From Pyronema omphalodes (lineage: Eukaryota; Ascomycota; Pezizomycetes; Pezizales; Pyronemataceae), in NCBI GenBank assembly GCA_024516155.1, contig JAJJXM010000047.1:186001-250000 (forward strand): 64,000 nt of DNA. The letters are read 5' to 3'. Below the pieces are notes generated by a model. The model saw nothing but the letters and a program-made list of their open reading frames with translations, did not search any database and had not been told where the DNA came from. Every line of letters begins with the position of its first letter. Within the stretch, counting starts at the first letter, position 1. Positions 1-64,000 of the stretch are shown here, one piece after another. Position numbers and translations under genes: made by a program.

Positions 1-225
1 CCGGAAACTCAGGAACCAGATTTATTCTCCAGGTCGGTATCATAGCATTTGCTTCAACTATCCGCCTTTCGCACAACAGCCACGAACAACAAGCGATTGG
101 CTCGACGAAAGCACACGCAGCTGACCCCTCCACAAAGATTAAAAGCTAGCCTCACCTGCTTCTACCGACTGTGAACCATCTCACAACATCATTACCTCCG
201 ACGACATTCGATCGCTCCGGAGAAC

Positions 226-1317
226 ATGGTCGATTACGCTCATCCATCCTACTTCCCCCGGCGACAACAGGGACCACCGCCGAACATTTCGATAAATCCC
301 CACCTCACCCCGCACGATCCCTACGGACCGTTATCTGCGGCGTCCGCCTATTCACAACACTCACAACGCCGCCCTACATCGGGAGTGTTTCAGGCACCTA
401 GCTACGATACCTACTACGGTTCAAACGCCATCTACAACAACTACACCACACAACAATATTACGCCACGCCTATGCAGAAACAGCGAACGAGCTCCTCCTC
501 GACCAACACCACTGGTGGAAGCAGTTCAGGATCCACACAGCTTCGACGATCCGGCAGCACCAACACACAAGCGTCAATTGCGCCGCCAGCAACCAGCTAC
601 GTGGCCGCGTTGCGACGACAAAAGGCCACGGTATGGTGTGAGAAAGCACAACCGGAAGACCCACGACTAGTTGCCGCGCAGAAAGCAGCAAAGCTGAAGG
701 CGGCGATGGAGGTGATGGGCTCTTCAACCAACAAAGGTCGGGGAAGTGGTCATGGTCTAGGATCTGGATCTAGTTCTACAACTTCATTACGTGGAGCGGT
801 TCGGGGACACCATAAGCTCGGAAAGAATGGTCACAGCAGTAGCAGTGCAGGAATTGGAACAAACAGCTTGGTCACAGGACTGCCCCCTAGGTTATCTGCC
901 ACTGAAGCAACTGGAGACAGCGACGAAGAGGATGATCTCTACATGACTTCTCATCGAAGATCGGGCTCCGGCTCAGGCCGTTCCTCCCTCAACTCGAACC
1001 ATCGTTCGAGCAGGGTATATCCCAGCGCCCACCGCAATTCTTCGGCTTCCGACATCCAGAGGCGGACTTCTAATCGCAGTAACGCTTCCAGCGGCCGCTC
1101 AATAAATGCCACCAACATTGAAATGGTATCATCTAAATCCCCTGCGCACGTTTTGGTAGAACCCCGTGCAGCGGAACGGACATTTTTCAACCACCAGAAG
1201 TTACCACCGCCATCGGATCCTCGAGCTGCTTTGAAGCGTTCCGGAAGTGTAGACGAGGGAGAAGCACGGACCATGACCATGAGCGGGCTCAGACTGGTCG
1301 TAGCCAACCCTGATTAA
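226..1317 (+). CDS. Ser/Thr/Asn-rich protein of unknown function
   Basis: A single open frame of 363 codons starts at the ATG at 226 (A at -3) and ends with TAA at 1315-1317. I do not recognise a domain. The first ~80 residues are rich in Pro, Tyr and His. Residues ~80-300 are dominated by Ser, Gly, Thr and Asn runs, with an acidic patch (DSDEEDD) near residue 230. A basic, Ser-rich stretch follows, and the last ~60 residues are more ordered. There is no signal peptide or membrane segment, so an intracellular, largely disordered protein is likely. Codon bias and the long uninterrupted frame support a real gene. Function cannot be inferred from the neighbours: the next gene lies more than 3 kb away. 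Confidence 0.7.
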   Translation: MVDYAHPSYFPRRQQGPPPNISINPHLTPHDPYGPLSAASAYSQHSQRRPTSGVFQAPSYDTYYGSNAIYNNYTTQQYYATPMQKQRTSSSSTNTTGGSSSGSTQLRRSGSTNTQASIAPPATSYVAALRRQKATVWCEKAQPEDPRLVAAQKAAKLKAAMEVMGSSTNKGRGSGHGLGSGSSSTTSLRGAVRGHHKLGKNGHSSSSAGIGTNSLVTGLPPRLSATEATGDSDEEDDLYMTSHRRSGSGSGRSSLNSNHRSSRVYPSAHRNSSASDIQRRTSNRSNASSGRSINATNIEMVSSKSPAHVLVEPRAAERTFFNHQKLPPPSDPRAALKRSGSVDEGEARTMTMSGLRLVVANPD

Positions 1318-4300
1318 CCCGACTCTCGAATCTCAATATCTCAACATCTCAACATCAAATTATTATTATCAATTTTTTTCCAGTCTTTTAAGTGTGTATA
1401 TGGAGTTATATCGGAGTTATTTTTTGCTTTACAAAGTATCTTAACAACACTTCTTATTGGTATTCGTTTTGCATGGGAAAGAAAGGAAAGGGGACGGCAT
1501 AGGTATCGCATGGCGTGGCAAAAATCAATTGTCATTATTCGTTCTTTGCTTTGAGATTCAACTTACAGTCTTTTTGGGTGGATTTTTTGATTTTGAGTTT
1601 CGCTGTTTTGGATTTTTGCAAAGGAGTTGGGTTGTAAAGCGTTGTTTACTTAAGGATTGGCTGGGGGGCTGGTTGGTTGGTTGGGTTTGTTGGGTTGATT
1701 ATCACTCGTTGTTTATGGAGAAACCGGAGAACAGTTTGTTGGGTTATTGTTATTATTATAAAATGGAAACGGTGGGAGGTTGGATTGTTTTATTTTTATG
1801 GGCTGGATACCATGGTACCAAAGGAAAAGAGTTACTCCTCAAAAAAAATGGGGACAAGTAATTGAAAAGAAAAACGGTCGTTAGAAGAAGCGAAGCAGAA
1901 GAAATGATACCTGTAGATATGATGGATTCTGGAAATATGTATGGTATGCTATGGACTTACTGAATAGTCCATTGACACCAGCACACCAAAAATGAATACT
2001 TTGACATACATTTTGTTTTCGACCTTTGTTTTTCTGCCAACTCACGTGAAATACGTTAGTCTATAGTAATGTCTTTCTATTGTGTTGGCACTCTATCTCT
2101 AGGTGTTCCCAACCTTACCTGCGTGTACTGTACTTTCTGCATATACCTCCAACTAATTGCACGCAATTCTGAGTTCCATTGACGTAGTACCTGAGGATTC
2201 GTCACTTTGCATACATCATGGCTTCAATGGGTAAACGGTAACACTCGTCATAATGAGCCGAAGGTAATCAATCTGTAAAAACGTGCACCGCATCACCAGA
2301 ACCTAAGATCTGCAAAGCCCAAAGCCAATTGATAGAGACGAAAATCTTGTCTAGGTTGCGAACCTGTCAATCGTACCGAAAACCCGAAATGACGTCAGTG
2401 TTCTTGCAAACCCATGGGTAAGTTGCCGACCTGGTAACGTCCACCAACGCCAAAAAAGCAACGCCATGGAACGCCACAATATAACCCCGAACCACGTCCA
2501 ACCGCCGCAACTCTGGTTGACAGCGCCCAGCGTCCGGCGCTCATGTGGCGTTAGGCACGAACCTTCAATATCAGTTTGATGTCTTATCAATTGAGATGTT
2601 TGTGCGCACTTCAGGGGAATCAAAATTTCTTTAACCCGAGAGCATTGCAGTTTGACGTCTACCTGGACTCGAGGGAGGGTATGTTTTACCTTGCTTTACT
2701 TTTCATTAAGATATTTTTCTTCTAGAATAAATTGAATAAAAGCTTTGATAGCAGATCCCATTTCGGATAATAAAAAGATAATAAAGAAGGGGATTTTCCC
2801 TACTCTATTCATCACTCGTTAATCAAGTATCCGTGCCCGTAATTTCCCGTACCCGAGTGGTGGAGATGATATCTTGAAATCGTGCCGTAGAACATTCCAC
2901 CGCAATAATTTGCGCGCATCTCATAATCAGCCTCTTCTCTATCATAAAATTCCCGCTGCAGACCTTCTATGGTAGGTATGCACTCATAAGACCGCGAACC
3001 GAAACCACGCATGCAACCATCCAAACATCAGATGCTATCATCCGATGTTTTAGATGTGTGTTCCACGATACCAGATCGCAAAATATGCGCCATGAAGATT
3101 TTTCCGATTTCCCATGGGTGACAAAGTCTAAAGATGAGATGGTGGCGTATACATACATACACATACATAGAGTAACCTAGAACGCTATGGAAACCTATGT
3201 ATTCCCAAGATCTAGATCCCGGAAATATCATCCGTCGTAAGTTTTTTAATTCGTGCATATGGTGTACTACTCTAGATATCCATGGGCGAACTATATGTAT
3301 GGATACATATCCCACCATGCAAATTCGCCTAGAAATCATCGCTGCATACATATAACTATGCTAGATGCGAATTTATCCGTTGCTTGAACATAGGTATGCA
3401 TGAATGCGTTGAATGCACCATGCATCAACTATCACCCGGACCAACGGAATTGCATTCGTTATGTAATTGTCAGCCTACTCTAAGCAAACCGCGTACGTAC
3501 TCTTGATACAGCATCCCACGTTCCCAAGGCATCACCCCATCATCTTGAAATATCAGGCGAACTATGCACTCATATCCATAAGCCGCATAAACATAGTATG
3601 GCACCATAACCGAGTATAACTTAGAATGACTTATGACATTGCCCTGTAATTCTTTAACAGTACGTAATATACATCTTAAAACATCCTTAGCAAGGGATCT
3701 TATTCACGATTGAAACAATCCGATATGAATTGAGTTCAAAGGCATCAAGGGTAGGGATACGAATTACCCGGTAAGTATGGCAGTGATAGATCACAGCACC
3801 ATAGGATTGGCATTATGGCATAGATATAAAGACACGTAATATACACATACACGTGGAAACAATTATGACTACCTCACGATCGGAATTAATATGTAGAAAT
3901 ACAGTATTGGCGATTTGTATGCTTTGCCAAGAATACATAAGATTTATGGTGAGCCGGTGGTGCGGGCCTAATATGCGGGGATCATTATGCGGGGTAGGAT
4001 TACGAATTGGACGGGCGAGGAGGTTCGCCTAGATGCCCGATCGATCAACGTGCTGCGGAGATGGGGTGAGTTTAATTGGTGTTGGAATGACCGGCGTGTT
4101 CAATAGGGAGTGATTGGATGATTATAGGAAGTTGTGTTAGGGCTCAGGGCTGTGGAATGGGGTTTAGATCATGTCTTTATGTTCGTCGTAGGCCCATAGC
4201 TTAAAATAGGCTTCAAATGGATTACCTGGTTTTATTCCCTTCTTGTATTTCTTTTCTCCATTAACTGATTAGGCTTTAATCCACAGTCAAGTGATCTTAA

Positions 4301-4644
4301 GAGATGGAGAAGGAGAATGCGCTTTTGAGTTGATTCATGTAATGAGGCTTCCCGAATTGAACAATTTCCGGATATTGAGACATTGCTTTCTTCAATATCT
4401 CCAATATATGTCCATTAGATATCCTTCACGTTCTTAAAATTTCTCCCAGAATTATACATTCATATAGCCAGGCATTTCATGACACGGGATGCAAATTAAT
4501 TTTTGGCGCTGCCTCAATATTACCTCACTCTCTATTTTCTAACAAATTCTTGACATCCAACATCCAGGTCTACCCCAACCCCATATCATATCCAAACCAT
4601 CAACAAGCCCATTACCCTTTCCTCATCTCACCCCAAGCCCCCTC
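1318..4644. other. Intergenic region, no gene seen
   Basis: About 3.3 kb of AT-rich DNA. The longest open frames are about 60-130 codons. They lack homology that I recognise, start on non-ATG codons or are full of rare codons, so I call none. The region includes the 3' flank of the preceding gene and the 3' flank of the convergent secreted-protein gene. No tandem repeat or inverted-repeat element stands out. Confidence 0.6.
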
Positions 4645-5355
4645 TTACTCCATCACAGTCAAACTGACATCATCCACCATGATCTCCGGATTAGGTCTAA
4701 TATCATCAATAGGTCTTCCAATAAGACTCCTCATAAACGCAACCTTGAACTCCACCTCATCCCCTCCTTTAGGCACCACCCAAACCCCATTCCTAACCAA
4801 CCACGCATTCGGGATCTCCGGGGCATTATCACCCATCGCCACCATCTGATTCCCCAAAAAGAACTCCGGATGTCCTCCGCCCCATGGTCTATTAATATAC
4901 GCCTTGAACATATATTTCTTTCCCTGACAAACCTTGATTTTCAGAGAAGCAAATCCGGGGGATCGTTGGTCGAGGACTGGTGAATCCCAACTGGAGAAAA
5001 GTACTTGCTTTCCAGATCTGGCGGCGTTTGTACGCAGAAACTCGATTTTTCCGGTGGGAAGATCGGTGTTGCGGTGGATTTTCCATGGTTTGGGGGTCTC
5101 GAAGTTGATGCGGATGTTGCAGTTTCCGGGGCCGAAAGTACTGTAGCCGAGATCGTTGGAGGGAGGGTTAGGTGCGGTTGTGGAGGTGCAGTTGCTTGGT
5201 GAGGTTACGGTTATGGTGGTGGTTTTGGTGGTTTGTTTTGTTAGGGTTTTTGTTATGGTGACGGCGGCAGCGTCGACGGAGTTGGTGACATCTGCGATGG
5301 TGAAGGATGCAGAGGAAATTGCTAAGATGATGGAGAATATAATCGAGGAACGCAT
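4645..5355 (-). CDS. Small secreted protein with a C-terminal carbohydrate-binding-like beta domain
   Basis: A 236-residue protein with ATG at 5355-5353. Residues 1-21 form a clear signal peptide: basic Arg2, a hydrophobic core, and small residues before a likely cut near Ala21-Asp22. A Thr/Ser-rich linker (residues ~30-65, with repeated TKT/TTT) follows, then a ~165-residue globular part containing two Cys and motifs such as NIRINFETPKPW, ILDQRSPGF-like and PEIMVDDVSL. A C-terminal IMVDDVSL strand is typical of galactose-binding-fold carbohydrate-binding modules (CBM4/9-like, 'CenC'), which end in '(F/W)xDDVSL'. I infer a secreted wall- or glycan-binding protein. No catalytic domain is present. 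Two Thr-rich segments could be O-glycosylated. The assignment of the C-terminal domain is by fold motif only. Confidence 0.65.
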   Translation of the reverse strand: MRSSIIFSIILAISSASFTIADVTNSVDAAAVTITKTLTKQTTKTTTITVTSPSNCTSTTAPNPPSNDLGYSTFGPGNCNIRINFETPKPWKIHRNTDLPTGKIEFLRTNAARSGKQVLFSSWDSPVLDQRSPGFASLKIKVCQGKKYMFKAYINRPWGGGHPEFFLGNQMVAMGDNAPEIPNAWLVRNGVWVVPKGGDEVEFKVAFMRSLIGRPIDDIRPNPEIMVDDVSLTVME

Positions 5356-8119
5356 GGCTGGAGATGTCCAAAATCGGGAATCTGAAATCGGTATTAAGGA
5401 ATGAAAAAAAAAAAAACGAAAACGACTGTTGGTTTTATTATCTCTTCTATCTCTCTTTAAGAAAACCTGTTGTGGGAAATGGGCTTTTTATTAGCCCATA
5501 GGTACCCACCCATGAGTAACATTCCAGCCCAAGTGTAGCATTCCGGAAACGGTTATACGTGGTAGTGGTGGTGGTACTTCGTTTATGTTTCCGATACGGA
5601 GTCTGCATTCTGCATCAATGGTTACCAATGGAACTTCACAAAAGCCTAGAAGATGAAACCAGGCCAAGAACTATGTAGAGACAGAAGGCTGTGTGTAACT
5701 AGAATCTGTATTGAAAAGTTCAAATACGGAGGCTCTGTACACTACACGAGGTATGTTAAAATCTTCCTATATCGTCCAGCTAAGCTTAGTTGCACTATGA
5801 CAACGACGAAGACAACGATGGGCGTAAGAATATACGTTTACGAGATGTTATTATTGGAATTTTGTGGCCTGTGTTCTTTGTGTTCATTATGTTCTCTGTA
5901 CTCTGATACTCGTATATTCGGATCGTGTACTCATGTGCTCAGGTACTCATGTACACCCAAAACAGGTAATCATCCAGACAATAATTCCACAATTTCATCA
6001 CACTTGTAACACAAGATCCCCCCGTTACCAGAAACTTTCATCACTTTTAACACCGGACGAATCACAAGGGTTACGCAAGGCTAGGTAGGCAACACAAAAT
6101 AGCGATCGTACGTTGTACAGAACACATGGGGCTTATGGTGATACATGATGGATACATGATAGTTACATAGACGAATACGGTGAGTTGAATTGGAAATGGT
6201 GGTACGGAGATATAAAGATATAAATATGATTGGCTGAAATTCGGATGGAATAATAATAAACCAATAGACTAATAACAAAAAAAAGACGCCTCTGTGATAC
6301 AGTGATAATAGCATTACCTCATAGATGGTGGAAGTAACATCCTTCACATACTAGATCGAATTTACATAGATACATTCCTTCCCTACTCCCTAGATATATT
6401 CACTACTTCATAGATGCTCTATCATATATATCATAAAACCAAACCCAAACCCAAACCCTGAATCCCGTTCCTGAATCCAAATTCCTAGTTCGAAGGCACA
6501 GTGTTTAGGAAAAACACGTAGATAAACCAATATATAAGGTCAACTAGTGACAAATGACCATAGCGTGATATGGATTTTATCCAGCAAAACAAGATATCAA
6601 AACAATTCCACTCCACGCCACGCCACGCAACTTGGATAATCCAGATAAACCGTATGTTTATAAAAAAAAAAGCCCCTTGATGAACTTTTTACTGGACCAG
6701 AACCGGAGTTTCTGATTCAAAAACAGTGTAGTACCATGATGAGTACTGGGGGGGTCACTAGGTGATCTTGAGGCTTGATCACGAGAATGGGATTATGGTG
6801 GATGGGTTTTTCGTGGCGTCCTGCATAGGTTTTTCAAGCCTCAGTGCCTCAGTCAGTGTATGATTCAAATCAAATCAAATCAATCAAATTAAATCAGACC
6901 ATGATGATTCATGAGTTGTACTTTCACAAATATACATCAGTATATGAATTCTATATGTAACTTCATTTCGAATTTCAAAAATTAATTATCTTTTAGTCTG
7001 TTTTTTATTTTTTTTAATTTGATTTCTTTGCAGATATATGTTCTGTTATGTACCTGAGGATGACTGGAGTATCTTCCCATCTCCCTATCTCTCCATCTCT
7101 CCATATCCCCATCTTCATATGTTCCTGTGTTCCTATGTTCCTACCATAAGTATCCGAGTACCCCCAATAATACCCAAAGTACAAGCACCTCTACCTCTAC
7201 CTATACCCTAATAGTACAGTACCATTGTCCATCCATCGTATATACGGGATAACAATGTTACAACGTACCACGTAACACAACATCCTCTACCAACCCTACC
7301 CGGTAACCTGTAACATGTAACATGTAACACAAGTTCGGATATCTCACCTTACCCCTCGCACCTCGCACCTCGCACCTCGCACCTCACACCTCGCCCCTGA
7401 ATTCGCTACCGGCCGAGTGAGTAATAGTAATGCCACCGTAAAGTAAGATCGTATCTGTATCTGTATCTGTATCTGTATCCAATATCCCGTATCCTGTATT
7501 CAATATCCCGTATTTCTCGGGCCAAGACACCAGTTAAGCCTCCTGCTTCAGGCTGTCGTATGGAGCTTCATTTCTGTTTCTGTTTGTTTCATATGAAATT
7601 TTCACGGTTCTATGAGCCCAGTGATATGGATATGGATAGGCATAGGGATGGAGAAAGGGATAAAACACCACAACACATCACAACACATCATCAGGATTCA
7701 GGAAACGAAAGAAAAAAAAATTCAAAAAGTTGAAACCAGGTTACAAAAAGGAAAAAAACGAACACCATGCCATAAAATCCCCATTCCAATTCTATTGCCG
7801 AGTCCCATCCTATCCTATACTATGCTACGTACCCGTCAACCCCGCGCGCGCCTTTGTATACCGAATAGATAATAGATAACATGAAAGAAGAAAAGAAAAA
7901 AAGAAAAAAAGAAAAAACTGATACGTAACAAAAGCTAAAAAGAAAATAGAAAAAAAAAGGGATATGCATAATTTAACTATCACCAAGTAATTGCACGAGA
8001 TTTCGTTGCTGACTTGAAATTAAATCATCTTCCCTCCTCGCCATTCCTTCCTCCCTCCCTTCCTCCTTCTTCTCGCCTCCTCCGCAACTACCTAGGTCTC
8101 AACAACCCCCCCACCCCCA
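5356..8119. other. Intergenic region with short tandem repeats
   Basis: About 2.8 kb with no convincing gene. It holds short repeat tracts: an octamer GCACCTC-type array near 7347-7395 and a (GTATCT)n tract near 7450-7480. An A-rich stretch near 7880-7960 precedes the end of the SPX-EXS gene. Open frames here are short and look random. Confidence 0.55.
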
Positions 8120-11100
8120 CTAAATCCTAATACTAGCAGCCGTACTCCTCCTCACCGACAACCGTCCTTCATTCTCCCTAGTTTCCCTAGTCCTCTCATA
8201 ATAATCACCCTCCTCCTCTTCTTCCTCAGAATCACTATCATTCTGTATTTCCTCCTCTCTATTTCTCCTCCTCTCATAATCCTGCAAATGTGCCTGATTC
8301 ATAGTTCTTCCAACTCTAGTCATAGTCCTTACCAATGGAGATCCCGGTATCTGATCCTTCCTACTAGCCCGTCTTCTTAATCCCGAGTCCATTCGTTCTA
8401 AATCAATTTCCAAGATCGGAACCGACGGTTGAGATTGCTGTTGCTGTTCCTGAAGCTGCTGTGATTCCAGCTGGGATGATAGGCCAAGATCTTCCTCCTC
8501 AAAGATAGTAGGGGTGATGGTGGTAGAAGTAGATGCTGGTAAATGATAAGGTAAAGGAATTTCTCGATATGCCCTATTCGCATCTACGTTTCCTACATGT
8601 TCATTTTCCATTCGGAAAAACGCCCACATGAATCTTCGCAGGACCTCTGCCAGGGATAATACGAAACTCAACAAGGCAGAATGCTGGACTTGGTCGGCGT
8701 AGATAATGTAGAAAAACCATATACACCGTAAAATTGGATCAATGAACATGGCCATATAGTAGGGCCAGGGTTTTTTGAAACCGAGGGATTTGCGGAGGAA
8801 GGGATAGGGCGCGCCGGGATCTAGTAAGGACCAGTCCATGGCGATGTCCCAGATTGTGGTGTAGATGGAGTTGATGGAGGCGAAGGTTATGAAGATTGCT
8901 TTGGAAGGGTTGGAACTAATGTGTAGACGCCAAATCGAAAGGGTCGTGTAATGCAGTATTGTGCAGAGATATTTTCCGCCGTTTGCTAAGTGTGGGAAGG
9001 CCATTTTGGAGTTGTAGTAACGACGGAGACATTGCAGTAAGCGGAGAATACTAGGAAGAGTCGTGAAGAATCCCATTAGACGGGAGTGGTTGGAGTTGCA
9101 TTGAGTGGGGTTGTTCCAGCTGTGAGAGTAGAGACAGAAGAAGAGAGCAATGTTCTGGTTTCCTTATTAGCCACTTGAGTCATAATAAAATACATCCCCC
9201 AAAAAACGAAGTCAATAGGGTGGATCGGGAACTTACACCCAGAGCATATGTCTGCGAACACAACATATCACCCATCCAGAAGTCCTTAAACTCGACCGGA
9301 TATGCACCGGAGCATGCCAATCTCCATAGTGTCTTAAACATCCATTTCCGGGAGTGGTAATAGAATACTCTGAAAGGATTCAAGAGAAGGCAAGCAAAAA
9401 TTCCAACAAAGATTACAGGCCAGTAAATCATGTCCATGCGTCCGTCCCAGAAATCATGGGAACTGAACCAGAAACAGATCGCAAAGACAACAGATATAAG
9501 AGCAGGAATCTAACGCGGAGAAGAGTTAGCATTGCAAAAAAACACTGTGACGAGAGACTTCAGAATCCCCACCTCTAAAAATTGGCGGTAGTTGAGTTGA
9601 TTCCTCGGATCAAACTCAAAAATAAAAGCATAGTTAATTTTATTCCGTTGCCAAACCCTTAGGTTGATCGTAAACAGAATCGTCTGCAAGAGTAGCAAGC
9701 TTACACCACCCCACACCTATCATCTCATTAGCCACCTTTCCAAAAATCTTATCACCAGTAATCACTCGCCTGTAATAAATAACTCGTCCTCACAGCCCTT
9801 TCTGGATTATTCGGATCCGAAAGCTTAACCACAGCATTATACAAGCCATAAGCCGCAATAACCAAAGCAAGTCCAATATAAAACCCACTCCTCCAAACAC
9901 TTGCATAATAAACCGTTTTGCTCTCCCTAGACCTAAGTCTTGCACTTGCCTCCTTCCTATTTCCTCGCTCGAAAAACCTCGCAAATAAGTTTTCGGTGTC
10001 GTTCAACAAATCATCCAATTCGTTATCTGCCGCTCCGAACCGAGACTTATCCACATATTCCGTCATAAACCTGTGAGATGTCCTCAACCCGGATGCTTTA
10101 TCGAATTTCTTTGTTATCTTCCGGAAACATTCCCGGTTGACAGTAACATAAGATTTCAACATCTCAAGACCGTGGTAAAATTCTATGAAAGCCTTTTTGA
10201 GTTTCCGCTTGGCGACTCGATGGGCGGGGTTGTTCAAAGGTTTTCGGATGGGGGCTCGACGGACATAGTCTCTTGTTCCGCCGGAGGGTGAGTTTATCAC
10301 ACCCAGGGGGTTGGGACTGACAGTGGCATGGGATCTAGATAATCCATTCATAGCCTCTGTGAAAGTTTTCCAACCGACTCTTTTCTTCACATTGCCATTC
10401 CCATTCCCAGTTCCATGACCATGATGTGCATGACCAATATGTCCCTCGGTTTCAGAAAACTCACCCATACCACCTTCTCCATTTCCTCCATTCAATCCAT
10501 TTTCCTCCCCACTAGACCCCGGACCAATATCATCCGTCATATCCTCACAATCATCCTCCTCAAACACCCCATGTTTCTCAGTCCACCATCTTTCTCTCAT
10601 AATATCCAACTGCTCCCTCATTTCCTCAAACCTTCTAGTAGCCGCTGTTTCCCTGCTAACATAAAAATCCTCACATTTCTTTAGCTCCCCCAATAACCAC
10701 TTCAAGAATTCCTTTTCCGCCTCGGCTTGAACTTGTTCAATCGTGGGACTTGAATCCGAATCCATAATAGCGGGGACTCTCCCACCAAGTGTAAATATCC
10801 GCTTCACCAATGGAGGCTGGAAAGAATCCCGGCGGGGGTTGGAGCTAGCAGCACGGGGAAGTGTAGGGCGGGATGCTTCGGCGCTGGTACGGGATTTCAC
10901 GCTGAGAGCTGGACCGCCTAGGGTGAGATCATCATTGAAGACCTGGCTCCCTGGGCTGTCTGGACTCCCCGGGCTCCTAGGGCTCCCAGGTAATCCTATG
11001 GGCTGAATTGGTTCGGGGAGTAGTAAAGAGGGAGCTCGAGCGGCGGAGGAGTTATCGTGAGGTGACCCGGGGGAGTAACCTGGTGAGTAACCGAGGCTTC

Positions 11101-11804
11101 CATAGCTGCTGTGACGCCGATGGGAGGGGGGTTTAAGGGTGGCGGAGGAGTAGCGGTCTGTTCCTACTTGGGGAGTTACGGCGAGAGGAGATGGTAGAGG
11201 AGGGAGGGCGGAGATGGGGGATATTGTGCTGGGAGAGGCGGAGGTGACTTGGATTGGCGCAGGTTGAGAATCTGAGCTTATCGGAGTAGGATTCAAGGCG
11301 GTAGGACTGGCAGGTGGTGAGGTATTCTGTGTTTCACCGCCTTGAGCTTCGGTCCGTTTCGCATCATCTTCGTTATCTTGCGACTTTCGCTGATATGCAG
11401 AAGAGAATAAGTTTGGTGAAGCAAGAGCGGCAGAAACTCGACGCGCGCCTGCTACTAGCTTCGGTTCGATACGGGATTGTGTTTTAGACGCTGTTCGCCT
11501 GAGCGCATTGATAGCTGGACTTGGGGAGGCGATTCGAAGGTTATTGGTAGTCGCCTTTATTCGCTTTTTTCCTTGCTGTTGCGCAGGTTAGGAAGATGCG
11601 TCATAACACGGAGGAAACCCCCCAGAGCAGAGCAGATGATTCCGGAGCAAGGTCTTGAAACAAGAATGGCAGGGACGAACCTTATATTCTACATATTTGG
11701 TCCGCCATTCGGGGACCATAACATCTTCGAGAGTTCTGTGTCATGATCAATTGAAGCTTCGTGGTGGGCGGGGCGAGGCGGCGATCTTACTTGGCAAACT
11801 TCAT
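8120..11804 (-). CDS. SYG1: SPX-EXS protein, SYG1/XPR1-type phosphate/inositol-pyrophosphate-responsive membrane protein
   Basis: Six exons reconstruct a 1108-residue protein: 11804-11791, 11735-11681, 11575-9770, 9716-9573, 9509-9237 and 9154-8120. The spliced N-terminus reads MKFAKTLEDVMVPEWRTKYV, then EYKQGKKRIKA, a textbook SPX start. The SPX core continues after a long disordered insertion with KKAFIEFYHGLEMLKSYV and NRECFRKITKKFDKASG. Several membrane segments follow, then an EXS domain containing NLRVWQRNKINY, FEFDPRNQLNYRQF, YNSKMAFPHLANGGKY and DWSLLDPGAPYPFLRK. The tail is acidic (EEEEEE near the end). SPX domains bind inositol pyrophosphates, and the XPR1/SYG1 family exports phosphate or modulates signalling; location is plasma or internal membrane. 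The 14-nt first exon is tiny but fits the family. Intron 3 is a GC-AG intron. The protein is longer than yeast Syg1 (~900 residues) because of the Ser/Gly/Pro-rich insertion. Confidence 0.9.
9717..9769 (-). other. GC-AG intron in the SPX-EXS gene
   Basis: Reading the minus strand, exon 3 ends ...TTACAG at 9770 and the intron begins GCGAGT. It contains a CTAAT branch-like site and ends GATGATAG at 9717 (53 nt). Splicing here joins TSYLLQ to VWGGVSLLLL, which matches the expected family spacing between the SPX-linked helix and the next membrane segment. The GT donor starting 3 nt further in cannot be paired with any nearby AG to keep frame. Confidence 0.7.
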
Positions 11805-13202
11805 GGTGGATAGTAAAAGTCAAGTGAACTTCTACGGCGACATGAATTGTGGGGAGCTCGGAGTAAAAGTGATATGATATAGGGGTGTCTTTTGATAGAT
11901 AGCGGAGCTTTTTTTTTTGGAAAATACCAGCCTCTCGTCTCGCTAAGGTCTGCAGATTTGTATGGGGCACGCGACAGAGTACTGCGTTTAGGTTATTTCA
12001 GTGGACGTAGGGAGCAGTGCAGATGCGTGGTGGCGGATATGGGAGGGTATATCCAGTTTAAGATGAATATAGATAGATAGATGGTCTGTAATGTTGAGCC
12101 AGCAAAGACACAAAAAGCGAGCGGAGCGACGACGACGCGATGAAGCAGTAATTTTGGTGTTTTGAGAAAAATGGTTGTCGAAGTTAGGACGGATGGTGTA
12201 TGTATGCTCCAGAAACAAAAACGGGACATCGTCATAAAAAAAAAAAAGTCCACCGGAAAAACCCATCTTCCCCAAATAAGTTTCATTAATTTACGGAAAT
12301 CTCCTTTTTTTTTTTGCTTGCTGACTTTGCTGACTTGCTTGCTTGCCTGCTTGTCTGAAAACGAAAAAGAAAACCACCACCACCACCACAAAGACCACCT
12401 CCCCGTCGCCTGGCGTCGTCGAATGTGTTTTTGGTGATGCGATGCCCTCAAAACTTACCACCAAAATCCCTGCTGCAAATCGAAGCTTTATCTTGTTTTG
12501 AATTAGGCTCAGATATGGAACTGCCGGTTCCAAGCTTGACAGTCCCATATTGTATAACTCGAAGACTTTGACAAGGAATCTTTGCCGCCCATCAACAAAT
12601 CAAACTCTCCGGTTGGACACGCCTGCATGTGGTAGTCGTCCAGCGACTGGAACCAGAAACGCGCCATACATCGAAGCAGAAGCTCACTAGCTACAGAATA
12701 TTCCAATCCATCACCGAAGAAGTCAAATGAGGGAGGCGATGTCCGCGTGTCGAATGAAGCCCCACTAGTACGTATCCAGGGCATCTGATTGTTGAATGAT
12801 GGGGTTTGTATCCCGACGACTGCCGTAGGAATCCCCATGACATGCAACGGCATATTTTGTCTACATCGAGAATTAAAATACACAGAAAGTCAGAAGGGTA
12901 AGTATGTCATAATGGTGTACCGAGTACATACAAACGGATACAACTAAGGAAGCACAGCACGACAGTGTCACTCCACCATACAATTCTCCGACATCTATCT
13001 ATCTATCTCCGAGGCGATTAGTGAGTGGCGATTTGCGATTGGCGAGTGAGAACTTCTGACCGCACTGGACCAGAGTAGTAATCAATCATGCTTCAAAAGG
13101 GTCTGTGTAGAATATATAGTGCTGACCTGCAGCAACATGCTTACGTCCTGAATTACGTTCCGCCGACCGCAGCACAGTGCAGTTTCAGTCTGGCCGGATG
13201 TA
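11805..13202. other. Upstream region of the SPX-EXS gene and pre-insertion flank
   Basis: About 1.4 kb without a gene I can support. It includes the promoter of the minus-strand SPX-EXS gene, homopolymer tracts near 12238-12250 and 12306-12315, and a (CCACCA)n tract near 12373-12392. A minus-strand open frame from an ATG at 12853 to 12509 (114 codons) has ordinary composition but no recognised feature. The right end, up to 13207, is the target site of the first copia element. Confidence 0.5.
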
Positions 13203-13207
13203 ATTTC

Positions 13208-13760
13208 TGTTAAAATTATGGTAGAAATGACTTTTGCTTCAAGTGTTGATTTTTGGTTTCACTATCACGGGCACTTGCCACTTGCATCTTCACGTCATGC
13301 TCTCACCATGTATTTTTTCTTTATCTTATCTGATTTCTTTTTCGTTGCTTCTAGATGTTTCTTTCTTACTCGATGTATGTTAGTTTTCTGTTTGCTTCCA
13401 CGGCATTCCATGCCTATGACATCATCAGGTTCCAGTGGTTTCTACCCGCTTCCAGACATATCTAGTAACTTCGATGTAAAGACTCAGAGTCCGGCTTGTC
13501 GTCGACAACCTGAGTCAATCCAAACTATGTATGTAACTATTTTCAGACTTGGCAGGCAGAGGTCTCAGGTATTTATACCCGCTCCCTCTCCCTCCAATGA
13601 TGAACAACACAACAATTCAATCTACAACAAAAACCTCCTCTATTCAAACATCTATAGTGATCTTAAAACCTACTCCTCTCGTCGTCAAAACCCTCTCCCT
13701 GCACAAATACCCTCACAGGTATTGCTCCTCTGCTGTGCACAACCTATCACTCGTTCATTA
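13208..13760 (+). repeat. 5' LTR of element A
   Basis: It begins TGTTAAAATTATGG and ends GTTCATTA, so the termini are TG...TA rather than the commoner TG...CA. A TATTTATA box at 13570-13577 fits an LTR promoter, with the transcript start expected shortly downstream. Confidence 0.93.
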
Positions 13761-13773
13761 GGTTATGAGCCCG
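13761..13773 (+). other. Primer-binding site of element A, initiator tRNA-Met anticodon arm
   Basis: Directly after the 5' LTR the sequence reads GGTTATGAGCCC. Its reverse complement, GGGCTCATAACC, is the anticodon stem-loop of initiator tRNA-Met: CAT anticodon in a loop closed by the G-G-G/C-C-C stem that marks initiators. This is not the usual 3' acceptor end with CCA, so priming by a cleaved tRNA half is implied, as known for Drosophila copia and yeast Ty5. Confidence 0.75.
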
Positions 13774-13836
13774 GCATAGCCAAAAATCAATTCAACCAGA
13801 CGAATTCCTACGCATCCAACGATCGAATAAATCGAC

Positions 13837-16800
13837 ATGTCCTCTTCAAAAGTCACCTACCCGGACCTCCCAAAACCCGAACCACCACACAATTTTCATG
13901 AATCCTTCAGGACCAAGAAATTCAACAAGGACATGAAAATTTCCACTGTTAAACTCGACAACATCGAAGTTCTCACTGGGCACGACAACTACGAAGACTG
14001 GCGCGACCAAATGACGATTATTTTCGACGCCATGCAAGTATCTGAACTGGTTATTGATGGAGCAACTCCAGCAGAAGATGCAGACGATGATGAGTATGAG
14101 GTGTTCAAGGCACTCAAGGCTCAGTGCCTTCTGGTTCTCATACAGGTGCTGTCGAAACCCATCATCAAAGTAGTGGCCAAGAAGCGCGACCCCCACGCCA
14201 TTTGGGTCTACCTAGAGAACACCTATCACCGCAATACAGCCTTCTCTTTTGTTCAGGCAATTATGTCTTTCACCTCGCTTGCCTCATCCTATGATCCTTC
14301 CAAACCAATCACCGAATACCTCGACAGATTTGAAACTGAATGGAATCGTCTCTACAACCTGACCACCGGCGCAAAACCCTCCGACAGTTATCGCAAAGCT
14401 TTCCGTTTGTTCCTGGAAGAAGACAAAGCCAAAAGGGATTTTCTCCTGGGTTTCCTTGTGAACCACCACAGCAATGTTGTGGACAATCTCACAACCAAAG
14501 ATGACCTTTCCTACTCAGATGTAGTTCTCAAACTGCACTCCCTTTCCTCCATGGAAATTCAATCGGTTGCCCTGAAAACCTACCAGTCCAAGGGTCAAGG
14601 GAAAAAGAAGATCGAAAATTCTGGTGGTAATTCAACCAAGGAATGCACCTACTGCAGGAAACACCACCTCGGAAATCCAGTCGGTCATACCTGGAATGAA
14701 TGTCGGAAGCTGAAAGCAAAGAATGAGGAAAAGAAGAAGGAAAAGAAAACTGAACAAGCCAACATTGCAAAAGAAGAAGTCTCTGCACATGCTCTAGCGA
14801 CAACCAAAGTCAGTAACCCCTCCATCACCCATACCTGGATCTTCGACACCGGCGCAAGCTCACATATGACGTCCAATAAAGAATGCTTCGAATCACTTTC
14901 AGCGCATCGAGGAACTGTAAAAATTGGAAATTCCCAATGCCTACAAGTTGAAGGAAAAGGTACTGTTATTTTAAACAGTATACTTCCAAATGGCACAATC
15001 TCTCCAATACGCTTGAATGAAGTGCTCTTTGTACCAGATTTGGACTGTTCATTGTTTTCTTGGCTCTCGGTTCGTGGGAAAGGTTACAACATGATTGATG
15101 ATGGAAAAGGCATTGAACTTCGGAGGAAACATGATGGATCACTCGTTCTGTGTGCCAATTTAGTTGGGATCTTATTTTATATTCCTGAATATATCGACTA
15201 TGCTCACAAGACAACATTCATGCACTGGCATTCCGCCTTTGGACATGTTGCACCCTCGGCTCTTCGACATTCAGAATATTACAAGGATGGACACCTAATT
15301 CCTACGGCTCCAAACAATTTCCATTGTGAACCATGCATTCTTGCCAAATCAACACACTCAGCTCCCGCAGCAGTCATTCACCGAGCAACTAGAAAATTGG
15401 AATTGATTCATTCCGACCTTTCAGGAAAATTTCCGGTACCTTCCTATGCAGGAAATCAATATTACATGACTATTGTTGATGATTTCACTCGGGCCACCTG
15501 GGTATATTTCCTCAAACTCAAGTCAGAAGCTATTCCTATTCTTAAAAACTTTATTGTTATGTGTGAACGGCAATACAATTTAAAAGTTATGAGAATAAGA
15601 ACAGATAATGGCGGGGAATATGTCAACAAAGATCTCGAAAATTTCCTGAAGGAACTCGGAATAATTCATGAACCAACACCACCTTATTCTCATGAATCCA
15701 ATGGAGTTGCTGAACGACTTAATCGCACAATCATGAATATGGTCCGAGCAATGCTTGTTAATCTCGATAAAAGATTATGGCAAGAAGCTGTCCATACTGC
15801 AGTTTATCTCAAGAATAGATTGCCTCACTCAGCGGTCAAGGATCAGACCCCCTATGAGGCATTTCGCGGTGAAAAACCCACGATCCATCATCTTCAGCCC
15901 TTCGGAAGAGAGTGCTACATCCATATACCAGTTGAGAAGCGAGCTCCTGGTAGTAAGCTGCTTCCACGTGCTGAAAAAGGTATCTTCGTTGGATATACCG
16001 ACAGCATACACATTTACAAGGTGTTTGTTCCCTCTAGAAAACATCTTTTTACCTCCCGTGAGGTTATATTCCCTACCTCCAATTCAGAAGGGGATTTTTC
16101 GCCTACTTTGACCAACCATCAGCAGCTCCAGCAATATATCCCGAAATCTACACCCCCTTCCTCTTTAAGTACTCCTCTTTCCATACCACTGAACCCAGAA
16201 GGATTTCCCTCACGGAGACACTGGCAACAATGGTGCTTTCGAAATCCGAAAGAAGCAACAACATGGTTCAACATGGGTGTGCCAAATGTTCATGCAGTAT
16301 GGTATCCTGGACTTAAGAAAGAGGATGGAGATGAATATTTATGGATACAAACTGGACGCAACTTTACTCCTCATCCTGAGCATAATTTCATTAATCCAAT
16401 CGATGAAGAATCTACAACATCATTACCATCTTCACCTATAATTAAATCTGAACAGCCCGATGATGTGACGCCCAACAACTCACAGAGGTTTTCACCAATG
16501 GATCTTGATACACCATATGGCTCACAGCTTGCACCCACGGATGTTCAACCTTCAACTTCTCCTCCACAAGCTCAACCTATCATTCAGCAGCCTGTTCAAC
16601 AACAAACACGTTTTGGACGCATTATCAAACCCCCTATTCGTTATGGATTTGATCTACCTGCACCACCAGGAAAATTCCCTGAACCGGCACCAATTCCAAA
16701 TGATAACCATGGAGAAGACGATGAAGATACTATCCTTGTGGCAACAGCTCTTACATCTGCCTCTGAAATCGAACATGAGTTCCCCAGAACTGTTAAGGAA

Positions 16801-18318
16801 GCCATGTCTCGCCATGATGCAGATAAATGGGTCGAAGCAATGGAAGATGAACTGGATTCCCTCAAAAGGAATGATACTTGGGAAGTTGTTGACAAACCTA
16901 CCAACAGAAGGATAGTCAATTGCATGTGGATTTTTCGAATAAAATACAACTCTGATGGAAGCCTCGATCGATACAAGGCAAGACTTGTTGCACGCGGTGA
17001 CTCTCAAGTTGCTGGCACAGATTATGATGAGTTATTCGCCCCTGTTGTACGATTCGACTCCCTGCGACTCCTACTGGCAATTTCAGCATCTGAGAAATGG
17101 AGGCCTCGGCAACTAGATGTTAAAACAGCATTTCTCTATGGTCACCTCAAAGAAGAAATTTATATGCACCTTCCTGAACGGCGGAAAATTGACGGAAAAG
17201 TATGCAAATTAAAACGGTGTCTCTACGGCCTGAAGCAATCTCCCAGGGAGTGGTATGCGAGGCTTACCAACTACCTCCTTCCCTACGGATTTGCTATCGC
17301 AAATTTCGACCCATGTGTTTTGATTCACAATAGTGGTAAACTCTTTATAGCCATCTATGTGGATGACATTACGATTTTTGGGCCTAGCAATGATCTCACT
17401 GAAAGGATCATCTCAGCTTTGAAGACAGAATTCGAAGTTAAAGATCTGGGTGTCCTTCATTGGCTTCTAGGAATAAAAATCGAATTCACGGAACAGGCTA
17501 TTACTCTTTCCCAGGAAACCTACATCGACAAAGTCCTCGAACGCTTCGGTATGAAGGATTGTAACCCTGTCTCAACTCCTCTCGATCCAAATGTACAACT
17601 TCGAACCGGACTACCTGAAGAACGGATAAACAACATCTCCCTCTACCAGCAAATAATCGGCTCTCTGATGTACGCAGTTACCGGGACAAGACCTGATATC
17701 GCCTATGCAGTTACACACCTCTCACAGTTCAATTCATTCCCAACCAAGGTACATCTGTCGGCTGCTAAAAGAGTCCTGAGATATCTCAAAGGAACAAGAA
17801 ATCTTAAACTCACCTATCAATATGGAAAATCCCTCTACCTCGAAGGATTTTGTGATGCATCTTATGGTAATTGCCTGGATACTCGAAGGAGCTTTTGGGG
17901 ATACCTGTTTCAACTTGGAGAAGCAACCATAAGTTGGCGGTCTCGAAGACAACGCTCTGTTGCCACCTCAACAACCGAAGCTGAATATATGGCCCTCTCT
18001 ATGACTTCGAAACACTATCTCTGGACAACTAGAGCTCTTGCTGAACTCCTGCATCACGATATCCCAGCTGCGATTCGTAGTGATAATTCAAGTGCTATTG
18101 ACATTGCACAAAATCACAAACTGAACGACCGGAGCAAACATGTGGATATGCATTACCATTCCATTCGAGAACTCATCGAAACCGGTCAAGTCACAGTCAT
18201 CCACATTGATGGTAGAAACAATTTGGCAGATATATGTACCAAGGCAGTTACACAGGGAGTTAGCGAGCATCTCCGTTCTCGAATCTTTGGGACAGTGACA
18301 AGTGAGAAGGGGTGTTAA
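13837..18318 (+). CDS. Gag-Pol polyprotein of copia element A
   Basis: An uninterrupted 1493-residue polyprotein from ATG 13837. In order: a Gag region with a UBN2-type N-terminus (HDNYEDWRDQMTIIFDAM), then a zinc knuckle with a stretched spacing (CTYC...H...C). Next come an aspartic protease (WIFDTGASSHMT), a GAG-pre-integrase HHCC motif (HWHSAFGH...CEPC) and an integrase core (LIHSDLSG, RTDNGGEYV, SNGVAERLN). The reverse transcriptase has KARLVARGDSQ, LDVKTAFLYG, LYGLKQSPREWY and the YVDD box. RNase H follows (CDASYGNC, TTEAEYMA, RSDNSSAI, KHVDMHYH). Gag and Pol are one frame, so the Gag:Pol ratio is not set by a frameshift here. The last sense codon and the TAA stop lie inside the first six bases of the 3' LTR. 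Confidence 0.96.
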   Translation: MSSSKVTYPDLPKPEPPHNFHESFRTKKFNKDMKISTVKLDNIEVLTGHDNYEDWRDQMTIIFDAMQVSELVIDGATPAEDADDDEYEVFKALKAQCLLVLIQVLSKPIIKVVAKKRDPHAIWVYLENTYHRNTAFSFVQAIMSFTSLASSYDPSKPITEYLDRFETEWNRLYNLTTGAKPSDSYRKAFRLFLEEDKAKRDFLLGFLVNHHSNVVDNLTTKDDLSYSDVVLKLHSLSSMEIQSVALKTYQSKGQGKKKIENSGGNSTKECTYCRKHHLGNPVGHTWNECRKLKAKNEEKKKEKKTEQANIAKEEVSAHALATTKVSNPSITHTWIFDTGASSHMTSNKECFESLSAHRGTVKIGNSQCLQVEGKGTVILNSILPNGTISPIRLNEVLFVPDLDCSLFSWLSVRGKGYNMIDDGKGIELRRKHDGSLVLCANLVGILFYIPEYIDYAHKTTFMHWHSAFGHVAPSALRHSEYYKDGHLIPTAPNNFHCEPCILAKSTHSAPAAVIHRATRKLELIHSDLSGKFPVPSYAGNQYYMTIVDDFTRATWVYFLKLKSEAIPILKNFIVMCERQYNLKVMRIRTDNGGEYVNKDLENFLKELGIIHEPTPPYSHESNGVAERLNRTIMNMVRAMLVNLDKRLWQEAVHTAVYLKNRLPHSAVKDQTPYEAFRGEKPTIHHLQPFGRECYIHIPVEKRAPGSKLLPRAEKGIFVGYTDSIHIYKVFVPSRKHLFTSREVIFPTSNSEGDFSPTLTNHQQLQQYIPKSTPPSSLSTPLSIPLNPEGFPSRRHWQQWCFRNPKEATTWFNMGVPNVHAVWYPGLKKEDGDEYLWIQTGRNFTPHPEHNFINPIDEESTTSLPSSPIIKSEQPDDVTPNNSQRFSPMDLDTPYGSQLAPTDVQPSTSPPQAQPIIQQPVQQQTRFGRIIKPPIRYGFDLPAPPGKFPEPAPIPNDNHGEDDEDTILVATALTSASEIEHEFPRTVKEAMSRHDADKWVEAMEDELDSLKRNDTWEVVDKPTNRRIVNCMWIFRIKYNSDGSLDRYKARLVARGDSQVAGTDYDELFAPVVRFDSLRLLLAISASEKWRPRQLDVKTAFLYGHLKEEIYMHLPERRKIDGKVCKLKRCLYGLKQSPREWYARLTNYLLPYGFAIANFDPCVLIHNSGKLFIAIYVDDITIFGPSNDLTERIISALKTEFEVKDLGVLHWLLGIKIEFTEQAITLSQETYIDKVLERFGMKDCNPVSTPLDPNVQLRTGLPEERINNISLYQQIIGSLMYAVTGTRPDIAYAVTHLSQFNSFPTKVHLSAAKRVLRYLKGTRNLKLTYQYGKSLYLEGFCDASYGNCLDTRRSFWGYLFQLGEATISWRSRRQRSVATSTTEAEYMALSMTSKHYLWTTRALAELLHHDIPAAIRSDNSSAIDIAQNHKLNDRSKHVDMHYHSIRELIETGQVTVIHIDGRNNLADICTKAVTQGVSEHLRSRIFGTVTSEKGC

Positions 18319-18865
18319 AATTATGGTAGAAATGACTTTTGCTTCAAGTGTTGATTTTTGGTTTCACTATCACGGGCACTTGCCACTTGCATCTTCACGT
18401 CATGCTCTCACCATGTATTTTTTCTTTATCTTATCTGATTTCTTTTTCGTTGCTTCTAGATGTTTCTTTCTTACTCGATGTATGTTAGTTTTCTGTTTGC
18501 TTCCACGGCATTCCATGCCTATGACATCATCAGGTTCCAGTGGTTTCTACCCGCTTCCAGACATATCTAGTAACTTCGATGTAAAGACTCAGAGTCCGGC
18601 TTGTCGTCGACAACCTGAGTCAATCCAAACTATGTATGTAACTATTTTCAGACTTGGCAGGCAGAGGTCTCAGGTATTTATACCCGCTCCCTCTCCCTCC
18701 AACGATGAACAACACAACAATTCAATCTACAACAAAAACCTCCTCTATTCAAACATCTATAGTGATCTTAAAACCTACTCCTCTCGTCGTCAAAACCCTC
18801 TCCCTGCACAAATACCCTCACAGGTATTGCTCCTCTGCTGTGCACAACCTATCACTCGTTCATTA
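18313..18865 (+). repeat. 3' LTR of element A
   Basis: A 553-bp copy matching the 5' LTR with one base difference (18703). A purine-rich tract, AGTGAGAAGGGG, lies immediately upstream and is the likely plus-strand primer. The target-site duplication ATTTC follows at 18866-18870. Confidence 0.93.
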
Positions 18866-18916
18866 ATTTCGAGTGATGAATCCTGACCGCGCCGCTCGGC
18901 CGCTTTGGAAAGACAG

Positions 18917-19090
18917 TGTTGAAGTGCGCCTAAGGCCCTAGTGCTTAGGTGGAGGTGGACCACTCTTTATGTATAGGCACTCGCTTGCCCGTCTATGTCT
19001 GACTCTTCACGCTCGTTAATACATCCGGTTCCCACCTCCACTTTTCTTCTTCTCGTGCCTGTGTGAGACCTTCGACAGAGACCTTCGACA
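18917..19090 (+). repeat. 5' LTR of element B
   Basis: 174 bp, starting TGTTGAAG and ending CTTCGACA, which form an 8-bp near-perfect terminal inverted repeat. It contains a TTTATGTATAGG stretch as a possible TATA element. The end carries a tandem duplication of AGACCTTCGACAG. Confidence 0.93.
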
Positions 19091-19102
19091 GGTTATGAGC
19101 CC
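19091..19102 (+). other. Primer-binding site of element B, initiator tRNA-Met anticodon arm
   Basis: GGTTATGAGCCC abuts the LTR with no spacer. The same 12 bases follow the LTR of element A, although the two elements differ almost everywhere else. The sequence is complementary to the initiator tRNA-Met anticodon stem-loop, again implying a half-tRNA primer. Confidence 0.75.
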
Positions 19103-19194
19103 TTGCGAATCCGCTACTCTTACCGTTATTCCTTATTAGTTATAACTCATATTATTTCTTCACTTTCCCACTAATTTTAATTACTCTATCCGAC

Positions 19195-20109
19195 ATGTCC
19201 GACGAGGTCCAAGAACCCACTGCTTTGAAGTGCCCAATCCTTACGGTCGCCAATTATGCGCAGTGGAAAGACCCGATCCATTTTATCCTGGCCGGAAAGA
19301 GCGCCTGGAATATTGTGAACGGAAAGGAGACGCGCCCTGCTGGCGGCACCAGCCAACAAGCACAGAGGGATCTCCAATACTTCGATGAGAGGGCAGCCAG
19401 AGCTACCCAGATCATCTTTGACCAGTGCGACATTACCTGCCGCAGAGTCATCACCGGACTCGATAATCCACGGGAGATGTGGCTAAAACTTGAAGCCAGG
19501 TTTGATAACTCGAAAACTAATTCTGGACGAAGGAACCTCTGGATCAAGTTCTGGAGATCCAAGCCTAACCCCGGCCAGTCCATGTCAAAATGGATAACCG
19601 ACCTCCTCAATATTCAGGCTCCCCTCACCGGTACAGTGTTAGATATCAGCGACACTGCGCTGGTCAACTATGTTATTGCGAATCTCCCCGACTCCTACGG
19701 AGTCACGAAGCACGAGCTCGCCAAACTTGACAATATTGCAGTTGACGAACTTCAGAAAATCCTGCATGACCACGAGCATATGTGGGAAGCAACTCTAGGA
19801 TCCCCGAAAGGCGAAGCGCATGCTACGACGACTAAGTGGTGCGACCACTGTAAACGATCTAGCCATAACACCAAGGAATGTTACGCAACTCGCAACAACA
19901 ACAAGCGCGCAGCGTCCTCGAGCGCCGGACCGTCCAGGCCTACTAAAACTTCGAAAAAGGAGGATGTTCAGTGCCACTACTGTACGAGGAAAGGGCACCT
20001 TGCGACAGAGTGCAAGCTCCGGTCTTCAGCCACAGCTATACGCGAGCGCTACAAGCTTCGCTCCAGCGCGAAAATTGCCGAGTTAGACAACACAGATCTC
20101 GGTATTTGA
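19195..20109 (+). CDS. Gag protein of copia element B
   Basis: 304 residues from ATG 19195 to TGA 20107-20109. The N-terminal half is the copia Gag fold (VANYAQWKDPIHFIL, MWLKLEARFDNS, LVNYVIANLPDSYG). Two canonical CCHC zinc knuckles follow: CDHCKRSSHNTKEC and CHYCTRKGHLATEC, each CX2CX4HX4C. The frame stays open after the TGA directly into the protease, so Gag would be the termination product and Gag-Pol a readthrough product if the stop is functional. The stop context is ATT-TGA-CTC; a C right after UGA with CU next is the kind of context known to be leaky in fungi. Confidence 0.88.
   Translation: MSDEVQEPTALKCPILTVANYAQWKDPIHFILAGKSAWNIVNGKETRPAGGTSQQAQRDLQYFDERAARATQIIFDQCDITCRRVITGLDNPREMWLKLEARFDNSKTNSGRRNLWIKFWRSKPNPGQSMSKWITDLLNIQAPLTGTVLDISDTALVNYVIANLPDSYGVTKHELAKLDNIAVDELQKILHDHEHMWEATLGSPKGEAHATTTKWCDHCKRSSHNTKECYATRNNNKRAASSSAGPSRPTKTSKKEDVQCHYCTRKGHLATECKLRSSATAIRERYKLRSSAKIAELDNTDLGI
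20107..20109 (+). other. In-frame TGA between Gag and Pol of element B
   Basis: The frame on both sides is the same as the Gag frame, and protease begins about 25 codons later (WVLDSGATHHFC). Either this is programmed readthrough or a recent nonsense mutation. The identical LTRs argue against long decay but cannot exclude one mutation. Confidence 0.6.
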
Positions 20110-23100
20110 CTCGGGAACTCTAGCACCTCCCTAACAGCGCAAGTCTTGATCGCAACAGACTCGTCCGCTGAGACACACACATGGGTGCTCGACTCTGGTG
20201 CAACGCACCACTTTTGTAATGATAAATCTGCTTTTCTTATTGATTCTTTAGCTACTTGCAAGTCCATCAACATTCGCTTAGGTGACAATAGTACAGTCAC
20301 GACCAACACCTACGGAAAAATCATACTCAATAATCTTTTTCAAATTTCAGCACTATACGTTCCCACGTTTCGACTCTCCCTTTTCTCCCTGCCTCTCTTT
20401 GATAAAAGGGGGTGGAATATTACTATGTCGGACGGTACTTGTACTGTGAAAGACAAGACCTCCAAGACAATCATTGTCGCTCGGATGAAGGACAATCTTT
20501 ACAGATGGACAGCAGAGGCCATTAAGGAGGACCACGACGCCCTGATAACCACTCGTTCTGGTGCAGGCGTTGACATTAACTCCATTCCCTCCTCAACCCG
20601 AACAACGGTATCATCGAATAAACGAACAAGTGCAGAGGTTGACTTTACGCGTCCTAGTGACAAAGACCTCCGAACGGCACATAGACAGTCTTTCCGCCTT
20701 GAACCTACAAGCAATTTCGAGATGTGGCACAGGAGACTGGCCCACCTAAATACCGAGTCCTTGTCTAAGATCATTAATTCGACTGATAAAACTACAACAT
20801 CAGATCATCTCCAGTCCTGCACAACGTGCATACAGGCCAAAAACCGACAGTCTTTTATCCGATTACCAACCGAACGTGCGAGCAAGCCTTTCGAACTTGT
20901 CCACTCGGATGTCTGCGGCCCGATGTCGACTCCGTCGATCAGTCAACGACGTTATTATATCATCTATATTGATGACTTTAGTCGTTTCGCCAAAGTTTAC
21001 TTTCTAAAATCAAAATCCACAGATGCCGTATTACCTGTATTCCAGGAATACAAAGCGTGGATCGAGTCTCAAGGACATAAGATTCTTCGGTTCAGATGTG
21101 ATAATGGCACAGGGGAGTTTAACAATCAACAGTTCCGTTCTTTCCTGGCGAAAAACGGTATCTCGTTCGAACCCTCACCACCCTTCACACAACATAAAAA
21201 CGGAACTGCCGAGAGATTCATTCAGACAATCAACGGCAAAGCACGTTCCATGCTACTAGACGCCCAAGTTCCTCATCGCTTCTGGGCTGAGGCTGTCAAC
21301 ACGGCGGTCTACCTACACTCGATATCTCCGACTAGGACGCTCAAAGGCTGGCTAAGTCCTCATGAGGCCCTGTTTCACAGGCCGCCTCAGCTGCTACACC
21401 TTCGAAGATTCGGTTGCACGGTCTTCAAGCATATACCGAAGGAGCAGAGGACAGACAAGAACTGGAGCGCACGCGCGTCACACAGTATGATGGTTGGATA
21501 CACAGAGTCGTCAAAGATTTGGCGCATCTATGACTTCAACTCACGTTCTGTCGTGCGCGCTTCCAACGTCGTCTTCTTAGAGGAAAATAATGCCTTCGAT
21601 TCTGAAGGACGTCCAAATACATCAGAGGAAATCATCAAGGCAATATCTGACTGTTTCCCTGATATCGTTGAAGGGGGTGATGAGGATGCGTCAGCGCTCA
21701 TATCACATGAGATAGACGCCCTCATTCAGAGTATGTACAAATGATCACCCCAACTTTTTCCGCGTCACCGCTGTAGGACCTTTTCACGGCCACACGGTAT
21801 AGTCTTTATCACATTATCTTCGAGTCGGATCAGCCTTCATGCTGCCTCACTCTAACTATACATTGACAATTCCGTCTTGAATGTCACTGTCCCGATCAAG
21901 CCTTCATGCTGTCCGGACTACTCTTGCTAGGCGAATATGCCACACACTGATTATCATCGGTTCAAGGATACTTATCCTGAAATTTTATCCGATTAACACT
22001 CCGCTGTGCATCTCCTCACGAGATTCTGCCACGGAATCCCTGTCTACTGTTCTTTCCCTGTTTCTCAAATTTCTCTCTCTACTTCTCAGATATTCACTTC
22101 TTCGAACTAACATCCTAATTCTCAGATGCCTCTAATGCTATGAATTCACTGTCCCTACGCGACGAGCGACTGAAGGCCAACAGACTAAACAAGTCCCGCT
22201 ACGAAGACATCGATATTGACGACGCCCTGGCCTCGGCCTTTCTCGCCAAAGCAACTATAGACGATCCCGACGAGGCCATAGGTCCTGATCTACTTGACGG
22301 CGACCCGACCTCTTACACCGCAGCAATGAAGAGCGCCGACCGGGACAACTGGAGAACTGCGATGCAAGAAGAATGGAACTCTTTACTGATAAACGAAACC
22401 TTCCAGGCTTTCAAATCAAATGACAATGCAGAACCTCTCCGACCAATGTCACCGCCTGATGCATTCGACAATCAAACATCCTACAGCGGCATCACTGTTC
22501 CTTTTGGATGCAAGCCTTTGAAGTGCCGATGGATTTACAAAACCAAACGCAACATTGACGGCAGCACAAAGTTCAAGGCCCGACTGGTTATAAAGGGTTA
22601 TGAACAAGTTCCGGGAATTGATTATGATGAGACATATGCACCTGTCTCCAAGCTAAGTACTCTACGTTACCTGCTAAGTTTATCTGCAACCAGGGGGTGG
22701 TCAGTCGACCAAATGGATGTCGTCACAGCCTTCCTCAATCCAGCCATTGACAACGACAGGACTTTCATGTCCATGCCTCCCGGTATCGAATGGCTCGATA
22801 AACGCCTATCAAAAACCTCGACGGTTCGCCTGCTGAAAGCCCTGTACGGCCTAAAACAGGCACCCCGATTATGGTGGGCCCAGATTAATGACTTCCTCAT
22901 GAAGCAAGGTTTCCGACAAGCACACGCCGACTCCAACCTCTACCTCATGAAGGACGCATTTCTGCTCTTATATGTCGACGATATCTTGATCTTCAATCTC
23001 ACGAAACAGAGGATGGGCGACAACATCAAGAAGGCCCTCAGTGCTCGCTTCAAAATGACAGATCTCGGAAGAGCGACTCGTTTTCTCGGCCTCGAACTCG

Positions 23101-23969
23101 AATATTTGCCTGACGGAAGTATTGCCATCTCGCAGAGGGATTATATTGAGGGGGTGATTGCCAGATACGGTCTTCTTGAGGCCGCACCCACCTCTTCCCC
23201 GATGGACATTCATGTTGATCTTGAGAATACTGACTGCGAGGACAAGACCACTGATGAACAGCAAAAACGTCTGTATCTATCAATGGTCGGATCACTGATG
23301 TACGCAGCAATCGGAACTCGTCCTGACATCGCCTTCGCCGTGACTGCCCTCAGCCGATACAATCAGTCGCCTCTAGCAATGCACATGACCGCTGCCAAAA
23401 GGGTCATCCGATACTTGAAAGGTACGAAAAATTTGTCGATTATCTACAAGCGTAACCACGACATACCGCAGGACTGTTTGCGACTCTTCTCCGACAGCGA
23501 CTGGGCCGGCAGTACGGCCGATCGGAAAAGCGTCGGGGGGTGCGTAGTCCTTGCGCCAGGAGCGGACGGGCCAATTCACTGGAGCTCAAAGAAGCAGTCC
23601 GTCATCGCCCTTTCCACTCTTGAAGCCGAGTACATTGCATGCAGCAATGCGACCCGTGAAGCGATCTGGTTCCGCCTATTGATGGACGACACCGAAGCCT
23701 GGGATAACAAAGTGCCGACCTCGGTCCGTTGCGACAACATGGGAGCACTTCGCCTCCTCCAGACCGGCGTCATCAAGGCGAAAACAAAACACATCGATGT
23801 GAAGTTTCACCACTCGATCGACGAAGCTAGAAAGGGAACGGTATCGTTCGAATACATTGCGTCCAAAGAGAATGTCGCAGATATCCTCACTAAACCGTTG
23901 CCTGGACCAACACACGCGTTGGCCGTGAAACTCTTAAGGATGGAAACGTTGAATGGTAATAATGATTAA
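20110..23969 (+). CDS. Pol region of copia element B (protease-integrase / reverse transcriptase-RNase H), spliced
   Basis: Two coding blocks, 20110-21730 and 22126-23969. The first holds the protease (LDSGATHHFCND), the HHCC domain (MWHRRLAHLN...CTTC) and the integrase D,D,E residues (LVHSDVCGPM, RCDNGTGEF, NGTAERFIQ). The second holds reverse transcriptase (KARLVIKGYEQVPGIDYDE, MDVVTAFLNP, LYGLKQAPRLWW, YVDD) and RNase H (SDSDWAGSTADRKS, STLEAEYIA, RCDNMGALRL, KHIDVKFHH). The intervening 395 nt are intron-like. Splicing restores one frame, and with readthrough of the TGA the full Gag-Pol would be 1459 residues, close to the 1493 of element A. Without splicing, translation stops four codons into the intron, giving a protease-integrase product that lacks reverse transcriptase. 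Confidence 0.88.
21731..22125 (+). other. Candidate spliceosomal intron inside retrotransposon element B
   Basis: The donor is GTATGT (after CAG A), the branch site ACTAAC lies near 22104-22109, a pyrimidine-rich run precedes it, and the acceptor is CTCAG at 22121-22125. Donor and branch are close to the best fungal consensus. The length is 395 nt (not a multiple of 3), and removal joins codon phase 1 to phase 1 as AAT, fusing DALIQ to NASNAM in frame. The unspliced frame hits TGA at 21742-21744. Confidence 0.75.
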
Positions 23970-24219
23970 TGGGTTTGATTTGAATGAATAAGTGTGTGTT
24001 GTGATTGAAGTATGGCTGCTGATTGCTGATTATGATGATGATTGAATTGTGTTGTTTTTTTTTACTTGGGTTGTTCTTCTTATGGGTTTCTTCACTTCTT
24101 CTTTTATGGGTAATTGGGTATTTTCTTTTTCTATGGTATTGTTCTTGTTTTCTGTTATGATGGATTGTTATTTCTTCTTATTATTATGTTTGTAGCACCC
24201 GTCCTTAGACGAGGGGGTG

Positions 24220-24393
24220 TGTTGAAGTGCGCCTAAGGCCCTAGTGCTTAGGTGGAGGTGGACCACTCTTTATGTATAGGCACTCGCTTGCCCGTCTATG
24301 TCTGACTCTTCACGCTCGTTAATACATCCGGTTCCCACCTCCACTTTTCTTCTTCTCGTGCCTGTGTGAGACCTTCGACAGAGACCTTCGACA
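24220..24393 (+). repeat. 3' LTR of element B
   Basis: A 174-bp copy identical by eye to the 5' LTR. The polypurine tract GAGGGGGTG at 24211-24219 precedes it. A 250-bp non-coding stretch rich in T and G separates it from the pol stop at 23969. Confidence 0.93.
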
Positions 24394-24486
24394 GACAGAG
24401 ACAGAAAAGAGAAAAAAAACGCAAAAAATAATGAGTAATCATAGTACTGGGAATTGAAAATGGTCTGTGTATACTTTCATACCCAG

Positions 24487-25000
24487 ATACTTAAGAGGTC
24501 TTTCTGTTATCAATGCTTCTTGATCTTCATTTTTCATACCCGTTGTATGATAATGTGACATTGACAGTGGACATTGACACTGGGTATTACAGCTGAGTGT
24601 ATCACATGGTCCCACAACTTTAAGTAAGAATCTATGTTACCTCAGAAGTCTTTCTATTTGTTGTCAATGCTTCTTGATCTTTAACCTCTTACTCTCTTAC
24701 CGGTTTTCTATAATTATGTGATATTGAATTGACAAATCATGCATTGTACATTGGAGCTGAGTACTTATCATAATCCCAGAACTTTACGTAAAAAGAACCC
24801 AGAAGTTTTTCTATTATCAATACCTCCTGATCTTCATTGTTTTACCCCGTACCCTCTTACCCTCACACCCTCCTACCGGTTCCTATACCGATGTGACATT
24901 GACATTGACATTGACATTGACATTGACATTGACATTGACATAGATATCAACACAATTACTATGCACTGTAGCCCGTAGTAAATATTAACCATAGCCCCAC
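24487..25000 (+). repeat. Three diverged tandem copies of a ~155-bp unit
   Basis: The block AGAAGTCTTTCTATT...TCAATGCTTCTTGATCTTCA occurs, diverged, near 24492, 24648 and 24801. Each copy is followed by a similar arrangement (CTTACC/ACCGG, TATAATGTGACATTGA, then AGCTGAGTAxTTATCA and CCCAxAACTTTAxGTAA). The third copy has expanded a (GACATT)n microsatellite at about 24895-24940. Together with the two flanks there is no coding potential in 24399-25208. Confidence 0.55.
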
Positions 25001-25216
25001 ATCCCATAGATGATAGATGATGCTCTAAGTAAAGAGATCTCATAAAACATTACCGCGTTTCCGGCATAAAGGATCAGGATCATATAAATGAACCATACGA
25101 TCACAGTACATAGAACCTGAAGATCCTTCTATACATTAACAGTATATGCTATATATCTATGCAGTATGCATATCTCGCTCCTCTGCCTGTTCTTGTATAC
25201 AACGAGCACGCCTGGA

Positions 25217-26103
25217 CAGAGCTCCCCACGGTCCGTCCGGTCCAGTCCTGGCTACGGACCGGACCGGACCACATATCACAGTCCGGTTCGGTGCTTGGAC
25301 TGGGACTGGCAGTCATTTTTACAGGGTGGACTGGACCGCCTGTGGGTGACCGTAGGTGACCATAAGGTCACACAAAATCACTCGCAGGTGACCATGGGTG
25401 ACCGTAGGCGACTGCAGTTTTAGTTTTTGAGCGCGCAGAAATGTCAACAGTGATTATATCTTTCTCTACAAGAATTTATCACTACAATTTCAGAGCGGAC
25501 TTAAGTAATCCCAATGAATTGCCAAAGGTTTCATGGTTACTTTTGCTAATGTTTCCCCAATTTCCCCAATTTCCTGTGAAGAACAGGAAAATTGTAAACT
25601 ACTGAGGTTCATTAGCCTCGCAAACTAAAAATAAACGGATGCGGTGGATAAGAAAGAACAATTACTAGCAGGCTTATATGGGAAAAGCTTCACTGCGATG
25701 GGAAAGGGAGGGGCGGGGGTGGTCACGACACGATTTATTTGGAGGAATTTTTACATATGGAGTACCAAGGGAATCATCAGGACTACCCAGTGCTGGAGGC
25801 AAACACGCGTCGAGAAAAGAAATTTTCACCGGAGGATTCTAGCTCCACCTTTGTTGACCGGCAAGCGGCCTCTCTGGTGGTCAGCTTGCTGTTAGCGGCG
25901 GTTGCTACTGCCGACCCACTAGTGTTTAGGGATAAGCGAGACACCCGCAGTCCTGCAGTCACCTGCAGTCCGGTCCAGTCTTTTTGTTTTCGAAACCTGG
26001 ACCGGACTACATGGTTGCAGTCCTCGAAAACATTGGACTGGACTGGACTACACCATGTAGTCCGGTCCAGTCCGCAGTCCTGGACGGACCGTGGGGAGCT
26101 CTG
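25217..26103. mobile_element. Non-autonomous hAT-like element (MITE)
   Basis: An 887-bp element with perfect 22-bp terminal inverted repeats beginning CAGAGCTCCCC. An exact 8-bp target-site duplication, CGCCTGGA, lies at 25209-25216 and 26104-26111. Eight-base duplications and termini starting CAGxG are hallmarks of the hAT superfamily. Subterminal regions are packed with GGTCC/GGACC and GGTGACC motifs in both orientations, as expected for transposase-binding sites. No transposase frame is recognisable inside, so it would need a partner in trans. Confidence 0.85.
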
Positions 26104-26111
26104 CGCCTGGA

Positions 26112-28081
26112 TCAAGTGATGAGCCTGCAAGTAAGTTGTAACGGGTTCTATATAAAGCGATTGATTGTGTAAGCATCCAGCATCCAGCATCCAGCATCCA
26201 GCATCCAGCATCCAGTATCCAATATACAATAACCAGAAACATATTTCTTTTTCTTGAGGTATATTGCGCCGTGTGGTAACTTTCAGTACTGTAAACTACT
26301 CTAGACTATGTACCCCAAACCTTCAAAATAGGTAATGTAGCCATCGTAATCATCATCATCGTAATCATCATCATCATCATCGGCTTATATAATCCCCATT
26401 AAAAAGTTTTAGATGAAACCCCCATATATTCCATCTTCAATTATACCGTCTCCGTATGGATTATGAATCTTATGACATATCATCTAATCTCAATGTCAGA
26501 AAGAATATAAGAATACAAGAATACAAGAATAGAAGAATGATGATTTCTAATTTCTAATTTCTAATTTTAAAAACACCTTCACATAATGATAAGATAAGGC
26601 TACATAATGCTATAAGCAAAGTAACAAGAGTTTTTTTGAGACATCTGACAAACCTCAAGATCCGGCTACCGCTAAAGTATTGATTTGATTGATATTGATA
26701 TAGATCATGACAGATTTATTATCGTATGAAGAAAGTAGCAGTGGAATGGTGATGTTTGTATACTTGGATATGGTATGGATGATAAGAGATGAGATTATGA
26801 TAGATAAGAGATAAGATGTAAGAGATAGGGAATAAGAAACAAAACACATGACAAAAGACATGACAAAACACAACCTGACAACATGACAAAACACATGACA
26901 AAACACAACCTGACAATATGACAAAACACATGACAAAACACAACATGACAAAACACAAGAGACAACACATGACAAAACACATGACAAAACACACAAAACA
27001 CATGACAAAACACATAACAAACCATACAACACATAACAAACCATACAACACATAACAAACCATACAACACATGATAAAACACCACTACACAAGATGACAA
27101 AACACCACTACACAAGATGACAAAACACCACTACACAAGATACACAAGATACAGTCATACCCTCACAATCACAATCACCAATCACCAATTACATCAATCC
27201 TAAGTCCTAAATCCAAACCTACATACTGTAAGATAATCCAAGTTAACCCGGCCAGCATATAAATAAGCCAATATAAAAAATCACGTACTCGGTACTTAGT
27301 GACTCTGAATATCATTTGAATCTGAATAATCCAAATATCAGAGGGGACAAGAAAAGCCAAGCCTTGCCGAGACAGTTCAAGCCATGCCAAGACAAACCAA
27401 GCCAAGACAAGACAAGCCTTGCCAAGTCAGGCAAACCTAAGAAAACAACGTAAGGTAAGAAAAAAGTAAGATCTGACACGAGGACGAGAATAAACCAATC
27501 CCATGAGTAATGGATGAAATGATGAAATGATGAAATGATGGAATGATGGAATGATGGAATGATGAACTACCTACATTACTTTGATATGTACAGAATGGTT
27601 TAATTTTATCGAACCTTGGGTATTGAATATACTTTTGTGATTGGTTTAGTATGTATAATGCAGCACCCAAGGGCTAGGATAGAGGGGGGGGGGGGGTTAG
27701 TGATGATCATTACGAATCACCATGGTGTTGTAAACATCCAATATAAAGATATACAAAACCTAAGCAAAGAACCCAACAACCCAACAACCCTTCTATTTTT
27801 TTTTTTGTTCTTTCAGAAATGGTATCATAATCATAATCATAATCACAACCAGTGATTCATGGTTCATGGTCCATCATCCATCATCTTTATCCCATCATCA
27901 TCATCCATCATCAATATCCATCCTCCATCCTCCATCATCATCATCAACATCATCCAATATTAACTTTCCCAACTCCAAGCCCTATTCCCATTTCCAATCA
28001 CCATACCCAGTCCGCAACATAAATATCAATATATACATAGAAGCCACAGTAATCGGAATGGAAGTATGTATATATATATAT
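26112..28081. other. Gene-free repeat-rich spacer
   Basis: About 2 kb with no gene. It contains GCATCCA heptamers (six units, about 26173-26215), ATC-type trinucleotides near 26345-26385, and a long degenerate array based on ACATGACAAAACAC at about 26840-27140. GATGAAAT/GATGGAAT octamers lie near 27505-27565, and poly-G and CATCAT tracts near 27685 and 27885-27955. Open frames across these arrays are artefacts of the repeats. Confidence 0.7.
26840..27140. repeat. Minisatellite based on ACATGACAAAACAC
   Basis: Head-to-tail, partly degenerate copies of a ~14-bp A/C-rich unit plus a 20-bp higher-order variant (CATAACAAACCATACAACA repeated three times, then ACAAGATGACAAAACACCAC). Confidence 0.75.
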
Positions 28082-28638
28082 CGGAAATTATGCAGGATGC
28101 CCCCGAAAAAACACGAAATTTGCAATATACCCCCGTCTATGCAGGATGCCCCTCGCTTAGGTAGAGCACACCCGCCCATATTGAATACAGCGCCTACAGC
28201 GGGCTACAGATTTTTCACGTGTGTTTTTTTTTTCTTCGCTTGCAGGTGAAGATTTTGATTCCACTTCTCGATATTATCGTCAACAACGACAACATGGAGC
28301 GCACCAATTCGCTGACAACCAGCATCGATCCTAACGCCGCTGACCCGATCTCTCGACATGCACTACTCCTTGGCGATGATTTTCCCTCGTTTTCCGAGTT
28401 TAAACTGGCTATTCACAAATGGGCCGTAGACATGCTGTTTGGCATTCGCTTTGCAAAGTCAGAGGCGCAGAAGTGGATTCAAAATTTTTATCTGCAAGTA
28501 AGGAAAAAAAACATGCGTGAGAAATTTGGCGCCCGGCGCTGAAGGCGGGTGTTCACTACCTAAGCGAGGGGCATCCTGCATAGACGGGGGTATATTGCAA
28601 ATTTCGTGTTTTTTCGGGGGCATCCTGCATAATTTCCG
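28082..28638. mobile_element. Miniature MULE-like element with 95-bp terminal inverted repeats
   Basis: 557 bp flanked by 95-bp, near-perfect inverted repeats at 28082-28176 and 28544-28638. They start CGGAAATTATGCAGGATGC and contain an internal direct repeat TATGCAGGATGCCCC. The flanks are TATATATAT on both sides, compatible with a 9-bp target duplication, although the TA-repeat target blurs this. Between the arms lies one exon resembling a MuDR-type transposase N-terminus, so the element is probably an internal-deletion derivative of a larger MULE. Confidence 0.75.
28294..28542 (+). pseudogene. Remnant exon of a MULE-type transposase
   Basis: 82 codons from ATG 28294. The stretch DDFPSFSEFKLAIHKWAVD followed by FGIRFAKSEAQKW resembles the conserved N-terminal FAR1/MULE domain ('SFEEFKxAIxxWA...FxxRFxKSD'). 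A plausible acceptor (TTCGCTTGCAG, 28235-28245) lies upstream and a plausible donor (CAA|GTAAGG) inside, so this was one exon of a longer gene. The DDE catalytic core is absent, hence it is non-functional as a transposase. Confidence 0.6.
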
Positions 28639-28874
28639 TATATATATATATATAGCTGTTTGAAAATACCCCGTAGAGCTATGTTGCTGGGTATGAAGAT
28701 ATGGTATACTAAGTCTAGAAAGTTTAGAAATGCTAGAAACGCTAGAAACGCTGGAAAACTACAGGAAGCTTCGGTTACGTCTACTAGCTACTAACTGCTG
28801 GGTGCTGGGTGCTAGGTACTGCGAAGATATCTCGTATTTATTTTATTTTTATATCTATAAACCAATCCCCTTAA

Positions 28875-29560
28875 GAAAAGCGAAAGCGAAAAAGAAAAAT
28901 CCAAAAGCAAAAGCAAAACCAAAACCAAAACCAAAACCAAAACCAAAACCAAAACCAAAACCAAAACCAAAAGCGAAAGCAAAACCAAAACCAAAACCAA
29001 AATCCAAAATCCAAAATCCAAAATCCAAAAGCAAAATCGAAAGCAAAAGCAAAAGCAAAAGCAAAAGCAAAAGCAAAGCAAAAGCAAAAGCAAAAGCAAA
29101 AGCAAAAGCAAAAGCAAAAGCAAAAGCAAAAGCAAAAGCAAAAGCAAAAGCAAAAGCAAAAGCAAAAGCAAAAGCAAAAGCAAAAGCAAAAGCAAAAGCA
29201 AAAGCAAAAGCAAAAGCAAAAGCAAAAGCAAAAGCAAAAGCAAAAGCAAAAGCAAAAGCAAAAGCAAAAGCAAAAGCAAAAGCAAAAGCAAAAGCAAAAG
29301 CAAAAGCAAAAGCAAAAGCAAAAGCAAAAGCAAAAGCAAAAGCAAAAGCAAAAGCAAAAGCAAAAGCAAAAGCAAAAGCAAAAGCAAAAGCAAAAGCAAA
29401 AGCAAAAGCAAAAGCAAAAGCAAAAGCAAAAGCAAAAGCAAAATCCAAAAACTAAAAACTAAAAACCAACGCAAAATCAAAAGCAAAAATCAAAAATCAA
29501 AAATCAAAAATCAAAAACCCAACGCAAAAGCAAAAGCAAAAGAGAAAAATAAATATATAT
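28875..29560. repeat. Hexanucleotide satellite (AAAACC)n / (AAAAGC)n
   Basis: A compound array: about ten AAAACC units near 28915-28975, AAAATCC-like variants near 29000-29030, then a nearly perfect AAAAGC tract of about 61 units from about 29076 to 29443, with degenerate tails to 29560. It reads as Lys-Ala or Leu repeats in translation but has no start context or codon signal of a gene. Confidence 0.9.
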
Positions 29561-29609
29561 CAAAAAAAACAAGTAATAAGTTCATGATATATCACTAGAC
29601 TTCGATAGC

Positions 29610-31176
29610 TACGGCAACGCATCTGTACATGGAGGGACAAAAAACTTTTGCACTTTTAATTTGCATTTGCACGTTTAATTTTTCACATTTCATCCGTTGC
29701 AACGCAACAACACAGCCACACCGCTGGTTAACTCACAGATTCTCACGCTTGCAGAACACCTCCTAAATGTGGACTCGGCGAATCATATATGTATTAATAT
29801 GCCGCTGAATATAGAAATGAAAACTCTCATACAACATGCTATCATTGCCAGGAAGGGATAAACTATGAGAGCAATGCGAATGACGATTGGATAATAATCA
29901 CATGTCACGGTAGCTTTCTTTTAGAGTTCTAACTTTCAATTCTGAAGAATATAGGTTTAGGGGTTGGAATAGCTAGATAGCGTCTGTACATAGAAGTTTC
30001 ATCATGAAGTGACTAGGTGAACATATATATGGAGGAGGAATGAGAGAGGAGGTGCGGTGAGAGAGGAGATGTGGGCAAGAAGAGTCAAGTGAGTAGGTAA
30101 AACTAAGGAGAGATATATGCAGGGAGATGGGTGAGGAGATCTGAGAGACGGTCGCTGAAGGTGGGAGACTGGATCTCCGCGATGTATCAACACCACTGCA
30201 TATGTCATGATCATTGAGATGAACGTGATGGTGGGATTTAAATGGAATCAAAACACAATATAGCACAGCACAAATGGGCGGGTTTGGAAGTCATCTCAGG
30301 CTTAATAGTATGATCAATGTGCCTGCGTTATGAACATTGTGACCAAATTGGGTGTATAAGTCAGCCGTTATCATTATTATGCATTCTATACAATTCCATA
30401 AAGTTATAGGTTTCATGCAAATTCCAGTTCCGAAGGACAGCTCATAGTAATAAGGAAACAAAGATGATTCCACCATAATTTCAACCTCAACAGAATCATT
30501 ATCCCCGTTCACACAGAAGAATCCTGATCCACCTCCATACTATCCTGATCATCCTTGACGTCACTGTGTGAATCGTCTATTTCTTCCCCATCACAATCAC
30601 CCGAGAGATCAATAGCCGATAGTGTGTCCAGCCTCTTATGATTCAACGTTGCAAGAGGCCTGTTGAAGTCAGGCAGACGTGGAGAATCACCGTCTAGCAT
30701 TGTCTCCAATGACCTCTTTGTCCCTTTTGCCCTGCGCAATACATTCTTAACTCGCCTCTCTCTCCTCTCCTCTCCTCACCTCTCCTCTGTTATCATCTGC
30801 TCTCCCGTGCTCTCCCCAGCTCTCCTCTATTCTTCTCTACTCTCCTCTGCTCTCCTCTGCTCTCCTCCGCTCTCTTCTGCTCTACTCTGCTCTACTCTGC
30901 TCTACTCTGTAGCAGCGGTGCGCGGCGGGTAGCGTCGCCGCTGTGTAAGTAGCCTACATACAACTGATGTATACGCGCTTGCGATTTTGTGATGCGCGCC
31001 TGTCACTGTTTTAGTCAGCGGTGTGGCTGTGTCGTTGTGGCGACAATCTATTTTGGTAGGTTGGTACTCCTCCTCTGTTGCACTGCTGCGTTGCAACGGA
31101 TGAAAAGTGAAAAAGGCAAATGCAAATTAAAAATGCAAAGTTTTTTTGTCCCTCCATGTACAGATGCGTTGCCGTA
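29610..31176. mobile_element. Unclassified DNA element with ~100-bp imperfect terminal inverted repeats
   Basis: The termini TACGGCAACGCATCTGTACA and onward match in inverted orientation for about 100 bp (29610-29708 against 31084-31176, with a few small indels). A further inverted match, ACACAGCCACACCGCTG, occurs at 29711-29727 and 31016-31032. A 6-bp direct repeat, GATAGC, flanks the element (29604-29609 and 31177-31182); alternatively a TA duplication inside the ends would make it Tc1/mariner-like. Inside are low-complexity TCTCC tracts (30760-30910) and an acidic open frame on the minus strand. Superfamily not determined. Confidence 0.65.
30509..30739 (-). pseudogene. Acidic open-frame remnant inside the long-TIR element
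   Basis: About 76 codons ending at TGA near 30509, with composition unlike the surrounding repeats. A basic start (RRAKGTKRSLETML) is followed by an Asp/Glu/Ser-rich tail (DGEEIDDSHSDVKDDQDSMEVD). There is no ATG at its beginning and a TCTCC microsatellite runs into it, so it may be the 3' end of a broken element-encoded gene. I recognise no family. Confidence 0.3.
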
Positions 31177-31481
31177 GATAGCAGCAATCCCACTTCTGTT
31201 TTTTTTTTGTTTTGCTATTTTTTTTTTATTTTTTTTAATTTCTTCTTACAAAACTAAACAGCAACGCTAACACCAGTATCACAAGTAATACCAGCAATAC
31301 CAGCACCACCAGCAATCATAACAGTACCACCAACAGCACCACCAATACCAATAACCCCCAGTATCAACATCCATATTTTTTTTTCTCTCTTCTTCTCTTA
31401 AATACACTCAATTACTCATTATCTCCATTCATACAATCCCTTATTTCATGTCATTTTCACATATGATACAGATTCCGATAT

Positions 31482-31585
31482 CAATTACTCAATTACTCAA
31501 TTACTCAATTACTCAATTACTCAATTACTCAATTACTCAATTACTCAATTACTCAATTACTCAATTACTCAATTACTCAATTACT
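31482..31585. repeat. Octamer minisatellite (CAATTACT)n
   Basis: About 13 head-to-tail copies of CAATTACT, followed by degenerate variants (CTTCAATTACT, CCGTCAATTACT) to about 31645. Confidence 0.9.
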
Positions 31586-31654
31586 CCTTCAATTACTCTG
31601 TTAATCACTCCGTCAATTACTCCTTCAATCACTCCGTCAATTACCCATTATCTC

Positions 31655-31764
31655 CACACACTCAACACACTCAACACACTCAACACACTCAACACACTCA
31701 ACACACTCAACACACTCAACACACTCAACACACTCAACACACTCAACACACTCAACACACTCAA
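31655..31764. repeat. Nonamer minisatellite (CACACTCAA)n
   Basis: About 12 perfect copies of a 9-bp unit starting shortly after the octamer array; the last unit is altered to CAATACAAT. Confidence 0.9.
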
Positions 31765-32915
31765 TACAATCACCAGCTCACCAGCTCACCAGATCTATCA
31801 ATCGCTACCTTATTATGCCCTTACAATAATCTTCCTACTGGGAAAAAAAAATCTTATATTCCCATGTTGTATCTATATGGAAACTTGATTAATTACTCCG
31901 TCAATTGGGTATATGTATATATATAAATTTTCCCCTACTCTTATACTATCCTACTATCCTACTCCCACAGTACACAGAGCCACAAAACAGCAGCAGCAGC
32001 TATAGCCTATAGCTAATATTCCATTCCTCGTTACATATAAGGCCTAATTACAACAGTTATACTTATCATCAAAATCCCCAGAAGGAAAAAACCAGAAAAA
32101 ATTAAAACTTCGAAAAAAAAAAAAAAAAAACGAAGAAAAAAATTAAAAAGTAAAATATATCAACTCATATCCATAAAAAATCCGAAAGAAAAGAAAAGAT
32201 TATGTTACAATTATAAAAAAGGTAAGTTAAACCCCCGTTAGTTTTGTTGTGCTGTGCTTCTTGCGGCTTTGCTTCGTGCTGCCAATCTTTGCTCTGCTGT
32301 GCTTTTCTCATTGCAAACTCGCACCTCGCACCTCGCCCGCACACCGCGCTCAACTCAACTCAACTCAACTCAGGGAAACAACATCTTCATTAAACATAAT
32401 ATCAACCACCGTATACATGATCATTTTTAACGCGCATCCCCCATCTCCCATCTCCATCCCACATCCCATCCCACATCTCCCGGCCGGTCTAGAAAAAAAA
32501 AAAAAAAACGCACAAGAAGCACAACAAGAAAAACAACACAGGAATCGAAAAAAAAACTCTCAAACCCAACGCCATTGTGGATCATACAAAAAAAAAAACA
32601 ACAGACAACCTCAAGGAAAGAAAAAAATTAATTCCTCTCAGTCATCAATCAATCAGAAAAAAGAAACCCCGAAAGAAAAAAAAACCAAACCAAACCCGAA
32701 ACCAGCAACCCCCTCCCGAGAAAAAAAAAAGGCAGTTTGAGTTAATAAAAATATATCATATACAACAAGTTACAGTTGAATATAAGAAGAAGACGAAAGT
32801 TTAGAAAGTGGTAAGTTGGGGGAGGTATTGCTCAAAAAAGAAGAAAAAAAAACAGCCGTGATAAGAAACAAAAAAACAAAAAAAGCATCGCCAAATAAAA
32901 AAAAAAAAACTAGAA

Positions 32916-34747
32916 TTAATCGCTTCGTTTATCATTGAGGGTGAATCCACTTGCAATCTTTGGAGCAATAGGGCTTCTCGGAGTGGAAGTAGATGAGGAG
33001 TGGTTTCGGATCTCGACAACTTTCTTGTCTGACCAACGAATCTTGTAAAGACCTCCACGCCAGGTAATAGGTCCGGGTATTAATGACCTAACCCAAACGT
33101 ATGATGCCAAACTCTCACGACCAACCCATTGGAAAAGCCACTCGAGTAGTGTCCTTCCCTTTCTGTCGGCGATGAAAGGAGGTGAGTTTTCGTCAACAAC
33201 TGTACTCCGGTATTGGTGAATAAAGTTGTAGATGTGTCTATCGAAAGCAGCCCAAACAAACATGGAACAAGCCCAGAAAGTCCAGAAGCTGCACCAAGAA
33301 GAACCGATATGTTTGCTCAGGAAAGGGAGGGTAGTAGCGGCGTAAGCTCCAACCATTGACATCGAAATCGACTCCGTTAAGCTCTCTGTTAATGACGCAA
33401 CTAGCTCAGTGTATTTCCTTACACTAATCCAGCGGATTCTTCTGGCGGTGTAATCCTGAATCGACATGTTTGAAAGCGGCTGGAAAACAATGTCTGGTGC
33501 CATTCCATGTTTTCCCCACTTCCGTTTACCCGTCAACTCTTCCTCCAAGGGGATTTTCCAGAGCTTAGTGGAGATCATGTGGTCCTCGCAAATATAGTCG
33601 GCAAAGTAGTCAAGTCCGGTAAACGCGCTTCCGTCTTGAGTTACCTCTTCAAGATGGCTACGACGGAATAGCTCCGACTTTCCAACAACACAGGGTCCTA
33701 ACCGAAGGGTATTGATTGCCGAGTAGAATTTTGCATGAGAGCTTGACAAGAAGTTTTCCTCGAAACGGCCTCCTCCGACGGAAATCCATCGGGACATCCA
33801 GCTCTTCTCGGTAACGGGGGATCCCTTGGTCAAAAGTGGGCTGCTGCTAACACCGGCGGATGAGGGGGGACGAGAAAGGTGTGCCTGGCGAGAGGTAATA
33901 TCGTAGGCGATAGGGAGGTGGTGCACAAGCTTGTATCCCGGTCTGCCATTGGTTCCCTCGAGCAACTCAACAGCGCGACGGAGGGTTCCAGGAGGCACCC
34001 AAACGTTACAGTCGAGAATCCAAACAATGTCGCTGCTAGCTTCACGGTAGGCCTTGCTGAGGTTGCGAATCTTGGGGTTAGGACCAACATCTTCCTCGCT
34101 GATTACAAGCTTCGCGTTGACGTTGGGGTATTGCTCAAGCGTGGACTTGATCACCGGGATCGAGGAATCGGTAGGCGACGCTACGCAGAAAACAAGCTCA
34201 TACTTGTTTCTAGGGTAGTCAAGGAGACAGGTAGAGGCCAAGCAAATATCAAGATTCGGGTCGCATCCTTTAATCGGTCGTAGAATCGTAACGGCGGGTA
34301 GACTGTCATCGGGGACAACTGAGGGTGGGGGTGGTTTTGCGTAGGTTCGTCGTCTAGAGACTGGTTGTCAGCGAGCTCGTCCGATGTTTGAAAAAAAAAA
34401 AAGTTTACACGTCTCGAAAGATTTGGATTGAACACGTACATCCAGCTGTAGCCCACCACAATCACAAACCATATCAGACAATACCAGATGAGAGCGACAT
34501 AGGATAGAAAGTGTGTAAAGTCCCATTCGGTGGCGAGCTGGTTGGCGTCGCTACCGGGCTTTGGCAGAGGGAAGGCTGATGCAAAAGCTGAGGAGGTCAT
34601 TCGGATAAACTGGTTGATGTTATTCGAGTGAGCAGGCGCGAGAAAGTAAGCGGCGGCGACGACAACAAGTAGAAATGAGAGCGCAGTCTCGCATTCGTAT
34701 TTCCGACTTCTCGACGTGAGGGTGGAAAGGAGGAGAAAGGAGGTCAT
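32916..34747 (-). CDS. gcs: Ceramide glucosyltransferase (glucosylceramide synthase, GT21)
   Basis: Two exons, 34747-34440 and 34353-32916, encode 581 residues. The 86-nt intron has donor GTACGT, branch GCTGAC and acceptor CTAG. The enzyme moves glucose from UDP-glucose to ceramide in Golgi/ER membranes. Visible family marks are LPAVTILRPIKGCDPNL (residues ~121-137), SSDIVWILDCNVW (~209-221, D1/D2 region), YICED (~356-360) and RRIRW (407-411), which corresponds to the (Q/R)XXRW motif. Hydrophobic segments lie at the N-terminus (~21-37 and ~75-100) and after residue ~430, as in other GCS proteins. A second ATG at 34600 would give 532 residues. The earlier ATG is used because it is the first in frame, but neither has a strong start context. 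A Ser-rich insertion at ~260-285 is variable in fungi. Confidence 0.93.
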
Positions 34748-36639
34748 AAAGTTGTTGGAGGGCAGCCAGTCCCCAACCTTGTGAAATTCTTCTAACCGTT
34801 TGTTAAAACGATCGTCGGACTCCGGAAGGGACAGACAAGCAATAGCGAGCCAGCAGAAATAGGAATAGGATAGGAAATGGGTAGGGAAAAAAACCGAGTT
34901 GAATCGACAGGGACGGCGAGAAAGATTAGGAAGGGAGCTGTGCGATGCAGGGCATAGTTAACTCGGTTTTAATCTAGCAACGCACGAGTAAATTGAATCA
35001 TTGCAACGCACAGGGCAGACGAAAGCTTGAATGAATAATTATGTATGTACAACGAATTAGAAAGGGCAAACAAATGGGGGTGGATTTTGGGGGGGGAATT
35101 GAAAAAATGCAATATGTAGTCAACGCGTGCGAGATGATGAGGAGTGCGACGCGCAAGAGTATCGGGCGAAGGAGAAAAAAAAAAAGGAAATATGGGCTGA
35201 GATACAGCCATTCAACGCCTCCAGACAGTTTGAGGCACTTTGGGGGTGAGAGGGGGGGGGGGGGGGGGGGGTCAGGCTCGATTGTTCGGTAGGCTCTCGA
35301 CCAGTCAGAGACAGCGGATGAGGGAGTTGGGAGCGGACGAGTTAGCCAGGATTGGGATTAGAATTGAAGTCAGAATTTGGGTGGCATCGGCAGGGGATCG
35401 TAATGGGTAGGGCCGTGGGCGGTTGTAGGTAGGGTAGGTGGGATGAGGCGAGGCGAGGCGATGAAGGCGGCGAAGGATGACGGGGGGGGGGGGGGTGTGT
35501 TTTGGGCTGATCGGAGTGATCGGGGTGATCGGGACGTTCGGGGTGGACGGCGGGGGGGAGGTATGGTGATTCGGGATGTAGAAGGAGCGGAGGGGGATTG
35601 CGGAGACGGAGGCAGACCGAGGAGAGGAAGCGAGGAGCGTCAGAAGCATCATAATCGGCACCAAGCCATAGAGACATCAGAAACAACCAACCAACCAGCA
35701 GCAACAAAAACTTCAAACATCAACAACAACAACCATCACCACCCACCACTCACCACCACCCGGAATTCTCCTTTGAGCCTCATTTCAGCCCCATCCATCT
35801 TGCACCTTCACCCAAAGCCCAACCATGCCCCCTCCCTCAAATGATGATGCGAGCCAGGGTCGCCAAGGGGCTACTCTTACCATAGTAACCATCCATCCAT
35901 ACATACAACGGGGGATGATGCTGCGATCCCTGAAGTTTGAACCGGCGGACAACCCCAGCTAGACCAGCACGGCACTGTCAGCCTGGCTGCCGACATCACC
36001 GCAGCCGCTAAAGACGAGAGTTCTAGCACGTTGCTGGTAGCGCAGACTGGGAGCGTGAACAGTCGAACTCTACATCATAGCATCGTCCATAGCATCGTCC
36101 ATAGCATCGTCTATAGTATCGGTGTATGTATAGTCACCACCATATGAAACCACGAACCGAAAAACACCTCACCACCACCGCTACTACTATGTATCACCAG
36201 AGACATATCAGTTTCAAAAAAAGAAAAGAAAGAAAAAAAAAATTTAAACACAAACACAAACACAAACACCGGCGCCCTACACTATGTATGTACGGATATG
36301 GCGTCTTATGAAATCATTCATTCATTCATTTTTTTTTTGAATATCCACCATATTAACAACGCCCATGTTGGATCTACACATCTATCTACACATCTACACA
36401 TCTATCTACCTCATAAATCTATCCAAACAGATGACAAGTAAAGTAAGCTTAGCTTAGCTTATCTTATCCTAGCTTAATAACCACTATCCCACTATTCCAC
36501 CATCTCAAAAACCATCGCAGATCACAATTACCACATGCAAAAGTAACGCAGCAGCAAAGTAACGCAGCATCAAACCCGCAAACCAGCACGGCAGCAGCAG
36601 CAGCAGCAGCAGTAGCAGCCACCTACATCTAACCCCTCT

Positions 36640-36712
36640 TTCTCTCTCTATCTCTATCTCTATCTCTATCTCTATCTCTATCTCTATCTCTATCTCTTTC
36701 TCTATCTTCCTC
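36640..36712. repeat. (TATCTC)n microsatellite
   Basis: Roughly ten copies of the hexamer TATCTC flanked by TCTCTCTC and TTTCTCTATC variants. Confidence 0.85.
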
Positions 36713-37247
36713 TCATTTTTTCTCCTCTCTATGATAAATAGTATACCCAAAAGAAAAAAAAAAAGAAAAAAAAAAAAAAAGAAAGAAAAGAAAAAAACCA
36801 CTACTACTGCTCGTGCCTACGTTTAGACCCCCCCCCCCCCCTCTTAAGCTCGACATGTGACAAGCGAAATACGAAATACGGATGATGCTGTGGCTTGGCT
36901 TAGCTTCAGGAGGAGGCTAGTAAAAAGTTAAGAGGCGAACTACAGAGAGGGGGGGGGGGGGGGACTATGAATTGGAAGCGAACTACAGAGAGGTGAGGTA
37001 TGATGATGATGATGATCAGGTGAGAGGAGAGGGGGAGGGGGGCTAAGAAGGAAGTGGAATTGGCAGGTCTTGTGATATGGTACATGTGTTGAGGAGGATA
37101 TGGATATGGAGATATGGAGATATGGATATATGGAGATGTGGATATATGGAGTGCTGTGTATGCGAAATTTTGGAAAAAAAAGTATATGGTGGCTAAGAAA
37201 GTATAGTTGAAACATACAGGTACAGGTACATATACATAGTTTCTGAT

Positions 37248-37335
37248 TCATCGTATCATCGTATCATCGTATCATCGTATCATCGTATCATCGTATCATC
37301 GTATCATCGTATCATCGTATCATCGTGTCATCGTG
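37248..37335. repeat. Octamer minisatellite (TCATCGTA)n
   Basis: About nine perfect TCATCGTA units followed by two TCATCGTG variants. Confidence 0.85.
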
Positions 37336-37848
37336 TCGCTTCGTCACTTCGTCCGAACTCGAAACTAAAACCAAAACCCAAAACCCCCAAAAAAAAGATC
37401 ACATTACATACACATGCCCGGAGTAATCGCACCTCTATACTCTCCTTTCCAACACAAAAAGATTACCATATCTACATCTCATTCCAAAGTTCCAAAGTTC
37501 TAAAGTCTCAAAAATCTCAAAAGTTTCAATACATAAGCACGATGAATAACGCGCACACCTGCGCATTGCAGTGCAGTGCGTTGCTTGGCATGCAGGGAAA
37601 GCGTCATATGTAGGAACACGATTACACGATTACACGTCAAAGACGCGAGATCTAGAGTACCACCATCCCCCAGCGTTGCAACCCGTGATCCTCAACATCA
37701 ACACCACCTCGGCCTCACACCTCGCACCTCGCAGCCACTGCTAGCATCACCCCATCACCAGCAACCCACTACCAGCACCAGCAGCACCCACCACCCACCA
37801 CCTACCACCACCACCAACCAACCAACCCCGCCCACCCCACCCCCAAAA

Positions 37849-38170
37849 ATGCCTCTAACAATCATCCGCACTCCGCCCTCAAAATCCAACTACGAAGCAC
37901 TATCAACCTTCCAAGCCGCAACTCCCGCTTCGTTTTCGACTCCGGTGCTGTATCATCATGAAGTTGGTGCTAGGGTTTTGGTTTCGCGCGAGCAGGCGGG
38001 GTTGATTCCGATTTTTGTTGCGGGGGATGGAGAGGGGGAGGGGAAAGATGGGGAGGGGGAACAGGAGATCACGGTTCAGGGAATTGAGCTTTGGGTTACT
38101 AATGAGTATGTTTTCTACCATATACCATTTACCATCTACCATCTACTATCTACCATCCATTCATCCCTCC

Positions 38171-38201
<31 letters not shown>

Positions 38202-38957
38202 TTCATTACCCCCCCCCCCCCCACTTTACTCCCAAAAGCTAACCCCCGACTCACCAGGAACATAATCCTCTACAACACACCTCTAAACATCGGCGCAATC
38301 ATCCCATACCTATCCCTAACACTCCACGCAGTAACCAACACCTCCCTGGGATCCGGAGTATACCTCCAGATCTCATTGACTCCGGAGATCTCGACCCATT
38401 CTAATAGCGATAATTATGATGACGAGGAACTTGTTGAGTTGACTTTGGTTCCGTCTGTTCCCTCTGCTACTGCCTGCGAGGATGACGAAAACAACGAGGG
38501 CACCAAGGGCAACGAAGAAAACAAGGGCAGCGAAGACAAAGACAACGAAAACAACGAAACCAGCCAACCCAGCCAACCCGCCGCCGCAACCGCAACCGCA
38601 ACACAAAAACAAACCACCCAAACCATTTTCCAATCGCTATCCCTCTGCACCTCTTTACACTCCTCCAACCTCAGTGACAACAGCGAAGACGAAGACCTCG
38701 ATAACGACGAGAAAATCATCTTTGAAGGCGATTCCGAGGGTGATGATGGGATTATGAGATTGCAAGGTTTCCCGAGTTTCCCGGGTCAGGGTGGTTGGAT
38801 TACCGCCGAAAATGTTGATCAGTTTCGTTTTGAGGATATGGAGGTTCATGTGCCGTTTGTGGGTTTGGGACAGGGAGCTGGCGTGGTTAGAAATAGGGAG
38901 GATGAGGAGGAGGAGGAGGAGCAGCGGGATGAAGCGAAGTGGAGGAGGGTTGAGTAG
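37849..38957 (+). CDS. LOT5: Lot5/ICln-like protein (Voldacs domain)
   Basis: Two exons, 37849-38105 and 38258-38957, encode 318 residues. The intron (donor GTATGT, branch GCTAACC, acceptor CACCAG) has the branch adenine about 17 nt from the acceptor. The N-terminus (MPLTIIRTPPSKSNYEALS) and the block QEITVQGIELWVTNE|NIILYNTP...IPYLSLTLHAV match the pleckstrin-like ICln/Lot5 fold: methylosome pICln in animals, Lot5 in yeast, regulator of volume decrease family. The second half is acidic and Glu/Asn/Thr-rich (residues ~135-200), then ENVDQFRFEDMEVHVPF and a terminal Glu run, as in ICln tails. ICln proteins chaperone Sm proteins for snRNP assembly; in fungi the role is inferred. The intron carries a (CAAG)n tract and a poly-C run. 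Confidence 0.82.
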
Positions 38958-40246
38958 GAAGGGATGGGGAATGAAGGGAAGGGGAAATGGGAAGGGGGGA
39001 AAAGTTTTGTTTTGAGATTTGTGAGATTGGGGAGATTAGAGACGGAATGGGAGGGAATAGGGAATATTTGGGATATTTATATAAGCAAATATCATTTTTA
39101 AATGCGCGAATTTGTGGATTTGTGACTTTATGGATAATGGATTTGTGGATTTGGAAAAATAGGTGAACAGATTAGGAAAATGGAAAAATGGAATAATGCA
39201 ATAATGGAATAATGGAATAAATCGGCACAGCTTAAAAAAATGAAGAAAAGAAAAGGTTGATTTTTTTTGTGGAGGCCTGGAGGCTACAGAATACAGAATA
39301 CAGAATACAGAATACAGAATACAGAATACAGAATACAGAATACAGAATACAGAATACAGAATACAGAATACAGAATACAGAATACAGAATACAGAATACA
39401 GAATACAGAATACAGAATACAGAATACAGAATACAGAATACAGAATACAGAATACAGAATACAGAATACAGAATACAGAATACAGAAACTTTAAACATAG
39501 AGAAGGGAAATTGAAAATAAAGGTTCTAACTCAGCTAGGAATTGTTGAGAATGTAGATGCTAGGAAATATGGAATACTGCAGATAACAGAATCCACACAG
39601 AATCCACACAGAATCCACACAGAATCCACACAGAATCCACTCCAGGGGTGCTAACGCAGGAGATATAAGATATAATGGAGATATAATGAAGAGACTGCAA
39701 AAAAGACACTGCAAAAGAGAGACTGGATAACTGATACTAGGACTAAGACTAGGACTAAGACTAAGACTAGGACTGATACTAAGACTAAGACTAGGACTAA
39801 GACTAAGATTGAGAAAAGAATGAAGAATGAAGAATGAAGGAAATGGAATTTGGATTAATGGAGGGTGGAGTAGGCTGTAGGCTGTAGGAAATAATAACGG
39901 CGGGGGAAATAACAACGGCGGGGGCAATAACAACGGCGGGGGAAAGAAATAAAGGGGAGAAGGAACAGGGAGAAGGAACGGGGAGAAAAATAATAGAGGA
40001 AAACAATAGAGGAAAACAAAGACAAACAAAGCAGACAGATCCACCATCCCAACATGGAGGATAAGATAACATAAGATAACATAACATACCAAAATACCAA
40101 CAAAAAAAAAGATGCTATGATAAAACTACAGTAACCGAAACTAAAACTTAATATATCAAATATCAAGTCCAAGAACCTCCAAGAACCTCCAAGAACCTCC
40201 AAGAACCTCCAAAGAAAAAGAAAAATCAATAAGCCCAACAACCTCC
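38958..40246. other. Convergent spacer with several tandem arrays
   Basis: Between the Lot5-like gene and the minus-strand membrane-protein gene. It contains a 29-unit heptamer array (39285-39487), an 11-bp CACAGAATCCA array near 39592-39645, GGACTAAGACTA-type repeats near 39738-39810, CGGCGGGGG-ATAACAA triplets near 39898-39945 and a CAAGAACCTC decamer array at about 40165-40212. No gene is seen. Confidence 0.65.
39285..39487. repeat. Heptamer minisatellite (TACAGAA)29
   Basis: 203 bp of TACAGAA repeated 29 times with no interruption that I can see. It is open in all frames because 7 is not a multiple of 3, but codes only for a repeat peptide. Confidence 0.95.
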
Positions 40247-42412
40247 TTAAACCTCCCTATCCCCAGCTTTACTATCCCCCTTCTCCATCTCTCTCCCCAT
40301 CTCCACACCCATCCCAACCCCCACCCCCACACCCGCCCTCTTAACAGCCGACAACCCGGGCAACCCAATAAACAACCCCAAAGGTAAAGCCGGCAACTCA
40401 GTCGAAGGCGGCGGGGACGTAGGTGATGGCGGGAATTCCGACGGCGGGATCAGTGGCGGTAAGGAGGCGAGGGAAGCTAGGGAAGATATTCGTGGTGGGG
40501 AAGGTAGTGGCGGTAGCTGGGGGAGCTGGGGTGGTGGGGGTATAGAAGACAAAGGAGGTAATGGAGGAGATATACAAGATGTACAAGTCGATACCCTTGG
40601 TCTTGTACTTGATATAACCGGCCGTGGAGTCAACGCCATCTCCTCCATCTCCATCATCTCCTCCATCTCCGTCATTTCCAAACTCAAAATCCGAGTTGCA
40701 GGTATCGGCGGAGTAGGAGGAGTTATAATCAAAGGTACCGATTTCGCTATCAAGTCCCCAGTGTCCTCTACTGTGATAGGGCTTGAGGGGGATGATTTCA
40801 AGGAAGGGGGGGATTTAGTTACAGTGACAGAACTTTGGGATGGTGCAGGAGAGAGTCCGGGCATTAGGTAGGAGTTTACAGAGGCTATTGATGAGGCTAC
40901 GGAATACACGGAGGCGGTATCGTCGTAGGCGGCTTTCATGGCGGGGGTTATTACTTCGTCGCTGGGGGAGGAGTCGTAGTGGTAGGGAAGGGAGTCGAAG
41001 ACGTCTTGTTCTAGGATTGGGATTTGGGATATTGGGGATATGGGGGGGTTGGTGGTGTTGTTTTTGGGTTTGGGGGGTGCGCTTAGGGTGAGGTTGGTTG
41101 ATGGGGTTGGGGATTTGGATTTGCTTTTGCTTTTGCCTTTGCCTTTGGAGGTAGATTTGGGCGTTGGGGATTTGAGCTTTTGGATATGGGAGAGGGGACG
41201 GGAGGTGGAGGATTTAGTGGCGAAGATGCTGGGCTGTGGGGAATGCGCTGTGGAATAGGTCGAGGAATATGGTGAGGAACTACCGGGCGGAGGAATCGTC
41301 ATGCCATCTGGACCATCTCCACGCCGGCGTTCGGGCCAGGTTGTATGTTTATCGTTTACCTCTGGTGTTGACCGGTTTGTTTCTGGGTATCCAAAGTTAT
41401 GATCGAAGCTCTTATCCAGCGTGGGTGAAGTTATAGGAACTGAAACCAGAGTCCCTGGATGTACGCCCATGTTTGGGGTGTTTAAAGTTACAAGCTGGGC
41501 CCAGTCGTAAGATTCCGGATCTTGAGGTTCAACCACAGGTGAAATTTGGGATGGAGGTTCAGTATCTTCAATGGTTGAGAAAATACTAATTCTTCTGTTG
41601 AATCTTTTTGAGATGCTGATGGACATTCGATCTGCGAAACTTCCTCCGCTTTTCTCGGTTTCTCTATTCTCTTGCCATGCACATTGCCTGATACCAGACT
41701 CGGTGTCGGAGCTGTTGCTTCTGGAGAAACGAGATTTTCGGTTGGTTATCATGGGTGTGTAACTTATGTGACGCTTCTTGGTTTCTTCTCCTTCATCTTT
41801 CCCTTGCTCTTTTCTTTCTTTCCAAAAACGATAAGCGAAAAAGATTATGACGAGTATTACTGCGACTCCAAGTATTGACATGCATACCGCAATTACTGGA
41901 TTGGTTTGGGCTGGGGATTTGTCGGGATTATCGTGGGACTGAGAATAAAATGGAGTCTCGCTGGAGGATTTGTCTGAGTAGGGTACGGGGTCGACGGAGG
42001 AGTGATTTGACCCGCCTGTAGGTAATTCAGGTACGATGCTGGGTGTAGAACTAGGTGTGATTGTTACGGCAGTAGATGTCGATACCTTGTGTCCTTCAAT
42101 CTCGGAGTTGTCTTTAATTGTATGGTGGCTGGATTCATTGCCATCAGGCTTTGGGACGGTTTCCTGCCTTTCCATGATACGTATTTCTCCCACCCCATTC
42201 TCATGGCCCTCCAATCCCTCATCCTTTATAACCATATTAGTTTTCAAATCTTTCCCAATATTTTGTCCCGTGGCTTCCTTGATGCTATTTGGCAAGGACG
42301 GATGGACGTCGGAAGCTTTCAATCGTGTCTTCCTCCATGATCCCCTGCTGATAACTGTGGAACTGGCTGAGTAGTTTCGCAAGGTATTAAGTTTAATGAT
42401 TGTAGCGTACAT
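40247..42412 (-). CDS. Single-pass membrane protein with a proline-rich cytoplasmic tail, function unknown
   Basis: A 721-residue open frame from ATG at 42412. There is a Ser/Thr-rich N-terminal part (residues ~1-170), one strong membrane segment (NPVIAVCMSILGVAVILVII, about 173-193) and a basic stop-transfer stretch (RFWKERKEQGK). A long disordered cytoplasmic part follows, with Ser/Lys repeats (KGKGKSKSKSKS), two MEEM blocks and extended polyproline. The layout resembles fungal Mid2/Wsc-like wall sensors and other type I 'SH3-ligand tail' proteins, but there is no cysteine-rich domain or clear signal peptide, so I give no function. The mRNA probably has a 5' UTR intron (GTAAGT near 42485 to TTCAG near 42437), because splicing there brings a stop just before the ATG. 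Confidence 0.65.
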   Translation of the reverse strand: MYATIIKLNTLRNYSASSTVISRGSWRKTRLKASDVHPSLPNSIKEATGQNIGKDLKTNMVIKDEGLEGHENGVGEIRIMERQETVPKPDGNESSHHTIKDNSEIEGHKVSTSTAVTITPSSTPSIVPELPTGGSNHSSVDPVPYSDKSSSETPFYSQSHDNPDKSPAQTNPVIAVCMSILGVAVILVIIFFAYRFWKERKEQGKDEGEETKKRHISYTPMITNRKSRFSRSNSSDTESGIRQCAWQENRETEKSGGSFADRMSISISKRFNRRISIFSTIEDTEPPSQISPVVEPQDPESYDWAQLVTLNTPNMGVHPGTLVSVPITSPTLDKSFDHNFGYPETNRSTPEVNDKHTTWPERRRGDGPDGMTIPPPGSSSPYSSTYSTAHSPQPSIFATKSSTSRPLSHIQKLKSPTPKSTSKGKGKSKSKSKSPTPSTNLTLSAPPKPKNNTTNPPISPISQIPILEQDVFDSLPYHYDSSPSDEVITPAMKAAYDDTASVYSVASSIASVNSYLMPGLSPAPSQSSVTVTKSPPSLKSSPSSPITVEDTGDLIAKSVPLIITPPTPPIPATRILSLEMTEMEEMMEMEEMALTPRPVISSTRPRVSTCTSCISPPLPPLSSIPPPPQLPQLPPLPSPPRISSLASLASLPPLIPPSEFPPSPTSPPPSTELPALPLGLFIGLPGLSAVKRAGVGVGVGMGVEMGREMEKGDSKAGDREV

Positions 42413-44311
42413 GGTGATCAAGATGTACTGAACTTCTTACTGTCAGCGGTCGAGGCAGCACCAGAGTGACGTGGATGAAGGACTTACTTAGGATAGGTAG
42501 AGTTTGATTATACAAAATTATAATTAAATGTAGAAGCCCAGAAGTAACGAAAGTTTGGTTAACGAAATAAAACAAATCAATTGTGGTAAAGAGTGTATCT
42601 ACAAAACAATATGGTAAAGACTGTTGAAGTGATGGGATGGCATCATTACGACACCGGATGAAGAGGCAGAAATTGGAGAGTGGGCACAGTAAATATAATA
42701 TTCTTTCAAGTTTTTTAAACAAGGTATCGCATTTCAATGAGATGTAAGGAGGTTTTGTTTTGCAAGCTATATTCCAGAAGCATACGAAATAAAGTGTCAT
42801 TCTGGGGGGGCGGTATGAGTGTATCACGAGAGGAGTGAAGTAAGAACCAAATTGTTTTCAGGGCCGTAAAAAAAAGCCAAACCTGGCACCTAGAAATATC
42901 TCCCCTTGCCTTCAAAGTTCAACGTCAATATTTCTCAGTTCCTGCCAAGCCTTTCTCGCTAAAGCCAATCCAATCCATCTCCCCATCAACGTCACTGTCA
43001 ACTGAATTTATATCACGTGAATATTCTGGCCAGCTTCTAGAAAAGATTAGACGAATATGTATGCAACATAACTCTAACGAAATCAAGGCCGGGGACGGGT
43101 ATCGACGCAAGGTAATCATGATCGAGAAACGTCAACAGACACATGGACTGGACGGACACATGCTAGATTAGATTCGCACAAGACCGTGGCGTCTCGTCCA
43201 TAAAGTCGGGACGAACAGATGCAGTTAGCATCACCGGACGCGGGAATAAACCATCGCCACTACTATCAAACTGCCGATGCTTCCGAAGATTGGATGAAAA
43301 GGCTCGAGTGAGACGGAGCCGATGCTGCAAGTTCCGCGGTACAAGCGGAACAATAGGAACACCGTACACCATAGGTCCCGGGATCTCGGAATAACGCTAA
43401 GGGACTGCAGGCAGCAGCAGCAGCAGCAGCAGCAGCAGAGATAAACCAAGCTGATCCGGATCGGCAATCTGGCCTCAAACTGACGGGTTCTGGAAGGGGT
43501 TGACGTTACGGGTTAGTTCACGATGCATTGAATTTATGGTACACCATATGATTATTGATTATTGAGACGACCAGCAGACAATCAGACAGCCCAGATGTTT
43601 GGGTGTCATGCGGATGGTGCCAGAATTCCTCTGGTGTATTTTAAAGATGTAGATTAGGTTATAACTGGAGGGTTGGAATTTTGCCCGATTGGCCAAAGCT
43701 CTCCAGAAGCTCAAGATCCCCTTGCACACTGCTCCGTCTCGAGCTCAATCCCAAAGCAAGGGGTATCGTATCTTTTCCTTAGCTCTTACAGCGCTCGCAC
43801 CTCAAACAAACGTCATTAAACTCGGCTACCCAAACTCTATCGGATAGCTTCTCGGATCAATTTATTTTGCGCATTTTATCTTTCCCTCGCTTCTAAATGT
43901 TCCTCTGCCCCGATGTACCTTTTTTCCGCAACCGAATGTGAGGAGCCTCGGCATGAAGTCAAATGCGGGAGACTGTTAATTAATTTATGCATATTTGCCT
44001 GATGTTATTTCCCCGGATTCTGAAAGAATTAATTTGTGAAATGCACCAGATTGATATCATGTTTTCTTTGCAAACCCGATCAACCCCAAGTCCATTAGAA
44101 TGAGCGTTTCAAAACCAAAACATTATTACAAATATCAACAAATATCAGACAAAATATCTTCAGACTGTCAAATGAAAATTTCAAACTCCCAAAAGTGAAA
44201 GTGAATCCCACCTCTGTACATAGCTCACGCCTTAATGTTTGCATGGGTGATACACCATGATTCGGCTTGGCTTCCCTTCCTGTGCCGACGTCATGCGAAC
44301 TTTCTGCATCC
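42413..44311. other. Divergent intergenic region
   Basis: About 1.9 kb between a minus-strand and a plus-strand gene, holding both promoters and a likely 5' UTR intron near 42437-42485. A (CAG)n tract lies at about 43408-43438. Small open frames on the minus strand have no recognised features. Confidence 0.55.
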
Positions 44312-45955
44312 ATGGCTTCGCGACTACCACTCCCCCGAATAACGCCTCGAGCGACAATATTCGCACGCCGTCCGATTACGCGACCTATACAATGTTTCCG
44401 TCTCTATTCATCGGTTGATTCAACCTCCTCCATCGAGCCGGAAAAGTTTACCCCGCCTCCGCCATCTCATGAACAGCTCCGCCGTACCCTCGCTGCCCTT
44501 TCGGCTGTCGAACATGGAATCCCGGAATCACGCATTGAACTCGCTCTGAGAGGAATCGAGCAGAAGGATGCGCCGGTACGCATTGCGGTTGTTGGAGGAG
44601 AAATCCTCCCGGTACTACTTGGTAGTCATGAAGGTTGGACAGCGGAGATTAAGGACTGGGTTCACCAGTACTCAAAGCCGGGACGAGGTGTTCTATTGCG
44701 GTATGCACTATTTAAGACCTTATAGAAACAAGCACTGATTGTTTGAAGGTGGGGTGCTACGCACAAAGCTACAACTCCTACGGGATCGCCTCTCACTATT
44801 CTTACCGCGCCTATCGAGCTTCTGAAGACAAATAATATGGAGCTTGTTGTCATGTCGCGGATCTCCAAGGATCCATTAGTGCCGGTTTTCAATGCCAGTG
44901 AAATCAAAGGTGCAAGAGTTATTGAATACCCGGTTCACAAAACCTTAGTCTATGGAGGTTCTGGTGCTGAGGGTGTCGCTCGGGTTATGGAGACTGTCAC
45001 GCCGACGGAGGATAAGCCGGAGCAGGTTCTTAGATTGGTCTCGCTTCCTGGTGAACCTGTTAAGAAGGAGTGTTTTCACATCATTGATGTTGAAGCTGGT
45101 AAGGGTATTGAGACTGTCAAGTCCTGGCTTGTAGCTGGTACTACGACTGAGGGCTCAATTAAGCCTATCGTCAAGACCTTACTTCACGATGTCCTAACTG
45201 CCGCCAACAAGGAGATCTCCGTCTCTGACCCTACGACTGGAAACAACGGTTCGACACGCATTGAGGGCGGTGACTCTCCTGACTCTCTAGCCGCTGCTAT
45301 CTCCACCTGGAGCCACACCGCTCATTTAGAGCTCAAGTCCTCTGTTGCTGAGTCTCAAGAATGGCGCAAACTCGACTGGTGGAAGCTTTTATGGAGAGTT
45401 GACGACGTAGGCCATATTTCCCGGCACGCTGTTACCACCAGCTTTTTGAGACACAGTGAGGCGGACTCAACTTTCCTCGCCGGAAGACTATATGGTGCTG
45501 GTTACAGAAATAAGAACTCCCTAGAGCCTGAGTTGGAGCTTGAGAGGCCTTATTATATTGCTGAGCAGAGGAACCATATCGTCACTACCCTTATCCCTGG
45601 GCTACAGGCGGCTGCTCAGAAATATCTACTTTCTTCGCTGTCGACTTCTGGACTCTCGGCTGCGTTCTCGGCTTTGTTATACTTGTCGGATATTCCTTTG
45701 TACTCTGCCATGACAGTGGTGGCTTTTGGAACTGTTGGAAGTGCGAGATGGCTACAAAGCCGGTGGATGAAGGAGAGGCGTAAATTCCAGGAAAATATGA
45801 GAGAGAAGGGTAGAGAGGCAATTGTGGAGAGCGAGAGGTGGGCTTGGGACAGATTGAAGGAGGGAGTAGCAACGGAGGCAGAGGAAGTTGATGCGGAGAG
45901 GGAGAAGAAACTACGCCTTAAGGAGCAACTTGAGGAGGGAATTAAAAAGTTGTAA
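44312..45955 (+). CDS. Mitochondrial membrane protein, possibly Mmc1-like
   Basis: Two exons, 44312-44700 and 44749-45955 (48-nt intron: donor GTATGC, branch CTGAT, acceptor GAAG), encode 531 residues. The N-terminus is Arg-rich without acids (MASRLPLPRITPRATIFARR...CFRLYSS), a good mitochondrial presequence. A P-loop-like but imperfect segment (VRIAVVGGEILPVLLG) precedes a ~280-residue soluble part. Two hydrophobic segments (LSAAFSALLYLSDIPL and YSAMTVVAFGTVGS) then precede a long Lys/Glu/Arg coiled-coil tail. This matches my recollection of fungal proteins annotated Mmc1, a degenerate dynamin-like inner-membrane factor, but that name is uncertain. The ATG at 44312 is used because the frame upstream has only a non-ATG start. 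Confidence 0.7.
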
Positions 45956-46399
45956 TATGTTAGCCAGGGTAAAATAGGTGCACTTGTACAAATTTGATGT
46001 GCGTTTGATATGGACTTGCGGATTTTAGGCTTTATCCCGATTGAACGATGATCTATCTCTACTAGAATTTCACAAGACAAGGTTACCAACCTGTTGCCAT
46101 CACTCATTCGCAAGCCTACCTCCATCTTGCATTTATTATACTCAACAAATTTTTGATCAGATATTGATGACATACAGATAACGCACGATGTTTTAAAAAG
46201 AAAGTTTTTGTTATGGTATTAACACAGACAAATTATCCCGTGAGAGTGATAAACCTCCACCGCTTAAATACCATAAAAATCTCTGAGAAGAGAAAAACAA
46301 AACAACCAAACCATAACATGCCCGCCTAAATAAAATGTAAGCACCAAGCACCAAACTCCTCCCAAATCCCACAAATGCTGATACTTCTGCTTCCTAGGT
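45956..46399. other. Convergent spacer, shared 3' flanks
   Basis: 444 bp between two convergent genes. AT-rich, with several AATAAA-like stretches (TAAATAAAATG near 46328 on the plus strand). Nothing else is seen. Confidence 0.5.
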
Positions 46400-49300
46400 T
46401 TAAGCAGCCGCCTCCCCATCCTTAGAATCCCTAGGCTCAAGGGGTCCACGATCGTCGACCACATTATTAACCGCCGGCTCAAGACGGACCTTGACACACC
46501 CACACATCAAGATGACGCGTCTGGGATCACTGAAAGTGACAAGACGCTCATCAGTCATAGCCCTATGATGGCGAGCAGGGTTAGGGCACTGCCCATGCGG
46601 AGACTGGGTGATATAAGGTCTCGGCATCTGATCATCACCCTGACCTTGGGACTTGTTGGCGGACTGGTTGGCACTGGAAGCTCCGTTATTATTGTTATTT
46701 CCGGTATAGGCCGGGAAAACCTGAAAGGCGACGGTAGGCTGAGGAATCATCTCGGGAAGCTTATCATCACCGTTTCCGGGGATCTTGAAGCCACGCTGGA
46801 CGTTGGTAACTACACCGAGAGTCTTGCTTGAGTCCTTGGAGTTGTTATCAGTGTTGGCGGTGCCGTCGGTGTTGGAGGTGCTGGTGGTCGGGTTGGAAGA
46901 TGCTGCTGCTGTCTGGGGTTTGTCATCCACCTCCATGTTTGCTCCATCTTCTTGGTGAGCCTCTTCCGGGTGGAGAAGCTTCCAGAGAAGTGAGTGCTCA
47001 CCAGGCTTGGGAACCTGAGAGTAACGACGGGGGTCGTCGATGGGTATCTTCTCGAAGGTAAGAGGAGAAACAGCACGGGCAGGCTCCTCTTCTACAGGAG
47101 CTTCCTGAGCTCCCCGGGCTCCCTGGGCTTCCTGGATATCCTGCATATCCTGCATATCCTGGAACTCCTGAGCAGTGTCGTAACTCTGCAAGAACTCCTC
47201 CCACATCTCATCGATGAAGGATTCATCATTCTCCATGTCGATAGGAGCCTGAGTTCTGGCCTCGTATCTTCCCATGAACTGGTACCACGCTTGGGTTAGA
47301 TGAGCAATATCGTCATCGTTCATGGGGGACAATCGGCCGTCGTCAGGACTGCCATAGTATCCACTCGGGTATCCTTCCCCTTCCCCTTCTCCGTCCTCTT
47401 CTTCCCCTTGCTCCTCCTGCTCCTCCTCTTCTTCTTCTTCTTCCCCTTCCCCTTCACCAGACTCGCTGATACGGTCTGGATCATCCCGCAGACGAGCCAT
47501 CTCTGCAATCCCTTCCCACTTGGTGTTGGAGGATACAGAAGACGAAGGAGAAACCTCTCTACGTCTCTTCTCATGGCCTGCGAATCTCTGCCGCATCATC
47601 GCCAGGACTCGTTCCTTGCCGGGACTGATTCTCGGGATCTCCTCTTGATCATCCTCGGAATCGATGCCATTGGCATTGGCATTGGCATCCTTGACATCGG
47701 CAGGGGAAGTCGAGTCCCCGGAAAAGTTCTCGGTGAAGCGAGAAACATAGGGAGACTGGACTTCAGGCTCCTTTCTGGGGGTATTGGCGGCGCTTAGAAT
47801 ATCACGGCCTATTACAAGCACAAGTTACATCAGCTTTAATTCACGCCGGGTTGAAAATGCCACTTACCATGGCCTAAGTATTCCTTAGCATGGGCTGTCT
47901 CCAGGTATGGGACGTCAGGTTTCTGAAAAACTAGAGGCTTTGACAATTCCTCTTCGGCTGGAGGAGAAGCTTTATTAGCTAAGTTTCTTTACTATATACA
48001 GAGGGTTTCAAAGCCTCCAACAGGCGAGTTTAAACAGTATCATCCACAGAAAAAACACTCTTACCCAATCTAGCAAAGAAACGACTCTGGCGTTCACTCT
48101 CCGTAGTGGCAACCGACTCCTTATCACTCTCATCCCCATCCCCACGGCCACGGTCATCGTACTCAGCACGACGTTTCGGAGAATCTAAATGAATCGGCCC
48201 ATGCTTCTTCATCAACTCCGCATCACGAGCTCGATGTTCCTCTGGATCGGAATCCTCAGAGCTAGTGGTATCATCGTAAGGAAGCTTCTTGGATTCCTTT
48301 TCCTTTCCCTTCCCCTTCTCAATCACTGCTTTGTGCTTGTTCTTAGCACCGGAATCTTTCTTGAGAAACTTCGGAGGACGAGGTGTGCCGTTTCGATGGG
48401 CTTGTTGTTGTTGCTGCTTATCAAGCCCGGGTTGAAGATGAACCTCTGACTTGGCTCCTGCAGGATATCTCTCTGCAGGATCAGCCTCTGAGCTGGAGCT
48501 GGAACTTCCCCCGAGAATAAACTTGGCGCGCACAGGCTTGCGAGGGATAGGAGCATAAGGGCCTTCTGGAGCCTCCGGGGCCGCAGGAGTTCTATGGTGA
48601 CTAGGTGCGCCTTCAGATCCGGAGCTGGAAGTGATGGCGCAGTCGTCATCTGATCCTAGAAGTTCCATTCTTAGCTTGCGGATTTTATCGATGAAGTATC
48701 CTATCGGAATATCGAATTTGGAATCGTCGGAGTCTTGGTTGTCGTTGTTGGCAGTACCGTTGTCGGATTCCTGAGGGTGGTTAGTTACTGGGGAAATGGT
48801 AACTGGGTTGGGAATTATGAAGGGAAAGGAGGATTTTTATAGTCCGGGAGAATCAAAATTCGAGGGGTCGAATATAACTTACCCCACGGTTGAAAATGTC
48901 CTCCTCATCATCACCCTCGTCCCCGTCGTCACCCTCGTCCCCCTCGTCCTCGCCTGCGTAGCTGCTCTCGGACCCGTCGTAGTCGAAGTCGTAAACCTTC
49001 TCGAGGTTCGAGTCAGTCTGTTATATAGTCGGTCTGTTAGTAACCATGTTGTTTGTTTATGTGTTTGTTTCTTTGTTTAGGAGTTATGGATCATGTTGAA
49101 ATATTATAGTTGCAACAGATTCTTGGTTTTGTTATGCTTTGAGAAGTAGGAGTTTTGTTCAAAGAATATTTTGGAACGTACCTCTTGCTCTTGCTCTTGC
49201 TCTTGCTCTTGCTCTTGCTCTTGCTCTTCAAGTTCATCGTTCTACATCAATTCATTGATTAGCAAACTGTACATAACTTTAGATCAGGAAACTAAATTAT

Positions 49301-49778
49301 ACTAACCCTCTCGTAGGTAACCTCATTGTCGCTGTACTCGACATCTGTGTCTGGATGAAGACGGGGGAGTTCATTAATAAGCTGTAAGTTCTCCGCAGCC
49401 AGGGCTTGCTCGGTCATAACATTGTCGTGAAGAGCGCCAGATGCTTGGGTTTCCTGTGGTGAATTATTAGAATTGTCAAAGATAACAAAGGTATCAAAGG
49501 TGTCAAAGTTATCAAATTAATGAAAGTCAAAGTAATCAAAGTCAAAGTCGTCAAAGTTAAAGTCGTCAACAGAGCAACGATGACGATGGCTTTGATGACG
49601 ATGGCTTTGATGACCATGGCTTTCATGAAGCTTTATAAAACTATTGGATGGTACTTACTTGTTGTCCAGTAGCTTCTTCTTCGGAAGTTACTTCTTTGAT
49701 GGAAGCTTTATCTTCGTGGATGAGGCGGCCGTACTTGTCGTATCTCATCACTGAGACTTGGATTCCAATGTCAGGCAT
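46400..49778 (-). CDS. Seven-exon acidic, largely disordered protein, function unknown
   Basis: Exons: 49778-49659, 49453-49307, 49241-49182, 49017-48883, 48770-48065, 47957-47868 and 47808-46400. All junctions have GT...AG ends and keep frame, giving 888 residues. The N-terminus is ordered (MPDIGIQVSVMRYDKYGRL). Exon 3 is almost entirely a CAAGAG repeat coding Glu-Gln. Exon 4 codes an Asp/Glu/Gly-rich stretch. Exons 5-7 alternate basic and acidic low-complexity blocks (Glu runs, QDMQDMQDIQ, Asn/Thr/Ser repeats). A short ordered C-terminus contains PRPYITQSPHGQCPNPARHH, then MTDERLVTFSDPRRVILMCGCV. The CPNPARHH/VILMCGC cysteine pairs could form a small zinc site. I recognise no family. Similar proteins would probably be found only in related ascomycetes. 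Confidence 0.7.
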
Positions 49779-50462
49779 TTTGAAAGTGAGGTGCTGGTAG
49801 TAGGTAGTAAATAAGAAAGGATATAAAAAGCAAAAGCTGTACGAAGACAAAGGATGTTGGTAGGATGGGTAAAGAGATAGTGGATGGGTAGGCGGTGTGT
49901 AAGATAGATGAGGAGGATGAAGGAAGGAAGGAGGAGTGTGAAGGACGCGTGAGAGAGAGAGCAGAGGTATTGGTAGGGATTCTAAGGTTTCTGGGGGCCC
50001 AAATATCTAGGGGTCCTGTAAACAAAAACAACAACAGCTTGAAGCAGCAGCGGGCAATATTTGGCGGTCGAAATCGTCCGAGTGACCACTTGTGAATTGT
50101 TGAGCGGGGATCTGAAGATTCTAGAAGTCAGGACCTGTGGAAAAACTTTTTACGATATTCTATATCAAAATAGTGTATTCATCTTGCAAGTAAAATTTAA
50201 AAAATTACTGTAGAATTTTGAAAGCGAAAATTTACAGTAAATGGTCGGTTTGAAAATACGCAAGTGTTGCTGGTCATAGCGAGCAGATTCTGTATAGAAC
50301 TCTAGAATGAGTTCGTCTCAGCACTAACTAAACTATAAAAACAGCTGCAGATCCTGCAAGACAACTACCATTCGTTTCAACTCAACCGAAGAGCAGAAAC
50401 AATTCAAACCAACCAGCGCTACACTTTGATCTGCAACGTCACCTGCAACTTCCTCAAATACA
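49779..50462. other. Divergent promoter region
   Basis: 684 bp between the acidic-protein gene and the small plus-strand gene. It holds a TATA box for the latter and a CT/GA-rich stretch (49895-49960) next to the former. Confidence 0.55.
50334..50340 (+). promoter_or_regulatory. TATA box of the 50463 gene
   Basis: TATAAAA in the context CTAAACTATAAAAACAGC, 123 nt before the ATG at 50463. A C/A-rich leader with many CAA and CAACTC motifs follows, typical of fungal 5' UTRs. Confidence 0.6.
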
Positions 50463-51110
50463 ATGAATGGACACACCTACACCAACGGCACTACGCAATT
50501 GCCGATCCAGAATGGTTACCATTCACAAGAAGGCTCCAAATCGCCATCGCCCACTCCAAATGGTTATCCCTTATCAGACGACGCGTACTTAACATTAAGC
50601 AGTCTCTTCGGCAAGATCATGCAACTACTCTTTCTAGCAGCAGATATCACATGGGCCAAAATCGGAACACAATACAGCAGTGAACTAATTTGGGATAAGT
50701 ACAGCGACGAATACGAAGACCTAAGCTTAGCAGTCGATAAAACAATCCGTATTATCTTGCAGGAAATAACCCGCATCTCAACAACCAACACATCGGCAAA
50801 ACGTATCGTGGACCTAGCACGATCCCACATCGACTCCAAAATCGCGGAAAAAGGATACCCTACCCCCGCTGGTAACTACAGATATGCCTGGATGGTGGGT
50901 ACTACTAAGAATGTTGACGAAGGTCATTGGGCGGAGAAATTCGATAGAATTGTTGCTGCTATTGGTCCGGAGGTGGCTGCGGAAATGGAGGACCAGGCTC
51001 ATACTAACAACGTCTATGCTAAGAAGATTGAGTATTGCACTATTCTTGGTTTTCATGCTTTGGACATCGATTTGAATTCTATTATTTACTGGGAAATACA
51101 TGGCTGTTGA
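50463..51110 (+). CDS. Small soluble protein of unknown function
   Basis: 215 residues in one exon, starting ATG 50463 (CAAATACAATG, good A at -3) and ending TGA 51108-51110. Residues 1-35 are Asn/Gly/Thr/Ser-rich and probably disordered. The remainder is alpha-helical in character (LSSLFGKIMQLLFLAADI, DLSLAVDKTIRIILQEITRI) with a conserved-looking aromatic block (GNYRYAWMVGTTKNVDEGHWAEKFDRI). There is no signal peptide or membrane span. I recognise no domain. The TATA box and leader suggest a regulated, possibly strongly expressed gene. Confidence 0.7.
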   Translation: MNGHTYTNGTTQLPIQNGYHSQEGSKSPSPTPNGYPLSDDAYLTLSSLFGKIMQLLFLAADITWAKIGTQYSSELIWDKYSDEYEDLSLAVDKTIRIILQEITRISTTNTSAKRIVDLARSHIDSKIAEKGYPTPAGNYRYAWMVGTTKNVDEGHWAEKFDRIVAAIGPEVAAEMEDQAHTNNVYAKKIEYCTILGFHALDIDLNSIIYWEIHGC

Positions 51111-51641
51111 TTTTTTGAGTGTAGGCATAGGGATCGGGTTGTGGCGATATCGAGATATTGGATTTCGGTTCTGGATGAGGAGGCTTTTGTACGGTAGTTT
51201 TGGCTTTGTTTGAGGAATGTCATGTATTATTTTTTTGATGCGCGTGGATTGATAAAACTGTATTTTTATCTCTAGCATGTTAAGTTGTGGTTGTTTTTTT
51301 TTTCCCTTCCTATTACGTGTATTCTTTTTTTTTTGCCGTTCCAGCAGAAGTGAGAGCTCATGAAGTCTATCCTGGCGCGTCTCGCTAAATCCCATGCAAG
51401 CCGCAACCACAACCTCAAGCGACCTGCAGCTAGCTAACTCTCGAACCTCGGATAGCTTCCCCACCATAACACCCCACAACCACAATGTGAGCTCAAGCTA
51501 TCTACCATTTAGGCATTTGTCCTCTTTTTCTTTAAACATAAACCTCGCCCTTCAGAATTCCAGCGCCTCTAATTGACACCCAAGTTACCATCGTTCAACT
51601 CAACCTCCAGCTGCAGCTACCTCTACCTCCAGCTCCCCACA
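51111..51641. other. Intergenic region
   Basis: 531 bp between two plus-strand genes: 3' flank of the small gene with T-rich runs (51291-51335), then the C-rich leader of the racemase gene. An in-frame extension upstream of 51642 starts on ACG and is probably 5' UTR. Confidence 0.5.
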
Positions 51642-52775
51642 ATGACCTCTCCCCCGCCCCTCACCAACCTCCTAGTCCTCGAGTTCGCCGGTCTCGCCCC
51701 GGGTCCCTTCGCCGGTAAACTTCTTTCCGACTTCGGCGCCCGCGTCCTCCGAATCGACCGTTCCCAAAGCACCTCCGTCCCGACCCCCGATCTTCTCGCC
51801 AGCCACAAACGTTCTTTAAAAGTGAACCTAAAATCCCCACACGGCATCTCCCTACTTCGTCATCTTTCTTTGAAAGCCGATATAATAATCGACCCCTTCC
51901 GTCCCGGGGTATTAGAAAAACTAGGACTAGGCCCCGAAGTTCTCCTCAAGCTTAACCCGCGCCTAATTTTCGCTCGTCTAGCCGGCTTCAGAAGAGATGG
52001 GAAATACAGTGCTATGGCAGGTCATGATATTAATTATCTAGCAGTTTCCGGGGCTTTATCATTACTGGGTCGTGCGGGAGAAAATCCTTTTCCGCCGACG
52101 AATTTATTGGCGGATTTTGCGGGGGGTGGAATGGTTTGTTTTATGGGGATTTTGTTGGCGTTGATACAGAGAGGTATCACCGGAAGGGGACAGGTCGTGG
52201 AGGCGAATATGGTCGATGGTGCTGGTTATTTGGCTAGTTTTCCGAGGTTTTTGATGATGAGACAATTGGGTGTTTGGGATGGGGAAAGAGGAACGAATAT
52301 GTTGGATGGAGGTGTGCCGTGGTATGAAACTTATAAAACGAAGGATGGGGGTTACATGGCGGTAGGAGCACTGGAACCGCAGTTTTATAAGGCGTTTATA
52401 AAGGGTCTTCTTCCGGGAAAAGAAGTCCCGGATAGGATGAAGAAGGAGAACTGGGGGGTGTTGAAAGCCATGTTTACGGAGGCTTTTTTGCAAAAGGATA
52501 GGAAGGACTGGGAAATGGTGTTCGATGGGACGGATGCTTGTGTGACACCGGTGAAGACGTTTAAGGAGTTGAAAGAGGAGAATTATCAACAGAGACCGGT
52601 GGTGACATTAAAAGAGAGTCCAGCGAAGGATTCGGATGGATGGGAAGGGGAGTTGGTATTGCCAGCCGATGGCCAGAAGGAGGCATTGGAGCAGTGGTGG
52701 GGATTGAAAGAGGGAATCGATTGGGAAAGTAAAGATGGGGAAGTGAGACTGGCGGAGACGAAGAGTAAATTATAA
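51642..52775 (+). CDS. Alpha-methylacyl-CoA racemase-like CoA-transferase family III enzyme, peroxisomal
   Basis: 377 residues from ATG 51642 (CACAATGACC). The family III CoA-transferase fold is clear: LVLEFAGLAPGPFAGKLLSDFGARVLRID at the start, DIIIDPFRPGVLEKLGLGPE, then GHDINYLAVSGALSLLG and NLLADFAGGGM, then ANMVDGAGYLASF and GGVPWYETYKTKDGGYMAVGALEPQFY. His128 and Asp158 correspond to the His126/Asp156 catalytic pair known in the M. tuberculosis enzyme, and the E of WYETY is near the third catalytic site. AMACR enzymes epimerise (2R)/(2S)-methyl-branched acyl-CoA before beta-oxidation. The C-terminus is SKL, a canonical PTS1 peroxisome signal. The gene has no intron. It lies tail-to-tail with SPO11, 135 bp apart. 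Confidence 0.9.
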   Translation: MTSPPPLTNLLVLEFAGLAPGPFAGKLLSDFGARVLRIDRSQSTSVPTPDLLASHKRSLKVNLKSPHGISLLRHLSLKADIIIDPFRPGVLEKLGLGPEVLLKLNPRLIFARLAGFRRDGKYSAMAGHDINYLAVSGALSLLGRAGENPFPPTNLLADFAGGGMVCFMGILLALIQRGITGRGQVVEANMVDGAGYLASFPRFLMMRQLGVWDGERGTNMLDGGVPWYETYKTKDGGYMAVGALEPQFYKAFIKGLLPGKEVPDRMKKENWGVLKAMFTEAFLQKDRKDWEMVFDGTDACVTPVKTFKELKEENYQQRPVVTLKESPAKDSDGWEGELVLPADGQKEALEQWWGLKEGIDWESKDGEVRLAETKSKL

Positions 52776-52910
52776 TTACCCGAAGCTAGTAGGCCTAAAG
52801 ATCTAAACTTTTGTATAATTAACAGCATCTACCATATCCTCCTACCACAAGTAAAGTCTAAATCTGAAATTATTTTACCTCCTATATCATGAAAAATAGA
52901 AATACAAATC

Positions 52911-54812
52911 TTAATAGTTCTCTGAAAGCTCAAACCCGAAACATCTTCTTTTGAGGTCCTTCCAAACCAGACGAGACGAATGATCTACACAACCAGAGAT
53001 AAGTTCATCTTCAGCTGCACGCTTGAGATTCCCGAAAGTCCCCTCAACAGCCTTTTCTATAGTTACATCCATAGTTTTCTTAAATATTTCCTCTCCTGTT
53101 TTATTCATAACACCTCCCATGAACCCCTCCATATATACCCCCATAGAAACATCCACAAGCTCCTTTATAGTCTCGGTTATTGTCTTCTCCACTATTTCCT
53201 TCTCTACCTTGTCAGTGGTATTTTCCATGAGACATTCCTCGGGCTCATCCGCGGATTGCTCAATGGGTTGCTTAGCTGGTTCTTCCATAGGTACCTCCAC
53301 ATTAGCCAGCTCTCCACCTATCTTCCCCATAGTCTCCCCTGTATGATCCTCCACAGCACCCTCCATAGTCTCCTGCGTATTCGCTTCCAAAGCCCACTCC
53401 ATAGATACCTGCATAGTTTCCTCCATAAGCTCCCACATGCTTTGAGAGTGTGTCTTGTAGCAATTGGCATCTTCAACCCACATGGTATCCATCGCCGTCT
53501 CCTCGGTAGTTTTCCTCGCAAGCTCCTCCACAGTCGGTGTTTCCGCGGTGGTTTTTATAAATTCCTCCGTAGATTTCTCCATTGTCTCCGTCGCAGTCCC
53601 TTCTACAGACACTTTTGTTAGCTCCTGAATAGTCCTGGCAATAGGCTCCGTGATATGTTTTAAATCCTCCGCAGACTTTTGCACGAATTCCCCCCTACTA
53701 ATCACCTCAACAGATCTTTCCATAGGGATTTCCATATTGACTTCTACAGCCTCCACCATAGATTCCTCCATCAGCCCCTCCTGACGCTCTACTAAAGGTT
53801 CTATAGGGCGCTGGGCAAGACACTCCTCGACCCTCCTCTCCACATAGGCTTGTAGCTGATTTCCCAAAGCATTAATCTCCGCCTTCCAGCCAAACCACAA
53901 CATTCTCTGTATCCCCTGTTTCCACTCCGACATACTTCCCATCCACTCTTTCTTCAGCAATCTCGTAGCCGTTTGTCTATCATTCTCCTTCAACTCAATC
54001 CACCCCTTCTCCACATCCTCCATCCTCGGCCCAATCCACTCCAAATTCCTACAACACAAACTATGCCCATCATCCCCGACACTTCTTTCCGAAAACCTAA
54101 CTGCCGCCATAATAGCAATTCCATGAGGATCATAATCGACTAAAGCAAAAGTTCGCAGCCCCATATCTGCCAACCTCCTAAGAAGCTCCCGCGTTGCAAC
54201 GTCGGTATATCCCTTCCCCGTCATAATTATTCCACCTGGCGGTACTGTAAGCCGTTGAAAGATACTCTCCTTTTCAACAAGAAGTACCCATTTAATATTC
54301 GCCTCCACCGAGATTTCTTGGATCATACACCCCGGAGGAATCAAGGTGGCGATTCCACATCTCACTCGGTTTCCATTGGTTACTAAAGTAATACCACCTT
54401 TAACTAGGCCCTTTGATGCAGCGATGACATTGAGCTGGTGCCGGGGGACCTTCAAATACGAGGCTATGTCGTCAATGGCGTGGTCGACGGTGGTTTGGGA
54501 GCGGTAGAAAGAGGGATTGCGGTAGTAGATGTCCCGCTTGGTAACGATTGAGTTGGTGGAAAGTAAATGGTGAATGGTTGAGAGAAGAGAGAGGTGGACG
54601 GAAAGATTGAAGGTCGAGGTTGGAGATTGAAGATTGAAGTTGCGGTTACGGGAGGATCGCGAAGGGATCGGTAGGGCAAGTGGCTCGGAGGGTGAGAGAA
54701 GTAGGGCACGGAAATCCGATAATATGGTCTCTATGGCAGTTAAAAGATTCTCGCGAGATTTTGAAGCCGGTGGCGGGGGAATTTTTGGATCAGCCACTGT
54801 TGAATCAGTCAT
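52911..54812 (-). CDS. SPO11: Spo11-type meiotic topoisomerase VI A-like protein with long acidic C-terminal extension
   Basis: 633 residues from ATG 54812; an in-frame ATG at 54959 would add 49 residues. Residues ~1-334 are a full Spo11 core. The 5Y-CAP block is KRDIYYRNPSFYRSQTTVD with catalytic Tyr97 (the second Tyr). A Toprim domain follows with VE180KESIF, TGKGYTDVATRELLRRL and VD226YD228PHG. A C-terminal helix (GIQRMLWFGWKAEINAL...VERRVEECL) ends the core. Spo11 forms meiotic double-strand breaks and remains bound to the 5' ends. Known Spo11 proteins end near residue 400. Here a ~300-residue acidic tail follows without stop or frameshift, made of degenerate METM/SMEE-type repeats, then a basic end (LVWKDLKRRCFGFELSENY). 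The gene appears intronless. Confidence 0.88.
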   Translation of the reverse strand: MTDSTVADPKIPPPPASKSRENLLTAIETILSDFRALLLSPSEPLALPIPSRSSRNRNFNLQSPTSTFNLSVHLSLLSTIHHLLSTNSIVTKRDIYYRNPSFYRSQTTVDHAIDDIASYLKVPRHQLNVIAASKGLVKGGITLVTNGNRVRCGIATLIPPGCMIQEISVEANIKWVLLVEKESIFQRLTVPPGGIIMTGKGYTDVATRELLRRLADMGLRTFALVDYDPHGIAIMAAVRFSERSVGDDGHSLCCRNLEWIGPRMEDVEKGWIELKENDRQTATRLLKKEWMGSMSEWKQGIQRMLWFGWKAEINALGNQLQAYVERRVEECLAQRPIEPLVERQEGLMEESMVEAVEVNMEIPMERSVEVISRGEFVQKSAEDLKHITEPIARTIQELTKVSVEGTATETMEKSTEEFIKTTAETPTVEELARKTTEETAMDTMWVEDANCYKTHSQSMWELMEETMQVSMEWALEANTQETMEGAVEDHTGETMGKIGGELANVEVPMEEPAKQPIEQSADEPEECLMENTTDKVEKEIVEKTITETIKELVDVSMGVYMEGFMGGVMNKTGEEIFKKTMDVTIEKAVEGTFGNLKRAAEDELISGCVDHSSRLVWKDLKRRCFGFELSENY

Positions 54813-55002
54813 CTTTGATCGGGTGAGAATGGATGGAGGAACATGGAGGACAGTAAGCAACGACAGAAATGAAGAACACAGACGAGACGAGATAGATGGA
54901 ACATATAGCTGCATTAGCTTAGGTGGAGGAAGTATAATTTTCCTTCTTGGTATTATCATTATGTATCATATAGCATTCTGAAAATCTACTGCACGCATCA
55001 TT

Positions 55003-56865
55003 TTATGCTTCAGCCTTGGTCTCCTCGACTTTTTCTCCCTCAGGCTTAGATTCTTCAACCTTCGGCTTTTTTCTTATCAACCCAGCACCGAGCGTATTTA
55101 CGACCGGTTCCTCTGATACCGGCGCTGGTGTCGGCTCTGATTCAGGTTCTGTGGGCTTCTCTTTTTTCCTTATCATCCCCGCCCCCAGGACATTAACCGC
55201 CGGTGCGTTTTCCGCGGGCTTCTCCTTTTTCCTAATCAACCCAGCATTCAGCACAGTGGGTTCATCCTTCTTCTTCTTCCTAACCTGCAGCACATTTGCA
55301 TTTCCATCCGTACTGGTAGCTTTCTTCTCCTCCGCCGCCTTCTCCCTCGTACCAGTGATTACCTCACCCCAATCCCAGCCATCACGTATGATAGCATTAC
55401 TCGATTTAACAACCGCATAGCTTCCTCTAATCCAGTTCTTGCTACCTTCCTTCGCAAGCTCAGCAGTACCAAAGTCAGAATGGTTAAGTAATGAATCAAT
55501 GGTACGGGTGTAACGTTTCTCATCCAGAACAACCGGGGCAGCAACCAATGGGGGTTTAAGAGAAAGCTCGGCTTCAAGGGTTTTAAGTTTCTTCTTGCGG
55601 GGAGAGAGGAGAATAGAGACTGTATCTGAGTGGAAACGCTTTTTGGGTGAAAGAACGGGAGAGCCGGTGGAGGGTGCAAGAGAAGTATTGGTGTCGAGGG
55701 TAAGCTTTTTGGTGGGTTCCTGAGTGGCGAGAGGTGCAATTTCAGTGAGATTGCTTTCGGTCGGCGTTGTCTCGGTCTTGGTTACGTTCTCATTTTCGGC
55801 AAGTACGGCGTCTATTGTCTGGGTAGTCTCTGTCGACTCTGTCATTTGTGTTATCGGGCTGTCCGCCTGTGGCGATACTGGAGTTTCTGGCTCAACAGTA
55901 TCCCTCAATTTTGATGCTTTCTTCGGTTGGCCCTCAATAACCACCCAAATAAAGCCCACGCAGCGTCCTAAGGAACATTCCTGTCTCATACTCATCATTT
56001 CCCAAAAGCTTTCCAAGTTCGGAACAGTCGCCCATGATTTTCCTCTTCTGGCAACTGTCTTCTTCTTACCGGTATCTTCCTCATCTTGCATCAATTCATC
56101 TAAAAACCTCGCTTTAGGATCATCCGGGAAGTGAGGAATCACCTCCCGAACCGTCAAATCCCTCTTAGGATCTGTAACCAAAGGATGCCCGTCAATCCAT
56201 TGAGTCTCTGAACTCGATCCTCGTGGCGGAAATAGCTTGCGGGTTTGTAGTGTATCAAATCCTGGAACTAACAAATACGCCTTTGCGCCAGCATTGGAAC
56301 GCTGCTGAAAGATAGGATCAAAAACCCGACACCACCAGGCAATCAATCCGCGGTCTTCGAGAACATGTTTCTTTTTATTGGCGGCCGAGTTGGGGAAGAG
56401 GTATTGCGACTGGCTTCTTGCGAAGAGTGATAGGGTGACTTTCGCATGTGGGTTGGCAGCTTGAGCGCCTTCGAGAATAGTACGAATTGCTGTGGTAGCG
56501 ACGGTCTTGACGAGGGAAACTCGGGACTCAGAATCGGCGGGAATGTAGGAAGCGGCGGAGGATGGGAGATAACCACTGCTATCTGCTTTGGAGACGAAGA
56601 TGATGCGTTCCCCGGTAGCGACGAGGGTGTAGACTAGCAATTCTATAGCAAACACCAGAATATTCTCATGGGAAATAGCGATGAAGTGTGATTCGAGCGT
56701 AGTAGTAGCAGGTTTCTTGCCAGGTGCAGGTGTGAATAACGGTGAAGTTTTTGCCGGGGTGGTTGCAAGATGGTAGAGTGAGATGGTAAGATCTTTGGGG
56801 AGAAGCTCAGAGATAGCTGAAGCTATGGCGGACCGTGAAGGATTGCTGTTACTTGGGGAACTCAT
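55003..56865 (-). CDS. RTT109: Histone H3-K56 acetyltransferase Rtt109
   Basis: 620 residues in one exon from ATG 56865 (frame upstream opens only on GTG). The family signature is visible: LESHFIAISHENILVFAIELLVYT, an IIFVSKADSSGY loop, then LIAWWCRVFDPIFQQ and WIDGHPLVTDPKRDLTVREVIPHFPDDPKARFLDEL. The acetyl-CoA-binding block is SMRQECSLGRCVGFIWV. Rtt109 acetylates H3 K56 (with Vps75 or Asf1) during replication-coupled nucleosome assembly. The C-terminal half is Thr/Pro/Glu-rich and ends with repeats of the block (V/N)xLGAGxIRKK (three clear copies) between Lys/Glu-rich linkers. Fungal Rtt109 tails are variable; this repeat is unusual. The gene lies upstream of SPO11 on the same strand, 190 bp away. 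Confidence 0.9.
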   Translation of the reverse strand: MSSPSNSNPSRSAIASAISELLPKDLTISLYHLATTPAKTSPLFTPAPGKKPATTTLESHFIAISHENILVFAIELLVYTLVATGERIIFVSKADSSGYLPSSAASYIPADSESRVSLVKTVATTAIRTILEGAQAANPHAKVTLSLFARSQSQYLFPNSAANKKKHVLEDRGLIAWWCRVFDPIFQQRSNAGAKAYLLVPGFDTLQTRKLFPPRGSSSETQWIDGHPLVTDPKRDLTVREVIPHFPDDPKARFLDELMQDEEDTGKKKTVARRGKSWATVPNLESFWEMMSMRQECSLGRCVGFIWVVIEGQPKKASKLRDTVEPETPVSPQADSPITQMTESTETTQTIDAVLAENENVTKTETTPTESNLTEIAPLATQEPTKKLTLDTNTSLAPSTGSPVLSPKKRFHSDTVSILLSPRKKKLKTLEAELSLKPPLVAAPVVLDEKRYTRTIDSLLNHSDFGTAELAKEGSKNWIRGSYAVVKSSNAIIRDGWDWGEVITGTREKAAEEKKATSTDGNANVLQVRKKKKDEPTVLNAGLIRKKEKPAENAPAVNVLGAGMIRKKEKPTEPESEPTPAPVSEEPVVNTLGAGLIRKKPKVEESKPEGEKVEETKAEA

Positions 56866-59800
56866 TGCGGTTGAGGAGCTGAACTTGAGTCGCGAGAATG
56901 CCTGGACGGTGGACACGCGATTGCTCTAGGTTGGCTAAAATCGCTTAATGACGACCCTGAAGCACGTGATCTGGCGTCAATGCATCGCGCTCACCGTCTA
57001 GCGGAGACATGATCTGGGGCGGAGAACAGATCTGAAGATGGCCCTGAGGATGTATGTATCTTTGACCCCACACAAAGTGTTTCGGATTGGAGATCGTAAG
57101 CACCTTAGATACCGGTAATGATACCGACTGTGGCGGGCCAAAATCTTTTCTTGTAACTTGTAACTGAGCGAATCCCAGAGGATTCTCAGCAGTGCTATAG
57201 CCACAGAGTTGCTTCAAGAGAACGCTGCCGCGGCATCGAATCTCTTCTGTGAAACAAAGTTTTCTCTCAAAGTCTGACAAAAAAGTTTGCTTCATGATGT
57301 GGATGTCGGGGCCCTCTGACACAGATGCGCGTGAAAAACGGCTCATCGGTTCTTATGGACCTCGTTCTTGTAAAAGAATATCATATCTGCAACGCGAAAT
57401 CGCTAGTTTCAGCAACGACCATTAAGGATTACGAAGAATTCGTTTTCCAAAATGTACATGCTGGCTGCACTGTCTAAAAGGTTGCATGAGGAGGAAAACG
57501 GAATTGGAAAATTTTTTGGGGTTTTATGTGATCGGATGACGCTAACGTTTGGCCGCTTACTAACAGATTAGATCTTGAAAAGATATCAGATTAAGGCTAG
57601 GGGCGGCGAAAAGCGACCGCATATGCGCAGACATGGGATTGGACTTCAGAATCAACGCGCTACAAATTCAATCCCTTTTCTCGCAACAGCCACAGTGTAA
57701 ATTTACCTTCATCATGAGGAACCAAGGCAGCCAGGAATTTTACTCGACATTAAACTTATCGGCATAGCCACAACTCAATCGATTGATTGTCACTAATTAG
57801 AGTACAGAATGCGTTCCGATCTTCGAATCATGTTCCCTGATCTTCAGAGCTTCGGAGCTCCTTGCACCTTATTTATTTCTACGAGACTAACTGTAGCTAC
57901 TGTCCCGGGGATCTATCATCTATGGATGGTGTCCATGTGTCTGTAATCCTCCTTCGGATATGGTCGACGGATACGGGGATCTAGAAATGTAGGAAGGGAG
58001 CTTAAGAAAGTGTGGGCCTGCGTCTTGGGGTTAGAGCTGTGGCGCCGCGGTAAGCGGAATCTGTAGGAGGGAGCGGTTGAATAGATAGGGGGATCAATCG
58101 ATGCGAATTGCAGCCCGTGTGGAGGCTGGAGTATCTACCGGACCCGTTCCCCCTCGGACGTGCAGCGGGATAAGATCAAGTTGGTGACAGTTAAGCAGGT
58201 TAAGCTCTGGCGAGGCGCGACAAGCTTTAGCTTCAAGAGAGCTGCTAAAGGCCCTAAAAATCAGCAGGGTGTCTCAGTATTGGATCATCAACTAGCACTC
58301 GATGTGCGATAAGCTTTCCCTGGAAAGAAGTTGGAGCCCTATGCATCTATCAATTCGCCGAGATTCAGATGCAAATGGGCGTTCCTGGGAACTGAAGGTG
58401 TTTTCTAGGGTCTGGGGCGTAGGTTATGGGGTAAAAGTTGCACTTTTTCAACTGCGGGCGTGTTTTCTGGTGTCATGGGAGCTTTGACCAGCTATCTCTT
58501 TGGCGTGGCTTATCGGTTAGGGTCACTCACCGCTGCCACCATGTCGGAGCACAAAGAGCTTCTCAAGAACATGTAAAAGTGCGTACGTTCTGCTGAGCAT
58601 ACGCATGAACTTAACTGTGTTCCTGTATGTGACCGTAAATTCTCATGTGCACTGCGTTCACGGGCATGCACACAATGCGAAATTCAGAAGGCCAGGGAGT
58701 TGAGGGAATCGGTTTTCCCGAATCGTGGGTAGCTATCAACAGAGTAGTCGACGCTTTGATCAACTTCAGAATATTCCATTTTTTAGCTGTAAGTAACTGC
58801 AGAAGTCAGTGCTCAAAAGCGTGGAGTGCACGACTCCCCATATCCCCGCAAACCCTGCTTGCTCATCATCAGGATTGTTGGGAGGCGGGATGGTATATTG
58901 GATGAGTGAAGATGTAACTGAGAAATTACGGGGAATCATTCAGGAATGGGTGACGTGGAAGGTTGGATGATGGTTTGGATGGGTCAATATGTAATGGACA
59001 ATTACGGGGAATCATGTAGGAATGAGTGACGTTCTATGTCCTGTGATAGCTAAACCGCAGCACGTTGTCCTCGACCCTCGAATTACCATTGCAGTCATTG
59101 AAGTTGTATATTGTGTATCCGAAACGGTAGTTCACCTACAGTATTGCCTTTTGACCCATTTCAATAATATCTCATACATTCTTCACCCATATCTCACATA
59201 CTCTATCGTCATCTCGCACCTGTCGTGTGCAGCTTCAAGCTCTCAATTTATTGCTGGCTGGTGGGAGGAGGGGCTTCCATCCATCTCCACCCCTGTCTTG
59301 ATCCTCCAGCGAATCCTCCCAAGACCCCTCTTTGCTAGATCCAGGCAAACACCGTCGCAGTCTTGTCCGCCCGCTCAACCGCCACTCCACCCGTACAGTC
59401 TGCTACTAACTGCTAACGAATAGTTGTAGTAAAGCGCCTTATCCCTATTATCGCCGTCAACTGAAGGCAGCTGTATTCTTCTTCTTCACTGCTTTCCCTC
59501 GAGCTCCGTCGTGTTATTTCCCCCCTTCATCCATTCCAGAAAAATACCGGTTGTTGTCCTACTCGTCCACCCTCTTGCACGCGACGAACGTTGTCAACTG
59601 GTACAGCAACAGCCCCTCCGCTGTCCTAAACTAACATCGTCTATCCCTTTATCGGACACAACGCAACCAAGCTTAGGAGCGGGACCATCATCAACTTTTC
59701 TCACACCTACACACCTCCTCCGTGAAACGTCAGACTCCTGGAACAGCTGAGAAACATCCTATCTCCATCGATTCAGCTTCACTGGTGACCTGGTTGTCAT

Positions 59801-59960
59801 TGTTGCTCGTCGCCGACCCCACTTGCCACCCCTCATCTCATCCTACGATCTCTCCTGTTGTGTTTCCATCCCAATTAACCAATTATCGACCATTTGAACT
59901 CCGGGAAAGAGTTCAACGGAGATATTTATTACAACCTACTGCTGTTAAGCGCATAAGATA
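56866..59960. other. Divergent promoter region of RTT109 and calcineurin A
   Basis: About 3.1 kb with no gene I can support. A minus-strand frame from an ATG at 57346 to 56945 (133 codons) has ordinary composition but no recognised feature. The calcineurin side (59250-59960) is a C/T-rich leader with many CTC and CCAC motifs, typical of a long fungal 5' UTR. Nothing else stands out in the AT-neutral middle part. Confidence 0.5.
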
Positions 59961-62049
<2,089 letters not shown>

Positions 62050-64000
62050 GTTGTAGGGTTGAGTTTGAAGAATTTTACTAACACGGAGAGCTGGGATTTT
62101 AGAGGAGGTTAAAGCTCGTGGCTTAAACTTATAGGCTGATGGTTCCAAAAACGGCGACAGCAGCACAACGGTTGGGGGTTTTCTGTGGGAGTAGGATAAA
62201 GGCAGCGCGGTGGTGATAGTGGTAGTGGGCGTTTTATTTTTCTCTTGTTATTTCACGTTCTCGCAACCCGATTGTTTCCCCTTTTTTCCCATTCTTCTTT
62301 TACTTAACACTTTTTTTTTACTTGTTCTGCTTATGTCAATGTCGTTGTTATAATGCGGAACGGATACTACTACTACACTACTACTATTTTTCACCTGATA
62401 CTACTGAAATTGGTTTGTTCGGTTTATCGCGTGTTATTTGGGGGGAATGAATCTAATGTGCATTGTCGTTGTCGTTGCTTATCTTTACGTCATTTTTTTC
62501 GTTGTTGTTTTAATGGGCTTCTTCGTACACACCCACTTTATATCTATCTACGTACACGGTTTATTGGGAATATATCAAAAGTCTAGAAAAAAAGCATTAA
62601 CAAGGCCTCATGTCATTTTTGAAAATATATCTTCGCCACATGACTAGAAATCTCTTGGAATTAATGAGGAATTTAAGCACCTACTAGAAACAGAATTACT
62701 ACGCTAGCTACTATATTCGGTGAAAGAAAGACTAGTGGAGTTATTCAGGGTCTACACTAAACTTTAACTTGACCTCCGTAAGTCGTGGACCCAGTTGATT
62801 TTACGGATCATAGATCACAGATCACAGATCATAAAATATTTTCGAAAGAGCACAAAATACGGGAGAAGCATAGAAGATCTGCCTTTCAACACCATTGATT
62901 CATAAACCACCATAGAAAGGAGAGATGAAGCATATCAAATCTGCCTCTAAATACCATTAATCCTTGAGTCACCATGGCGTGGAAAATTCACTATATAGCG
63001 ATATTAGAAAAATACCCAAAGCATTGAGTGATCGACCATGAATCATGAACCATGAACCATGAATCATTAAGCATAACCATAAACCATAGTTATATTAAAA
63101 GCTTTCTTTTCCTTTATGTATAAAAAAAACGAAAAAATCAGAAAAATTTACATCCTGAATATATCCTCGAGCTTGTTGTTTCGTGTCGTTGTTGCTATGT
63201 ACGAGGTGCTGGACAAAAGTGACCGTCACCCCGCGCGGCGCTTAGCACAGAAAAGTGACGGTCACTTTTGTCCTCGTACCGTATGTGTGTTATCTGTTGA
63301 ACTTTCCTTCTTTTGTCCTTTGTCCTGTGTTTATGTTTATGTTTATGTTTATTGTTATCATTAACATTACTTACTTTACTTACTTTATCCTGCTATACTG
63401 TTCTCTGCTGGTATGTTAAGTTGCTTCTATCGATAGTCCATTTTACTCCACTCCACTCCACTCTACTCCGCTCCAAAAGCAATGCATAGCAACGCATAGC
63501 AACGCATAGCAAAACCATGCAAAAAAAAAAAAAAAGAAACGAAAAAAAGAACCCGAAAATGCGATATAAAAAAAAAGAAAAAAAGTAAAAAGAACAGATA
63601 AACATTACTACATAATACCTAACTACTTCTCGAAGAAAAAAAAAATCTATATTCTCCCAAAGTACATTTAAAAAGAAATGGTATACAAAAGTAAAACGTA
63701 AAAAGAAGTAAAAGAAGAAGTAAAAAAGAAAAGAAAAGAAGAAAAGAAGAAAAAAGAAATTTTACACTCTGCTCGACCCACCCGTCGTGCCAACTTCCCA
63801 ATCCCACAACTCCCTCGCTCCCCAACCCCACAACTCCCTCGCTCCCTCGCCCTCTTAATCCCTAGTTCAAGAAAAAAAAAATCGACAATCGATTAATAAA
63901 CGCGGCAACTAATACAAATCCAACCCCTATACTCCATACCCCTTATTCATATTTCATATCGTCTGTAAAGAAAAAATAGTAGAAAAAACAGCAAAAAACA
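62050..64000. other. 3' flank of calcineurin A and gene-free AT-rich region
   Basis: About 2 kb with no gene. It contains T-rich 3' UTR sequence after the stop, GATCAxAG short repeats near 62800-62835, CATGAATCATGAACC repeats near 63035-63080, a strong hairpin at 63200-63278, GCATAGCAA repeats near 63480-63515 and A-rich tracts to the end. Confidence 0.6.
63200..63278. repeat. Hairpin element with 19-bp perfect inverted arms
   Basis: GGACAAAAGTGACCGTCAC (63211-63229) is repeated in inverse as GTGACGGTCACTTTTGTCC (63255-63273), separated by 25 nt of GC-rich loop. Outside the arms TACGAGG (63200-63206) pairs with CCTCGTA (63272-63278). The structure looks like a very short MITE or the remnant of a Tc1/mariner-type end, or a stable RNA hairpin. 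Confidence 0.7.

Follow-up and report, generated by a model that had tools for sequence, protein, structure and literature searches.

Elements that are copied through RNA should lose introns. Bianca of plants and Tca2 of Candida albicans belong to Ty1/copia, and a half-tRNA primer binding site is a feature of a subgroup of Ty1/copia. Ogre is a plant Ty3/gypsy element of the Tat lineage, in which an intron lies between the protease and the RT-RH-INT block. The Ogre intron separates two coding blocks and is removed from some transcripts only, and its removal is needed for the whole polyprotein (PMC6317226). Bianca has two ORFs with a separating region of 172 bp on average, and in the sections of the same source that deal with two-ORF groups, where the first ORF is GAG or GAG-PROT, splicing is reported for Ogre only (PMC6317226). 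In the Ty1/copia elements copia of Drosophila, BARE1 of barley and EVADE of Arabidopsis, splicing leads to two message types (PMC3735527, PMC12786077); in these elements Gag is obtained by splicing Pol out or by silencing it. In Tca2 an in-frame UGA separates gag and pol, and the account of this border names no intron (PMC2194720). Cer1 of Caenorhabditis elegans, a Ty3/gypsy element (PMC3315495), has a genomic RNA that must leave the nucleus unspliced, its splice sites being in use, and splicing makes CERV, a product described as needed for export of the genomic RNA (PMC10309623).

Here we describe element B, a fungal Ty1/copia element whose intron-split Pol would follow the logic known from Ogre, but at another place in the element: the predicted intron lies after the integrase and before RT, and is 207–413 nt long across families. 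Unlike Ogre, element B has in addition an in-frame UGA after Gag, a feature that it shares with the fungal element Tca2; unlike the gap in Bianca, that in element B is preceded by the integrase; and an unspliced genomic RNA is what it has in common with Cer1. The proposed use of splicing is opposite to that in copia, BARE1 and EVADE, in that splicing would be needed for RT and the unspliced RNA would give the shorter product. Among the matches listed in our literature searches, whose scope did not extend to Repbase, no Ty1/copia element was described with an intron between integrase and RT, and the term intron has 0 occurrences in the main text of a survey of fungal Copia elements (PMC5445492). 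We consider it probable that a spliceosomal intron splits Pol of element B, with the unspliced RNA acting as genome and as message for Gag and Gag-PR-IN, and the spliced RNA as the sole source of RT-RNase H.

Structure of element B and the predicted intron

The window, by which we mean the whole 64,000-nt stretch of Pyronema omphalodes DNA that was analysed, is part of contig C175, and the genome searched comprises 60.8 Mb in 232 contigs. Its Rtt109-like protein has 95% identity to a metagenome protein; the best matches from named sources are Wilcoxina mikolae (60%) and Trichophaea hybrida (57%), with Tricharina and Sphaerosporella next, and these named fungi are cup fungi of the Pyronemataceae, in keeping with a host from that family. 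Element B has the following features, and it adjoins a second Ty1/copia element, element A, given last.

18917–24393: element B, Ty1/copia element
18912–18916 (5' copy) and 24394–24398 (3' copy), no strand: target-site duplication (TSD) GACAG
18917–19090, plus strand: 5' LTR, 174 nt, in direct repeat with the 3' LTR at 100% identity, ends fixed by the TSD
19091–19102, plus strand: primer binding site GGTTATGAGCCC, complementary to the tRNA-Met(CAT) anticodon arm, half-tRNA priming type
19195–20106, plus strand: Gag, 304 aa, Retrotran_gag_2 (Pfam)
20107–20109, plus strand: in-frame UGA between Gag and Pol, followed by CUC
20110–21730, plus strand: Pol exon 1 with Pol_BBD, GAG-pre-integrase, integrase and SH3 domain (ORF, Pfam)
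21731–22125, plus strand: predicted spliceosomal intron, phase 1, 395 nt, donor GTATGT, branch ACTAAC, acceptor CTCAG
22126–23969, plus strand: Pol exon 2, RT-RNase H up to the stop codon, RVT_2 by Pfam
24220–24393, plus strand: 3' LTR, 174 nt
13208–18612: element A, adjoining Ty1/copia element with identical 300-nt terminal repeats and a single 1495-aa frame

Pfam recognized Pol_BBD, gag_pre-integrs, rve and SH3_retrovirus upstream of the segment 21731–22125 and RVT_2 downstream of it. We take Pol_BBD, by its name, to be protease-like, and RNase H is presumed from its position, as Pfam gave no RNase H match. The resulting order of Gag, protease-like domain, integrase and RT-RNase H is that of Ty1/copia (Pseudoviridae), as are the paired LTRs starting with TG and the 5-bp TSD, the latter found in all six copies checked. 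Over 12 nt, the primer binding site matches the tRNA-Met(CAT) anticodon arm; the anticodon-arm pattern had 13 matches in the genome, two of which were retrieved, and both were identified as tRNA-Met(CAT) by ARAGORN. Elsewhere in the window, at 26839–40212, short units are repeated in tandem in many arrays, for example AAAAGC ×109 at 28876–29542 and TACAGAA ×29 at 39285–39487, and long frames overlap there on the two strands.

The segment begins with GTATGT at 21731, contains ACTAAC at 22106–22111, whose branch A (22110) precedes the segment's end by 15 nt, and terminates with TTCTCAG at 22125. From stop to stop, the open integrase frame spans 20110–21744 and the open RT frame 22119–23969. An earlier note on this DNA had read the segment as a spliceosomal intron; the splice signals, the length and the phase-1 joining of the two coding blocks that it listed were all found again, as was the identity of the LTRs. 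Its statement that translation through the retained segment halts after four codons was borne out by the sequence AGT ATG TAC AAA TGA of the unspliced integrase frame. Within the segment, AGCCTTCATGCTG occurs twice, at 21832–21844 and 21899–21911 of the window, 67 nt apart, and family II (see below) has close copies of both. Three candidate host introns were set aside, being motif matches only.

Copies of element B in the genome

The genome was searched with the junction region, the RT start and the segment alone, with at least 40 matches for each. From the junction-region and RT-start searches we cut out 60 loci, 23 of which were repeats, leaving 37 distinct places. The whole segment was present in 32 of these, and in the other five the match began inside the segment, with other sequence abutting; none of the 37 loci was a copy wholly without it. 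The abutting breakpoints lie at segment positions 316, 92, 279, 262 and 298 (L035, L046, L047, L048 and L057, respectively). In L046 the abutting sequence inside the intron is a reversed LTR of the element B family, and L047 and L057 have about 1.5 kb of upstream sequence in common that resembles another repeat.

In the 32 aligned copies the segment was 381–399 nt long, its lengths falling into all three residue classes modulo 3 (13, 8 and 11 copies), and its flanks measured 431 nt at the integrase end in 29 copies and 435 nt at the RT start in 27. The integrase frame met a stop within the segment in every one of them, at codon 4 in 30 and at codon 23 in two. Genome-wide pattern searches with up to three mismatches, which more decayed copies would escape, showed GTATGTAC kept in 52 of 52 donor matches, and CTAAC with AG in 46 of 47 branch/acceptor matches; the sole exception, on C203, is a copy carrying stop codons. 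Among 33 distinct introns (31 of the element B family and two of family II), 178 of 395 sites were variable, and GTATGTAC, AACTAACAT and the last AG were invariant. With the variable sites placed at random, the chance that all 13 named sites (GTATGT, CTAAC and AG) are invariant is 3.5e-4. The donor, branch and acceptor are thus kept while the interior drifts, as in a GT-AG intron, and the genome-wide searches support the interpretation of the segment as spliceosomal; it is presumably spliced in vivo, perhaps only in part and under regulation.

The coding sequences on both sides were compared as well. The 616-aa RT frame was without a stop in 24 of 38 full-length B-type RT matches. Variable sites at the integrase end favoured third codon positions (20, 13 and 44 at first, second and third positions), and those at the RT start did not clearly do so (38, 23 and 41).

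The in-frame UGA between Gag and Pol, which went unmentioned in the earlier account of the segment, is likewise kept across copies and families. TGACTC follows Gag in all 21 aligned sequences (19 of the element B family and two of family II), and TGA CTC was also found at the gag-pol border in stretches of family III (one) and family IV (two), where the frames upstream of it are Gag by Pfam. This conservation is consistent with a bypass of the UGA that would yield Gag-Pol. For Tca2, the flanks of the gag UGA are described as insufficient for readthrough in yeast (PMC2194720).

Intron-bearing families and intronless element A

With the N-terminal 290 residues of RT as query, 118 protein matches were obtained in the genome. 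They fell into the element B family, groups of about 88% (II), 62% (III), 53% (IV) and 42% identity, and fragments. Thirteen stretches upstream of RT were fetched from families II–IV; one of them, L069, was dropped, as integrase or RT was not recognizable there, and 12 were readable. All 12 contained, in the linker between integrase and RT, a GT-AG segment whose removal in phase 1 joins the open frames. The predicted intron was 390–398 nt long in family II (3/3 stretches), 395–413 nt in family III (5/5, including L068, where the integrase frame is decayed and the splice sites are intact) and 207–228 nt in family IV (4/4, with the donor GTAAGC picked by consensus out of three phase-1 GTs in the open stretch). 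The unspliced frame stopped in each of the 12, at codon 4 in five and at codons 39–54 in seven. Two of the findings that the earlier note had named as speaking against an intron, sister copies lacking the segment and sister copies with an open linker, were both absent from the copies analysed.

The introns of the element B family and family II align at 75–87%, and there was no meaningful alignment among those of B, III and IV; words common to introns of different families are few and mostly pyrimidine-rich. Family IV introns (L070–L073) have an A-rich tract of variable length ahead of the pyrimidine tract. Because sequence variation in the linker precludes residue-level proof, the assignment of the families III and IV introns to the same site is based on domain order, phase and the RT tree, which together favour one old intron for all four families. 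Members of the 42% group, element A among them, have one intronless frame each, reaching 1495 aa; with neither a Gag stop nor an intron, element A is a natural control for element B.

Relatives in other genomes

Two protein searches, with the best 120 matches taken from each, supplied 153 external RT proteins. A midpoint-rooted FastTree tree was built from 141 of these and six local sequences, 12 having been dropped for too little core, and the clade holding B and IV had a support of 0.943. A stretch of over 150 residues preceded the RT core in 3 of 59 scorable external proteins of the B/IV clade versus 27 of 65 outside it (Fisher P 1.5e-6; 10 and 7 truncated proteins, respectively, left out), an indirect, protein-level contrast that depends on ORF calls and length-limited candidates. 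Since 38 of the 65 outside proteins also start near the RT core (median tail 54.5 residues, versus 42 inside the clade), the effect is in part one of ORF calling, or the split extends beyond the clade. Among the matches listed, most close relatives from the protein database consist of an RT frame alone, with names such as hypothetical or uncharacterized protein. No relative with DNA in viral and prokaryote-genome contigs was confirmed.

In three external proteins, P0018, P0015 and P0251, a single frame covers both the integrase-side and the RT domains; P0251 was not long enough to enter the tree. When the two family-IV exons were searched separately, exon 1 matched P0015 up to residue 152 and exon 2 from residue 162, and in P0251 the two matches met at residue 364; both proteins thus show the exon-1 and exon-2 blocks as neighbours. 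The exon-2 match in P0018 starts only at residue 446, further along the protein. The three proteins resemble a lineage from which the intron was lost, and the existence of a related lineage seemingly without it indicates that the intron is not indispensable.

Copying of unspliced RNA

Six copies (that in the window and those on C171, C157, C24, C186 and C172) were checked at both ends. They had six different 5-bp TSDs, and the intron was present in all six. An intron in each of six copies with a TSD of its own indicates independent insertions, each from unspliced RNA. These six insertions are direct evidence that supports what the earlier note had deduced, namely that genomic RNA escapes splicing, and they indicate that unspliced RNA has been copied repeatedly. 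Patterns for the unspliced donor junction had 52, 16 and 10 matches for B/II, III and IV, 78 in total, and those for the exon–exon junction had 0, 0 and 0, all with up to three mismatches; at this threshold, no spliced copy of B/II, III or IV was found in this assembly.

The interior of the intron was analysed for conserved elements and structure. Three sequences had given a hint of a conserved island (longest invariant run 21, permutation P 0.041), but the set of 33 introns did not bear it out (P 0.11 with a window of 40, 0.38 with one of 20 and 1.0 with one of 12). No regulatory structure was detected in the intron by global folding (z −0.30), and the RNAalifold covariance term was only −0.47. 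Compared with the family-II copy L061, the intron diverged by 24.9%, with four-fold sites at 25% in the integrase and 44% in RT. Compared with another family-II copy, L063, it diverged by 13.1%, whereas four-fold sites reached 25–27%, about double, so that some constraint on the intron is possible; it would be a weak constraint on its interior.

Discussion

In the mechanism that we propose, unspliced RNA would give Gag and, via bypass of the UGA, Gag-PR-IN, and would also be packaged and serve as the template for copying. RT-RNase H would be reached solely by splicing, which would fuse exon 1 with exon 2 in phase 1. Partial splicing would yield two RNA pools, and its incompleteness would also set the level of RT. 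A regulated switch between Pol mRNA and packaged RNA, as the earlier note envisaged, may operate here, and spliced RNA may be excluded from copying.

There is an appreciable chance, if a smaller one than an even chance, of a passive alternative: the intron would be real and spliced, the spliced RNA exported and translated and only the unspliced RNA packaged, so that retention in DNA is passive and has no regulatory role. The absence of a significant island or structure from the intron interior agrees with this, as do the divergence from L061, near the lower of the two four-fold values, and the lineage that seems to have lost the intron; the low divergence from L063 may point instead to constraint. 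A dispensable intron, moreover, should often vanish through copying of spliced RNA, yet spliced junctions were absent against 78 unspliced ones.

It is improbable that splicing has no part and that RT-RNase H is a separate cistron, expressed either by initiation at a start codon of its own or through a subgenomic RNA whose promoter lies within the segment. An ATG does follow the acceptor by 14 nt in this copy and by 8 nt in family IV, and Tca2 is described as having a minor promoter in the gag-pol junction (PMC2194720). In families II and III, however, the first in-frame ATG lies 200 and 137 nt downstream, with none upstream in the open frame, and a separate cistron leaves the near-invariant GTATGTAC, CTAAC and AG and the constant phase 1 unexplained. 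It is very improbable that the segment was inserted late or represents coding sequence in decay, with defective copies moved in trans by intact intronless elements: intronless frames do exist, in element A and its relatives in this genome and in relatives of the B clade outside it, but the lack of intronless B/II, III or IV copies at the threshold used, the RT frame kept open in most full-length matches, the third-position bias at the integrase end (not clear at the RT start) and the occurrence of the feature in four families appear largely to refute it.

Returning to the intron-split Pol, the retention of the intron by four families of one genome despite their copying through RNA implies that the fate of spliced RNA differs from that of unspliced RNA. 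Tentatively, and with some doubt, we suggest that a large fungal Ty1/copia lineage carries two stacked gates, bypass of UGA-CUC and splicing of an old intron; RT would then be made only from RNA no longer capable of serving as genome, and some mechanism would bar spliced RNA from reverse transcription and thereby hold the intron through very many copying cycles. Our results also suggest that ORF-based surveys may mistake elements of this kind for broken ones or for RT fragments. Outside plants and animals, element B provides a system in which to ask how translated RNA stays apart from genomic RNA.
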